Source: Hyphomonadaceae bacterium (GTDB taxonomy: Bacteria; Pseudomonadota; Alphaproteobacteria; Caulobacterales; Hyphomonadaceae). From it: a stretch of 41,777 nt of DNA. The notes below the pieces were generated by a model. That model did not search any database and was not told the origin of the DNA. It worked only from the letters and a program-made list of their open reading frames with translations. Positions 1-41,777 of this stretch are shown one piece after another. Position 1 is the first letter of the stretch, and each line of letters begins with the position of its first letter. The translations under genes and the position numbers were made by a program. The DNA lies in assembly GCA_030158285.1 (NCBI GenBank), contig JAOATF010000154.1, forward strand, positions 1-41,777, read 5' to 3'.

Positions 1-1052
1 CCGCCGCCGGAGATCGAGAATTTGCGGCGGGCGCCGAGGAGTTTCTGCGCTTCGCCGATGGCTTGGGCGGCAGACTCGGCCAGCTTGAGGCGCGGCTCGG
101 AGCGGAGGGCTTCGAGGGCTTCGGTGAGGTAGGCGATGCCTTCGCGCAGCATCACCGGATCAAAGCGTTTCTCGGCCTTGAGGCGGAGGGCGCGGCCCAG
201 CGTGATGTTGGCGGCGATCCAGCGATCGGGCGCGGCGGAGCGGTTGATCTCGCCCAGCGTGGAGCGGGCGATGTCGACCGAGCGGTCGATCCACGCATCA
301 TTGCCGGAGAAGGCGAGCTGGAGCGCGCCGGCGGAGCTATCGTCCACCATCTCGGCGAGCAGCGCCTGGTCGGCTTTCGGACGCTGGTGGAGGATGGAGA
401 GGACGGACTCGACGACGGGCTGCAGACGCTCGGCGCGGAAATCCTGCGGGCGGCCGAGGGCGGGGCGATACTGCTTGGCGGCGGCGTAGGCCATCGCGCG
501 GGCCAGCGGCTCGCTCCAGGCGGCCTTCTCGCGCGGCATCAGCAGCGTGATCGGCTGGCGCGGCGGATCGAACGTGTTGGACGGGCGGGCCAGCATGCGG
601 GCGACGCCCTTCGAGCCCTTGGGCTCTTCGGCCCAGAGGATGAGGTCAGCCTCTGTGCGGGCCATCAGCTTGTGGGCGCGTTCGTCGCCCTCGAGATTGC
701 CCGGATAGGTGGAGATGCGGAACGGGCCGCCGAACATGTAATCCTTGAGGTGGCCCTCGATGGACTTGCCGAGGAAAGCCGAGATGGCGCTGCGCCGGCC
801 CTTGCCGCCGCGCACGACCACGATGCGGGCCCCGACATCATCGTCGCGCCGGACTTTGGCGGCCAGCGCGCTGCGGCGCATGGCGAAGCCGAGGCGGACA
901 AGGCCGACCACGAGCGCCAGCCCGATGACCAGCACGGTGCCGGCCGCGAGAATCAGGCCGATGCTGGCAAGCGTCGGCGAGCCGGACATGGCTGTTTCCA
1001 GCGACGCCCACGCATCCGTCAGCGTTTTGAGAATGCCTTGAATAAAGTCCAT
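1..1052 (-). CDS. Membrane-anchored hypothetical protein (3' end cut off by window)
   Basis: An uninterrupted reading frame of about 350 codons enters from the left edge on the minus strand and starts at ATG 1052, with a purine-rich AGGACAGG upstream. The N-terminus (residues ~30-50) is a single hydrophobic segment followed by basic residues, so the protein is probably inner-membrane anchored with a large cytoplasmic part. The C-terminal half visible here is helical and repeat-like (RxxKAE..YLTEALEALR), resembling TPR/SEL1-type helical repeats, but I cannot assign a family. Third-codon GC is very high, which supports this strand over the long antisense frame opposite. The stop lies outside the window. 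Confidence 0.75.
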   Translation of the reverse strand, partial: MDFIQGILKTLTDAWASLETAMSGSPTLASIGLILAAGTVLVIGLALVVGLVRLGFAMRRSALAAKVRRDDDVGARIVVVRGGKGRRSAISAFLGKSIEGHLKDYMFGGPFRISTYPGNLEGDERAHKLMARTEADLILWAEEPKGSKGVARMLARPSNTFDPPRQPITLLMPREKAAWSEPLARAMAYAAAKQYRPALGRPQDFRAERLQPVVESVLSILHQRPKADQALLAEMVDDSSAGALQLAFSGNDAWIDRSVDIARSTLGEINRSAAPDRWIAANITLGRALRLKAEKRFDPVMLREGIAYLTEALEALRSEPRLKLAESAAQAIGEAQKLLGARRKFSISGG

Positions 1053-1204
1053 TGACCTGTCCTGCCGCGTGTCATTGCGGCCCTGCAGCACGAATATGTA
1101 CGGGGGCTGCAATTGTCGCGCAACGCCTCCTGGCGCCACAGGCTGCCGGGAAATGCGACTTACCGGTGTTTCATCCACCGGATGGGCAGGGGTGCAAAGG
1201 TTAA

Positions 1205-1281
1205 TGGCGACCCCGGCAGGATTCGAACCTGCGACCTCCGGTTTAGGAAACCGATGCTCTATCCTGCTGAGCTACGGAGTC
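1205..1281 (-). tRNA. tRNA-Arg (anticodon CCT)
   Basis: Reads as a full cloverleaf on the minus strand: 7-bp acceptor GACTCCG/CGGGGTC (one G-T), anticodon arm TCGGT-TTCCTAA-ACCGG with anticodon CCT, T-arm GCAGG-TTCGAAT-CCTGC, discriminator G and an encoded CCA. 77 nt including CCA. Decodes AGG. Confidence 0.95.
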
Positions 1282-1371
1282 GGCGGGCGCGTTATGCCTG
1301 CAAATACGGCGGTTCGCCAGCATGGTTGGCGGGGCGCTCGCCTCACGCCTATGGTTCCCGCGGGAGGGGCG

Positions 1372-2181
1372 ATGGCGGGGGTTTTCCACAAGACAGGTCA
1401 GCCGGACGGATGGTCGCGGCGGGGGGTCCTGCTGGGCGGGCTGTCCGGGCTGTCGGGCGGATTGGCGGCGTGCACGGCGGAGGCGGACCTCGCGGAAGGC
1501 GAGGCCGGGCGCGTGGCGCGGGTGCTGGATGGCGATTCGCTGGCGCTGGACACGGGGCTGCGGGTGCGGCTGGCCGAGGTGGAGGCGCCGGCGGCCGGGT
1601 ATCGCGACCGGGCCGATGAGCCGGGGTCGGCGGCGGCGCGGGCGGTGCTGGAGCGGGCGGGGCTCGGGCGGGAGGCGCGGCTCTGGTATGGCGGCCTGTC
1701 GCGCGACCGGTATGAGCGGGCCATCGCGCATGTGATCGCCAAGGACGAGGTGGGGGCCGATGTGTGGCTCAACGGGCTTGTTGCCCGTCAGGGAGGCGCC
1801 CGCGTGCGGACCTATCCGGACAATGCGAAAAGGGCGCGGCGGCTTCTGGCGTTCGAGGCGGAGGCGCGGGCGGGCAAGCGCGGGCTGTGGGCGGAAGACC
1901 ACTGGCGCGTGCGCGGGCTCGATGATCTGGAGGGCGCGCCGTATTTTTCCATCGTGGAGGGGGCTGTCGCTGGCGTGGGGACGCGTGTGGGAGATGGCGA
2001 CGCCGTGCTGACGCGCGGCGGGATCAGGCTGGATGTGGGCGAGCGGTTGGGCGTGGCGGATGTTGAAGTGCGGGTTGGCGTGAAGGTGCGCGTGCGCGGG
2101 CGGATCGACATGCGGCCGGTGGAGGCGGGGAGCGACCCGCTGATCCGCGTGACGCACTGGGCGCAGGTGGAGGTGGTCTGA
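1372..2181 (+). CDS. Exported thermonuclease (SNase)-like lipoprotein
   Basis: 269 aa. ATG 1372 is preceded by a strong GGGAGGGG; an in-frame ATG at 1351 is possible but less well placed. The N-terminus has a twin-arginine-like SRRGVLLGG stretch running into a lipobox LAAC, so it is probably a Tat-exported lipoprotein. Residues ~45-175 resemble the staphylococcal nuclease fold: ARVLDGDSLAL, then VRLAEVEAP (RLxxIDAPE-like), then RDRYERAIAHV and KRGLW. Family members cut DNA or RNA or have lost activity; the canonical acidic residue after VRLAEVEAP is not clear, so catalysis is uncertain. It runs away from tRNA-Arg and is followed by a convergent small gene. Confidence 0.8.
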   Translation: MAGVFHKTGQPDGWSRRGVLLGGLSGLSGGLAACTAEADLAEGEAGRVARVLDGDSLALDTGLRVRLAEVEAPAAGYRDRADEPGSAAARAVLERAGLGREARLWYGGLSRDRYERAIAHVIAKDEVGADVWLNGLVARQGGARVRTYPDNAKRARRLLAFEAEARAGKRGLWAEDHWRVRGLDDLEGAPYFSIVEGAVAGVGTRVGDGDAVLTRGGIRLDVGERLGVADVEVRVGVKVRVRGRIDMRPVEAGSDPLIRVTHWAQVEVV

Positions 2182-2184
2182 GCG

Positions 2185-2463
2185 CTAGACGCGTTTGGCC
2201 GAGGCGCCTTTCAGCTTGTGATGCGCGTGATCGTGTTCGGACTCGGTGGGGTGATCGCGGCCGTTGGCCTTGTCCACAGGTTTGGGCGTGGCGGTCTTGC
2301 CGATCTTCATTCCGTTGCTGGCAAGTTCGGGGGAGCGGGTCGCGCGCGTGTTGGCGCCGGGCGGCGGGGTTGGCTGTTCGGCCGTGCTGACGGGTGTCTC
2401 GTTGCTGGCGGTTGACGCGCCATCCTTGCGGCTGGGCGTGGGACGTTGGCTTGCTGTGGGCAT
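2185..2463 (-). CDS. Small Pro/Thr/Ser-rich, probably disordered hypothetical protein
   Basis: 92 aa from ATG 2463 to TAG 2185. The frame extends upstream to 2577, but the stretch after ATG 2463 is the part with uniform composition and has an AAAGAACC purine run upstream. The sequence is hydrophilic, rich in P, T, S and K, with a His-rich patch (ESEHDHAHHK) and a basic C-terminus (KLKGASAKRV). No domain is recognised; such short disordered basic proteins are common in alphaproteobacteria. It is convergent with the nuclease-like gene, with only 3 nt between the two stop codons. Moderate confidence that it is translated. Confidence 0.5.
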   Translation of the reverse strand: MPTASQRPTPSRKDGASTASNETPVSTAEQPTPPPGANTRATRSPELASNGMKIGKTATPKPVDKANGRDHPTESEHDHAHHKLKGASAKRV

Positions 2464-2607
2464 GGTTGGTTCTTTGCGGCGTGCGCGTGAAGGAAGAACC
2501 GCTGCCGTGCGTGAAGGGTTCCGGGGACGGCTGTCTCGCGGAGAGAGATTCCAACCCGGGGAGAATCGTTGTTGCACGACAAAGCGCGCGCAACTTCTTG
2601 CCGCCGA

Positions 2608-3681
2608 TCAGGGACCCGGTCCCAGGATCTCGTCCACCTTCCGCGCAATTTCCCAGCGCGGCGCGTCGTCCGCGTTGGTGAGGATGACGATGGCCCGGCC
2701 TTCATCCGGATAGGTGAGAACAAGCGCATTGAAGCCGCGCACCGACCCGCCGTGCTCGGCGATGCGACGGCCGTTCTCCTCGCGGAGTTGCCAGCCCAGG
2801 CCGGCATAGCGGTCGGAGCCGTCTGCCTCGGCCTCGCGGTTGAGCATCGCTGTGAATGAGCGGGCGCCCAGCAGGCGCTTGTCATGGCTCAGAGTGGCTT
2901 GTGTCCAGATCGTGAGGTCGCGCGCGCTCGTCACGAGGCCTTCGCTTGGCGCAAAGGCGATGTCGTAGGCGCGCGGTGTTGCGGGCCGCAAGGTCGGCTT
3001 GTTCATGAAGGGCGGGGCGACGCCTTCGCGTTGCGCGGGCGTGGGGAAGGCGGCGCTATCGGCGAGGCCGAGGGGATCGAGGAGGTTCTGCTGGATGTAG
3101 GCGGTGAATGAAACGCCGCTGGCGCGCTCCACCACGGCGCCGAGTACGTTGAAGTCGGCGTCAGTGTAGGCGTAGGCCTCGCCCGGCGCGCGCGATGGCG
3201 ACTGTCTGGCGAGCAGGTCGAGATAGGTCTGGATACGCGCCGCATCGTCGGCATCGCGGGGCAACACGGCATCGCGCAGGCCGGAGCGGTGGATCAGCAG
3301 GTGTCGCACGGTGAGCCCGCGACCGGCGAAGGCTGGCAGCCAGCGGGAGATATCATCGTCCAGCGACAGGCGGCCGGCTTCCGCCAGCTTCATGGTCGCT
3401 TGTGCGGTGAACAGCTTCGAGATCGAGGCGGCCCTGAACCGGTCGTGTTCGGTCGCCGGCCGCCCGTTCACGTCGCCGAAGCCGCCGAGGAAGACGATCT
3501 TGCCGTCGTCTATGACGCCGATGCCGATGGCAGGCACCGCGCTCGCCGTCCGGATCGTCTCGACCATTTCGCGGAGTTGGGCTTCATGCTCGGGCGGCGC
3601 CGGCTCGGGTTTTTCTGGCGCGGAGGCGCACGCGGCGACCAGGGCGAGGCCCGCCAGCGCTATCAACTTCCACGATGTCAT
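2608..3681 (-). CDS. Beta-lactamase-fold serine hydrolase, lipoprotein
   Basis: 357 aa. The signal peptide ends in the lipobox LVAAC (Cys 18), followed by a Pro/Glu-rich linker, so it is probably anchored in the outer membrane facing the periplasm. The rest is a class C beta-lactamase / penicillin-binding-protein-like domain: SxxK motif SISK at 86-89, LLIHRSGL at 128-135 (the usual LLTHTSGL), YTDADF near 172 where the family has YxN, and the late EHGG motif standing in for KTG. The Asp in the YxN position is a departure. Members hydrolyse esters, D-amino peptides or beta-lactams; the substrate cannot be told. Standalone gene, convergent with nothing and followed on the same strand by the small disordered gene. 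Confidence 0.9.
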   Translation of the reverse strand: MTSWKLIALAGLALVAACASAPEKPEPAPPEHEAQLREMVETIRTASAVPAIGIGVIDDGKIVFLGGFGDVNGRPATEHDRFRAASISKLFTAQATMKLAEAGRLSLDDDISRWLPAFAGRGLTVRHLLIHRSGLRDAVLPRDADDAARIQTYLDLLARQSPSRAPGEAYAYTDADFNVLGAVVERASGVSFTAYIQQNLLDPLGLADSAAFPTPAQREGVAPPFMNKPTLRPATPRAYDIAFAPSEGLVTSARDLTIWTQATLSHDKRLLGARSFTAMLNREAEADGSDRYAGLGWQLREENGRRIAEHGGSVRGFNALVLTYPDEGRAIVILTNADDAPRWEIARKVDEILGPGP

Positions 3682-3769
3682 GCGACCGCCCCCAACCCTT
3701 TGGGCCCAGCCTATATCCGGTCATGGCAACAGGAGATGAACCGGGTTCATGGGGCGGATGTGGCCCTGC

Positions 3770-3845
3770 TGGCTGGCGCACCACGATTCGAACGTGGAAC
3801 CTTCGGGATCAAAACCCGACACTCTACCAATTGAGCTATGCGCCA
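3770..3845 (-). tRNA. tRNA-Gln (anticodon TTG)
   Basis: Complete cloverleaf on the minus strand: acceptor TGGCGCA/TGCGCCA, anticodon arm TCGGG-TTTTGAT-CCCGA with anticodon TTG, T-arm CCACG-TTCGAAT-CGTGG, discriminator G and encoded CCA. 76 nt. Confidence 0.95.
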
Positions 3846-3945
3846 TCGCGGCAGCGATGGTGGGCGCTGGAGGTACTGCCCCTCTCGCCGGCTTCTCCTC
3901 GGTTTTGGCCACGGGTTTACAATCCGCTGAGGAGGACAGCGCCCA
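3843..3945 (-). other. Strongly structured intergenic element upstream of tRNA-Gln, tRNA-like ends
   Basis: Lies in the 388-nt gene-free stretch between tRNA-Gln and rpoH. Seen directly: a 7-bp hairpin CCATCGC/GCGATGG (3843-3860); a 9-bp closing stem TGGGCGCTG (3861-3869) with CAGCGCCCA (3937-3945); inside it GAGG/CCTC with a 7-nt loop and CTCCTC/GAGGAG. On the minus strand the outer stem is followed directly by CCA, and a GTA triplet sits in a 7-nt loop, giving tRNA-like ends, but the T-loop is not canonical and the folded arms do not make a proper tRNA. It could be a structured RNA, a decayed tRNA or leader structure. I see no protein-coding signal here. Confidence 0.3.
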
Positions 3946-4168
3946 GATCTGGATGCGTGATGGGGCGCAGGCGATCGCGCGCGACGCCGCAAGGGCGTGC
4001 GTTTATCGATCAGTCTGTCGATGGACGGGAAGCTGTTGCTTCTACCTGCGCCAGTGCTTTCGGTCCTCCGCCGGAACGCGGAGAGCAGCCGCTCTCACAC
4101 GCTCAAAGCGAGCGGAGGACGGGCGTATATCGCTGGTATTCAAAGAAGCGTTTCATGCGCAGGGCTAT

Positions 4169-4216
4169 CTCACACTTCGCGCGCAACTGCAATCGCAGAT
4201 GTTCGCGAAGTGTGAG
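4169..4216 (-). terminator. Long hairpin just 3' of rpoH, possible terminator
   Basis: Perfect 13-bp inverted repeat CTCACACTTCGCG (4169-4181) and CGCGAAGTGTGAG (4204-4216) with a nested CTGC-AATC-GCAG hairpin in its loop. It begins 18 nt after the rpoH stop codon. There is no U-tract on the exit side, so it may be an RNA-stabilising 3' structure rather than an intrinsic terminator. Confidence 0.45.
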
Positions 4217-4233
4217 TAGCGGAGAATTCGTCT

Positions 4234-5121
4234 CTATACGGACGGAATAAGTCCCGCCTCTTCCGGATCGCCGACCATGCGGGTGAGGGCGTTGCGGAGT
4301 TTCTGGAGCGCCTGGTGCTCGATCTGTCTCACGCGTTCCTTGGAGACGCCGAGTTTCTGGCCGAGGGTTTCGAGGGTGACGCCTTCTTCGACGAGGCGGC
4401 GTTCGTGGATGATCATCTTCTCGCGGTCTGACAGGCGCGAGAGGGCTTCGCCGAGCCAGGCGTGGCGGGTGGCGCGGTCGTGCGCGATCATGGTGGCGTC
4501 TTCGGGCAGCGGGCCGGCGTCGGGCAGGAGGTCCTGCCATTCGGCATCGCCCTCTTCGCCGACGGGGGCGTTGAGCGAGCGGTCTGATGCGGAGAGGCGC
4601 GAGGCCATGTGTTCGACTTCGCGCTCTTCAACGCGGAGGGCGACAGCGATGCGGGTGCGGTTCTCGGGCGAGAGGCCGGTGTCGCTGGGGTCGTGCAGCA
4701 GGGCGCGCAGGCGGCGCAGGTTGAAGAACAGCGATTTGTGCGCGGCGGTGGTGCCGGTGCGGACGATCGACCAGTTGCGCAGGATATAGTCCTGCACGCA
4801 GGAGCGGATCCACCAGGTGGCGTAAGTGGAGAAGCGAAGCTCGCGCTCGGGCTCGAAGCGGGAGGCGGCGAGCATCAGCCCGACATTGCCTTCCTGCACG
4901 AGGTCCGACATCGGCAGGCCGTACGTGCGGAAGCGCGCGGCGATGGCCACGACAAGGCGCATGTAGGCGGTGGTGAGTTCGTGGAGGGCGCGCTGGTCTC
5001 CGTTGTCGCGCCAGCGGCGGGCGAGATCCAGTTCGTGGTCACGCTCAAGGAGCGGCGCGGTCATTGCGCGGCTCAGGAAGCGCTTGTCGGCAGTGTTCTG
5101 GCCAGTGTCGGCACGCGCCAT
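4234..5121 (-). CDS. rpoH: RNA polymerase sigma-32 factor (heat shock) RpoH
   Basis: 295 aa from ATG 5121, which has GGGGAAGCG just upstream; a longer frame to 5187 lacks family similarity at its N-terminus. Sigma-70 region 2 covers ~45-120 (MSDLVQEGNVGLMLAASRFE, then FSTYATWWIRS), the RpoH-specific box KSLFFNLRRLR is at 129-139, and region 4 with its helix-turn-helix (LGQKLGVSKERVRQIEHQ) is at ~253-270. Directs core polymerase to heat-shock and proteostasis promoters. Alphaproteobacteria often carry two RpoH paralogues; which one this is cannot be told from the window. Length is normal for the family. Confidence 0.95.
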   Translation of the reverse strand: MARADTGQNTADKRFLSRAMTAPLLERDHELDLARRWRDNGDQRALHELTTAYMRLVVAIAARFRTYGLPMSDLVQEGNVGLMLAASRFEPERELRFSTYATWWIRSCVQDYILRNWSIVRTGTTAAHKSLFFNLRRLRALLHDPSDTGLSPENRTRIAVALRVEEREVEHMASRLSASDRSLNAPVGEEGDAEWQDLLPDAGPLPEDATMIAHDRATRHAWLGEALSRLSDREKMIIHERRLVEEGVTLETLGQKLGVSKERVRQIEHQALQKLRNALTRMVGDPEEAGLIPSV

Positions 5122-5246
5122 GGTCGCTTCCCCTATGGGGGACAACTGCGCAGCGCCACACGAGCGAGCCTGCGGGCAGGGGTCCACGTCCTGCGATTAA
5201 CTCGCCATCAGGGAATTGGTTCCCGCCGCCCCCGCGTTGCGGAGAG

Positions 5247-5873
5247 TCAGATGGCCAGGGCTTCGCGGGCAAACAGGCCCGCAGAGGTGGTCAGCTGTTC
5301 CGCGCGGGCTTCCTCTTTCGCGGCCGCAAAGGCGTGGATCTTGCCGATCTGCACATCAGCCTCTTCGCGGGTGAAGACGGCCTCCTCGACAAGCCAGTTG
5401 ATCTTCCGGATTTCGAGATAGGGCTCGTTGGCCAGATTCAAGGGCGCGTAGAGTTTTGCGAGCTGGTCGCGGCGGCGGCGGTCGATCTCGGCGACGATCT
5501 TGCGCGTGGACTTGTTGTCGATGATCCAGAAGGGATCGCCGTCGGCTTTCAGTTCGAGATAGTGGCCGCGGACGAGGACGAAGGCAGAGACCAGCAGCAG
5601 GCCCGGAACGAGCCACAGCGCCATCCACGGATTGGCGCCGAGGACGACGAGCTGCGCGGTCATGGCGGTGAGACCCGCAAGGGAGAAGGCGATGCCCGAC
5701 CTGAGCCGGCCCCAGTCGCGATGCGACGTGTGGCGGCGGCCGCGCTGGATCTGGAAATAGTCGACCACAATCTCGTGGACCGACGCGCCGAATCTCATTG
5801 AATAGGAGAGCTGCGTATCGCCGAACGCAAAAGCGGTTCGGGCAGACACACGCTTCTGCGTGTACTTCACCAT
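5247..5873 (-). CDS. Two-TM membrane protein of unknown function
   Basis: 208 aa from ATG 5873, chosen because CAGGGGGTAGTC gives a good ribosome-binding site; the frame could open at 5933. The N-terminal ~60 residues are soluble and basic. Two closely spaced hydrophobic segments follow (LRSGIAFSLAGLTAMTAQLVVLG and WMALWLVPGLLLVSAFVLV), then a charged cytoplasmic tail of ~100 residues (VEEAVFTREEADVQIGKIH, EEARAEQL) that may be helical. No family is recognised. It lies upstream of rpoH on the same strand with a 125-nt gap, so co-transcription is possible but not evident. Confidence 0.75.
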   Translation of the reverse strand: MVKYTQKRVSARTAFAFGDTQLSYSMRFGASVHEIVVDYFQIQRGRRHTSHRDWGRLRSGIAFSLAGLTAMTAQLVVLGANPWMALWLVPGLLLVSAFVLVRGHYLELKADGDPFWIIDNKSTRKIVAEIDRRRRDQLAKLYAPLNLANEPYLEIRKINWLVEEAVFTREEADVQIGKIHAFAAAKEEARAEQLTTSAGLFAREALAI

Positions 5874-6142
5874 GACTACCCCCTGGGCATTCAGCCCATA
5901 CCGATACTTATCAACAACCCGGCTGTGAGCCAATTCGAGAAGCGAGCACCGAGCAACCCCGCTCGCGCCGCGCTTGAATTTGGTTCAATGTGTTACACCG
6001 GATCGCACGCATCATGAGCAGAGCGTAACGTCAGGCTCACCTGACGCGGGAATTCCGTAACGGAGTCATCCGTGTGAGTTGCGACTCCTGCCCGAAGAGC
6101 GGGCGCGGACTCGCAGCGGAAATTCACAGGGGTGGAAAACAA
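5874..6142. other. Intergenic stretch between carD terminator and the two-TM gene
   Basis: No coding frame is supported here. It contains a 5-bp inverted repeat TTGAA/TTCAA (5974-5988), placed about 100 nt upstream of the two-TM gene and possibly part of its promoter, and a perfect 7-bp hairpin CGTCAGG-CTCA-CCTGACG (6029-6046). Confidence 0.4.
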
Positions 6143-6167
6143 AAGGGGCGCTCGACGAGCGCCCCTT
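6143..6167 (-). terminator. Rho-independent terminator of carD
   Basis: Near-perfect palindrome AAGGGGCGCTCG / CGAGCGCCCCTT. Read on the minus strand it is followed by TTTTGTTTTCC, a classic U-tract. It begins 25 nt past the carD stop. Confidence 0.85.
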
Positions 6168-6192
6168 CCGAAAAAGTGATGTGTGTTGCAGA

Positions 6193-6717
6193 TCAGGCTG
6201 CGCGCTTGGCGAGCGACTTGGACAGTTTTTCTACAGCTTCGGCGTGTTTGATGTTCTCCACCGCCGCGAGTTCGCGGGCCATGCGGTCCAGCGCCGATTC
6301 ATAGAGCTGACGCTCGGAATAGGACTGGTCCGGCTGGTCGCCGGCGCGGTGCAGGTCGCGCACGACTTCGGCGATCTGGATCAGGTTGCCGGAGTTGATC
6401 TTGGCTTCGTATTCCTGGGCGCGGCGCGACCACATCGTGCGCTTGATGCGCGCGCGGCCGCCGAGCGTTTTCAGGGCATCGCCAACGATGCGGGTCGAGG
6501 CGAGGGCGCGCATGCCCGAGGACGCGGCCTTGGCGACCGGCACGCGGAGGATGAGCTTGTCCTGTTCAAAGGCGACGACGAAGACTTCCAGCTTCATGCC
6601 GGCCACTTGCTGCGTCTCGACGCCCGTCACACGGCCGACACCATGGGCGGGGTAGACAACGTGCTGACCGACGTTGAAAAGTCCTTCGATGAGTTTCGCA
6701 GGCTGCTTCTTCGTCAT
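6193..6717 (-). CDS. carD: CarD family transcriptional regulator
   Basis: 174 aa. The N-terminal Tudor-like RNA-polymerase interaction domain (~12-70) has the typical FNVGQHVVYPAHGVGRV opening; the C-terminal helical DNA-binding part includes the IKRTMWSRRAQEYEAKINSG stretch and YSERQLYESALDRMARELA. CarD proteins bind the polymerase beta subunit and stabilise open complexes, notably at rRNA and tRNA promoters. ATG 6717 has GAGGTGATCG upstream. It is monocistronic by appearance: its own promoter candidate lies upstream and a strong terminator downstream. Closeness to fdxA is commonly seen in alphaproteobacteria (family knowledge). Confidence 0.95.
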   Translation of the reverse strand: MTKKQPAKLIEGLFNVGQHVVYPAHGVGRVTGVETQQVAGMKLEVFVVAFEQDKLILRVPVAKAASSGMRALASTRIVGDALKTLGGRARIKRTMWSRRAQEYEAKINSGNLIQIAEVVRDLHRAGDQPDQSYSERQLYESALDRMARELAAVENIKHAEAVEKLSKSLAKRAA

Positions 6718-6837
6718 GCTTCGATCACCTCATTTACTCGCAACTAGTGTCACGAACTCTGTCGCGCTCACCCAGAGGGCGTGCGGCATGTGTCGTGACC
6801 TGATGCGTTTCTTGGTTCGCCCGTCGGCGATTGGAAG

Positions 6838-6865
6838 CACTTAGCACAATTGTAAGAAATTTCAA
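6838..6865 (-). promoter_or_regulatory. Candidate carD promoter
   Basis: On the minus strand TTGAAA (6865-6860), a 16-nt spacer and TAAGTG (6843-6838) resemble a sigma-70 promoter about 115 nt upstream of the carD start. The -10 match is weak. Confidence 0.35.
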
Positions 6866-6929
6866 CTCGTTGACACAGCGCATCGGCCACGATTCGGCCA
6901 GTTTCCGCAGGGTGTCGCGGCAATACGCC

Positions 6930-7271
6930 TCAGCTTCCGGTGCCCGGCTTGGTCGAGAACAGGGTCGCCAGCTTTCCCTTAACCTTAGCGTAATCGTCAG
7001 CGTCGGCCGGGGCAGTCCCCTTGGTTGTAATGTTGGGCCAGACTTTCGCGTATTCCGTGTTCAGTTTCAGCCACTTACCGTCCGCGTCATCCTCCGTGTC
7101 GGGGACGATCGCCTCGACGGGGCATTCCGGCTGGCAGACGCCGCAATCGATGCATTCTTCGGGGTGAATGACGAGGAAGTTCTCGCCTTCGTAGAAGCAG
7201 TCCACCGGACAGACTTCCACGCAGTCCATGTATTTGCACCGGATGCAGGCGTCGGTGACGATGTAGGTCAT
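6930..7271 (-). CDS. fdxA: Seven-iron ferredoxin FdxA
   Basis: 113 aa, start ATG 7271. Cysteine spacing matches the 3Fe-4S/4Fe-4S ferredoxins of the Azotobacter FdI class: C9, C17 and C50 for the 3Fe-4S cluster; C21, C40, C43 and C46 for the 4Fe-4S cluster; C12 and C25 are the usual extra cysteines. The C-terminal ~50 residues ([17 protein letters not shown] onward) are the family's extension. Soluble low-potential electron carrier. It sits between a CPBP protease gene (67-nt gap) and carD, same strand. Confidence 0.95.
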
Positions 7272-7338
7272 AAGCGCGGTCTCTGGCTGGAGCCGCGATG
7301 TGTGGCCTCGGGCCGTTAAAGTCAATTGAACGGCACGT

Positions 7339-7875
7339 TCAGGAGGCCTGAACCCCGCCGGATGCCACATCGCCACCAAAGAGAGCCAGCCAGGCGACCA
7401 CCGCCCCCCAGTGGATGACGACGGCGGGCCAGATCGAGCCCGAGCGGACCCGGGTGAGGGTGCAGGCAAAGCCCAGCGTGGCGACGACCATCAGGAAGCC
7501 CGGGTCCATGAAGACGGGGCGGGCGGAGGGCAGGTTCAGCCAGACCTGCACCGGATGCCAGAGCACGAAGGCCAGGAACGAGGCGACGGCGGCGAGGGCC
7601 GCGCCGCGCCCGCCGATCCAGCTGCGGAAGACGAGTTCCTCGATCAGGGCAGGCATCAGGAAGGCGGAGAGCCAGAGCGTCTGCTGGTGGCTGCGGTCGA
7701 GCGGGTTGAGCGTCAGGACGCCGTCATTGGCCGCCCAGGCGCCGGCCAGCAGGACGAGGATGAACAGGCCCAGCGCCTCGAGGGCGGCGCGCATGTCGGG
7801 CAAGCGGCGCAGGGAGGCCAGCGTCTGGGCAAACGGTCCGGGGGCGCCGGGGCGCTGTTCAGGTGGCTGGGTCAC
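7339..7875 (-). CDS. CPBP-family intramembrane metalloprotease
   Basis: 178 aa with a GTG start at 7875. Four to five hydrophobic helices. The signature EELVFRSW (EExxxR) is followed by a histidine-bearing helix ([10 protein letters not shown]) and a late [11 protein letters not shown] helix with a further histidine; these form the metal site of CaaX-protease/bacteriocin-processing (CPBP/ABI) proteins. It lies 17 nt after the S4-domain gene and probably belongs to the same transcript. The substrate is unknown; bacterial members often act in protein processing or bacteriocin self-immunity. Confidence 0.85.
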
Positions 7876-7892
7876 GCAGGTCCTCGGTGCGG

Positions 7893-8177
7893 TCAGCTGC
7901 CCCCGCTGATCGCCTCATAGCATAGCGCCGCCTCGGATGGGGGGCCACGGCGCAGCGGAAGCGACAGGATGCGGATGAGTTTCGATCCCGAGGGCGCGGC
8001 GAAGGCGAGGATGTCTCCCGGTTCCACGGGCGTGGCGGGCTTGTCGACGCGGCGGACCTGCCCGTCACGCTCGATACGCGCGCCCTTGGCCTCGATGGCC
8101 TCGGTGGCGGAGGTGCGGGCCTTGAAGAAGCGGGCGCGCCAGAGGAACACGTCGAGGCGCATGCGCTCGTCGGTCAT
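7893..8177 (-). CDS. S4-domain RNA-binding protein (HslR/Hsp15-like)
   Basis: 94 aa. Its ATG (8177) overlaps the helicase stop in an ATGA arrangement, so translation is coupled. The S4 motif occupies most of the protein: RLDVFLWRARFFKARTSATE, then GARIERDGQVRRVDKPATPV. Hsp15-type proteins bind stalled 50S-nascent-chain complexes in gamma-proteobacteria; here only general RNA or ribosome binding can be inferred. The helicase partner suggests a shared role in RNA metabolism. Confidence 0.9.
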   Translation of the reverse strand: MTDERMRLDVFLWRARFFKARTSATEAIEAKGARIERDGQVRRVDKPATPVEPGDILAFAAPSGSKLIRILSLPLRRGPPSEAALCYEAISGGS

Positions 8178-10795
8178 GAGGCGGCCTTTGGCGCAGCAGC
8201 GGTTGCGGGGCGGCGGTGACGGCGGCGGCGGCGCGGTTTGTCGGCGCGGGCGGGCTGCGGCTGCATGATGATCAGCTCGGCGAGCGCGGCAAAGGGACCG
8301 GTGGGGATGGGCCTGGGCGGCGGCGGGGGTGTGGGCTTGGCTTCGGAAGCTGCGGGGCGCGCAGGCTTTGCTTCGCGCTGGGGCGTGCGCTGGGCGGGGA
8401 AGCGCCAGAGTTTGACGGCGCCGGTCTCCTTGTCCTTCTCGGCGGGCTTGAGGCCGAGGCCGCGCAGGATGGCGGGGAAGTCGGCCTGCGGGCAGCCGAC
8501 CTGTGCGGAGAGTTCCGGCGGCACGGCGAAGGCGGATGTCTCCGAGCCGCGGCGGATCTGCGAGAGCATGACGGCGAGGCGTTCGGCAAGGTCCGCGCGG
8601 ACGGCGCGGGGGCCGAGGCGGAGATAGCCGGCGGTGTGGAGCATGGCGTCGGTCCAGCTGCCTTCGGTGAGGGGGGCAGCGAGCGGGAATGAGCTCTGCG
8701 TCGGGGCTGTGGGCGCGGGCTTGCCGGAATGGACGGCGCGCAGGGCGAGCATCAGGCGCGCGGCGGCGGGCTTCAGCAGGCCGGGCATCCATGCGGCGAC
8801 GCGGCCGCTCTTCACGCCGGCGGCGGCGAGAGCGGCGCGGTCTTCGCCGGTGAGCTGGAAGGCGGGGCCGGCATGGCGGCGATCGAAGGCTGCACCGGTT
8901 TCGAGCAACTGGTAGGCGGCGCCACGCGCCGCGCCGCGCAGGTCCTTGCCATCGAGCACGGTGCGCAGCTGGTGCAGGGCCGGGAGCAGGGCCGTTGTAT
9001 GAGCGGTGAACCAGCGGGTGAGGCGGTCCAGCGCGGCATCGCGGCCGGAGGTGGAGGCGTCGCGGGCGCCGATGAGCTCGACGCGCGGCGTGTGCCAGTC
9101 GGTGGCGGCGCAAAGTTTTGCGACGGGGGCGTTGGCGTGGATGATGGTTGCGGCGGCGGCGTCGAAAGTGAGATCGGCGTCGGGGGCATCAACGATGGCG
9201 GTGAGACGGCGCTCGATGATGGGGCGCAGGGATTTCAGCGCGGCGCCGCGCAGGGCGCGCCCGGCCAGCGTCTCGCCGGCGGCTTCGACATGAAAGACGA
9301 GACCTTCGATGCGGCCGACCGGGTGGCCGCCGACGATGACTTCGCCAGCGGGGCCGATTTCGGCCGGGGCGTCTTCTTCCGAGTTCAGCGTCTTCAGCAG
9401 CGCCGAGGTGCGGCGGTCGACGAAGCGGCTCATCAGCGCCTGGTGGAGCGCGTCGGAGAGCTTGTCCTCGATCTCGCGCGTGCGGCCGCGCCATGTCTCG
9501 GCGTTCCTGAGCCAGTCACCGCGGTTAGCGGCGTAGGTCCAGGTGCGGATCTCGGCGAGGCGGTGTTGCAGGTTGTCGATCTCGCCCTCGGTGCGGTCGA
9601 GGCGTTCGACCTGCGCGTACATCCATTCGTCGCCGATGCGGGCGGCGGGATCGATGATCTTCTCGACGAGGGTCTGCACCAGCTTGAGGTGCGCGTCGGG
9701 GCCGTATTTGCGGAAGTCAGGCAGGGTGCAGAGATCCCACAGGCGGCGCACATGGGCGGGCGTGGTGACGGCGCGGCGGACATCCTCGTCCTGCGCCAGC
9801 GCGGCGAGGGTAAGTTCGTCCAGCGCCTCGGGCGCGCGGCGGAGGATCACGTCAGGCGATGAGCGTCGCAGGGAATTGAGCAGCCCGTCGATGCTGGACC
9901 AGTCGAGGCGGGAGTTGCGCCAGTTGAGGAAGTCGACCGGCTCGAAATGGTGGTTGACGATGCGCTCGACGGTTTCCTCGTCGAGCACTTCGCAGTCGGC
10001 TGTCTCGCCGAACGTGCCATCGTCGCGGAAGCGGCCGGCGCGACCGGCGATCTGTGCGAGTTCGTCGGCGCGGAGATAGCGGCGCTGGCGGCCATCGAAC
10101 TTGCGGCGCGAGGCAAACGCGATGTGGCCGACATCGAGGTTGAGGCCCATGCCGATGGCGTCTGTGGCGACGATGTAGTCGACCTCGCCGCTTTGATAGA
10201 GATCGACCTGTGCGTTGCGCGTGCGGGGGCTCAAGGCGCCCATGATGACGGCGCAGCCGCCGCGCTGGCGCTTCAGCAGCTCGGCGATGGCGTAGACCTC
10301 TTCGGAAGAGAACGCGACGATGGCCGAGCGCTTGGGCAGCTTGGTGATCTTGGTGGGGCCGGCATAGCTCAATTGCGAGAAACGCTCGCGCCGTTCGCCA
10401 TCGATGTTGAGGTCGAGGCGTTCGAGGGCGGGGCGCATGGTGTCGGCGCCGAGCAGCATGGTTTCGTGGCGACCGCGCGCGTGGAGGATGCGGTCGGTGA
10501 AGACGTGCCCGCGGTCGGGGTCCTGCGCGAGCTGGATCTCGTCGATGGCGATGAAGTCCGCGCCTTCGGAGACGGGCATCGCCTCGACCGTGCAGGCGAA
10601 ATAGCGGGCGTTGGGCGGCTTGATGCGTTCTTCGCCGGTGATGAGCGCGCAGGCCTTCTCGCCCTTCTCGCGCACCATGCGGTCGTAGATCTCGCGCGCG
10701 AGCAGGCGCAGCGGCAGGCCGATCATGCCCGTCCCGTGGGCAAGCATCCGCTCCACGGCAAGGTGCGTCTTGCCGGTGTTGGTGGGGCCGAGCAC
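8174..10795 (-). CDS. Suv3-like SF2 RNA/DNA helicase
   Basis: 873 aa as drawn from GTG 10795. Motifs: Walker A GPTNTGKT (3-10), DEIQ (85-88) in place of DEAD, motif VI QIAGRAGR (248-255), then a helical middle region and a long C-terminal region ending in a Pro/Arg-rich basic tail (ARADKPRRRRRHRRP). The GPTNTGKT/DEIQ pair is characteristic of the Suv3 (mitochondrial degradosome) family, implying 3'-5' unwinding coupled to RNA turnover. GTG 10795 would remove the beta strand before Walker A; the in-frame codons RIRAV continue upstream to a CTG at 10831 that has GGGAG 8 nt before it, so the true start is probably upstream and non-ATG. An in-frame TGA is at 10859-10861. Confidence 0.9.
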   Translation of the reverse strand: MLGPTNTGKTHLAVERMLAHGTGMIGLPLRLLAREIYDRMVREKGEKACALITGEERIKPPNARYFACTVEAMPVSEGADFIAIDEIQLAQDPDRGHVFTDRILHARGRHETMLLGADTMRPALERLDLNIDGERRERFSQLSYAGPTKITKLPKRSAIVAFSSEEVYAIAELLKRQRGGCAVIMGALSPRTRNAQVDLYQSGEVDYIVATDAIGMGLNLDVGHIAFASRRKFDGRQRRYLRADELAQIAGRAGRFRDDGTFGETADCEVLDEETVERIVNHHFEPVDFLNWRNSRLDWSSIDGLLNSLRRSSPDVILRRAPEALDELTLAALAQDEDVRRAVTTPAHVRRLWDLCTLPDFRKYGPDAHLKLVQTLVEKIIDPAARIGDEWMYAQVERLDRTEGEIDNLQHRLAEIRTWTYAANRGDWLRNAETWRGRTREIEDKLSDALHQALMSRFVDRRTSALLKTLNSEEDAPAEIGPAGEVIVGGHPVGRIEGLVFHVEAAGETLAGRALRGAALKSLRPIIERRLTAIVDAPDADLTFDAAAATIIHANAPVAKLCAATDWHTPRVELIGARDASTSGRDAALDRLTRWFTAHTTALLPALHQLRTVLDGKDLRGAARGAAYQLLETGAAFDRRHAGPAFQLTGEDRAALAAAGVKSGRVAAWMPGLLKPAAARLMLALRAVHSGKPAPTAPTQSSFPLAAPLTEGSWTDAMLHTAGYLRLGPRAVRADLAERLAVMLSQIRRGSETSAFAVPPELSAQVGCPQADFPAILRGLGLKPAEKDKETGAVKLWRFPAQRTPQREAKPARPAASEAKPTPPPPPRPIPTGPFAALAELIIMQPQPARADKPRRRRRHRRPATAAAPKAAS

Positions 10796-10858
10796 GGCCC
10801 GGATACGCTGGTTGTGGTCGCTGGCGGCCAGAGGTGGCGCTCCCGCTAGTTGGGAAGA

Positions 10859-10948
10859 TCAGGCGGTGGCGAGAAGGCGCGCAGAAGCGCGCTGTCGTTT
10901 CGCTGCGAGGGGACTGGCTTCCAGGTGGGTGTCAGGGCGCCAATGCAT
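10859..10948 (-). other. 29-codon upstream ORF in frame with the helicase
   Basis: ATG 10948 with GGGAAGACGG upstream opens a 29-codon frame that ends at TGA 10859-10861, only 27 nt before the likely CTG start of the helicase and in the same frame. The start and ribosome-binding site lie inside the duplicated leader (copy A). It may be a regulatory leader peptide, or the remnant of a longer helicase N-terminus separated by a stop. Confidence 0.3.
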
Positions 10949-11040
10949 GTCCGTCTTCCCAGTGGACCCGTCCGGTCCTGATGATGAGGGTGGGGGCGAG
11001 GAGGCGTTGGGTCAACCATGGAGGCTGTGGATTGACGCCA
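10938..11040 (-). repeat. Duplicated ~100-bp leader, copy A (helicase side)
   Basis: Aligns with 11475-11578 over about 100 bp at roughly 80% by eye. Conserved parts are a GGTTGACCC block, an inverted repeat GGACC/GGTCC, the ribosome-binding sequence (GGGAAG on the minus strand) and an ATG followed by a conserved TGGCGC. Confidence 0.8.
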
Positions 11041-11082
11041 GGAGCGCGTTGGCGAAGGTGTGGGTCGTGCGCGGAAGCCAGG

Positions 11083-11487
11083 TCAGCGAGGCTGGGCGTT
11101 CCGTTCTCCACAATAGCGCCGCATGGCGGTCCCGTGTGGCGAAAAGCGATCGACCTCTTCCCATTCTCCGACGTTTCCATCCTCTCGAAGGGGCTCCATC
11201 AGGTTCTGTCCGGAGAATTGCTCCTCCAAGAGTTGGCGGCTCGTCAGGTCGTCACAGCGCACTTCAAACAGGTAGCGTCGCGACCGCCAAGTCTCGCTTT
11301 CATATGTCATCAGTCGCGTTTGCTCGTGCCGCAACCATATCGTGTGCGGCTGCGGTCCGGGCATCCAGTAGAAGATGTGCCGCCCGCGCGACTGTATGTG
11401 GTCCCACTCACCACGCTCGGCCGGCTGGGCGTACGCCGGCGATGCAATCAGCAGCGCCGTCAACGCAAGTCGCAAGCGCCAGCGCAT
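11083..11487 (-). CDS. Small exported protein, weakly like surface-adhesin protein E
   Basis: 134 aa with a clear Sec signal peptide (LALTALLIASPAYAQ, cleavage after ~20). The mature part has two cysteines (VRCDD and RYCGE), a W-R pair (IWLRHEQ), an FEVRC strand, a W-E-E-V turn and a final SPHGTAMRRYC block. That spacing resembles the surface-adhesin protein E fold family, but similarity is weak and the assignment tentative. The start codon and ribosome-binding site fall within copy B of the duplicated leader. It is a lone gene between the helicase and the divergent M19 dipeptidase. Confidence 0.7.
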   Translation of the reverse strand: MRWRLRLALTALLIASPAYAQPAERGEWDHIQSRGRHIFYWMPGPQPHTIWLRHEQTRLMTYESETWRSRRYLFEVRCDDLTSRQLLEEQFSGQNLMEPLREDGNVGEWEEVDRFSPHGTAMRRYCGERNAQPR

Positions 11488-11578
11488 ATCCGCCTTCCCA
11501 GTGGACCCGTCCGGTCCTGATGACGAGGGTGGGGTCGCGCGGGCGCGGGGTCAACGGGTCAGGCTGTGGATTAACGCG
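11475..11578 (-). repeat. Duplicated ~100-bp leader, copy B
   Basis: Second copy of the repeat at 10938-11040, covering the 5' region, ribosome-binding site (GGGAAGGCGG) and start of the small exported protein gene. The hairpin-forming GGACC-GGACG-GGTCC core is identical in both copies. Confidence 0.8.
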
Positions 11579-11642
11579 GATGCTTGCGCCAGATGGAACC
11601 CGAACCTAACCCTGAGCCGCGTTTGGTGTGAAGGAGTTCCGC

Positions 11643-12767
11643 GTGAACCGTAGGCACGTGTTGATGTCGGGGTTGAGTGTCGCTGGTCTGGCGGCGGCGG
11701 GATGCGTGAGCGCGCCGGAGGTGGATGAGGGGGATTTCCTGCAGCAGGCGCATGCGTTGCTGACGGCCAATCCGGCGATCGACATTCACGCGCATCCGGG
11801 GCGGACGTTCGGGCGGGACGCGGAGAACCTGTCGCCGGCGCTGAAGATGATGTCGTCGGGCGGGGCGACCGAGGATCGCGCGATTGCGGACATGCGTGCG
11901 GGGCAGCTTGCCGGCGCGAGCTTTGCCGTGGTGGCGGACGTGCAGGTGCTGAACGTTGTCGCGGGTGGCGGGCTGGGCGCGGCGCGGGAGTTCATGCCGG
12001 GCGAGGCGCGGGCTAGCTATCAGCGGCAGATCGCCAACATGCAGCGCGTGCTGCCGGAGATGGGCGTCACGTTCGTGAAGGAGCCGGGGGATTTTCGGCG
12101 CATCAAGGCGAAGGGCGGGATTGCGGGGCTGCTGACGGTCGAGGGTGCGGACTTTCTCGATGGCGACATTGCGAATGTTGGGAAGGCGTTTGCGGATGGC
12201 GTGCGGTCGATCACGCTGGTGCACTACAGGCCGAACGAGGTCGGCGACATCCAGACGGCGCCGCCTGTGGCCAACGGGCTGCCGCCGTTTGGAGCGGAGG
12301 TGATCCGCGAGATGAACCGGCTCGGCATGGTGGTGGACCTGGCGCATGCGTCGGAGGATACGGCGAAGGCGGCGCTGGCGGTGAGCAGCGTGCCGGTGAT
12401 GTGCTCGCATACGCATGTTAACGGGCTGAGTGCGGAGCATCCGCGCTTCATCAGCCTTGAGTTGGCGAAGGAGATCAGCCGCCGGGGCGGCGTGATCGGG
12501 GCGTGGCCGGCGGGGATCGGGATGAAGACGCTGGAGGAATATGCCGCCCGGATTATCGACCTCGCCGATGTGCTGGGGCCGGAGCATGTCAGCCTCGGCA
12601 CGGACATGGACGCCAACTTCATGCCGGTTATGACGAGCTACACGCAATTGCCGGAGTTGGTCGCGGAGCTGTTGCGGCGTGGGTACGGCAAGAAGAACGC
12701 GGCCGCGTTTGTCGGCGGCAACTTCCTGCGGGTGCACGAGAAGGTCTGGGCGGGGCGGAAGCGGTAG
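11643..12767 (+). CDS. M19 membrane dipeptidase-like lipoprotein
   Basis: 374 aa from GTG 11643, chosen for AAGGAG six nt upstream; a GTG at 11628 lies before that site. The N-terminus RRHVLMSGLSVAGLAAAGC is a Tat-like lipoprotein signal (Cys 21). The domain is an M19 (renal dipeptidase) TIM barrel: first metal motif DIHAH (H49, H51; the family usually has HxD), bridging Glu in TVEGADFLDG, LVHYRPNEVGD, DLAHASEDT, SHTHVNGL and the final GTDMDANF. Members hydrolyse dipeptides, including L-D or D-D forms, in the periplasm. Divergent from the small exported gene and convergent with the next gene (6-nt gap). Confidence 0.9.
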   Translation: MNRRHVLMSGLSVAGLAAAGCVSAPEVDEGDFLQQAHALLTANPAIDIHAHPGRTFGRDAENLSPALKMMSSGGATEDRAIADMRAGQLAGASFAVVADVQVLNVVAGGGLGAAREFMPGEARASYQRQIANMQRVLPEMGVTFVKEPGDFRRIKAKGGIAGLLTVEGADFLDGDIANVGKAFADGVRSITLVHYRPNEVGDIQTAPPVANGLPPFGAEVIREMNRLGMVVDLAHASEDTAKAALAVSSVPVMCSHTHVNGLSAEHPRFISLELAKEISRRGGVIGAWPAGIGMKTLEEYAARIIDLADVLGPEHVSLGTDMDANFMPVMTSYTQLPELVAELLRRGYGKKNAAAFVGGNFLRVHEKVWAGRKR

Positions 12768-12773
12768 GTCGCT

Positions 12774-13244
12774 TTACTGCGGGCGCGCAGGCGGTGGCAC
12801 CGACGTCGAGTGGAAGAAGCGGATGCGCCAGCGCTGGCCATCGTGCTTCAGCGTGGCGGACTCGAGCCAGGTGCGCGGGCGTTTGTCGCCAGCCTGTGTG
12901 ACGGAGCCGGTGTTGACGTAGGTGACGAGCGCCACGTTGCAATCGACCTCCACCTTGGGATCGTTGACGGTCCATTCGAAGACGACGCCCTCGGCATGGC
13001 GGACCTTGATCAGCTCCAGCAGCGCGGCGCCGTCGAAACGCTGGCCGACGTCATAAGCGAAGAAGTTTTTCGTGGTGACGGCTTGCCACGCGTTGAGGTC
13101 GTCGGCCTGCAGGGCGGCGTACATGTCGCGCATGGTCTGGCCGACGTCGGCGTTGGCGGGGCAGGCGGCCGGGGCGGATGCGGGGATGTGTGCGCAGGCG
13201 GGGAGGCTGAATGCAGCCAGAGCCAGAAGTGCATACCGCATCAT
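12774..13244 (-). CDS. NTF2/SnoaL-like lipoprotein (DUF4440-type)
   Basis: 156 aa from ATG 13244 (tandem ATGATG) with AGGGGACAC upstream. A lipoprotein signal ends LPAC. After that comes the pattern of SnoaL/DUF4440 cone-fold proteins: TMRDMYAALQADDLNAWQAV (first helix), a central VTYVNTGSV strand and the final WRIRFFHST strand. Most members are small-molecule binding or stress-related proteins without known chemistry. Three conserved-looking cysteines occur in the mature part. Transcribed toward the dipeptidase gene. Confidence 0.75.
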   Translation of the reverse strand: MMRYALLALAAFSLPACAHIPASAPAACPANADVGQTMRDMYAALQADDLNAWQAVTTKNFFAYDVGQRFDGAALLELIKVRHAEGVVFEWTVNDPKVEVDCNVALVTYVNTGSVTQAGDKRPRTWLESATLKHDGQRWRIRFFHSTSVPPPARPQ

Positions 13245-13409
13245 GTGTCCCCTGTTCCTGCTTATTCCCTGTCTGTTCGACCTTATCGGGTCAAGCTGGT
13301 TGGAAATGGCGTCCGCCACCCCCGGGTTCCGGCCTGTGGGCCTTGCGCGCATCGGGAATGACAGGAATGAGGGTAAACCGGCGGCGGGACGGGGTTTTCC
13401 AGCCAGAAC

Positions 13410-13438
13410 TTGACAGCCCGGCCTCACCCCACTAATCA
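13410..13438 (+). promoter_or_regulatory. Sigma-70 promoter of rpmB
   Basis: TTGACA (13410-13415), 17-nt spacer, TAATCA (13433-13438). It lies 83 nt before the rpmB start, leaving a ~75-nt leader that includes a short CCCG-TTTTA-CGGG hairpin with a T-run (13472-13490). Confidence 0.65.
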
Positions 13439-13520
13439 CCCGCCTTCGCTTTCAGCGCAGGGCCGGAAGCACCCGTTTTACGGGGTTTTTGCCTTGCTGA
13501 CGACCTAGGAAAGGTGGGCC

Positions 13521-13817
13521 ATGTCCCGCATCTGTGAACTTACCGGCAAGAAGCCGATGGTTGGCCACACTGTCAGCCACTCGAACATCAAGACCAAGCG
13601 GCGCTACCTGCCGAACCTGGTGAACGTGACCGTTCACTCGGACGCGCTGGGTCAGTCCTACTCGGCCCGCGTGACGGCTGCGGCCCTCCGCTCGGTCGAC
13701 AAGCGTGGCGGCCTCGACGGCTACCTCGCCAAGGCCAAGGATGACCAGCTCTCGCCGAAGATGCTGAAGATCAAGAAAGAGATCGCCAAGAAAGCTGCCG
13801 CTGCTGCGGCCGCCTAG
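13521..13817 (+). CDS. rpmB: 50S ribosomal protein L28
   Basis: 98 aa. Opens [20 protein letters not shown], the classic L28 N-terminus, followed by [12 protein letters not shown] and the [14 protein letters not shown] region; the C-terminus is an Ala/Lys-rich tail typical of alphaproteobacterial L28, which is longer than the E. coli form. Part of the large subunit. AGGAAAGG precedes ATG 13521. Transcribed alone from a good promoter and closed by a strong terminator. Confidence 0.97.
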
Positions 13818-13844
13818 GCTTTCCGCTCTTTCGATAGACCGCTA

Positions 13845-13875
13845 AACCCCTCGCTGGAAACGGCGAGGGGTTTTT
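13845..13875 (+). terminator. Rho-independent terminator of rpmB
   Basis: Perfect 10-bp stem AACCCCTCGC (13845-13854) and GCGAGGGGTT (13863-13872), 8-nt loop, T5. Its 3' arm contains GAGGGG, the only ribosome-binding-like sequence for the next gene, whose ATG is at 13878. Confidence 0.9.
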
Positions 13876-13877
13876 CT

Positions 13878-15536
13878 ATGCGCGCACTGTTGGCTGGCGT
13901 TGCCTTGCTCGGGCTTGTGGCGTGCGAGCAGAAGCCTGCGGGCCCCGTGCCTGATGCGATCTTCCATGGCGGGACGATCTATACCGGCGTCGATGGCCAG
14001 CTTCCCGCGACAGCGGTGAGCGTGAAGGACGGGCGCATCGTCGCGGTCGGGGCGGCGGAGGAGCTGCTGAAGACGGCGGGCGAGGCGACGCAGAAGGTCG
14101 ATCTCAAGGGCGCGTTCCTCTACCCGGGTTTCACGGATGCGCATGCGCACCTCTATGGCATTGGTGAGCGTGAGCAGACGCTGGACCTTGATGAGGTCGC
14201 CTCGATTGCCGAGCTGGTGAAGGTGGTGGGCGATGCGGCGAAGGCTGCGCCTGCCGGGCAGCCGCTGGTGGGCCGTGGATGGATCGAGACACACTGGCCG
14301 GAGAAGCGCTTTCCGAACCGCGCGGACATTGATGCGGTGACGGGCGACCGGCCGACTGTGCTGGAGCGTGCGGACGGCCATGCGCTGCTGGCGAATACGG
14401 CGGCGCTGAAGGCGGTGAGACTGGACGGGAAGCCAGATCCGCAACCAACCGGTGGACGTATCGAGGTGGGCGCGGATGGTCTGCCGACGGGTATGCTGGT
14501 CGATGCCGCGATGACGCCGATCGGCGCGTTGCGCACGGCCCCGAGCGAGGCGCAGGTGAAGGAGACTTACGCCAAGGGGATTGCGCGCGAGGTCAATCTC
14601 GGCTGGACGGGCGTACACAACATGGGCGTTTGGGCGGAGCACGTGCCGCTGCTGAACGCGATGGCGGATGCGGGCGAGATGAAGCTGCGGCTCTACAATG
14701 CCGTGGATCGCGCGGACTTCGACAAGGCGACCTATGGCGAAGCGGCCGGTGGGCTGGTCATCACGCAGGCGGTGAAACTCTACATGGATGGCGCGCTGGG
14801 GTCGCGCGGGGCGCTGCTGTCGAAACCCTATTCCGACAAGCCGGAGATTTCGGGCCTGCTGCAGACGGACGAGGCATCCACGCTGGCGCTGATGAAGGCG
14901 GCGATCGCGAAGAATATCCAGGTCTCGTTCCATGCCATCGGCGATGAAGGCAACCGGCTGGTGCTGAACTGGATGGAAAAGGCGTTCGCGGAAGCGGGCG
15001 TGAAGGGCCAGGATAAGCGCTGGCGCATCGAGCATTCGCAGATCCTGCATGTGGAGGACATTCCGCGGTTCAGCGCGCTGGGCGTGATCCCGTCGATGCA
15101 GCCGTCGCACGCGATCGGCGATCTCTACTTTGCCCCGGCGCGGCTGGGCGAGGACCGGCTGGCGGGGGCGTATGCGTGGCGGGCGCTGATCGATGCGGGG
15201 TCGATCATTGCGGGCGGGTCGGATGCGCCGGTGGAGCAGGGCGATCCGCGGATCGAGTTCTATGCGGCGGTGGCCCGGAAGGACCTGAAGGGCAATTCGG
15301 CGGCGGACTGGCATCCCGAGCAGAAGGTGACGCGGGAGGAGGCGCTGAAGATGTTCACGCTGTGGCCGGCGTACGCTTCGTTCCGGGAGAAGGACCTCGG
15401 CACGATCGAACCGGGCAAGCTGGCGGACTTCACTGGCTTCTCCGGGGACATCATGACTGTGCCGGAAGCGGACATCCTGAAGGTCGAGCCGGCGATCACC
15501 GTGGTCGGCGGCAAGGTGGTGTTCGCGCGCCCGTAG
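13878..15536 (+). CDS. YtcJ-type amidohydrolase, lipoprotein
   Basis: 552 aa. The signal peptide ends in lipobox LVAC (Cys 16). Amidohydrolase_3 domain: small beta-sandwich (GTIYTG..DGRIVAVG), then FTDAHAHLYG with metal ligands H89 and H91, the VKLYMDGALGSRGA motif (lysine ligand, typical of YtcJ), SFHAIGDEGN, RIEHSQ, GGSDAPVE (catalytic Asp) and the C-terminal GTIEPGKLADF that closes the sandwich. Members hydrolyse amide or exocyclic C-N bonds; substrate unknown. Its ATG lies 3-5 nt past the rpmB terminator's T-run, so expression needs readthrough or an internal promoter I cannot see. Confidence 0.92.
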   Translation: MRALLAGVALLGLVACEQKPAGPVPDAIFHGGTIYTGVDGQLPATAVSVKDGRIVAVGAAEELLKTAGEATQKVDLKGAFLYPGFTDAHAHLYGIGEREQTLDLDEVASIAELVKVVGDAAKAAPAGQPLVGRGWIETHWPEKRFPNRADIDAVTGDRPTVLERADGHALLANTAALKAVRLDGKPDPQPTGGRIEVGADGLPTGMLVDAAMTPIGALRTAPSEAQVKETYAKGIAREVNLGWTGVHNMGVWAEHVPLLNAMADAGEMKLRLYNAVDRADFDKATYGEAAGGLVITQAVKLYMDGALGSRGALLSKPYSDKPEISGLLQTDEASTLALMKAAIAKNIQVSFHAIGDEGNRLVLNWMEKAFAEAGVKGQDKRWRIEHSQILHVEDIPRFSALGVIPSMQPSHAIGDLYFAPARLGEDRLAGAYAWRALIDAGSIIAGGSDAPVEQGDPRIEFYAAVARKDLKGNSAADWHPEQKVTREEALKMFTLWPAYASFREKDLGTIEPGKLADFTGFSGDIMTVPEADILKVEPAITVVGGKVVFARP

Positions 15537-15581
15537 CGCGGAAACCTCGCAATTTCACGGAAAGTGAGGGGTCGTGGGGAT

Positions 15582-15615
15582 GGCGACGGCTGTTCCCCAC
15601 CTGACAGCCGTCGCC
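15582..15615 (+). terminator. Strong hairpin downstream of the amidohydrolase gene
   Basis: Perfect 12-bp stem GGCGACGGCTGT (15582-15593) and ACAGCCGTCGCC (15604-15615) with a 10-nt loop, 45 nt after the amidohydrolase stop. No U-tract, so termination is inferred only from place and stability. Confidence 0.4.
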
Positions 15616-15713
15616 GGACCCATGCCCCACAGGCCCCCACGGGGTGAGATGCAGCAACTCCCGGACCATGGCGGACGCCGTGGCGACCAATCCGCCCGGG
15701 CTTTGCCGGTAAC

Positions 15714-15741
15714 TTGCGCTTCAGGTCCGCCCATGTAAAAG
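15714..15741 (+). promoter_or_regulatory. Candidate promoter of tRNA-Ser
   Basis: TTGCGC (15714-15719), 16-nt spacer, TAAAAG (15736-15741), ending 14 nt before the mature tRNA. Confidence 0.4.
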
Positions 15742-15755
15742 GCCCCTCCTGCGCT

Positions 15756-15845
15756 GGTGAGGTGGCCGAGTGGTCGATGGCGCACGCTTGGAAAGCGTGT
15801 TTACGGGAAACCGTAACGTGGGTTCGAATCCCACTCTCACCGCCA
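15756..15845 (+). tRNA. tRNA-Ser (anticodon GGA)
   Basis: Class II tRNA of 90 nt including encoded CCA: acceptor GGTGAGG/TCTCACC, anticodon arm CACGC-TTGGAAA-GCGTG with anticodon GGA, long variable arm (TTACGG..CCGTAA), T-arm GTGGG-TTCGAAT-CCCAC, discriminator G. Confidence 0.95.
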
Positions 15846-15928
15846 GCCTTCGCTCCTCTGGAGCTTCGGCTGGCAGGCCAGCCTGGCCAGGGCGCAATGG
15901 CATTTCAAACCAATTGAACGGCGAAGTC

Positions 15929-15960
15929 ATTCTCGGGCAAGCGAAGCGCGACCCGGGAAT
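15929..15960. repeat. Intergenic inverted repeat, ATTCTCGGG family, copy 1
   Basis: ATTCTCGGG (15929-15937) and CCCGGGAAT (15952-15960) with a 14-nt loop, one G-T pair. Same core as the next copy. Confidence 0.55.
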
Positions 15961-16003
15961 CTTTCTTTGTCTGCAGAGATGGCGTTTGGCGTTTTGAAGA
16001 AAG

Positions 16004-16026
16004 GTTCTCGGGTCAGGCCCGAGAAC
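16004..16026. repeat. Intergenic inverted repeat, TTCTCGGG family, copy 2 / possible gntR terminator
   Basis: Perfect 9-bp stem GTTCTCGGG / CCCGAGAAC with loop TCAGG, 10 nt past the GntR gene stop. On the minus strand it is followed by CCTTTCTTC, a weak U-rich tract. The core is shared with copy 1. Confidence 0.55.
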
Positions 16027-16036
16027 GACTCCAGCG

Positions 16037-16741
16037 CTATTCCGGCTTCTTGAGCTTCAGCGGGCCTTCGGCGCCGAAGAGGAGCTGGAGGGTTATGCGG
16101 TTGTGCTGGGCGAGGGCCTCGCAGGCGGCGTCGGCTTTGCGGGCGAGGGCGAGGTCGGCGAGTTCCTTGTGGGCGTCGTATTCGCCCATCTTTGCGCGGG
16201 GGCTGCGCTTGATCGACATGATGCTGCGGTAGCGGCGGGTCTGTTCGAACAGGTTGCGCTGCATGGCGATGAGGCGGGATGAACCGCAGGCGGCGATCAG
16301 CGCGTCGTGGAAGTCGCTGTTGACCTTCTCGAAGAGCGTTGTGGCTGTGTCGGTATCCGCCGGGCGGTGTTCGCAGAAATGCTTGATGCGGTGGAGGGCG
16401 GAGACGATGCCGGCTTCCCAGTCTGCGTCGCCGTTGGCGATCGCGAGGCGCAGCGCGCCGGTTTCGACAATGGTGCGCGCGGCCATCAGGTCGTTGAGGT
16501 CTTCGCGGCTGACGGGGGCGACGCGGAAGCCTTTCTGGCCTTCGGCCTCGACCAGGCCACGGCTGACGAGGCCGGCGAGCGCCTCGCGGATGGGCGTGGG
16601 GCCGAAGCCGAATTCTTCCGAGAGTTCGCGGATGCGCAGCTTGTGACCCGGCAGCAGCACGCCCGACATGATGGCGCTGGCGATGGCGGCGCCGGCGGCT
16701 TCGGTGCGCGTCTTCTCGCTGGCGGGGAGGTTGGACTTCAT
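16037..16741 (-). CDS. GntR-family transcriptional regulator (FCD domain)
   Basis: 234 aa. N-terminal winged helix-turn-helix (~12-80) with LRIRELSEEFGFGPTPIREAL and RGLVEAEGQKGFRVAPVS, followed by the all-helical FCD effector domain (~88-225) including FHDALIAACGS and HKELADLALARKAD. FadR/VanR-type regulators usually repress a neighbouring catabolic gene and release DNA on binding a carboxylate. It is divergent from the FAH-fold gene, with a palindromic operator between them, so that gene and its own are the likely targets. Confidence 0.92.
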   Translation of the reverse strand: MKSNLPASEKTRTEAAGAAIASAIMSGVLLPGHKLRIRELSEEFGFGPTPIREALAGLVSRGLVEAEGQKGFRVAPVSREDLNDLMAARTIVETGALRLAIANGDADWEAGIVSALHRIKHFCEHRPADTDTATTLFEKVNSDFHDALIAACGSSRLIAMQRNLFEQTRRYRSIMSIKRSPRAKMGEYDAHKELADLALARKADAACEALAQHNRITLQLLFGAEGPLKLKKPE

Positions 16742-16792
16742 CGTGTGGCCGTGTGCTGACGTGATCGACCCTAGCGCGGGGGCGGCGGGCGG

Positions 16793-16898
16793 AAAATCGA
16801 TCTCCGGCGGAAAGCGCTGGATTTCAGGAATTATACCGCTCGCGCTATAAAATCGATAAAAATATAAAATATCGATTTTATTTGGCGCCGTCGATTTT
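16793..16898. promoter_or_regulatory. GntR operator cluster: 12-bp palindrome plus two half-sites
   Basis: Perfect 12-bp inverted repeat ATAAAATCGATA (16847-16858) and TATCGATTTTAT (16870-16881), spacer 11. Extra half-sites are AAAATCGAT (16793-16801) and TCGATTTT (16891-16898). The AT-rich block sits between divergent gntR and the FAH-fold gene. Confidence 0.65.
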
Positions 16899-16956
16899 GG
16901 GCGCTAAGCCTGCCGGGCGGGCGACACAGACCCGTTTCAGGTTTGGGGAGACGGCG

Positions 16957-18135
16957 ATGCGATCACTGGTTCTGGCGGCAGGCGCGGCTGTGGGCCTGGC
17001 GGCGTGTGCATCCGATGCGCCGCAGGACATCAATCCGTTCAGCGGGGAAGCGACGCCGCTCTCGATCAGCATGCTGCCGCCATCCGCCGGGCTGACGCTG
17101 GCGCAGACGCGCAATGGCAGGGGCGAGGCGGTGACGCTGCTTGTGACGGCGATGCGGGAGGGCGGGATCAGGGCGATCGATCTTTCCAGCGCAGGCGCAA
17201 GGCCCGGCGCGGATATGTTCGAGGCTGTGGCGGCTGTTGGCGCGCAGAAGCTGTCGGAGCTTCAGAAGGCGGGCGGCGGGCGTGACTATGCGATGAAGGA
17301 TTTGCTGTCGCCGGCGGGGACGGGCGAGCGGCATATCGCGTCGGGCACCAACTTCCGGGAGCATCAGGAGGAGGCGTCGATCGCGTCGGTGTTCAACTTC
17401 CCGAAGTTTGGGCCAGCGAGTCCGGCGGTCTCGACGGTGAAGCTGAAGCCGCGCGTGCTGCTCGACTATGAGGTGGAGATCTGTGTGGCGTTCGATCGCG
17501 CGATTGCATCGGTGGCGGATTTCGATGCGGCGAAGAAGGGCTTCTTCGTGTGTGGGGATTTCAGTGACCGGGCGATGCTGGTGGAGCGGATCGACCGGGC
17601 GAACATGGCGTCTGGCGTGGGGTTCAGCGATGCCAAGAGCGGGAGCGACTTCTTCCCGACGGGTCCGGTGATGGTGATCCCGAATGACTGGGCGAGCTTT
17701 GTCGATGCGGAGCGGATCACCACCAAGGTGAATGGCGCGATGCGGCAGGATGCGCGCGGGGGCGAGATGATCCTTGATTTCCGCGAGCTGACCGAGAAGG
17801 CGCTGCGCGACCGCGATGACACGCGGTATGTCTATGCGGGGCAGCATGTGACGCTGTTCGGCGGGCAGGCGATCCCGCGCGGCAGCGTGCTGATGTCGGG
17901 GACATCGGAGGGTGTGATCTTCCGTCCGCCGACGCCGGAGGATTTCGCGGAGGGTGGCAAGCGGACCAGGGCTTCGGGCGCTGCGCCGTCGGAGCAGGCG
18001 GAGGTTCGCGCTGTGCTGGATGTGTTCATCGAGCGCGAGATGGCGGCCAAGCGCTATCTGCAGCCGGGCGATGTCGTGCAGCACGCGGGGTCCAGCCTGG
18101 GCGCGCTGAGCGTGACGGTGGTGGACGGGCGGTAG
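16957..18135 (+). CDS. Exported fumarylacetoacetate hydrolase-fold protein
   Basis: 392 aa from ATG 16957 (GGGGAG six nt upstream). The first 18 residues are a lipoprotein signal ending LAAC. The C-terminal two thirds carry the FAH fold: a SGTNFREHQEE block (usual NYxxH), DYEVEICVAFD with the acidic metal ligands, FSDRAML, then SGSDFFPTGPVMV matching the family's K-x-F-DxxxPxGPW stretch, and GSVLMSGTSEGV. FAH enzymes cleave C-C bonds of beta-diketo acids and are normally cytosolic; a lipid-anchored periplasmic form is unusual. Probably controlled by the divergent GntR protein. Confidence 0.85.
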   Translation: MRSLVLAAGAAVGLAACASDAPQDINPFSGEATPLSISMLPPSAGLTLAQTRNGRGEAVTLLVTAMREGGIRAIDLSSAGARPGADMFEAVAAVGAQKLSELQKAGGGRDYAMKDLLSPAGTGERHIASGTNFREHQEEASIASVFNFPKFGPASPAVSTVKLKPRVLLDYEVEICVAFDRAIASVADFDAAKKGFFVCGDFSDRAMLVERIDRANMASGVGFSDAKSGSDFFPTGPVMVIPNDWASFVDAERITTKVNGAMRQDARGGEMILDFRELTEKALRDRDDTRYVYAGQHVTLFGGQAIPRGSVLMSGTSEGVIFRPPTPEDFAEGGKRTRASGAAPSEQAEVRAVLDVFIEREMAAKRYLQPGDVVQHAGSSLGALSVTVVDGR

Positions 18136-18215
18136 GCGCCTCCTCCGGCAGTTTGCCGCTTGACCTTGGGCGCTGGCGCATCAACAAGGTCGGGCGGGGC
18201 GCCTGGAGTAATGCG

Positions 18216-18665
18216 ATGACATCTATCCGGAAGGCAGCTTTCTCGGGCTTGATGACGCTGGCGGCGTGCTCCCCGGCGATTGCGCAGACAGCGATGACGA
18301 TCGTGTCTGGCGAGGGCTGTGGGTGCTGCAAGGAATGGGTGAAGCATCTCGAGGCGGCGGGGTACAAGCCGACGATCAGCTATGTGCCGGCGCAGGCGCT
18401 GAATGAGCACAAGCATGAGGCGGGCATCAGCGCGGATCATTCCTCGTGTCACACCGGCAAGATCGGCGGGTATGTGATCGAGGGGCATGTGCCCGCGAAG
18501 GAGATCGCGCGGCTGTTGCGCGAGAAACCGGAGGCCGTGGGCCTGACCGTGCCAGGGATGCCGTATGGCTCGCCGGGCATGGGGCCGGCGTCAGAGGCCG
18601 AGCCGTACCAGGTTCTGCTGTTGAAGAAGGACGGTACGACGTCGGTCTATGCGAGCTATCCGTAA
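18216..18665 (+). CDS. DUF411 metal-binding exported protein
   Basis: 149 aa from ATG 18216 (TGGAGTAATGCG upstream). Signal peptide through ACSPAIAQ. Mature domain is DUF411: thioredoxin-like CGCCKEWVKHLEAAGY, a third motif DHSSCHTGKIGGYVIEGHVPA, then the VPGMPYGSPGM segment. DUF411 proteins occur with copper-resistance genes and are thought to bind metal through these cysteines. Here it follows the FAH gene at 80 nt and is convergent with the efflux operon (3-nt gap); no other copper gene is in view. Confidence 0.9.
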   Translation: MTSIRKAAFSGLMTLAACSPAIAQTAMTIVSGEGCGCCKEWVKHLEAAGYKPTISYVPAQALNEHKHEAGISADHSSCHTGKIGGYVIEGHVPAKEIARLLREKPEAVGLTVPGMPYGSPGMGPASEAEPYQVLLLKKDGTTSVYASYP

Positions 18666-18668
18666 GCC

Positions 18669-20096
18669 TTACTTCGCGCGCCAGTCCGAAGCGGTGGCGA
18701 CGTAGAGCGCGGCCATGTCGGCGCGCATCAGCGCCTTGGCTTCGATGGTGGCGAGTTCGGCGCGTTGCGACTGGCGCTGGGCGTCGATGACGGAGATCAG
18801 CGAACCGGCGCCGTTCTCGTAACCGAGCGAGGCGAGGCGGGCGTTCTCGGCGGCGACATCGCGGGCGCGGGCTTGTGCGCTCAGGAGGTCCTGATCGGTC
18901 GAGAGGGCGGACAGCAGATCGGAGACCTGCGCGAAGGCCGAGAGAACGGTCTGGCGGTAGGTCGCGTCGGCTTCCTTTGCGGAGGCGACGGCGGCGCGCT
19001 GGCGGGCTTCGAGTGAGCCGCCATTGAAGAGTGGCGCGGTGATCGACGGGCCGATGCTCCAGCCGGAGCTGTTGTACTTGAAGAGTTCGTCCGGCTGCAG
19101 CGCGGTGAGGATGAAGGAGCCGTCGAGCGACAGGTTGGGATAGCGCGCGGCTTCGGCGACGCCGATGGCGGCGGTGGCAGCGTGGAGATCGGCTTCGGCG
19201 GCGAGGATATCCGGGCGTTTGCGCACAAGCTCGGAGGGCAGGCTGACGGGGATTGAGTCCGGCAGGGTGAGGTCGGCGAGCGTGAGGTCGGGCGCTGCCC
19301 AGCTGGAGGGCGCTTCGCCGGCGAGCAGGGCGAGGGCGTGGCGTGCGGTCGCGATCTTGCGGACGATGGCGGGGCGGCGGGCCTGGTCTTCGGCGAGCTG
19401 GGCTTCGGCCGGGTTGACGGCGGAGGCGGGCGCGCCGCCGGCGGCGATGCCGCGCTTGATCATTTCGATCGTGTCGCCATCGACCTTGATGATCTTGTCG
19501 AGCGCGTCGAGCTGGTCGCGCAGGGCGGCGAGTTCGATGGCGCGGGAGACGACGGCGCCGGTGAGGTTGAGATAGGCTGCGTCCGTGCGGTTGCGCTGGG
19601 CCTCGGTGCGGGCGACTGCGGTCTCGTCGGCGCGGCGATGTCCGCCGAAGAGATCGAGGTCGTATTTCAGCACGGTGCCGATCGAGAAGACGTTGATGGT
19701 CGGGCTGGGGAAGCCCTCAATGCCGAAGGCGGCGGTGTTGATCCGTTCGCGCTGGGCGTCGCCCGCGAGGTTGGCGGAGGGGCCGCTGTCGCCGCGCTGG
19801 GCGCGTTCGAGTTCTTCCACGCGCGTGAGGGCGGCGTCGGCGGCTTGCAGCGTCGGGTTGCCTTTGAGGGACTGGGCGACGAGCGCGTCGAGCTTCGGCG
19901 AGTTGAACGCTTTCCACCATTCGCGCGCGTCGGTGTCGGTCGCGCCGAGCGTTGCTGGAGATGCGCCGGAGGGATCGCCGGCCATGGCGTAGCCCGCGAG
20001 TTGCGACGCATCGGGGCGCGCGAAGTCGGGGCCGACGGTGGTGCAGGCGGACAGCGCTGCAAGGCTCAGGGCAGAGAGAAGCGCGCGTTTAGACAT
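18669..20096 (-). CDS. RND/MFS-type efflux outer-membrane lipoprotein (NodT/OprM family)
   Basis: 475 aa. Lipobox LSAC (Cys 18) followed by TTVGPDFARPD, the standard start of NodT-family outer membrane factors; two OEP repeats follow (ALTRVEELERAQRGDSG.. and ADLHAATAAIGVAEAARYPNLSLDGSF). Forms the trimeric channel through the outer membrane. Its ATG overlaps the MFS pump stop by 8 nt, so the three genes adaptor-pump-channel form one operon on the minus strand. Confidence 0.93.
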   Translation of the reverse strand: MSKRALLSALSLAALSACTTVGPDFARPDASQLAGYAMAGDPSGASPATLGATDTDAREWWKAFNSPKLDALVAQSLKGNPTLQAADAALTRVEELERAQRGDSGPSANLAGDAQRERINTAAFGIEGFPSPTINVFSIGTVLKYDLDLFGGHRRADETAVARTEAQRNRTDAAYLNLTGAVVSRAIELAALRDQLDALDKIIKVDGDTIEMIKRGIAAGGAPASAVNPAEAQLAEDQARRPAIVRKIATARHALALLAGEAPSSWAAPDLTLADLTLPDSIPVSLPSELVRKRPDILAAEADLHAATAAIGVAEAARYPNLSLDGSFILTALQPDELFKYNSSGWSIGPSITAPLFNGGSLEARQRAAVASAKEADATYRQTVLSAFAQVSDLLSALSTDQDLLSAQARARDVAAENARLASLGYENGAGSLISVIDAQRQSQRAELATIEAKALMRADMAALYVATASDWRAK

Positions 20097-21636
20097 TGGG
20101 GGCTCTTTTTGTGCGCAGCAGGAGAAGGAAGGGGAGGATCAGGACGCACATGACGAACAGCATGTGGAAGTTGTCGACATAGGCGACCATGGCGGATTGC
20201 CGGTCGATCATGCCGCTCATGATCGCCTGTCCGCTGGCGGTGTTGAGATCGATGGCGGCGGGCAGTTCGGCGATGTTCGGGTTGTCGGGCGTTGCGTGCT
20301 CGGCGAGCTGATCGCCGACGATGCGCATGTTGTAGATCTGCAGCGCGCCGACGATGGAGATGCCGAGGCTGGAGCCGATATTGCGGATGAGCGTGTAGAA
20401 GGAGGCAGCTTCCGTGCGCAGGCTCGGCTGGATCGTCGTGAAGGCGATCGACATCAGCGGGATGAAGACGAGGCCAAGGCCGAGGCCCTGGAAGAGGCCG
20501 GAGACAACGACGGGCATCTGGTCCATGTCGAGCGTGAAGCCGGACATCAGCCAGTAGGACAGCCCGGTGAGGCTGATGCCGACGAAGATGATCAGGCGGT
20601 TGTCGAACTTGCCCGAGAGGCGGCCGACGAGGAACATCGAGACGAATGTGCCGACGCCGCGCGAGGCCTGCGTCATGCCGGCGGTTAGCACGGGATAGCC
20701 GAGCAGGCCCTGCATCAGCGTGGGCAGCAGCGCCATGCCAGCGAACATCAGCACGCCGATCACCATGATCATGCCTGAGGCGAGCAGGTAGTTGCGGTCC
20801 GCCAGGATGGACGGGTGGATGATCGGGCGTTCGCTGGTGAAGATGTGGACGATGAACACGTAGGCGCCGACCACGGCCATGGTGGCGTAGATCCAGATCT
20901 CGGTGGACGAGAACCATTCCGCGCCGGGCCCGCGGTCGAGCAGCATCTGCAGGCCGACCAACGAGATCAGGATGGCAATGAAGCCGAAACCGTCGAAGCG
21001 TGTGGTATCCCGTTTCACACGCTTGGGCAGCGTGGCGGCGAGGATGAGGAAGCCGACGAAGGCGATCGGCACGTTGATGAAGAAGACCCAGTGCCAGCTC
21101 AGGTTGTCGGTGAGCACGCCGCCGAGGATCGGCCCGAGGATGGGGCCGAGCACGGCGCCCATGCCCCACATCGACATGGCGCGGGCGTGATCCTTGGGCG
21201 GGTTGATGTCGAGCAGGATGGCCTGGCTCAACGGAATGAAGACGGCGGCGGTTGCGCCCTGCACGACGCGATAGAAGACGAGTTGCACAATGTCGGTCGC
21301 GATGCCGCAGAGGACGGAGGACGCAGTAAAGCCGATCAGCGCGCCGAGCAGGAGGTTACGGCGGCCAAGGCGAAGCTCAAGCCAGCCGATGGCGGGCGTT
21401 ACGATCGTGCTGGCGAGGATGAACGAGGTCAGCACCCACAGGATCTCCTCCTGCGAGGCGGAGACCGAGGCGCGGATCTGCGGCAGCACCGTGTTGGCGA
21501 TGGTGCCGTCGATCGACGTCATCAGCGTGGTGAGCACGATGCCCGCCGTGATGAGCGCGCGGCGTCCCGGCTCGGGATAGTCTCCGTAGGCCGGGGCGCC
21601 AGCCGCCGGTGGAGTGATGGGGACCGCGTCGTCCAT
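20089..21636 (-). CDS. DHA2-family multidrug MFS transporter (EmrB type)
   Basis: 515 aa, about 14 hydrophobic segments. It has the MFS motif following TM2 (ELRLGRRNLLLG), antiporter motif C in TM5 (GAVLGPILGPILGG) and SWHWVFFINVPI, all typical of EmrB/QacA-like proton antiporters. TM1 contains TSIDGTIANTVLP. Works with the adaptor encoded just upstream and the outer-membrane channel downstream to expel hydrophobic compounds across both membranes. Confidence 0.95.
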   Translation of the reverse strand: MDDAVPITPPAAGAPAYGDYPEPGRRALITAGIVLTTLMTSIDGTIANTVLPQIRASVSASQEEILWVLTSFILASTIVTPAIGWLELRLGRRNLLLGALIGFTASSVLCGIATDIVQLVFYRVVQGATAAVFIPLSQAILLDINPPKDHARAMSMWGMGAVLGPILGPILGGVLTDNLSWHWVFFINVPIAFVGFLILAATLPKRVKRDTTRFDGFGFIAILISLVGLQMLLDRGPGAEWFSSTEIWIYATMAVVGAYVFIVHIFTSERPIIHPSILADRNYLLASGMIMVIGVLMFAGMALLPTLMQGLLGYPVLTAGMTQASRGVGTFVSMFLVGRLSGKFDNRLIIFVGISLTGLSYWLMSGFTLDMDQMPVVVSGLFQGLGLGLVFIPLMSIAFTTIQPSLRTEAASFYTLIRNIGSSLGISIVGALQIYNMRIVGDQLAEHATPDNPNIAELPAAIDLNTASGQAIMSGMIDRQSAMVAYVDNFHMLFVMCVLILPFLLLLRTKRAPNV

Positions 21637-21638
21637 GA

Positions 21639-22745
21639 CTAGTGTGCGCCTTCAGCCTTGTTGCGCGTATCGACAGTCGCCGTGGCGCTGAGCCCGATGG
21701 CGAGTTGTGCTTCCGGCGGCGGGTTGTCGAGATCGACGCGCACGTTGAGACGTTGCACGACGCGCACCCAGTTGCCGGTGGCGTTCTCGGCGGGGAGGAC
21801 AGCAAAGCTGGAGCCGGTGCCGGGCGAGAAGCTGGCGATGTGGCCATGCAGCTTGGTGTTCGGGAAGGCGTCGACGTGAACTTCGACCGGCTGGCCGACG
21901 CGCAGGTCAGCGAGCTGGTTTTCCTTGAAGGCGGCATCGACCCACGGCTTGCCGGAGACGATCCAGAACAGTGTCTGCGCCGGCTGGACGTAGGCGCCGG
22001 GTTGCAGCTGGCTCACGCGCGTGACGACGCCGTCGGCGGGCGCGCGGATCGAAGTGTCGGAGAAATCGCTCTTGGCCTGGTCGAGGGCGGCCTGCGCCGC
22101 CATCACCAGCGGATGCTTGTCGGTCGCGATGTTGGCCGAGCCGAGGCTGGCGAGCGCGTTGGCGAGCGCTTCGGAGGAAGCGGAGCGCGAGCGTGTGGCG
22201 ACGTCGGAGGCGTTGCGCGCCTGGTCGAGCGCCTGTTGCGAGATCAGGCCAGCCTTGAAGAGATTGTCCTGCCGCGCGAGCTCGCTGCGGCGGAAGTCGG
22301 TTTCGGTGGACGCGGTGTTGAGGTCGGCTGCGGCCTTGCGGTAGCTGGCGCGCAGGCCATCGACCTGCAGCTTGGCGGAGGCGAGGCGGGCTTCGGCCTG
22401 GGCGACGCTGATGGCGAAGTCGCCGCCATCGAGGCGGATCAGCTCGTCGCCGGCTTTGACCTGCTGGTTCTCGGTGACGAGCACTTCGGTGACGCGGGCG
22501 CGGACGCTGGAGCTGATCGGCGCGCGGGCCGAGGAGATCTGCGCGTTATCGGTGGAGACGAAACCGGCGGTCAGCGAGATCCACACGGCGGCGACGGCGG
22601 CCAGCACGGCCGGGGGCGCGACCATCAGGGTCAGGCGCTTCTGCTTGGGCGAAAGGCCCTTCTGCTTTTCCGGAGTGGGCTTCGTCTCCGGAGCGGGCGC
22701 GAGCACAGTCGCTGATGCGCTGTCGCGCTCAAATGAGCCGTCCAT
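21639..22745 (-). CDS. HlyD/EmrA-type membrane-fusion adaptor
   Basis: 368 aa from ATG 22745; an in-frame extension to 22847 runs through the promoter region and was not used. Cytoplasmic tail rich in P/K, one TM (~39-61), then STDNAQISSARAPISSSVRARV (barrel-sandwich half), a long coiled-coil hairpin (~115-215) and the second lipoyl half SIRAPADGVVTRVSQLQPGAYV, then the beta-barrel. Links the MFS pump to the outer-membrane factor. First gene of the efflux operon, 2 nt before the pump gene. Confidence 0.93.
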   Translation of the reverse strand: MDGSFERDSASATVLAPAPETKPTPEKQKGLSPKQKRLTLMVAPPAVLAAVAAVWISLTAGFVSTDNAQISSARAPISSSVRARVTEVLVTENQQVKAGDELIRLDGGDFAISVAQAEARLASAKLQVDGLRASYRKAAADLNTASTETDFRRSELARQDNLFKAGLISQQALDQARNASDVATRSRSASSEALANALASLGSANIATDKHPLVMAAQAALDQAKSDFSDTSIRAPADGVVTRVSQLQPGAYVQPAQTLFWIVSGKPWVDAAFKENQLADLRVGQPVEVHVDAFPNTKLHGHIASFSPGTGSSFAVLPAENATGNWVRVVQRLNVRVDLDNPPPEAQLAIGLSATATVDTRNKAEGAH

Positions 22746-22827
22746 TGTGGTGCCTCGTGGTGAAAGCGGCCGTGAAAGCGATTTGGCGGGAGAAGTCCCC
22801 GTCTCGGCCCATGTGCCCGGAGATAGG

Positions 22828-22859
22828 TTGACATATGACTTGAACAAAATGATATTTGT
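22828..22859. promoter_or_regulatory. Divergent lysR / efflux operon control region
   Basis: TTGACA (22828-22833), 17-nt spacer and GATATT (22851-22856) read toward lysR. An inverted repeat ACAAA-ATGATA-TTTGT (22844-22859) overlaps the -10 and could be a LysR site. The region is distinctly AT-rich relative to its surroundings. Confidence 0.45.
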
Positions 22860-22870
22860 GCAGGTGCAGC

Positions 22871-23845
22871 ATGAATTCTATTCAGTTCAAGAATTTCGAC
22901 CTCAACCTGATCCGCGTGCTGCTGGCGCTGCTGGAGCATCGCAGCGTGTCGCGGGCGGCGGAGGAGCTGGCGCTGACGCCCTCGGCGGTGAGCCACGCGC
23001 TGGGAAGATTGCGGTCAGCGCTGGGAGATCCGCTGTTCGAGCGGCGCGGCGGGGGGCTGGTTCCGACCGCGTTTGCTCTCGAAACCGGGCGGCGGATGCG
23101 GCCGTCGATCGACCGGCTGCGCGATGCCATGAACCGCGAGGTGTTCGATCCGGCGACCGCCGACCGTGAATTCGTGGTCGCGGCGGGCACTTATGTCGCG
23201 GCTGTTTTCATGCCGGAGATCATCGAAGCCGTGGCGCGCGTGGCGCCGAGCATCCGCCTGCGTATCCGCCGGGTGGAGGACCAGTCGGTGGACGACGTGG
23301 AGCACGGGCGGCTGGACATGCTGTTCGGCGTGCAGGCAAGCCCGTCGGGAAAGCTGGAATTCCAGCCTTTCGTGACGGAGCAGATGGTGTGGGCCGCGCG
23401 CAAGGGACACCCCAGCGTGCATGCGCCGCTGACCATGGAGATGCTGGCCAATGCGCGCCACATCATCATCGAGAAGATCAACCGCGTGCTGACGACGGGC
23501 TATCCCGAGCTGCAGCGCTTCTTCGACGAGAGCCGGGAGCTGGGCGATGCCACGCGGGCGGCGGCGGGGCAGGGCCGCAGGAGCGGACCGGCGCCGGCCG
23601 CCTCCACCATCGTCAGCGATCCGATGCAGGCCATCGCCATTGCCGCGCGGACCGACCAGGTGACGCTGACGCTCCGTCGCCTCGCCGAGCAGTTCGAGCC
23701 GGGGGTGCAGGTGCTGGAACCGCCGCACCCGACGCCGGGGGTGCAGGTGGGGCTGCTCTACCATCCGGACAGGGCGCGGGACCCGGCGGTGCGCTGGTTC
23801 ATCGACTTCACGCTGGGCCTGCTTCGCAATCGCGAAACGGGCTGA
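22871..23845 (+). CDS. LysR-family transcriptional regulator
   Basis: 324 aa from ATG 22871. N-terminal winged HTH (~8-66): LNLIRVLLALLEHRSVSRAAEEL, LTPSAVSHALGRLRSALGDPLFERRGGGL; then a linker helix and the two-lobed effector-binding domain (~95-310). Transcribed divergently from the efflux operon 125 nt away, which is the classic arrangement for a LysR protein controlling a pump in response to its substrate. The closest known types would be NodD/LinR-like regulators, by N-terminal sequence only. Confidence 0.93.
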   Translation: MNSIQFKNFDLNLIRVLLALLEHRSVSRAAEELALTPSAVSHALGRLRSALGDPLFERRGGGLVPTAFALETGRRMRPSIDRLRDAMNREVFDPATADREFVVAAGTYVAAVFMPEIIEAVARVAPSIRLRIRRVEDQSVDDVEHGRLDMLFGVQASPSGKLEFQPFVTEQMVWAARKGHPSVHAPLTMEMLANARHIIIEKINRVLTTGYPELQRFFDESRELGDATRAAAGQGRRSGPAPAASTIVSDPMQAIAIAARTDQVTLTLRRLAEQFEPGVQVLEPPHPTPGVQVGLLYHPDRARDPAVRWFIDFTLGLLRNRETG

Positions 23846-23913
23846 CGGCATCCGGGCATTTCCTGTGGCGCCGGAACATGCTCTAGCTTTGCCGGACGAG
23901 CTGGAGGGATTTC

Positions 23914-24486
23914 ATGAAGTACCTGTTTGCCGCGGCAACGGCGGCGGCCATAGCCGCGCCTGCAGCATCCGCGCAGATCGACAGCGTCCGCCTCGGCGTG
24001 ATGCAGCACAATATCTGCGTCTCCGACTGCAAGAACGCCGACAAGGAAAACGGGCCGAACGTTGCCGCCGAAGTGCGCTTCGCATCGCCGGATTTCCTCG
24101 GCTGGGCAGGCTCGCCGCATCCTTACCTGATGGCGTCGGTCAACACGCAAGGCAACACGTCCTATGGCGGCGCTGGCCTCGAGTGGGATTTCCAGGTTGC
24201 GCCGGGGTGGCGCATCGAACCGGGGTTCGGCTACGTCGTGCATGATGGCGAGATCAACAATCCTTTCGCCAACGGGACGCCGCAATCGGCCGACTTCGCC
24301 GAGCAGCATGTTCTCCTCGGCTCGCGCGATCTTTTCCGCACGTCGCTGGCGGTGACGTGGGACATGTCGGAGACGTTTGCGATCCAGGGCATCTACGAAC
24401 ACCTGAGCCACGGACAGATCCTCGGCGAAGGCCGTAACCAGGGCCTCGACGAGATCGGCGTGCGCGCTGTGTGGAGGTTCCAGTGA
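23914..24486 (+). CDS. PagL-like lipid A 3-O-deacylase (acyloxyacyl hydrolase)
   Basis: 190 aa with a signal peptide cleaved after ASA (~20). The rest alternates short beta strands as in an 8-stranded outer-membrane barrel and ends in F-Q, with an aromatic residue near the C-terminus (VWRF). The C-terminal block YEHLSHGQI has H163 and S165 in the H-x-S arrangement of PagL's catalytic residues, followed by NQGLDEIG where the family's NPG..E lies; the usual SNA is SHG here. PagL removes the 3-O acyl chain of lipid A. Coupled to the next gene by a GTGA overlap. Confidence 0.85.
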   Translation: MKYLFAAATAAAIAAPAASAQIDSVRLGVMQHNICVSDCKNADKENGPNVAAEVRFASPDFLGWAGSPHPYLMASVNTQGNTSYGGAGLEWDFQVAPGWRIEPGFGYVVHDGEINNPFANGTPQSADFAEQHVLLGSRDLFRTSLAVTWDMSETFAIQGIYEHLSHGQILGEGRNQGLDEIGVRAVWRFQ

Positions 24487-24884
24487 TCCGTCGCTTCGCT
24501 GCTGTTCTCGTAGTCTCGCTTGGGCTGGCAGCGCCGGCCTTTGCCGACACGCTCGGCACGCTCAAGGAAAGCACGCTGATCCTGCGTGAGGAGAGCGGCA
24601 AGTTCTACACGCTGCTCATCAGCGATGCAGGCAAGATGGAGCAGGTGAACTCGGCCGGCACGTGGGCGTCGGGTAACTGGGGCACGCAGGACGGCAAGTT
24701 CTGCTGGACGGCGCGCGGCGCGGCCACGTTGTGCATCCCGATGCCGGCGGACAAGGGCGTGGGCGACACGTGGGAGATCAAGAGCCCGGTGGGCAAGCTG
24801 GTCTGGGTCGCCGAAATCCAGGAAGGCCGGGCCGACCTGACCACCGTCGCCGAAGCCATCAACGGTGGGGAATCCGGCCAATAA
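24483..24884 (+). CDS. Small exported protein coupled to the PagL-like gene
   Basis: 133 aa from GTG 24483, which overlaps the preceding TGA; GGAGG lies 5 nt upstream inside the PagL-like gene. Signal peptide ends PAFA-D. The mature 110 residues are beta-rich with four or more tryptophans (TWASGNWGTQ, KFCWTA, TWEIKSP, KLVWVAEI) and two cysteines. I recognise no family. Translational coupling suggests a role with outer-membrane or LPS remodelling, but that is inference from position. Confidence 0.8.
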   Translation: MIRRFAAVLVVSLGLAAPAFADTLGTLKESTLILREESGKFYTLLISDAGKMEQVNSAGTWASGNWGTQDGKFCWTARGAATLCIPMPADKGVGDTWEIKSPVGKLVWVAEIQEGRADLTTVAEAINGGESGQ

Positions 24885-24937
24885 AGGCTTCTGGACAGGG
24901 CGGCCGGGACGGTTTGAAAAGTCCTTGAAACAGGCCC

Positions 24938-24966
24938 TTGAAACCCGGCGGCGGCCCCTGTATGAC
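24938..24966 (+). promoter_or_regulatory. Sigma-70 promoter of tRNA-Leu
   Basis: TTGAAA (24938-24943), 17-nt spacer, TATGAC (24961-24966), ending 16 nt before the mature tRNA. Confidence 0.6.
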
Positions 24967-24982
24967 CCCCGCCTTGCTATCT

Positions 24983-25067
24983 GCCCAGATGGCGGAATTG
25001 GTAGACGCACTGCTTTCAGGTAGCAGCGGGTAACACCGTGGAGGTTCGAGTCCTCTTCTGGGCACCA
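24983..25067 (+). tRNA. tRNA-Leu (anticodon CAG), integration target
   Basis: 85 nt with encoded CCA: acceptor GCCCAGA/TCTGGGC, anticodon arm CTGCT-TTCAGGT-AGCAG with anticodon CAG, long variable arm, T-arm with GGTTCGAGTCC. Its 3' end is the left attachment site of the phage-like element; the tRNA remains intact. Confidence 0.95.
25048..25067 (+). other. attL (3' end of tRNA-Leu)
   Basis: GAGTCCTCTTCTGGGCACCA. Shares 14 exact bases GAGTCCTCTTCTGG, then CACCA, with the right end, differing by one extra G here. Confidence 0.8.
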
Positions 25068-25116
25068 TTTGTTCTTTTGGGGGTTGTCACTACCACACCC
25101 CAAACCGGCTTCCGGT

Positions 25117-25130
25117 CCTTATAAATCAGG
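25117..25130 (+). repeat. 14-bp terminal inverted repeat, left copy
   Basis: CCTTATAAATCAGG, the exact reverse complement of 38348-38361 near the right end. Lies 50 nt inside attL. Could be an integrase or excisionase/host-factor site. Confidence 0.75.
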
Positions 25131-25189
25131 CAAAATTCGCTCTGTTGGCGGTTCGCCGCTAGCCCCTTCGCGAGCCGTCGGGTGCGCCG

Positions 25190-25243
25190 TTTACGGTATC
25201 AGGCACGGTATCGGGCCCATTGCTTGCAAGGGGATACCGTAAA
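25190..25243 (+). promoter_or_regulatory. Left arm-type sites / integrase-gene operator (ACGGTATC x3)
   Basis: TTTACGGTATC (25190-25200) and its inverted partner GATACCGTAAA (25233-25243) with a third ACGGTATC at 25205-25212. The inverted copy ends on the A of the integrase ATG, so binding could also repress int. Confidence 0.6.
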
Positions 25244-26454
25244 TGAAGCTGAATCCGTCCGACATCGCGCGGCTGATGCCGCAATCCAAGCCGTTCAAGG
25301 TGAGCGACGGCGGCGGACTCTACCTGTTTGTGGCGCCCAGCGGCGGGAAGCTCTGGCGCTATGACTACAACTTCAACGGCAAGCGGAAGACGCTGAGTCT
25401 CGGCGCCATGCCCGCCGTCAGCCTAGACGACGCCCGCAAGGCTTGGCGGGTCGCGAAGGATCAGGTTGAGCAGGGGAAAGACCCCGCCGCCGAAAAGCAG
25501 GTCGCCAAGCGCACCGCCAAATTCCGGGCCCGCACGACATTCGCCCATGTCGCCGCCGAAGTGCTTGTCCGGCTCCGGCAGGAAGGGAAGGCCCGCACGA
25601 CCATCCGGAAGCGCCTTTGGCTGCTCCGGACGCTGGCGAAAGACCTCCGCCCCCGCCCCATAGCCGACATTACCGCCCCCGAGATTCTGGCCGTGCTCCA
25701 GCAGGCCACGAAGCGGGGTAAGCTTGAGTCGGCCCGCCGCCTGCGGGCGGCCATCGGGCAAGTCATGCGGCTGGCCGTGGCGACCAACCGCGCCACCATG
25801 GACCCCACGCCCTCCCTTCGCGGCCTGATACCGGCCCCGAGGGTGAAGCACCGCGCGGCCGTCACGACGCCGGAAGCCGCTGGGAAGCTGCTGACGGCCA
25901 TTTCCGGCTATGACCAGAAGGTCATCCGGCTAGCCTTGCTGCTCTCGGCTTACACCTTCCCCAGACCGGGCGAGTTGCGCCTAGCCAAATGGGACGAGGT
26001 GGACACGCGGAAGCGCGTCTGGATCATCCCTGCCGAGCGGACAAAGATGCGGCGGGAACATCGCGTTCCCCTCTCCCAGCAGGCCCTCACGCACTTTCAG
26101 GCCCTTTGGCGGATCACGGGTCGCAATGGCGACGGCCTTTGCTTTCCGGGCCTTCGCGCCGGCCGCCCTATCTCAGAGAACACGCTGAATGCCGCCCTGC
26201 GGACTCTGGGCTTCGACGGCGATACGCACGTCGCGCACGGCTTCCGCGCGATGGCGTCCACCATCCTCAACGAACATTCCGACTTCTCGCCAGACGCCAT
26301 CGAGAAGGCGCTGGGACACATGGAAATGAACGGTGTTCGCCGCGCCTATCATCGCGCGGAGCACTGGGCAGAGCGCGTCGAGTTGATGGACTGGTATGCG
26401 AACTTCCTCGACCGGCAGAGTTTCGGTGTCTGGAAAGAACGCATCCTCGCCTAG
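25243..26454 (+). CDS. int: Tyrosine-type integrase (P4/CP4-57 family)
   Basis: 403 aa. N-terminal DUF4102-type arm-binding domain (~1-90) with SDGGGLYLFVAPSGGKLWRYDY and LSLGAMPAVSLDDAR; core-binding SAM-like domain (~95-190); catalytic domain with R241 (TFPRPGELR), H332 and R335 (AHGFR), H359 (ALGHM) and nucleophile Y369 (RRAYHR). All five catalytic positions are present, so it looks active. Such integrases use tRNA 3' ends; this gene starts 175 nt from tRNA-Leu and reads away from it. GGGGA lies upstream of ATG 25243. Confidence 0.95.
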   Translation: MKLNPSDIARLMPQSKPFKVSDGGGLYLFVAPSGGKLWRYDYNFNGKRKTLSLGAMPAVSLDDARKAWRVAKDQVEQGKDPAAEKQVAKRTAKFRARTTFAHVAAEVLVRLRQEGKARTTIRKRLWLLRTLAKDLRPRPIADITAPEILAVLQQATKRGKLESARRLRAAIGQVMRLAVATNRATMDPTPSLRGLIPAPRVKHRAAVTTPEAAGKLLTAISGYDQKVIRLALLLSAYTFPRPGELRLAKWDEVDTRKRVWIIPAERTKMRREHRVPLSQQALTHFQALWRITGRNGDGLCFPGLRAGRPISENTLNAALRTLGFDGDTHVAHGFRAMASTILNEHSDFSPDAIEKALGHMEMNGVRRAYHRAEHWAERVELMDWYANFLDRQSFGVWKERILA

Positions 26455-26584
26455 TCTCGCAACGCCCGGTTTTCAGCCGACACTCGCCTATTGAGTAACC
26501 TATAAAGGTTCGCGCTTAAGGCGCTGCTGCCTCGTTTCCCATCCACGCTTGGATCATCGCTGCCTCTCCAACGCGGAGGCAGAC

Positions 26585-27133
26585 ATGTCCGAGAGGGACA
26601 AACTAGGGATCGCAGACGTTGCACGGCTGGCCGCCGTGCCCGGTCGATCCGAAACGCAGGCGAAGTCGCGGCTCAACCGCTGGAAAGACCTCGGCATCAT
26701 TCCGCCCGACGGGGAAATCCCCGCGCGTGGCGGTAAGGCTTACGTCTATCCCCAGACCACGGGCGCCATCTTCGCGGTTCTCTGCGACCTCTTCGACGCA
26801 GGCATCGTCGTAGATCACGAGCGCCTTCGCGGCATGTGGGGCTATCTCGCAGAGCCGCACGCCGAAGGCTGCCATCCGCACATCACGCACGTTCTGGACG
26901 CCGTCGCCAAGGGCGAGGCGTGCTGGCTCATCCTCACACTCTGGCGCGATCCGCAGACGGGCGACTTCAAAAAGACCTGCTGCACCCGGTTCGAGGATCA
27001 GGCGGACAAGCCGATTGCGCCGCCGACGCCCGACTATGAGCCGTTGGGCGAATACATCGTCTCTTTCCACAAGCTGCTTGATCGCTTCACGAGCGCGGAA
27101 TCGAACGTGCGGCCGATCCGGGTTGAGGGCTGA
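26585..27133 (+). CDS. Winged-HTH (MerR-like) DNA-binding protein of the satellite
   Basis: 182 aa from ATG 26585 with GGAGG five nt before it. Residues ~6-75 look like a MerR-type winged helix: LGIADVARLAAVPGRSETQA, then LNRWKDLGIIPPDGEI and KAYVYPQTTGAIFAV. The rest (~80-180) is an unassigned domain containing CHPHITHVLD and ILTLWRDP. Position right after int and before the head genes suits a regulator of excision or of the structural operon, as AlpA-type proteins do in satellites; this is inference. Confidence 0.75.
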   Translation: MSERDKLGIADVARLAAVPGRSETQAKSRLNRWKDLGIIPPDGEIPARGGKAYVYPQTTGAIFAVLCDLFDAGIVVDHERLRGMWGYLAEPHAEGCHPHITHVLDAVAKGEACWLILTLWRDPQTGDFKKTCCTRFEDQADKPIAPPTPDYEPLGEYIVSFHKLLDRFTSAESNVRPIRVEG

Positions 27134-27135
27134 CC

Positions 27136-28515
27136 ATGGCCCGCGCATCCGCACTTCGCAATTTCCGCCGGGCGCTCGCCCGCTTCATCGCGCCAGAGCA
27201 GACGCGCGGCTATGACGCCGGCCGCTGGGACAGGTTTCCGCGTGAAGCCCGCATGGGCCGCACATCGCTGGAAACGATCCAGGCTGCGCCGCTGATCCGC
27301 AGCAAGGCTCGCTATTTCGCCGCCAACGATGCCCACGCATCGGCGGGCGTCAACGCGCTCGCGACCTACCTCTGGGGCGCCGGAGCCGTTCCCGCTCACA
27401 CCAATGCCGCTTTAGTCGCGGCCTTCCTGCAATGGTGGGACAACTGCGACGCCGATGGCCGAACGAACTTCGGCGGCCTGATCCGGCTCGCCATTCAAGC
27501 CCTCGTGGTGGATGGCGAATGCTTCCTCATCTTCCGCCAGCGTGCGGACGGTCTGAAGCTCCAGCTTATGCCCGGCGAGCAGGTGGACGAGTCCGTCACG
27601 CGCGAGCTTGGCGGCGGCGCCTTCATCGCAGCCGGTATCGAGTTCAACGCGCAAGGGGAGCGCGTCGCCTACTGGATTCGTCCCTACCTCCCGACTCAGC
27701 AGTTCGAGACGTGGGCAGCGCCGATCCGGGTTGATGCGGCGGACGTGCTGCACCTGATGCGCCCCGATGGCGTCGGCCAGATTCGCGGCGTGTCGTGGCT
27801 GGCGCCCGTCATGCTGAAGCTAGCCGATCTGGGCTTGCTCTCGGATGCTTTGCTGAAGGGCTTCCAAGTCGCGGCGATGCACGCGGGCTTCATTGAAGAC
27901 GCCAATGGCGTCTCTCAGCTTCCGTTCGAAGGGGAGAAGAGCGGCGACGCGCTGGACGTGTCGCTGGAGCCCGGAGTCGTGCGCCGCCTCCCGCCGGGCC
28001 ACAAGATCACTTTCAACAACCCGCAGGCTGCCCAGCAGTCGGGCGAGTTCCTTACGGCCATGATCGAAGAGATTGCGGCCGGGTTGGGCGTGCCGGCCTT
28101 CATGGTGTCGGGGAACGTCAGCCGCGCGAACTACTCCAGCCTCCGCGCGGCGCTCATCACGTTCAAGGCGTCGCTGGAAGCCATCCAGTTCAACGTCATT
28201 GTTCCGCAGCTACTCGCGCCGATCTGGCGCCGGTGGATGCTGACGCAAGAGCTTCGCTCTCAAGGTCGGTCTGGCGAAGAGGATGTCGGGGAGGTTGCCG
28301 AATGGCGCTTCCCCGCCATGCCTGAAGCGGACCCGTTCAAGGCGCTGCAAGCCGTCAAGCTTGCGCTCGACTCCAAGCTGATGAGCCGCCGCGAAGCCAT
28401 CGCCGCGCGCGGTGAAAGCATCGAGCGCGTGGATGCGGACATCGCCGCCGATCCGAACGCGCAAGAGCCCAGCGACGAACCCAACACCGAAGAGGACGAC
28501 TCCAATGCCGAATAG
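27136..28515 (+). CDS. Phage portal protein (lambda gpB-like)
   Basis: 459 aa, ATG 27136, two nt after the wHTH gene's stop. Phage_portal_2 features: an Arg-rich N-terminus, IRSKARYFAANDAHASAGVNAL, LVVDGECFLIFRQ, LQLMPGEQVDE, DVLHLMRPDGVGQIRGVSWLAPV and SRANYSSLRAALITFKASLE, which is the characteristic clip/stem-to-crown stretch. Forms the dodecameric DNA gate of the procapsid and docks the terminase. Length is slightly short for the family. The 3' end overlaps the next ORF by 11 nt. Confidence 0.93.
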   Translation: MARASALRNFRRALARFIAPEQTRGYDAGRWDRFPREARMGRTSLETIQAAPLIRSKARYFAANDAHASAGVNALATYLWGAGAVPAHTNAALVAAFLQWWDNCDADGRTNFGGLIRLAIQALVVDGECFLIFRQRADGLKLQLMPGEQVDESVTRELGGGAFIAAGIEFNAQGERVAYWIRPYLPTQQFETWAAPIRVDAADVLHLMRPDGVGQIRGVSWLAPVMLKLADLGLLSDALLKGFQVAAMHAGFIEDANGVSQLPFEGEKSGDALDVSLEPGVVRRLPPGHKITFNNPQAAQQSGEFLTAMIEEIAAGLGVPAFMVSGNVSRANYSSLRAALITFKASLEAIQFNVIVPQLLAPIWRRWMLTQELRSQGRSGEEDVGEVAEWRFPAMPEADPFKALQAVKLALDSKLMSRREAIAARGESIERVDADIAADPNAQEPSDEPNTEEDDSNAE

Positions 28516-30331
28516 CATTCAACTCGAATTGCGCGCGGCATCGCTCGCGCCGACAACGTTCAACGCCGATGAGAACACGGTTGAAGCCGTCATCTCGACC
28601 GGCGCCGACGTTGTGCGCGGTAGCTTTGTTGAGCGCCTGCCTGTGGGCAATGCCGACCTTCGCAACATCGCCGGAGCGCCCGTTCTCGACGCGCATAACC
28701 AAGGCAGCACGCGCGCCGTGCTCGGCGTGATCCAGAAGGCATGGCGCCGCGAGGGAGAAATCCGCGCGCTCATCAAACTCTCATCGCGCGATGATGTCGC
28801 CGGCCTGGTCCGCGACATCGCTGACGGCATCGTCCGCAATCTTTCCATCGGCTACCGCGTCACGCGCTGGGCCGACTCCACCGACTCCAAAGGCCAGCGT
28901 GTTCGAACGGCGCTGGCGTGGTCCATCCATGAGGCTTCGTTCGTTCCCATCGGCGCTGATCCCCACGCCAAAGTCAGGAGCATTCCCATGCCCAAGAAAA
29001 CCGGCGCCAATCCGGCGCCCGAAGCGGACGTTATCGACACGCCCGCGAACGAACCGACCGTCGCGCAAACGCGCGCGGAGATTCGCGACATCATCAAGCG
29101 TGCTGGCGGTACGCCGGAAGATGCGGATGAACTCATCGACGCAGACGCCAGCGTGGAGCAAGTCCGCGCCGCCGCCTACGATCTCATGACGGATCGCAGC
29201 AACCGCGCTCCGGCTCCGGTCATCCGCACGCGGGAGCTTGGTCCTTCTCCGGAGCAGACGCGCTCGCTTCGTGAAGAGGCGCTGGCCGTTCGCATTGGCG
29301 GCGGTACGCCTTCGGAGCAAGCCCGGCAGTTTGTCGGCTTCTCCATCGTGGACCATGCCCGCGACATGCTGGAAGCGGCGGGCGTGCGGACGCGCGGCCT
29401 CAACAACGAGGCTATCCTCACGCGCGCCCAGCACACCGTCAGCGACTTCCCCGAACTGCTAACGGGTGCGGGCGCTCGCGTGCTGAAGCCTGCCTATGAG
29501 GCGGCGGCTTCGCCGCTCGTGTCGCTGGCCCGCAAGGTCACGGCTTCCGACTTCCGGACGCAATCCATGCTGCAACTGGGCAACATGGGCAATCTGGAGA
29601 AGGTCTCGGAGTCTGGCGAGATCACCGCCACGACGCGCGGCGAAGCGAAGGAATCGTGGAGCCTCGACACCTACGGGCGCAAGTACGCGATGTCCCGCAA
29701 GGCGCTCATCAACGACGATCTTGGCGCCTTTGCCGACTTCGCGACCGAAGCTGGCAGAGCGGCGGCCAACACCGTTGCGGACCTGCTGGTCTCGACCCTG
29801 ACGCAGTCGAACGGCGCCGGTCCCGTCATGGGCGATGGCGTCCGCCTCTTCCATGCGGACCACGCCAACATCAGCGCCGAAGGTCTCGCTATCGACGAGG
29901 GCAGCGTGAGCATGGCGCGTGTCGCCATGATGACGCAGACCGGAGTCGACGGCCAGACGCTCGTCAGCGTGAAGCCGGATACGCTCATCGTTCCGCCGTC
30001 GCTGCTGACGCTCGCTGAGAAGTTCGTGGCGAGCATCCAGCCCATCGACACCGACTCGGTGAACCCGTTCAGCCAGAAGCTCACCATCGTCTGTGAGCCG
30101 CGTCTGGACGCTATCAATCCGTGGGATTGGTATCTGGCCGACTCCCGCCTTGCGGCGCTCGTGCTCGGCGGTCTCGCCGGGAACGAAGGTCCGCAAATCG
30201 CTTCGCGCGAAGGCTTCGACATTCTGGGCCGCGAGTTCCGCGTGATCCTGGATGTCGGCGTCGGCCCGAACGATTGGCGCGGCTGGTTCCACATGGGCGG
30301 CCACACCGACTCCAACAGCGTCGGAGGCTAA
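28505..30331 (+). CDS. Fused prohead protease / major capsid protein
   Basis: 608 aa from ATG 28505 inside the portal 3' end. Residues ~15-160 form an HK97-type (U35) prohead protease with H64 (LDAHNQG), S114 (RNLSIGYRV) and E143 (HEASFVPIG). A Pro/Asp-rich linker (~162-260) probably acts as scaffold. Residues ~290-608 match Mu gpT-type major capsid proteins (SLDTYGRKYAMSRKALINDD, LFHADHAN, TLIVPPSLLTLAEKFV, LYLADSRL-like segment, NDWRGWFHMGG). After assembly the protease would free the capsid chain. AGGAG at 28976 before an internal ATG 28988 (M162) could also start a separate capsid polypeptide. Confidence 0.93.
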   Translation: MPNSIQLELRAASLAPTTFNADENTVEAVISTGADVVRGSFVERLPVGNADLRNIAGAPVLDAHNQGSTRAVLGVIQKAWRREGEIRALIKLSSRDDVAGLVRDIADGIVRNLSIGYRVTRWADSTDSKGQRVRTALAWSIHEASFVPIGADPHAKVRSIPMPKKTGANPAPEADVIDTPANEPTVAQTRAEIRDIIKRAGGTPEDADELIDADASVEQVRAAAYDLMTDRSNRAPAPVIRTRELGPSPEQTRSLREEALAVRIGGGTPSEQARQFVGFSIVDHARDMLEAAGVRTRGLNNEAILTRAQHTVSDFPELLTGAGARVLKPAYEAAASPLVSLARKVTASDFRTQSMLQLGNMGNLEKVSESGEITATTRGEAKESWSLDTYGRKYAMSRKALINDDLGAFADFATEAGRAAANTVADLLVSTLTQSNGAGPVMGDGVRLFHADHANISAEGLAIDEGSVSMARVAMMTQTGVDGQTLVSVKPDTLIVPPSLLTLAEKFVASIQPIDTDSVNPFSQKLTIVCEPRLDAINPWDWYLADSRLAALVLGGLAGNEGPQIASREGFDILGREFRVILDVGVGPNDWRGWFHMGGHTDSNSVGG

Positions 30332-30336
30332 CCGCC

Positions 30337-30561
30337 ATGAGCGCGCTGACTCTCGCTGACCTGCAATCCTTCCGTGATGCGCTCGTGCGCGGCCTCGCTT
30401 CCGGCGAACGCCGTGTGCGCGACGCATCGGGGGAGGAAGTCGAATACCGCAGCGTTGGCGAGATGCAGCGCGCCCTTGGCGTGGTCGAGTCCCGCATCGC
30501 CGGAATGCAGACCACGGCCCCCAACGTGATCCGATTCAACACTTCCAAATTTGGAGACTGA
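30337..30561 (+). CDS. Small head-tail joining (gpW-like) protein
   Basis: 74 aa from ATG 30337, five nt after the capsid stop. The pattern LADLQSFRDALVRGLASGERRV, SGEEVEYRSVGEMQRALGVVESRI matches gpW-like head-completion proteins, which plug the portal and form the tail-docking site. In a satellite lacking tails this protein would be part of the interface to helper tails. GpW-like assignment rests on size, position and pattern. Confidence 0.7.
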   Translation: MSALTLADLQSFRDALVRGLASGERRVRDASGEEVEYRSVGEMQRALGVVESRIAGMQTTAPNVIRFNTSKFGD

Positions 30562-30562
30562 A

Positions 30563-30925
30563 ATGAAGAACTTCGTTCAAATGGGCAACAACCTGACGCT
30601 TGCTGCCCCGTATGCCGTTGAAGCAGGCCAAGGCGTGCTCATCGGCCAACTCTTCGGCGTGGCTGCTGGCGACGCGGGTAACGGCGCGGAGGTGGATATC
30701 TCCACCGTCGGCGTGTTCGAACTCGCGAAGTGGAATACCGCCGTCTTCACCGTCGGCGCCCCGGTCTACTTCGACGTGGCGACGAAGTCTGTTCGCAGCG
30801 GCAATGACGACGACTCGAACTCGGCAGGCGACAACGAAGCCCTCATCGGCGTCGCGGTCGCGGCGGCCGGCGTCGGTCAATCGACCGTGCGGGTGAAGCT
30901 CGGCACGCCTGTCGCTCTGGTCTAA
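30563..30925 (+). CDS. DUF2190 capsid decoration-type protein
   Basis: 120 aa from ATG 30563 (GGAGACTGAA upstream, 1 nt after the previous stop). Beta-rich, Gly/Val/Ala-rich sequence typical of DUF2190: LTLAAPYAVEAGQGVLIGQLFGVA, then GVFELAKWNTAVFTVGAPVYFD, ALIGVAVAAAGVG and VRVKL. DUF2190 proteins are found beside gpT-like capsids and are thought to be capsid cement or spike proteins. Location directly after the head genes supports this. Confidence 0.85.
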   Translation: MKNFVQMGNNLTLAAPYAVEAGQGVLIGQLFGVAAGDAGNGAEVDISTVGVFELAKWNTAVFTVGAPVYFDVATKSVRSGNDDDSNSAGDNEALIGVAVAAAGVGQSTVRVKLGTPVALV

Positions 30926-30929
30926 CGCC

Positions 30930-31280
30930 ATGACGTTCAAGCGTGGTTCGCTCGTGAGCTACGGAGGCCGGGCGGCAGAGGTGCAGGGCGTTCAACCCTT
31001 CACCCTGCCGTCGGGTCGCTCCATTGACTGCCTCGTGCTGCTTTACACAGCGCAGCCCAGAGGCATCGCCCGCATCCCCGTGGAGCGCGTTGCGGACAAC
31101 GTGCAGCGCATCACGGCGAAGCAGGCAGCCGCCATGGATGCCAATCCCGTTAGCCCCGTGTTCCGCATCCTCTCGAAGGCGCAACGCGCCAAGAGCGAAG
31201 CGGAGCGCCTGCAACGCCAAGCCGACTTCGGGCGCAACGGGGGTCTGACAAAAGCAAGAAACCGGAAGCGCGCCGCCTGA
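30930..31280 (+). CDS. Hypothetical satellite protein, SH3-like N-terminus
   Basis: 116 aa. Begins TFKRGSLVSYGGRAAEVQGV, an SH3/KOW-like strand pattern, with a central VLLYTAQPRGIARIPVERVADNV and a basic helical C-terminus (AQRAKSEAERLQRQADFG..ARNRKRAA). No family assigned. It starts 4 nt after the decoration gene, so it is probably part of the head operon. A hairpin-forming stretch (CGGCGC 31289-31294 and GCGCCG 31312-31317) lies behind it. Confidence 0.65.
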   Translation: MTFKRGSLVSYGGRAAEVQGVQPFTLPSGRSIDCLVLLYTAQPRGIARIPVERVADNVQRITAKQAAAMDANPVSPVFRILSKAQRAKSEAERLQRQADFGRNGGLTKARNRKRAA

Positions 31281-31361
31281 GAAAGAAACGGCGCCCACCG
31301 AAAAATCGGGAGCGCCGCAGAGGGATCAACTTCAACACCGCAACCCCGGAAAAGGTGCAGT

Positions 31362-31730
31362 ATGAGAACGCCTGACCTAGCCTCCCCGAAAAGACAACCC
31401 CCCACTTCGACGAAGCTTGGAGACTGGCGGCGCATTGCGGAGCCGCAAGCCGCGCTGCTCTTCGAGCTTGCCCGCTATGAGCGTAGCGAGCGCGTCCCTG
31501 AGCATCGACGGCCGATCCGGGCGATTGCCAAGGCCATCATTGAAGGGCGCCGCGCGTGGCCGCGTGAGCTTCTGCCGTGGAAGCTTTGGCGTGAGCTTCG
31601 AGGCGAAGACAACGCATGGGAGGACGCGGCGAACCTCACCCGGCCGCAACGCGACCGGCTCCGCGCCGAAGATGAGGCGTGGGAACGTGACGGCCAGCGC
31701 CGCAACCGCATCGCGGAGCTTCTGGCATGA
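31362..31730 (+). CDS. Hypothetical Arg/Glu-rich helical protein
   Basis: 122 aa from ATG 31362. Strongly charged and helical after residue 20 (LLFELARYERSERVPEHR, WPRELLPWKLWRELRGEDNAWED, RPQRDRLRAEDEAWERDGQR). Unassigned. Its stop overlaps the next start as ATGA. It lies between the head genes and the helicase, so a replication or packaging role is possible. Confidence 0.55.
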   Translation: MRTPDLASPKRQPPTSTKLGDWRRIAEPQAALLFELARYERSERVPEHRRPIRAIAKAIIEGRRAWPRELLPWKLWRELRGEDNAWEDAANLTRPQRDRLRAEDEAWERDGQRRNRIAELLA

Positions 31731-31930
31731 CACGCGGAGAACGAATCCTCGCGGAGATCGAGGCCAAGCGCGCCGCACGCAGACGGCGCGTCGCCTTCAC
31801 GGTCCCGACGATCAAACCCCCGCGCCCATTCAAGGGGCTCCCTCAACGTAGGCCGATCCAGCCTGTCAGCCTGCGAGCGTTTTCGAAGCGCGTCGTCTTT
31901 CCAAGTAGCTCGAAGGTGTATTGGCCATGA
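31727..31930 (+). CDS. Small basic hypothetical protein
   Basis: 67 aa, coupled by ATGA overlaps on both sides (31727 and 31927-31930). Very basic (AEIEAKRAARRRRVAF, RPFKGLPQRRP), likely nucleic-acid binding or disordered. No family recognised; the tight overlaps are the main evidence that it is translated. Confidence 0.55.
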   Translation: MTRGERILAEIEAKRAARRRRVAFTVPTIKPPRPFKGLPQRRPIQPVSLRAFSKRVVFPSSSKVYWP

Positions 31931-33288
31931 GAACGCTGGAAGACATTCTGGGCGCCGAGTCCGACGCAGCCGAGATAGAAGAGCGCGACGCGCGCATTGA
32001 TCGCATGAACCGGCGTCATGCCGTCCTGTCGCATGGCGGGAAGACTCGGATCATGCGCTTCGGCGCTGATGGCGATTTCACCCTAGAGACGCCGCAAGAC
32101 CTGCACACATGGTACGCCAATGATGTGACGTGGACTCGCTCGCCCAACGGGACCGACATCGCGACTCCCCTCTCGAAGGAATGGCTGCAACACCCCGACC
32201 GCCAGCAATACAATCGCCTTGGCTTCTGGCCTGGCGGGCGCGCCCCGCGCGGCGCGTACAACCTCTGGCAGGATTGGGGAGTCGAGCCGAACCGCAAGGC
32301 ATCGTGCGACCTGATCCTGAAGCACATCCGCGAAGTGGTGGCGGCGGGCGATGAAGACCTGTTCTGGTATAACGTGAAGTACGACGCGCACATGGTGCAG
32401 CGTCCGCAGGACAAGCCCGGAGTCGCTCGTGTGCTTCGCGGCGGCAGGGGCGCGGGCAAAGACACCTATGGCGAATTGCTGGTCCGCATCTGCGGTAAGC
32501 GTCACTCCGCCATCATAGGCGATAGCAACCGGCTTACGGCGCGGTTCAACTCCCTCTTCGAGTCGGCGCTCTTCGCACACATTGAAGAGGCATTCTTCAG
32601 CGGCGACCCGCGCGCACGGGGCAAGCTGCAACACATCATCACGAGCCGGGACATCACCATTGAGCGCAAGGGGCTGGAGCCCTTCAGCAACCCGTCTTAC
32701 CTGCGGGTGTTCATGACCACGAACGAGGATTGGGCCGTTCCGGCTGGAGCCGATGAGCGGCGCTATCTGGTGGTCGATGTGTCGGAGCGGTTCAAGCAGG
32801 ACCACGATTACTTCGCAGCCCTGCGGGCGGAGATCGAAGGCGGCGGAGCGGGCGCCTATCTCGCCTACCTGTTGTCGCTCGACATCTCTGACTTCGACGT
32901 GAGGGACGTTCCCCAGACCGACGCATTGGCCGACCAGAAACGGGAAACGCTCGACCCGCTGGCGCGCTGGTGGGAAGGCGAACTGGATGATTGCGCGTGG
33001 TGGGAAGGGGAGGATGATCGTTCGCCCACAACCGTCAACAAGGCGAGCCTGTATCGCTCGTATGAGCAGTACGTGCAGTCCCTCCGCTTCGGCGGCAATC
33101 CGAAGCCGCGCGCGGTATTTTACAAGACGTTGCGGCGGATGTGCCCCGGCGTCGAAGAGCAGCGCGGCAACAGAAGCGCCAGCCGCTCGCGCATTCTGAC
33201 AATCCCGCCCTTGGACCAGTGCAGACGCTCATTCGCGCACTTCACGGGCGTCAGTCACGCACGTTCTGCCGGGGAGTTGCTGTCATGA
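31927..33288 (+). CDS. SF3 helicase (DUF5906 / P4-type primase C-terminal)
   Basis: 453 aa from ATG 31927, whose ATGA overlap with the previous stop favours it over TTG 31921. Walker A GGRGAGKDT (172-180), a Walker-B-like FAHIEEAFF (216-224) and the sensor motif FMTTNEDWAVP with N266, followed by DERRYLVVDV, are those of phage/plasmid primase C-terminal helicases. No primase (AEP or TOPRIM) domain is present, only ~150 residues of unassigned N-terminus with HGGKTRIMRFGADGDF. Likely unwinds the element's origin; a cluster of TGGACCA repeats begins immediately after its stop. Confidence 0.85.
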   Translation: MRTLEDILGAESDAAEIEERDARIDRMNRRHAVLSHGGKTRIMRFGADGDFTLETPQDLHTWYANDVTWTRSPNGTDIATPLSKEWLQHPDRQQYNRLGFWPGGRAPRGAYNLWQDWGVEPNRKASCDLILKHIREVVAAGDEDLFWYNVKYDAHMVQRPQDKPGVARVLRGGRGAGKDTYGELLVRICGKRHSAIIGDSNRLTARFNSLFESALFAHIEEAFFSGDPRARGKLQHIITSRDITIERKGLEPFSNPSYLRVFMTTNEDWAVPAGADERRYLVVDVSERFKQDHDYFAALRAEIEGGGAGAYLAYLLSLDISDFDVRDVPQTDALADQKRETLDPLARWWEGELDDCAWWEGEDDRSPTTVNKASLYRSYEQYVQSLRFGGNPKPRAVFYKTLRRMCPGVEEQRGNRSASRSRILTIPPLDQCRRSFAHFTGVSHARSAGELLS

Positions 33289-33297
33289 GCGCGTTTA

Positions 33298-33476
33298 CTT
33301 GGACCACTTGGACCAGCTTGGGCCACGAAAACACCAGCATTTGCAGGGGTGGTCCAGGTGGTCCAGGTGGTCCAACAACATCTGTAGTTATACGCACGCA
33401 TACGCACACGCGCACACGCGCGCACATGAGACGTGGCGAAGTGCGACGCACCTGGACCATTGGACCACCTGGACCA
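33298..33476 (+). repeat. Iteron-like TGGACCA cluster (candidate origin or packaging site)
   Basis: Three tandem groups of a 9-bp unit: CTTGGACCA twice plus a degenerate GGGCCA copy (33298-33325), GGTGGTCCA three times in inverted orientation (33348-33374), and CCTGGACCA/ATTGGACCA/CCTGGACCA (33451-33476). An alternating ACGC/CACG tract (~33390-33425) lies between the last two. The stretch between helicase and small terminase is 301 nt and has no supported gene. Confidence 0.75.
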
Positions 33477-33589
33477 GCGGGTCCTTTCCCATGGCGCCGC
33501 GCCGGGGGTCCACCGAGCCCCGGTAAAAACCGCTCTCCCGAAAAACCACATTCAATTCGAGTCCCATTTTCAGTTACAGGGAGAAGCCC

Positions 33590-33937
33590 ATGAGCCGCCA
33601 AAGACGCTCAATGGCCGATCTGCTTGGCGACCCGACTCCGCCCAAACGCGGACGCGGCCGGCCGGTCGAAGATCATCGGCAAAAGCTGGTGCTCGCGCAG
33701 GCGCAGCAGGTCGAACTCAAAAACGCGAAGATGCGCGGCGAACTCATTCCCGCCGCCGACGTGGTTGCGACCTGGTCGAACCTGGTGGCGGACGCGCGAC
33801 AACGCCTTCTGGCGATCCCGAGCCGCCTCGGCGCCCAGCACGCACTCTCCCGCCAGCTTGTGGCGGCCATGGATGCGGAAATTCGCGCCGTGCTGACGGC
33901 GCTGGCGGGCCAAGGGAGCGATTCCGATGCTGGATGA
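33590..33937 (+). CDS. terS: Small terminase subunit (Nu1-like)
   Basis: 115 aa, ATG 33590 with CAGGGAGAAGCCC upstream. After a GRGRP AT-hook-like motif (~21-25) comes LAQAQQVELKNAKMRGELIPAADVVATWSNLVADAR and RLLAIPSRL, the conserved body of Nu1-type small terminases. The usual N-terminal winged helix is absent, so DNA recognition may rely on the AT-hook-like segment. Overlaps the large terminase by 11 nt. Confidence 0.85.
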   Translation: MSRQRRSMADLLGDPTPPKRGRGRPVEDHRQKLVLAQAQQVELKNAKMRGELIPAADVVATWSNLVADARQRLLAIPSRLGAQHALSRQLVAAMDAEIRAVLTALAGQGSDSDAG

Positions 33938-35768
33938 CCTCGTCACCCTCGCGCCCGGATCGGCCGCCACGGGCCGCCGGGAGCCCGCTTCCCCGCTTGC
34001 GCGAGCCGTGGCGGAAACGCTCTCGCGTTGGGCGCCTCCGCCCAAGATCAAGCTCGCAGACTGGATCGAGGCGAACGTCACGCTGCCTGCGGACGTGAGC
34101 GCGACGCCGGGCGCCATGGTGCTGTTTTCCTACCAGCGCGGAATCTGCGACGCAGCCGACGACACGACAATCTCGCGCATCAGTTTCATCAAGCCCGTGC
34201 GGATCGGCGCCACCGCCCTGATTACCGCCATCGTCGGCGCGTATGTGCAGAATGATCCCTGCAACATTCTCGCGCTCCAGCCGACGTTGGACGATGCGCG
34301 CGACTTCATGGTCTCGACCATCGAGCCGACCTTCGCCGCCAGTCCGCCGCTGGCAGGGCTGCTGACGCGGGAAAAGACGAAACGCGACACGATCTTGAGC
34401 CGTCGCTTCCCCGGCGGGTCGCTGAAGTGCGTTGCTGCGGCTTCACCGCGCAACCTGCGGCGTCACACCGTCCGCATCCTGCTCATGGATGAGGTGGACG
34501 CATACGAGCCCAGCGCCGAAGGGTCTCCGATCAAGCTGGCGGAAAAGCGGACTCTCTCGTTTGCGAACCGGCTGATCTTTCAGGCCAGCACGCCGACCGA
34601 TGCTGCAACCTCGAACATCCAGAAGGCTTACGCCGAGTCGGACCAGCGCATCTTCGAGCTTCCCTGCCCGCATTGCGGGGAGCACTTCGAACCGCTCTGG
34701 CGCCATGTGCATTGGGAGAAGAGCGAGGACGGCGACCATCTGCCCGAAACCGCGCACATGGTCTGCCCGGCGAACGATTGCCGCATTGAGGAGACGAGCA
34801 AGCCCGCCATGGTGGACGCTGGCCGCTGGCGCGCAACCCGGCCGCATGTGAAGGGCCACGCGGGCTTCAAGACATCGGCGCTCATCTCGACGCTCGCGAA
34901 CGCTAGCTGGGTGGAGATCGTGCGCGAGTTTCTGGCCGCGCGCAAAGACCCCGACCTGTTGCGTGTGTGGACCAACACGCTGATTGGCGAAGCGTGGATC
35001 GACAAGGCGGGCGAAGGTCTGGACGACTCCGAACTGCAAGGCCGCGCGGAGCCGTGCAGCCTCGAAGCGATCCCGCCAGACGTGCTCATGCTGACGGCGG
35101 GAGTCGATGTGCAGGACGACCGCTTGGAAGTGGTGACGTTGGGCCACACCGCGAGCGGCGCTATCGTCGCGCTCGACTATGAGACCATCCACGGGCCGCC
35201 GACTTCGGACGACACCTGGCAAGACCTGGATGACACGCTGAAGCGGCGCTTTCCGCATCCGCACGGCGGATCGCTTGGCTATGACGCGGCGGGCATCGAC
35301 TCCGGCTCCGGCTCGCATACCGACATCGTCTACCGCTTCACCCGCCCGCGTTTCGCGCGGCGCATCGTCAGCTTGAAGGGCGACGGCGGAAACCGGCCGC
35401 TCATAGATCGGTCCACCAAGCCCGGTCTCTACATCATGGGCGCCGACACCGCGAAGAGCCGACTCTACGGGTTGCTTGGCCGACCGGGTCTCATCCGTTT
35501 CTCGCACGATCTGCCGATGCGTTTCTATGAAGAGCTTTGCGGCGAGCGTCGCGTGACGTTCTACAAATCGGGACAGGCACGGAAGCGTTGGGAGCGCATT
35601 CCCGGCGTCCGCAACGAAGCGTTGGACGCAACGTGCATGGCGATAGCCGTGCGCCAGCTAGTCAGCTTGGATCTGACACGCCGCGAAAACGAACTGCGGC
35701 AGGTCATCAAAGCCGCGCCGACACAGACGGTTTTCAAATCAGCTTGGATGGAAAGGGGCGGGCGATGA
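33927..35768 (+). CDS. terL: Large terminase subunit (GpA family)
   Basis: 613 aa from ATG 33927. ATPase domain: KPVRIGATALI at 89-99 in place of a canonical Walker A (the family's deviant P-loop, here with no lysine after the glycine), ILLMDEVDAYE with D188-E189 as Walker B. Zinc-binding pair CPHCGEHFEP and VCPANDC. Nuclease domain from ~375 with AGVDVQDDRLEVV and GYDAAGIDSGSGSHT. GpA enzymes cut cos sites and pump DNA into heads. The gene is intact at normal length, arguing against decay. Confidence 0.93.
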   Translation: MLDDLVTLAPGSAATGRREPASPLARAVAETLSRWAPPPKIKLADWIEANVTLPADVSATPGAMVLFSYQRGICDAADDTTISRISFIKPVRIGATALITAIVGAYVQNDPCNILALQPTLDDARDFMVSTIEPTFAASPPLAGLLTREKTKRDTILSRRFPGGSLKCVAAASPRNLRRHTVRILLMDEVDAYEPSAEGSPIKLAEKRTLSFANRLIFQASTPTDAATSNIQKAYAESDQRIFELPCPHCGEHFEPLWRHVHWEKSEDGDHLPETAHMVCPANDCRIEETSKPAMVDAGRWRATRPHVKGHAGFKTSALISTLANASWVEIVREFLAARKDPDLLRVWTNTLIGEAWIDKAGEGLDDSELQGRAEPCSLEAIPPDVLMLTAGVDVQDDRLEVVTLGHTASGAIVALDYETIHGPPTSDDTWQDLDDTLKRRFPHPHGGSLGYDAAGIDSGSGSHTDIVYRFTRPRFARRIVSLKGDGGNRPLIDRSTKPGLYIMGADTAKSRLYGLLGRPGLIRFSHDLPMRFYEELCGERRVTFYKSGQARKRWERIPGVRNEALDATCMAIAVRQLVSLDLTRRENELRQVIKAAPTQTVFKSAWMERGGR

Positions 35769-36037
35769 AACGCAAGCCTGTCAAACACCGCGATTGCGCC
35801 ATGTGTGGCGAGCAATTCGAGATTGTCTTCCGGCAGAATACCAACGCGAAGACATGCGGTCCCGAATGCGCGAAGGAATATCGCAACCAATACCTTCGTG
35901 GTTGGAAAGCGGACTCCTACGCGAAGAATCCCGAACCGTGGAAAAGCTATCAGGCGGAATGGGCGAAGAGTCATAGGCCGTCGATCAACGCGCGCCTTCG
36001 TGCGCGCTACGCCGAGAAGAAGGGCGGCGCGCCATGA
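35765..36037 (+). CDS. Small zinc-ribbon protein after terminase
   Basis: 90 aa; ATG 35765 overlaps the terL stop (ATGA). CAMCGEQFEI..TCGPECAKEY gives a four-cysteine zinc ribbon, followed by a basic tail with NPEPWKSYQAEWAKSH. This resembles the front part of HNH proteins that often sit near terminases, but no HNH motif is present. Coupled to the next gene by ATGA. Confidence 0.65.
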   Translation: MKRKPVKHRDCAMCGEQFEIVFRQNTNAKTCGPECAKEYRNQYLRGWKADSYAKNPEPWKSYQAEWAKSHRPSINARLRARYAEKKGGAP

Positions 36038-36519
36038 GTTGGGCGATTGCACATGTGGAAGGTCTGAGCGCCCGTGAGACGCGCAATTATCGGCGCCGCC
36101 ATGCACGCCGCGCACGTCGAAAGAACGAGACGCCGGACGAGCGTGAGGCGCGTCTCAAGGTGGAGCGCGAGTATCAGCGACGGTATCGAGAAAAGAACGG
36201 AGACCGAGTGCGAGAGACCGGCGCAGCCTCTCGGGAGCGGAACCGCGACGAATACAACGAGAGAAGGCGAGCCCGCTATGCCGCGTTGACGCCCGCGCAG
36301 CGCGCGGAGCGACGCAAACGCTGGAAGGCAAAGCCGAAGAGCAGGAAAAAGTATCAGCGCGCCTGGCGCGAGACGAACCCCGACTACGCAAACCAAGCCG
36401 CCCGCGACCGCTACGCGCAAAACCCGGAGCCGATGAAGGCGCGGAGCCGGGCCTACTACTGGGCCAACCGGGAGCGGATCAACGCGGCGCGGCGCGCGGC
36501 ACGCCGCTTGCGAGGCTAG
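36034..36519 (+). CDS. Arg-rich protein with NPxxxxxRxxY repeats
   Basis: 161 aa, highly basic. The C-terminal half has repeated units NPDYANQAARDRY, NPEPMKARSRAYY and NRERINAARRAARR, related to the tail of the preceding zinc-ribbon protein. Such Arg/Asn-Pro repeats are typical of nucleic-acid-binding HNH-associated proteins; no catalytic motif is seen. Function unknown. Confidence 0.6.
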   Translation: MSWAIAHVEGLSARETRNYRRRHARRARRKNETPDEREARLKVEREYQRRYREKNGDRVRETGAASRERNRDEYNERRRARYAALTPAQRAERRKRWKAKPKSRKKYQRAWRETNPDYANQAARDRYAQNPEPMKARSRAYYWANRERINAARRAARRLRG

Positions 36520-36555
36520 CTTGGGGAAATGCGTGTTTGAACCGTTTTAGGACGA

Positions 36556-36996
36556 TTGTTCTTGCCCTCTGCCGCTCAGCGGGTTGCGCCCGCAGTTAAG
36601 CCGACCCGCCTGACGCGGGCTCTCATCATTCGAGATCGCCTGCTGGCGTGGATGCCCGGAAAAATGCGCTCCGAGCAAATCGGGGATGCCGCTAAGACGT
36701 TTGCGCTTCGTGTGCAGACTGCCGATGTCGGGCGATACGGCATCATGTTCCGGACGCCATTCTCCGGCGCAATTCCAGCGCCTTCGTTCGCCGACTTCGA
36801 GACTGCCGCGCTTTGGCAGGGACAGGGGAAGGAAAACCTGTCTTACGGTCTCGATGTCCATGAATCGCATGAAGAGGCTGGGCGCCCGCGCGTGCGGAAG
36901 CTCATGAGCCTTGAATGGGGGCACAACAGCGAAGTCGCGCTGGTGAGCTTCTATAAGGGCGACTGGGACGCTTCATTTCTGGAGGTTTTGAAGTGA
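36556..36996 (+). CDS. Hypothetical protein
   Basis: 146 aa if started at TTG 36556; the start is uncertain, and later ATGs (36652, 36664) lack a good ribosome-binding site. The segment from about residue 40 on has folded-protein composition (FALRVQTADVGRYGIMFRTP, SYGLDVHESHEEAGRPRV, EVALVSFYKGDWDASFLEVL). No family recognised. Its stop overlaps the next GTG start, supporting translation. Confidence 0.55.
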   Translation: MFLPSAAQRVAPAVKPTRLTRALIIRDRLLAWMPGKMRSEQIGDAAKTFALRVQTADVGRYGIMFRTPFSGAIPAPSFADFETAALWQGQGKENLSYGLDVHESHEEAGRPRVRKLMSLEWGHNSEVALVSFYKGDWDASFLEVLK

Positions 36997-37193
36997 CAGA
37001 GAAGATCAAGAAAGGCGACCGTGTCGTGCGGAAGGCGTTCGGTAATCCGGACGTTCTGCTGGTTCACAACCTCAACGAGGATGAGACCGTCGCGACCTGC
37101 GGAACAGAGCAAGGCTCCAAGCTCACGATTGAAGACATTCCGGTTGATGAGCTTATGCAGGCGCCACCGCGCCGCGACGGCTGGATGCAATGA
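36993..37193 (+). CDS. Small hypothetical protein, KOW/SH3-like
   Basis: 66 aa with a GTG start overlapping the previous stop (GTGA) and a stop overlapping the next start (ATGA). IKKGDRVVRKAFGNPDVLLVHNL and EDIPVDELMQAPP suggest a small beta-barrel of the YodC/DUF2158 type, a fold common in phages. Unknown role. Confidence 0.6.
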   Translation: MTEKIKKGDRVVRKAFGNPDVLLVHNLNEDETVATCGTEQGSKLTIEDIPVDELMQAPPRRDGWMQ

Positions 37194-37501
37194 CGGGAGA
37201 GATCGCCTGTCAGGCCGTCGCAGCCGTGCTGACGTGCTGGGCGGGCATTCTGGCCTTGCGGGCCGCAATGCCGCGAGCCGTGTCGGATCATCTCCACCGC
37301 CTGCGGCGGCAACCCACGTCTTGGACCGGCGGGGGCTCGGCAGACCCTGACATGATAGTTGCGCGCCAAGCCGCACTGGCAATCGGTGAGGCTGACGCGA
37401 TGAATGCCGAGCAAGACAGGGCCGGTCGGCTCAACCGATACGCGGCATTGCTGGGGATCGCTGCGGCGGTCGCAGGCTTAGCGGCATCGCTGCTGGGCTA
37501 G
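37190..37501 (+). CDS. Small protein with two hydrophobic segments
   Basis: 103 aa. A hydrophobic N-terminus (ACQAVAAVLTCWAGILALRAAM) and C-terminus (YAALLGIAAAVAGLAASLLG) flank a basic/polar middle, so it is probably a membrane protein. It is the last plus-strand gene of the satellite and coupled to the gene before. A holin-like role is conceivable, but there is no neighbouring endolysin, so this is only a guess. Confidence 0.6.
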   Translation: MTGEIACQAVAAVLTCWAGILALRAAMPRAVSDHLHRLRRQPTSWTGGGSADPDMIVARQAALAIGEADAMNAEQDRAGRLNRYAALLGIAAAVAGLAASLLG

Positions 37502-37511
37502 GTCTTAGCAA

Positions 37512-37739
37512 TCAAGGAAACCACTCATGCGGCCATCGCATCCAGAGTGGAAAGTGAATTACAGGGTATAGGTGGTAAAGCCCTACCCAGATTGCCACGA
37601 GCACAACCACAAAGGCGATTCCCGCGACAATTTTCGGGGCGCGAAGCTTCTCGCGAAGCACAATATACGCGCCGGCCGCGATGAAAAACGGGACCGTGAT
37701 CGTGAGCCAATTCAGCGTTTCTAGCAGTTGCTCAAGCAT
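37512..37739 (-). CDS. Small two-TM protein of the right-end minus-strand unit
   Basis: 75 aa from ATG 37739. Two TM helices (~10-28 and ~35-60: TITVPFFIAAGAYIVL and IVAGIAFVVVLVAIWVGLYHL), short basic loop between (REKLRAPK) and a C-terminal WMRWPHEWFP. Last of three minus-strand genes beside attR, 3 nt after the 58-aa gene. Small membrane proteins in such cargo slots can be toxins, holins or exclusion proteins; none can be asserted. Confidence 0.6.
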   Translation of the reverse strand: MLEQLLETLNWLTITVPFFIAAGAYIVLREKLRAPKIVAGIAFVVVLVAIWVGLYHLYPVIHFPLWMRWPHEWFP

Positions 37740-37742
37740 GTG

Positions 37743-37919
37743 CTAGCCGAGACGGATTAGCGTTTTGCCATCAGGACCGACAAGCAAGAGCCCAGCCTTT
37801 GGGAGTTCTCGCCGTTCGCCCGTGCGCGTGTTCTCATAGATCGTCTCTCCGCCTTTAGGCGTCTTGAGAAGCCGCCAGCGGCCGGGGTGCTGCGGGTGTT
37901 CGTAGAGTGCTTCCGTCAT
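37743..37919 (-). CDS. 58-aa hypothetical protein of the right-end unit
   Basis: Found by translating the gap: ATG 37919 to TAG 37743. Begins MTEALYEHPQHPGRW and contains TPKGGETIYENTRTGERREL and VGPDGKTLIRLG; small, beta-hairpin-like and basic. Its ATG overlaps the upstream gene's stop (ATGA). No family recognised. Coupling on both sides makes it credible despite its size. Confidence 0.6.
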   Translation of the reverse strand: MTEALYEHPQHPGRWRLLKTPKGGETIYENTRTGERRELPKAGLLLVGPDGKTLIRLG

Positions 37920-38185
37920 GCTGAGATCACCGGAATGCTGACCTCGCGGATAAGCTCGCCTTCCTGAAGGCCAATCGCGCGCAGAAAAACAACCTGCACT
38001 TCGGGGTAGGTCTCTTTGAATGACTCATCCAGCGGGGCTTGAATCTCTCCCCATTCCAGAAACATGTGCTCGCCGCTTCGGCCCTTGAAGCGGTAGAAAG
38101 TCAGCCCGCCGCCAAATTCCAATGGCGTATCTGGATCGCAGCCCTCAAGCATCCGCTGCATGTCGCCGACCGTGAACTGTGTCAC
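37916..38185 (-). CDS. 89-aa hypothetical protein, first gene of the right-end unit
   Basis: GTG start 38185 with GAGGGGGGAATGC upstream. Acidic soluble protein: FTVGDMQRMLEGCDPDTPLEFGGG, then HMFLEWGEIQAP and EVQVVFLRAIG. The opening VGDM..L..CDPDTPL resembles small phage proteins of the 'D-x-D-T-P' type that regulate or bind other proteins; not assigned. The unit is transcribed opposite to the rest of the satellite, as accessory genes often are. Confidence 0.6.
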   Translation of the reverse strand: MTQFTVGDMQRMLEGCDPDTPLEFGGGLTFYRFKGRSGEHMFLEWGEIQAPLDESFKETYPEVQVVFLRAIGLQEGELIREVSIPVISA

Positions 38186-38254
38186 GCATTCCCCCCTCGG
38201 TTTGGTATGACACGGAGATGCTAGAGCGAGTCGCTTGACGGTTCGATCAGTGTC

Positions 38255-38322
38255 GATACCGTGAACGAATCGGGCATCGAACCTTGCCGAAAGGCCGGTT
38301 TTTACGGTAGTCCGACGGTAGT
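38255..38322. promoter_or_regulatory. Right arm-type sites (GATACCGT, ACGGTAGT x2)
   Basis: GATACCGT at 38255-38262 is identical in core to the left sites; ACGGTAGT occurs at 38304-38311 and 38315-38322. The matching motif at both ends suggests integrase arm sites. Confidence 0.55.
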
Positions 38323-38347
38323 TTTCTGAGGGGCTTCTCTGCGAACC

Positions 38348-38361
38348 CCTGATTTATAAGG
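38348..38361 (-). repeat. 14-bp terminal inverted repeat, right copy
   Basis: CCTGATTTATAAGG, exact reverse complement of 25117-25130, 15 nt inside attR. Confidence 0.75.
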
Positions 38362-38376
38362 CCAGAACGACTCTGT

Positions 38377-38395
38377 GAGTCCTCTTCTGGCACCA
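38377..38395 (+). other. attR (remnant of the tRNA-Leu 3' end)
   Basis: GAGTCCTCTTCTGG then CACCA. It matches the tRNA-Leu 3' end except for one missing G, so the duplicated end is slightly altered. Confidence 0.8.
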
Positions 38396-38485
38396 CTTTT
38401 CCCGACACAATCAGACTAAGGTCTGACAGACAGGCATGTCTGGCGGCGCGATAAGGTCGCGCGGCTTTCGGGAAAGGATCGCGTC

Positions 38486-39658
38486 ATGAAGGACGTTGCA
38501 GTCGTCAGCTATTGCCGGACGGGGATCGCGCGGGCGTTTCGCGGGGCGTTGAACCAGACGCACGGGATCCCGTTGGCGGCGCATGTGCTGAAGGGCGCAG
38601 TGGGGCGGGCGGGCATCGAGGCGGGCGAGGTCGAGGATATCATCCTCGGCTGCGGGCTGCCGCAGGGCGCGACCGGTCACAACATTGCGCGGACGGCGGC
38701 GCTTGAGGCCGGGTTCGATGTGCCGGGGATCACGGTGAACCGGTATTGCGGGTCGGGACTATCGGCGGCGTCGATGATCGCCACGCGGATTGCGACGGGC
38801 GAGATCAGCTGCGGCATCGCGGGCGGCGTCGAGAGCATCAGCATGGTGCAGATCGGCATTGCGGTGGAAGGGTTCTTCTATGCGCCGCTGCAGGCGCGCC
38901 TGCCGGCCGTGTGGTGGACGATGAACGAGACGGCCGATTTCGTGGCGAAGAAGTATGGCATCAGCCGCGAGGCACTGGATAGTTACGTCGTCGGCAGCCA
39001 GCAGCGTGTGGAGGCGGCGCGCGCGGCGGGCAAGTTTGCCGAAGAGATCATTCCCTTCACCACCATGATGAAAGTCACTGACAAGGCGACGGGGCAGGCG
39101 AGCGAGCAGCAAGTGACGCTGGATCACGATGAAGGTCCGCGTGCCGACACGACGCTGGCGGGCCTCGCAAAGCTGAAGCCGGTCTATGACGGCGGCACGA
39201 CGACGGCGGGCAATGCCTCGCAGCTGTCGGATGGCGCAGGCGCCGTGGTGATGATGGATGCAGACCTCGCGGCGAAGCGCGGGCTGCCGATCATCGGGCT
39301 GTTCCGGGGCATGCAGCTGTCGTCGGTGGCGCCGGAGGAGATGAGCATCGCGATCACGCCGGCGATCCGGAAGCTGATGAAGCACCACGCGCTGAACACC
39401 GGCGATGTCGACCTGTGGGAGCTGCACGAGGCCTATGCCGTCACCACGCTCTACAACCAGGCGCAGCTGGAGACGCCGTGGGAGACGACCAACGTCAATG
39501 GCGGGGCGATCGCGCTGGGCCATCCCTATGGCATGTCCGGCATCCGCTATCTCGGCTCGACCCTGATGGAGCTGGGGCGGCGCGGGAAGAAGAAGGCGGT
39601 GGTCGGCGTCTGCACGGCCGGCGGCATGGCGACGGCTGCGTATCTGGAACGGGCGTGA
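38486..39658 (+). CDS. Thiolase (acetyl-CoA acyltransferase)
   Basis: 390 aa. Catalytic C88 in NRYCGSGLSA, the LHEAYAVTTLY motif (usual NEAFA), GGAIALGHPYGMSG with the catalytic His, and the final CTAGGMATAAY with the second Cys. Condenses or cleaves acyl-CoA at the beta-keto step; either beta-oxidation or acetoacetyl-CoA synthesis. It lies just outside attR, so it is a chromosomal gene that once neighboured tRNA-Leu. No partner 3-hydroxyacyl-CoA dehydrogenase is in view. Confidence 0.95.
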   Translation: MKDVAVVSYCRTGIARAFRGALNQTHGIPLAAHVLKGAVGRAGIEAGEVEDIILGCGLPQGATGHNIARTAALEAGFDVPGITVNRYCGSGLSAASMIATRIATGEISCGIAGGVESISMVQIGIAVEGFFYAPLQARLPAVWWTMNETADFVAKKYGISREALDSYVVGSQQRVEAARAAGKFAEEIIPFTTMMKVTDKATGQASEQQVTLDHDEGPRADTTLAGLAKLKPVYDGGTTTAGNASQLSDGAGAVVMMDADLAAKRGLPIIGLFRGMQLSSVAPEEMSIAITPAIRKLMKHHALNTGDVDLWELHEAYAVTTLYNQAQLETPWETTNVNGGAIALGHPYGMSGIRYLGSTLMELGRRGKKKAVVGVCTAGGMATAAYLERA

Positions 39659-39730
39659 TCCCAATAGAGCGGTCCGGGTTGTGTTTCTGGCCGTTTCCCG
39701 CCATTGCTCCCGGCAATCAAGGAGATATCC

Positions 39731-40345
39731 GTGGCCATTCACCACCATGAGGGCGACCTGCCGGCGAACGTGAAGTTCGAAGGCTCCGTGGCCATCGATA
39801 CCGAGACGATGGGTCTCAATCCCTACCGCGACGCCCTGTGCGTGGTGCAGCTGTCGGACGGGAAGGGGGACGCGCACGTCGTTCGGCTGGTGCGGCCGGA
39901 CTACAACTGCCCGAACCTCAAATCGCTGGTGGCCAACCCGCGCGTGCTGAAGATCTTCCACTATGCGCGGTTCGACGTGGCGATGATCCAGCACTGGCTG
40001 GGGGCGCCCTGCTTCCCGGTCTACTGCACCAAGATCGCCTCGCGGCTGGCGCGGACCTACACCGACCGGCATTCGCTGAAGGAGCTGTCCAAGGAGCTCC
40101 TCAACATCGACATGTCCAAGGCCCAGCAGAGCTCCGACTGGGGCGCCGAGAAGCTCTCCGACGCTCAGATGTCGTACGCCGCCGCAGACGTGCTCCACCT
40201 GCACGAGATCAAGGCCCGGCTGGACATGATGCTGGAACGCGAGGGCCGGATCGAGCTGGCGCAGGCCTGCTTCGACTTCCTGCCGGTCCGGGCGGCGCTC
40301 GACCTGTCGGGTTGGGCCGATCAGGACATTTTTGCACATAGCTGA
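39731..40345 (+). CDS. rnd: Ribonuclease D-type 3'-5' exonuclease
   Basis: 204 aa from GTG 39731 with AGGAG eleven nt before. DEDDy exonuclease: D23 and E25 (AIDTETMGL), D82 (HYARFDVAM), Y149 and D153 (SYAAADVLHLHE). It contains only the catalytic domain; E. coli RNase D has two further HRDC domains. Trims tRNA and other RNA 3' ends. It precedes lptC-lptA on the same strand, an order common in alphaproteobacteria. Confidence 0.92.
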   Translation: MAIHHHEGDLPANVKFEGSVAIDTETMGLNPYRDALCVVQLSDGKGDAHVVRLVRPDYNCPNLKSLVANPRVLKIFHYARFDVAMIQHWLGAPCFPVYCTKIASRLARTYTDRHSLKELSKELLNIDMSKAQQSSDWGAEKLSDAQMSYAAADVLHLHEIKARLDMMLEREGRIELAQACFDFLPVRAALDLSGWADQDIFAHS

Positions 40346-40454
40346 GGAATTCAGCCGGGCTGGGCCTCCCGGCCGCCCAATTTATGCCCATCTGGGACGT
40401 TTCGCTGCGAGGCGCTGGTTTCCCCGCAGCGCCGCCCGTTCTAGGCTGAAAGCC

Positions 40455-41096
40455 ATGAGTCCTGCCGCCCTCTCGCAGAGCAACATGGCCCTCTGGGGGC
40501 CGCGCCGCGCCACCTCGCTCAAAGAAGCGCGGCGGCGGACGGCGCTGGTCCATATCCTGCGGCTGCTTTTCACGATCGGGGCGGTGCTGTCGGCCGGCTG
40601 GCTGGTGGGAACCGTGATCGAGAGTTCGTTTCGCGAGCGGCATGCCGATCCGGCCGCGGCTGGCGTCAGCGTGACGGTGCACGGCCCGCGGTTTGACGGG
40701 TACGACGACAATGACCGGCCCTATAACCTCACGGCCCTGACGGCCCAGCGGCGCCGGGACAATGTCGCGCTGGTCGACCTGGTGAACCCGCGCCTGAAGG
40801 ATGCGGCGTCGACCACGGTGGAGGCGCGCACCGGGGTCTGGAATGCGGAACTCGAGGTGCTGGATCTCGAGGGTGACGTGGTGATGACGGACGCTGGCGG
40901 GTATACGTTCACCTCGCAGAAGACACGTATGTATGTGAAGGAAAACCGCGTCGAGGGTCAGGAACCGCTTACGGGCGTCGGTCCCATTGGCGAGGTCAAG
41001 GCGGACTCGTATGAGGTGTTCCAGAACGGCGAGCGGATCGTGCTGAAAGGCAATGTCTGGACGCGGTTCACGCGGAAGAAGAAAAAGGCGCAATAG
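40455..41096 (+). CDS. lptC: LPS export protein LptC
   Basis: 213 aa from ATG 40455; the frame extends upstream to 40332 over rnd's end, but without similarity. One TM helix (~31-53), then the LptC beta-jellyroll: VTVHGPRFDGYDDNDRPYNLTA, TVEARTGVWNAELEVLDLEGDV and GEVKADSYEVFQNGERIVLKGNV. Links the LptBFG ABC transporter to LptA. Followed by lptA. Confidence 0.9.
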   Translation: MSPAALSQSNMALWGPRRATSLKEARRRTALVHILRLLFTIGAVLSAGWLVGTVIESSFRERHADPAAAGVSVTVHGPRFDGYDDNDRPYNLTALTAQRRRDNVALVDLVNPRLKDAASTTVEARTGVWNAELEVLDLEGDVVMTDAGGYTFTSQKTRMYVKENRVEGQEPLTGVGPIGEVKADSYEVFQNGERIVLKGNVWTRFTRKKKKAQ

Positions 41097-41117
41097 TCTG
41101 TGCGCGCGGTTGATGGG

Positions 41118-41699
41118 ATGACGGTGATGGCAATGTCACGGCTTGCTCTGGTGGTTCCGGCGATGGCGGCGCTCGCTGTCGTGACGCTGCCCGCCCTTGC
41201 GCAGATCGGGCAGCGGGATGCGCCGATCGAGATCACGTCGGCGCAGAGCGAGTACCTGCAGAACGAAGGGCGCGGTGTTTATACCGGCAACGTCGTGGCC
41301 ACGCAGGGCGATGCGCAGATCAAGACGGAAAAGCTGACGGCCGTGTGCTCCAAGGGGCCGGCGGGTAGCAATGGCGAGCCGTCGTGCGACGAGCTTGAGC
41401 AGCTGATCGCCGAAGGCAGCGTGTTCTACATGGCGCCGGACGTGCGCATCCGTGGCGATCGCGCCCAGTATGATTTCCCGAGCGACACCATCACCATCAC
41501 CGGCGACGTGATCCTGTCGCGCGGCGAGGATGGCGTCGTGAAGGGCACGCGCGTGGTCTACAGCATCGGCGAAGGCCGCACCGTGATCACCGCCGGCGAG
41601 AAGCGCGTCGTGACCCTCTTCAATACCGCGAAGAAAGCGACGCCGGCCGAGTCCACTACGCCAGCGCCCACCCAGCCTGCGCCCACCACCCCGAACTGA
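41118..41699 (+). CDS. lptA: LPS transport periplasmic protein LptA
   Basis: 193 aa from ATG 41118; GTG 41100 and ATG 41127 are alternatives. Signal peptide cut after ALA (~28). OstA/LptA fold: PIEITSAQSEYLQNEGRGVYTGNV, VRIRGDRAQYDFPSDTITITGDV, GTRVVYSIGEGR. A two-cysteine insert (VCSKGPAGSNGEPSC) and a Pro/Thr-rich C-terminal tail extend the usual domain. Bridges LPS across the periplasm. Confidence 0.92.
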   Translation: MTVMAMSRLALVVPAMAALAVVTLPALAQIGQRDAPIEITSAQSEYLQNEGRGVYTGNVVATQGDAQIKTEKLTAVCSKGPAGSNGEPSCDELEQLIAEGSVFYMAPDVRIRGDRAQYDFPSDTITITGDVILSRGEDGVVKGTRVVYSIGEGRTVITAGEKRVVTLFNTAKKATPAESTTPAPTQPAPTTPN

Positions 41700-41706
41700 G
41701 ACCAGC

Positions 41707-41777
41707 ATGGACGCGCGCAACGAAACGGCTCCCATCGCCTTCGAGGCTGACGACCGCGACGGACTGCGGGCGAGCAA
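41707..41777 (+). CDS. lptB: Probable LptB ABC ATPase, N-terminus only
   Basis: ATG 41707, 7 nt after the lptA stop, opens a frame running off the window (about 23 codons: MDARNETAPIAFEADDRDG). The Walker motifs are beyond the edge; lptB is inferred because it normally follows lptA. The acidic N-terminal extension is not part of the ABC core. Confidence 0.6.
   Translation, partial: MDARNETAPIAFEADDRDGLRAS

Follow-up and report, generated by a model that had tools for sequence, protein, structure and literature searches.

A putative capsid-forming phage satellite, without detected tail genes, integrated in a tRNA-Leu gene of a Hyphomonadaceae bacterium

A compact block of phage head and packaging genes with an integrase and no recognisable tail raises the question of whether it is the remnant of a deleted prophage or an element that builds its own heads and borrows its tails. 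To our knowledge, few phage satellites make their own heads. We have analyzed such a block in a contig of a Hyphomonadaceae bacterium (JAOATF010000154.1; the window, i.e., the whole stretch of DNA analyzed, is 41,777 nt long). It is very probably an integrated capsid-forming phage satellite that receives its tails from a helper, with excision, the helper, the particles and the use of foreign tails being inferred.

The element and its insertion site

The element (25048-38397, 13.35 kb) is integrated in tRNA-Leu(CAG) and carries integrase, head, replication and packaging genes (Table 1). The right-hand att copy is imperfect: alignment of 25048-25074 with 38377-38401 shows one mismatch and two 1-nt gaps around an exact core of 14 nt, and its score was reached by none of 200 shuffles. 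The site is unoccupied in a genome of the same genus, in which a thiolase homologue lies 68 nt from the tRNA-Leu. No near match to the element was found among 72,556 plasmids. The genes named in the first-pass annotation, from the integrase through TerL, are all open at the positions it gave, with support from Pfam or PHROGs matches for all but the regulator, and the S78 protease model matches the protease-capsid fusion weakly (0.0086). Its statement that nearly every gene overlaps the next by 4-11 nt was too strong, since only 8 of the 16 neighbouring pairs do so and the others are separated by gaps of 1-130 nt or, in one case, of 301 nt.

Table 1. Features of the integrated element and its insertion site
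Feature	Position	Strand	Evidence
tRNA-Leu(CAG), insertion site; 3' end from 25048 = attL	24983..25067	+	ARAGORN
Tyrosine integrase	25243..26454	+	PF00589 7.5e-20, PF13356, PF22022
Putative winged-helix regulator, family-specific	26585..27133	+	weak MerR-like fold match; no Pfam or PHROG match
Portal, lambda family	27136..28515	+	PF05136 3.4e-72
Fused prohead protease and major capsid protein, gpT-related	28508..30331	+	phrog_4523 3.7e-154, PF25209 3.3e-40, PF10124
Head-tail adaptor Ad1 (gpW-type)	30337..30561	+	phrog_2545 1.4e-12
Head decoration protein	30563..30925	+	PF09956, phrog_122 9.1e-25
CarD/Mfd-RID-like protein	30930..31280	+	PF02559 in aligned members, profile vs solved CarD, Foldseek
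Unknown small protein, kept in some relatives	31362..31730	+	conservation
Unknown small ORF	31727..31930	+	ORF scan
DUF5906 helicase	31927..33288	+	PF19263 1.5e-17, phrog_1156
Iterons, putative origin	33300..33476	.	8 exact TGGACCA/TGGTCCA copies
cos-like hyphenated dyad, putative packaging site	33502..33523	.	shuffle comparison in other elements
Terminase small subunit TerS	33590..33937	+	phrog_57 5.3e-17
Terminase large subunit TerL, GpA type	33927..35768	+	PF05876, PF20454; 3.2e-74
Zinc-finger/HNH-like small protein (weak)	35765..36037	+	phrog_1271 2e-4
Basic protein, kept in relatives	36034..36519	+	conservation
Accessory slot, three small unknown ORFs	36556..37501	+	no family match
Three small unknown ORFs, opposite strand	37512..38185	-	only phrog_21180 0.031
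attR, degenerate repeat of tRNA-Leu 3' end	38377..38401	.	repeat alignment

The reported absence of tail, tape-measure and lysis genes held in both searches: no such family was detected by Pfam and PHROGs in the 20 element ORFs scanned (33285-33593 was unscanned, and short or edge ORFs and the gaps of the ORF caller were left out), and no element ORF matched the tail or lysis proteins of four annotated phages. For unexplained ORFs, the PHROG evidence rests on 25 of 46 and 25 of 47 families and is to that extent limited. The four-phage comparison gave a false negative in at least one known case: it missed the tail genes of G732, an att-bounded element of 17.8 kb with a related capsid, Ad1 at the same place, and tape-measure and minor tail genes. 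Ad1 was the head-tail connector found; no second one was identified among the element ORFs.

Relatives and alternative origins

The same gene order was sought in other genomes, as had been proposed, and the succession of portal, protease-capsid, Ad1, decoration, replication, TerS and TerL genes recurs in nine further complete loci, among them another copy in this genome (C181). Seven related tailless elements elsewhere (10.9-13.0 kb) have clear tRNA repeats at their ends and an eighth (G165) is borderline; in several genomes, the same tailless order sits at different tRNA genes. No att repeats were found for L037 and L039, and the repeat search did not establish the right end of C181, for which a gapped candidate repeat was discarded for lack of significance, with 3 of 200 shuffles scoring at least as high. 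The analysis covered 20 stretches around capsid matches, picked by score and not comprising all matches; L005 was left out of the counts as identical to G221. In trees of the protease-capsid (20 rows, SH-aLRT 100), the portal (20 rows, 99) and TerL (19 rows, 100), the tailless rows that were scored group in a single clade, and the rows labelled as tailed lie outside it in all three; 9, 8 and 7 rows, respectively, have no tail label. The head genes are under purifying selection, with pN/pS of 0.21-0.40 for portal, capsid, Ad1, decoration protein, TerS and TerL (pS is near saturation); the helicase has 0.70.

These data bear on the possibility of a defective prophage that has lost its tail and lysis genes and is decaying. 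The degenerate attR would fit such an origin, as would G732, which looks like an intermediate, and the existence of tailed phages with related capsids. The Rhodobacter phage RcMeacham is one of them: its protease-capsid is 31% identical over 99%, and its portal, TerL and decoration protein are also related. However, RcMeacham and its kin are tailed phages of 41 kb with a full set of tail and lysis genes. They lie outside the satellite clade and have a different gene order (TerS-TerL-gpW-portal-capsid-tail in RcMeacham). With several genomes carrying the same tailless order at different tRNA genes, and with a single clade in three trees and selection on the head genes also against it, we find decay improbable. 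The two findings that the first-pass annotation had said would refute a satellite did not appear: among the loci with the gene order of the element, no tail gene was seen in any, and the head genes are open. The recurring order, the tRNA-bounded relatives, the single clade, the purifying selection and the empty site thus largely support a lineage of capsid-forming satellites rather than one deleted prophage. Taillessness may nevertheless have arisen more than once, since G214, G450, G131 and G247 have att repeats at their ends and gave no tail matches in the four-phage search, yet lie outside the clade. The placement of Ad1 between the capsid and decoration genes was rejected as a marker of satellites, since it is shared by G459, which has a connector match, and by G732 with its tape-measure and minor tail genes.

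Transfer without a dedicated helper, through tailless particles, vesicles, or tails taken from a host tailocin or gene transfer agent, is very improbable. The lack of tail genes in the element is compatible with it, and no likely helper was seen in the genus, where PhageMin_Tail matched none of 15 genomes (7 of 14 named genomes in the control) and the RcMeacham tail tube likewise none of the 15, in this case with no positive control. However, the search covered only these two tail markers, a virulent helper would not be present as a prophage, and the head-tail adaptor has been kept. Gene transfer agents, as usually defined, lack integrase and att sites and are inherited vertically. A domesticated packaging locus or a host system of that kind could explain why selection maintains the head and packaging genes, but it is extremely improbable given the integrase, the tRNA att repeat, the replication gene, the empty site in the genus and the scattered presence (the capsid profile matched in 7 of 105 family genomes).

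Regulatory, replication and packaging features

Of the reported winged-helix regulator, the gene itself stands, as a putative winged-helix protein, and its fold is supported only by weak MerR-like matches (none with E<=0.001). It has no Pfam match that would make it an AlpA-like activator and no match in 50,697 phage records, and its profile found only two loci in the genome contigs, both of them in this genus of Hyphomonadaceae. The gene that follows the decoration protein was not named in the first-pass annotation. It probably encodes a CarD-type protein that binds RNA polymerase: PF02559 is matched by 4 of the 9 aligned members of the family (best 6e-11; not by the window member itself), the family profile matches seven solved CarD sequences (best 5.4e-5), and in Foldseek, Mfd/CarD structures occupy ranks 2-4, none with E<=0.001. 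On the DUF5906 helicase, Pfam found no primase domain.

The ORF at 33285-33593, earlier taken as a gene, was rejected as one because it contains the iterons and the cos-like dyad and is not called by the codon model. It is probably a non-coding region with an iteron origin and a cos-like dyad, the latter a putative packaging site, to judge from its sequence; both functions are inferred. The iterons form three blocks, mostly with 9-nt spacing, and the dyad scores above all 300 shuffles in four other elements.

Known satellites and a proposed life cycle

The closest functional parallel is with capsid-forming PICIs (cf-PICIs). As comparator, we used the cf-PICI-type element of E. coli EDL933 (NZ_CP008957, about 1,680,329-1,694,760), which we take to be EcCIEDL933. 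It has 14.4 kb and codes for integrase, regulator, primase/helicase, capsid, protease, portal, connectors, HNH, TerS and TerL, without an annotated tail. Its capsid, portal, TerL and TerS are unmatched in our element, the integrase matches at 1e-12 and the protease only by profile (8e-7). Within the limits of sequence comparison with this one comparator, the head modules are not homologous, apart from the weak protease match. Furthermore, unlike the EDL933 element, ours has a fused protease and capsid, a GpA-type terminase and a CarD-like gene. It shares with cf-PICIs, as their gene set is given in PMC10690885, the integrase, an att-bounded insertion, its own capsid, protease and portal, and no detected tail gene. 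That it works like a cf-PICI is largely supported. The earlier label of capsid-forming PICI survives as a satellite reading; the name PICI is not earned by homology, and the use of helper tails is only inferred.

The Streptomyces satellites MulchRoom and MiniFlayer also carry their own capsid and packaging genes (PMC10690885). They differ in having terminal repeats, virulent helpers and no obvious replicase. P4-like elements, PICIs, PLEs and PICMIs are small, integrated and helper-dependent (PMC10803314, PMC11389934), as we take our element to be, but they use helper capsids, whereas our element encodes its own. Most of the cf-PICIs listed in PMC10803314 come from enterobacteria and Firmicutes. 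The suggestion of an undescribed branch fits the literature searched, a scope that did not include the primary cf-PICI and SatelliteFinder papers, and the alphaproteobacterial lineage looks previously unnoticed.

We propose the following cycle. Entry or induction of a helper phage would switch the element on, perhaps via the MerR-like winged-helix protein, and the integrase would excise it. The helicase would initiate replication at the iterons between its gene and terS, while the CarD-like protein would dock on the host RNA polymerase and favour the head operon. Portal, protease-capsid, adaptor and decoration protein could then form a head sized for about 13 kb, to be filled by the element's TerS and TerL starting from the cos-like dyad. 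Ad1 may couple the full head to helper-made tails, lysis would be supplied by the helper, and in the next cell the integrase would insert the DNA in tRNA-Leu. A broader proposal is tentative and may well not hold: an old, class-wide alphaproteobacterial satellite lineage, separate from the cf-PICIs and derived from phages with fused protease-capsids, would have retained the genes for head and packaging but exchanged replication cassettes, each with its own iterons, and would use a mini-CarD on the host RNA polymerase as late-gene switch.

If the head module of this alphaproteobacterial lineage is truly unrelated to that of EDL933, the strategy of own head and borrowed tail would have arisen again from different phages. 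The portal/protease-capsid/Ad1/decoration genes, with a replication cassette and terminase after them, could serve as markers to find more members. The lineage also offers a testable putative origin and packaging site and, in the CarD-like protein, a candidate new means by which satellites could steer transcription in the host. As in many satellites, the accessory ORFs of the relatives include methylase, AIPR, HEPN-type and PIN genes.

Anatomy of the element and absence of tail-gene matches

The element lies on a 41,777-base contig that makes up the entire window, one of 271 contigs in a draft genome totalling 4.19 Mb. At its right end, the element has a copy of the tRNA-Leu end with two 1-nt gaps and one mismatch; when the right flank was shuffled 200 times, it never reached the score of this repeat. 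Its GC content is 0.637, versus 0.665 and 0.656 in the flanks. The head genes code for a portal, a fused protease-capsid, an Ad1 adaptor and a decoration protein; replication and packaging are represented by a DUF5906 helicase, TerS and TerL. There are also an integrase, a regulator without family match, CarD-like, weakly HNH-like and basic proteins, two small unknown ORFs after the CarD-like one and six further small unknown ORFs. By anatomy and descent, and without helper, excision or particle data, this is a capsid-forming satellite, and elements of this kind are very likely functional. It is not a proven capsid-forming PICI (cf-PICI).

Coordinates of the element, its features and stretches located in other sequences
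Feature	Sequence	Coordinates	Observation
Element	Window	25048 to 38397-38401	Begins at 3' end of tRNA-Leu(CAG)
CarD-like gene	Window	30930-31280	
TGGACCA repeats	Window	33300-33476	Eight exact copies (or complement), between helicase and terS
Dyad	Window	33502-33523	67-88 nt upstream of terS
ORF	Window	36034-36519	pN/pS 0.62
Small protein	Window	37190-37501	Hydrophobic stretches, by eye a membrane protein; no family match
Small protein	Window	37512-37739	Hydrophobic stretches, by eye a membrane protein; no family match
Second copy in same genome (C181)	L024	336-12672	Adjoins tRNA-Asn
Tailed element of genome G732	L141 (G732:C6)	25-17864	17.8 kb, 47-nt tRNA-Gly repeats
Internal repeats of a second-type element	L180	7646-8328	About 65 nt each, between terL and accessory genes

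The first-pass annotation had described the element as tailless, and indeed its ORFs gave no match to tail, tape-measure or lysis families. When the ORFs of 38 loci were compared with tail and lysis proteins taken from four phages, 10 loci gave matches (the positive controls) and 28 did not, including all 18 satellite loci entered. This search has a false negative, as it missed G732, though PHROGs revealed its tape-measure and minor tail genes. A PHROG scan of unexplained ORFs (41 from window-type and 24 from second-type loci) recovered replication, integrase, methylase and unknown families, and no tail family among those listed (25 of 46 and 25 of 47, respectively). The G732 element, with related capsid and Ad1 genes, is possibly an intermediate between satellite and tailed phage.

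The element from EDL933 (NZ_CP008957), used as comparator, carries the gene set of a cf-PICI, but its matches to the window are confined to the integrase (1e-12) and, in a profile search, the protease (8e-7). PMC11389934 describes three radiations of cf-PICI capsids; our capsid comparison covers the EDL933 element only and not other cf-PICI clades. A literature search, with subscription journals and preprints outside its scope, found no capsid-making satellite described in Alphaproteobacteria or Caulobacter.

Relatives, insertion sites and descent

The same gene order, which the annotation had proposed to look for, was found complete (portal, protease-capsid, Ad1, decoration, replication cassette, TerS and TerL) in nine other loci: C181, four genomes (G007, G221, G165 and G209) and four viral contigs (L037, L038, L039 and L040). 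It is present in L044 as far as a cut TerL, and the fragments L004, L006 and L030/L031 agree with it; L005 and the G221 element are identical. Which end of the element holds the integrase varies; this gene is co-oriented with the head genes in the window, G165, L039 and L040 and opposed elsewhere. The regulator is present in most of these loci; it was not found in L039, and the L037 sequence opens with the portal. G293, G688, G736 and contigs L042, L045 and L046 share a second order, which runs replication, TerS, TerL, portal, protease-capsid, Ad1, decoration and integrase; the uncut parts of L041 and L043 match it. In G473, related genes are present, TerL comes last and the integrase is apparently interrupted.

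Window-type integrases adjoin tRNA genes for Asn (C181 and G007), Gln (G221 and L037), Ser (G165), Cys (G209) and Leu (L039), and those of G293, G688, G736 and G473 adjoin tRNAs Thr, Gly, Phe and Arg, respectively. On the far side, the tRNA end is repeated over 17 nt in G007, 23 in G221 and G209, 15 in G165, 48 in G293 and G688, 17 in G736 and 20 in G473, bounding elements of 10.9 to 13.0 kb. The repeat score was reached by 0/200 shuffles for G007, G736 and G473 and by 1/200 for G165; G221, G209, G293 and G688, whose repeats are longer, were left out of this test. The gapped match in C181 was not counted because 3/200 shuffles reach its score. In G012, of the same genus, 68 nt separate this tRNA-Leu from a homologue of the thiolase that flanks the window's element, i.e., this is an empty site; the corresponding distance in G003 is 1.2 kb. 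Capsid profile matches, which take in satellites and tailed phages alike, were found in 7/105 genomes of the family, 25/398 of the order and 27/385 of the class.

In quick maximum-likelihood trees, a single branch separated all labelled satellite rows (capsid, 20 rows, SH-aLRT 100; portal, 20 rows, 99; TerL, 19 rows, 100) from the 15 labelled tailed rows, leaving out 9, 8 and 7 unlabelled rows, respectively. The satellite clade is well separated. It is possibly not the sole tailless line, because G214, G450, G131 and G247, genomes with tRNA-gene repeats scoring 46, 33, 17 and 15 nt and no match in the four-phage tail and lysis search, lie outside it in the capsid tree, with the tailed G732 beside G450.

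Selection and putative replication and packaging signals

By crude counting (pS 0.45 to 0.70), pN/pS against relatives was 0.21 to 0.40 for portal, capsid, Ad1, decoration, TerS and TerL, 0.34 to 0.42 for the integrase, 0.32 to 0.36 for the regulator, 0.46 to 0.51 for the CarD-like gene and 0.70 for the helicase.

The TGGACCA copies, a putative replication origin, form three blocks of alternating direction. In the same interval of 12 window-type loci, nine have a heptamer repeated above all 200 shuffles, nearly always a different one from locus to locus; none was repeated above shuffles in G209, L037 and L038. Replication proteins also vary among loci (DUF5906 helicases versus AAA_25/RecA-like or primase types). 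The dyad, a putative cos site inferred from its place and shape, was also seen above all 300 shuffles in C181, G007, L040 and L031 and at 2/300 in G165; it was not significant in six other loci.

Homologues of the CarD-like gene are clear by BLAST in L031, L040, G007 and L044, with positional, weakly similar counterparts in G221, L039 and G165 and none detected in C181, L037 and L038. CarD_TRCF_RID matched four of the nine aligned members (best 6e-11), the window's own not among them, and the family profile matches seven solved CarD sequences (5.4e-5 to 0.0036). The predicted model has a mean pLDDT of 79 (about 90 or more over the first 70 residues); in a structure search, Mfd and CarD ranked 2 to 4 at E 0.015, with nothing at 0.001 or below. 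We infer that this protein could be a late switch.

Variation within the relatives

TerL, TerS and portal of the C181 copy are ca. 83% identical to those of the window, while divergence is far greater in its capsid part, decoration protein and helicase; this unevenness suggests recombination inside the head gene. In the slot between terL and integrase, relatives carry defence-type genes (DNA methylase, AIPR, HEPN/Ymh-type and PIN matches among 41 ORFs scanned from L031, L037, L038, L040 and L123); what the window's genes there encode is unknown. A 6.1 kb viral contig, L177, has a long terL reading frame directly after the portal, which reflects either a deletion or a join made during assembly.
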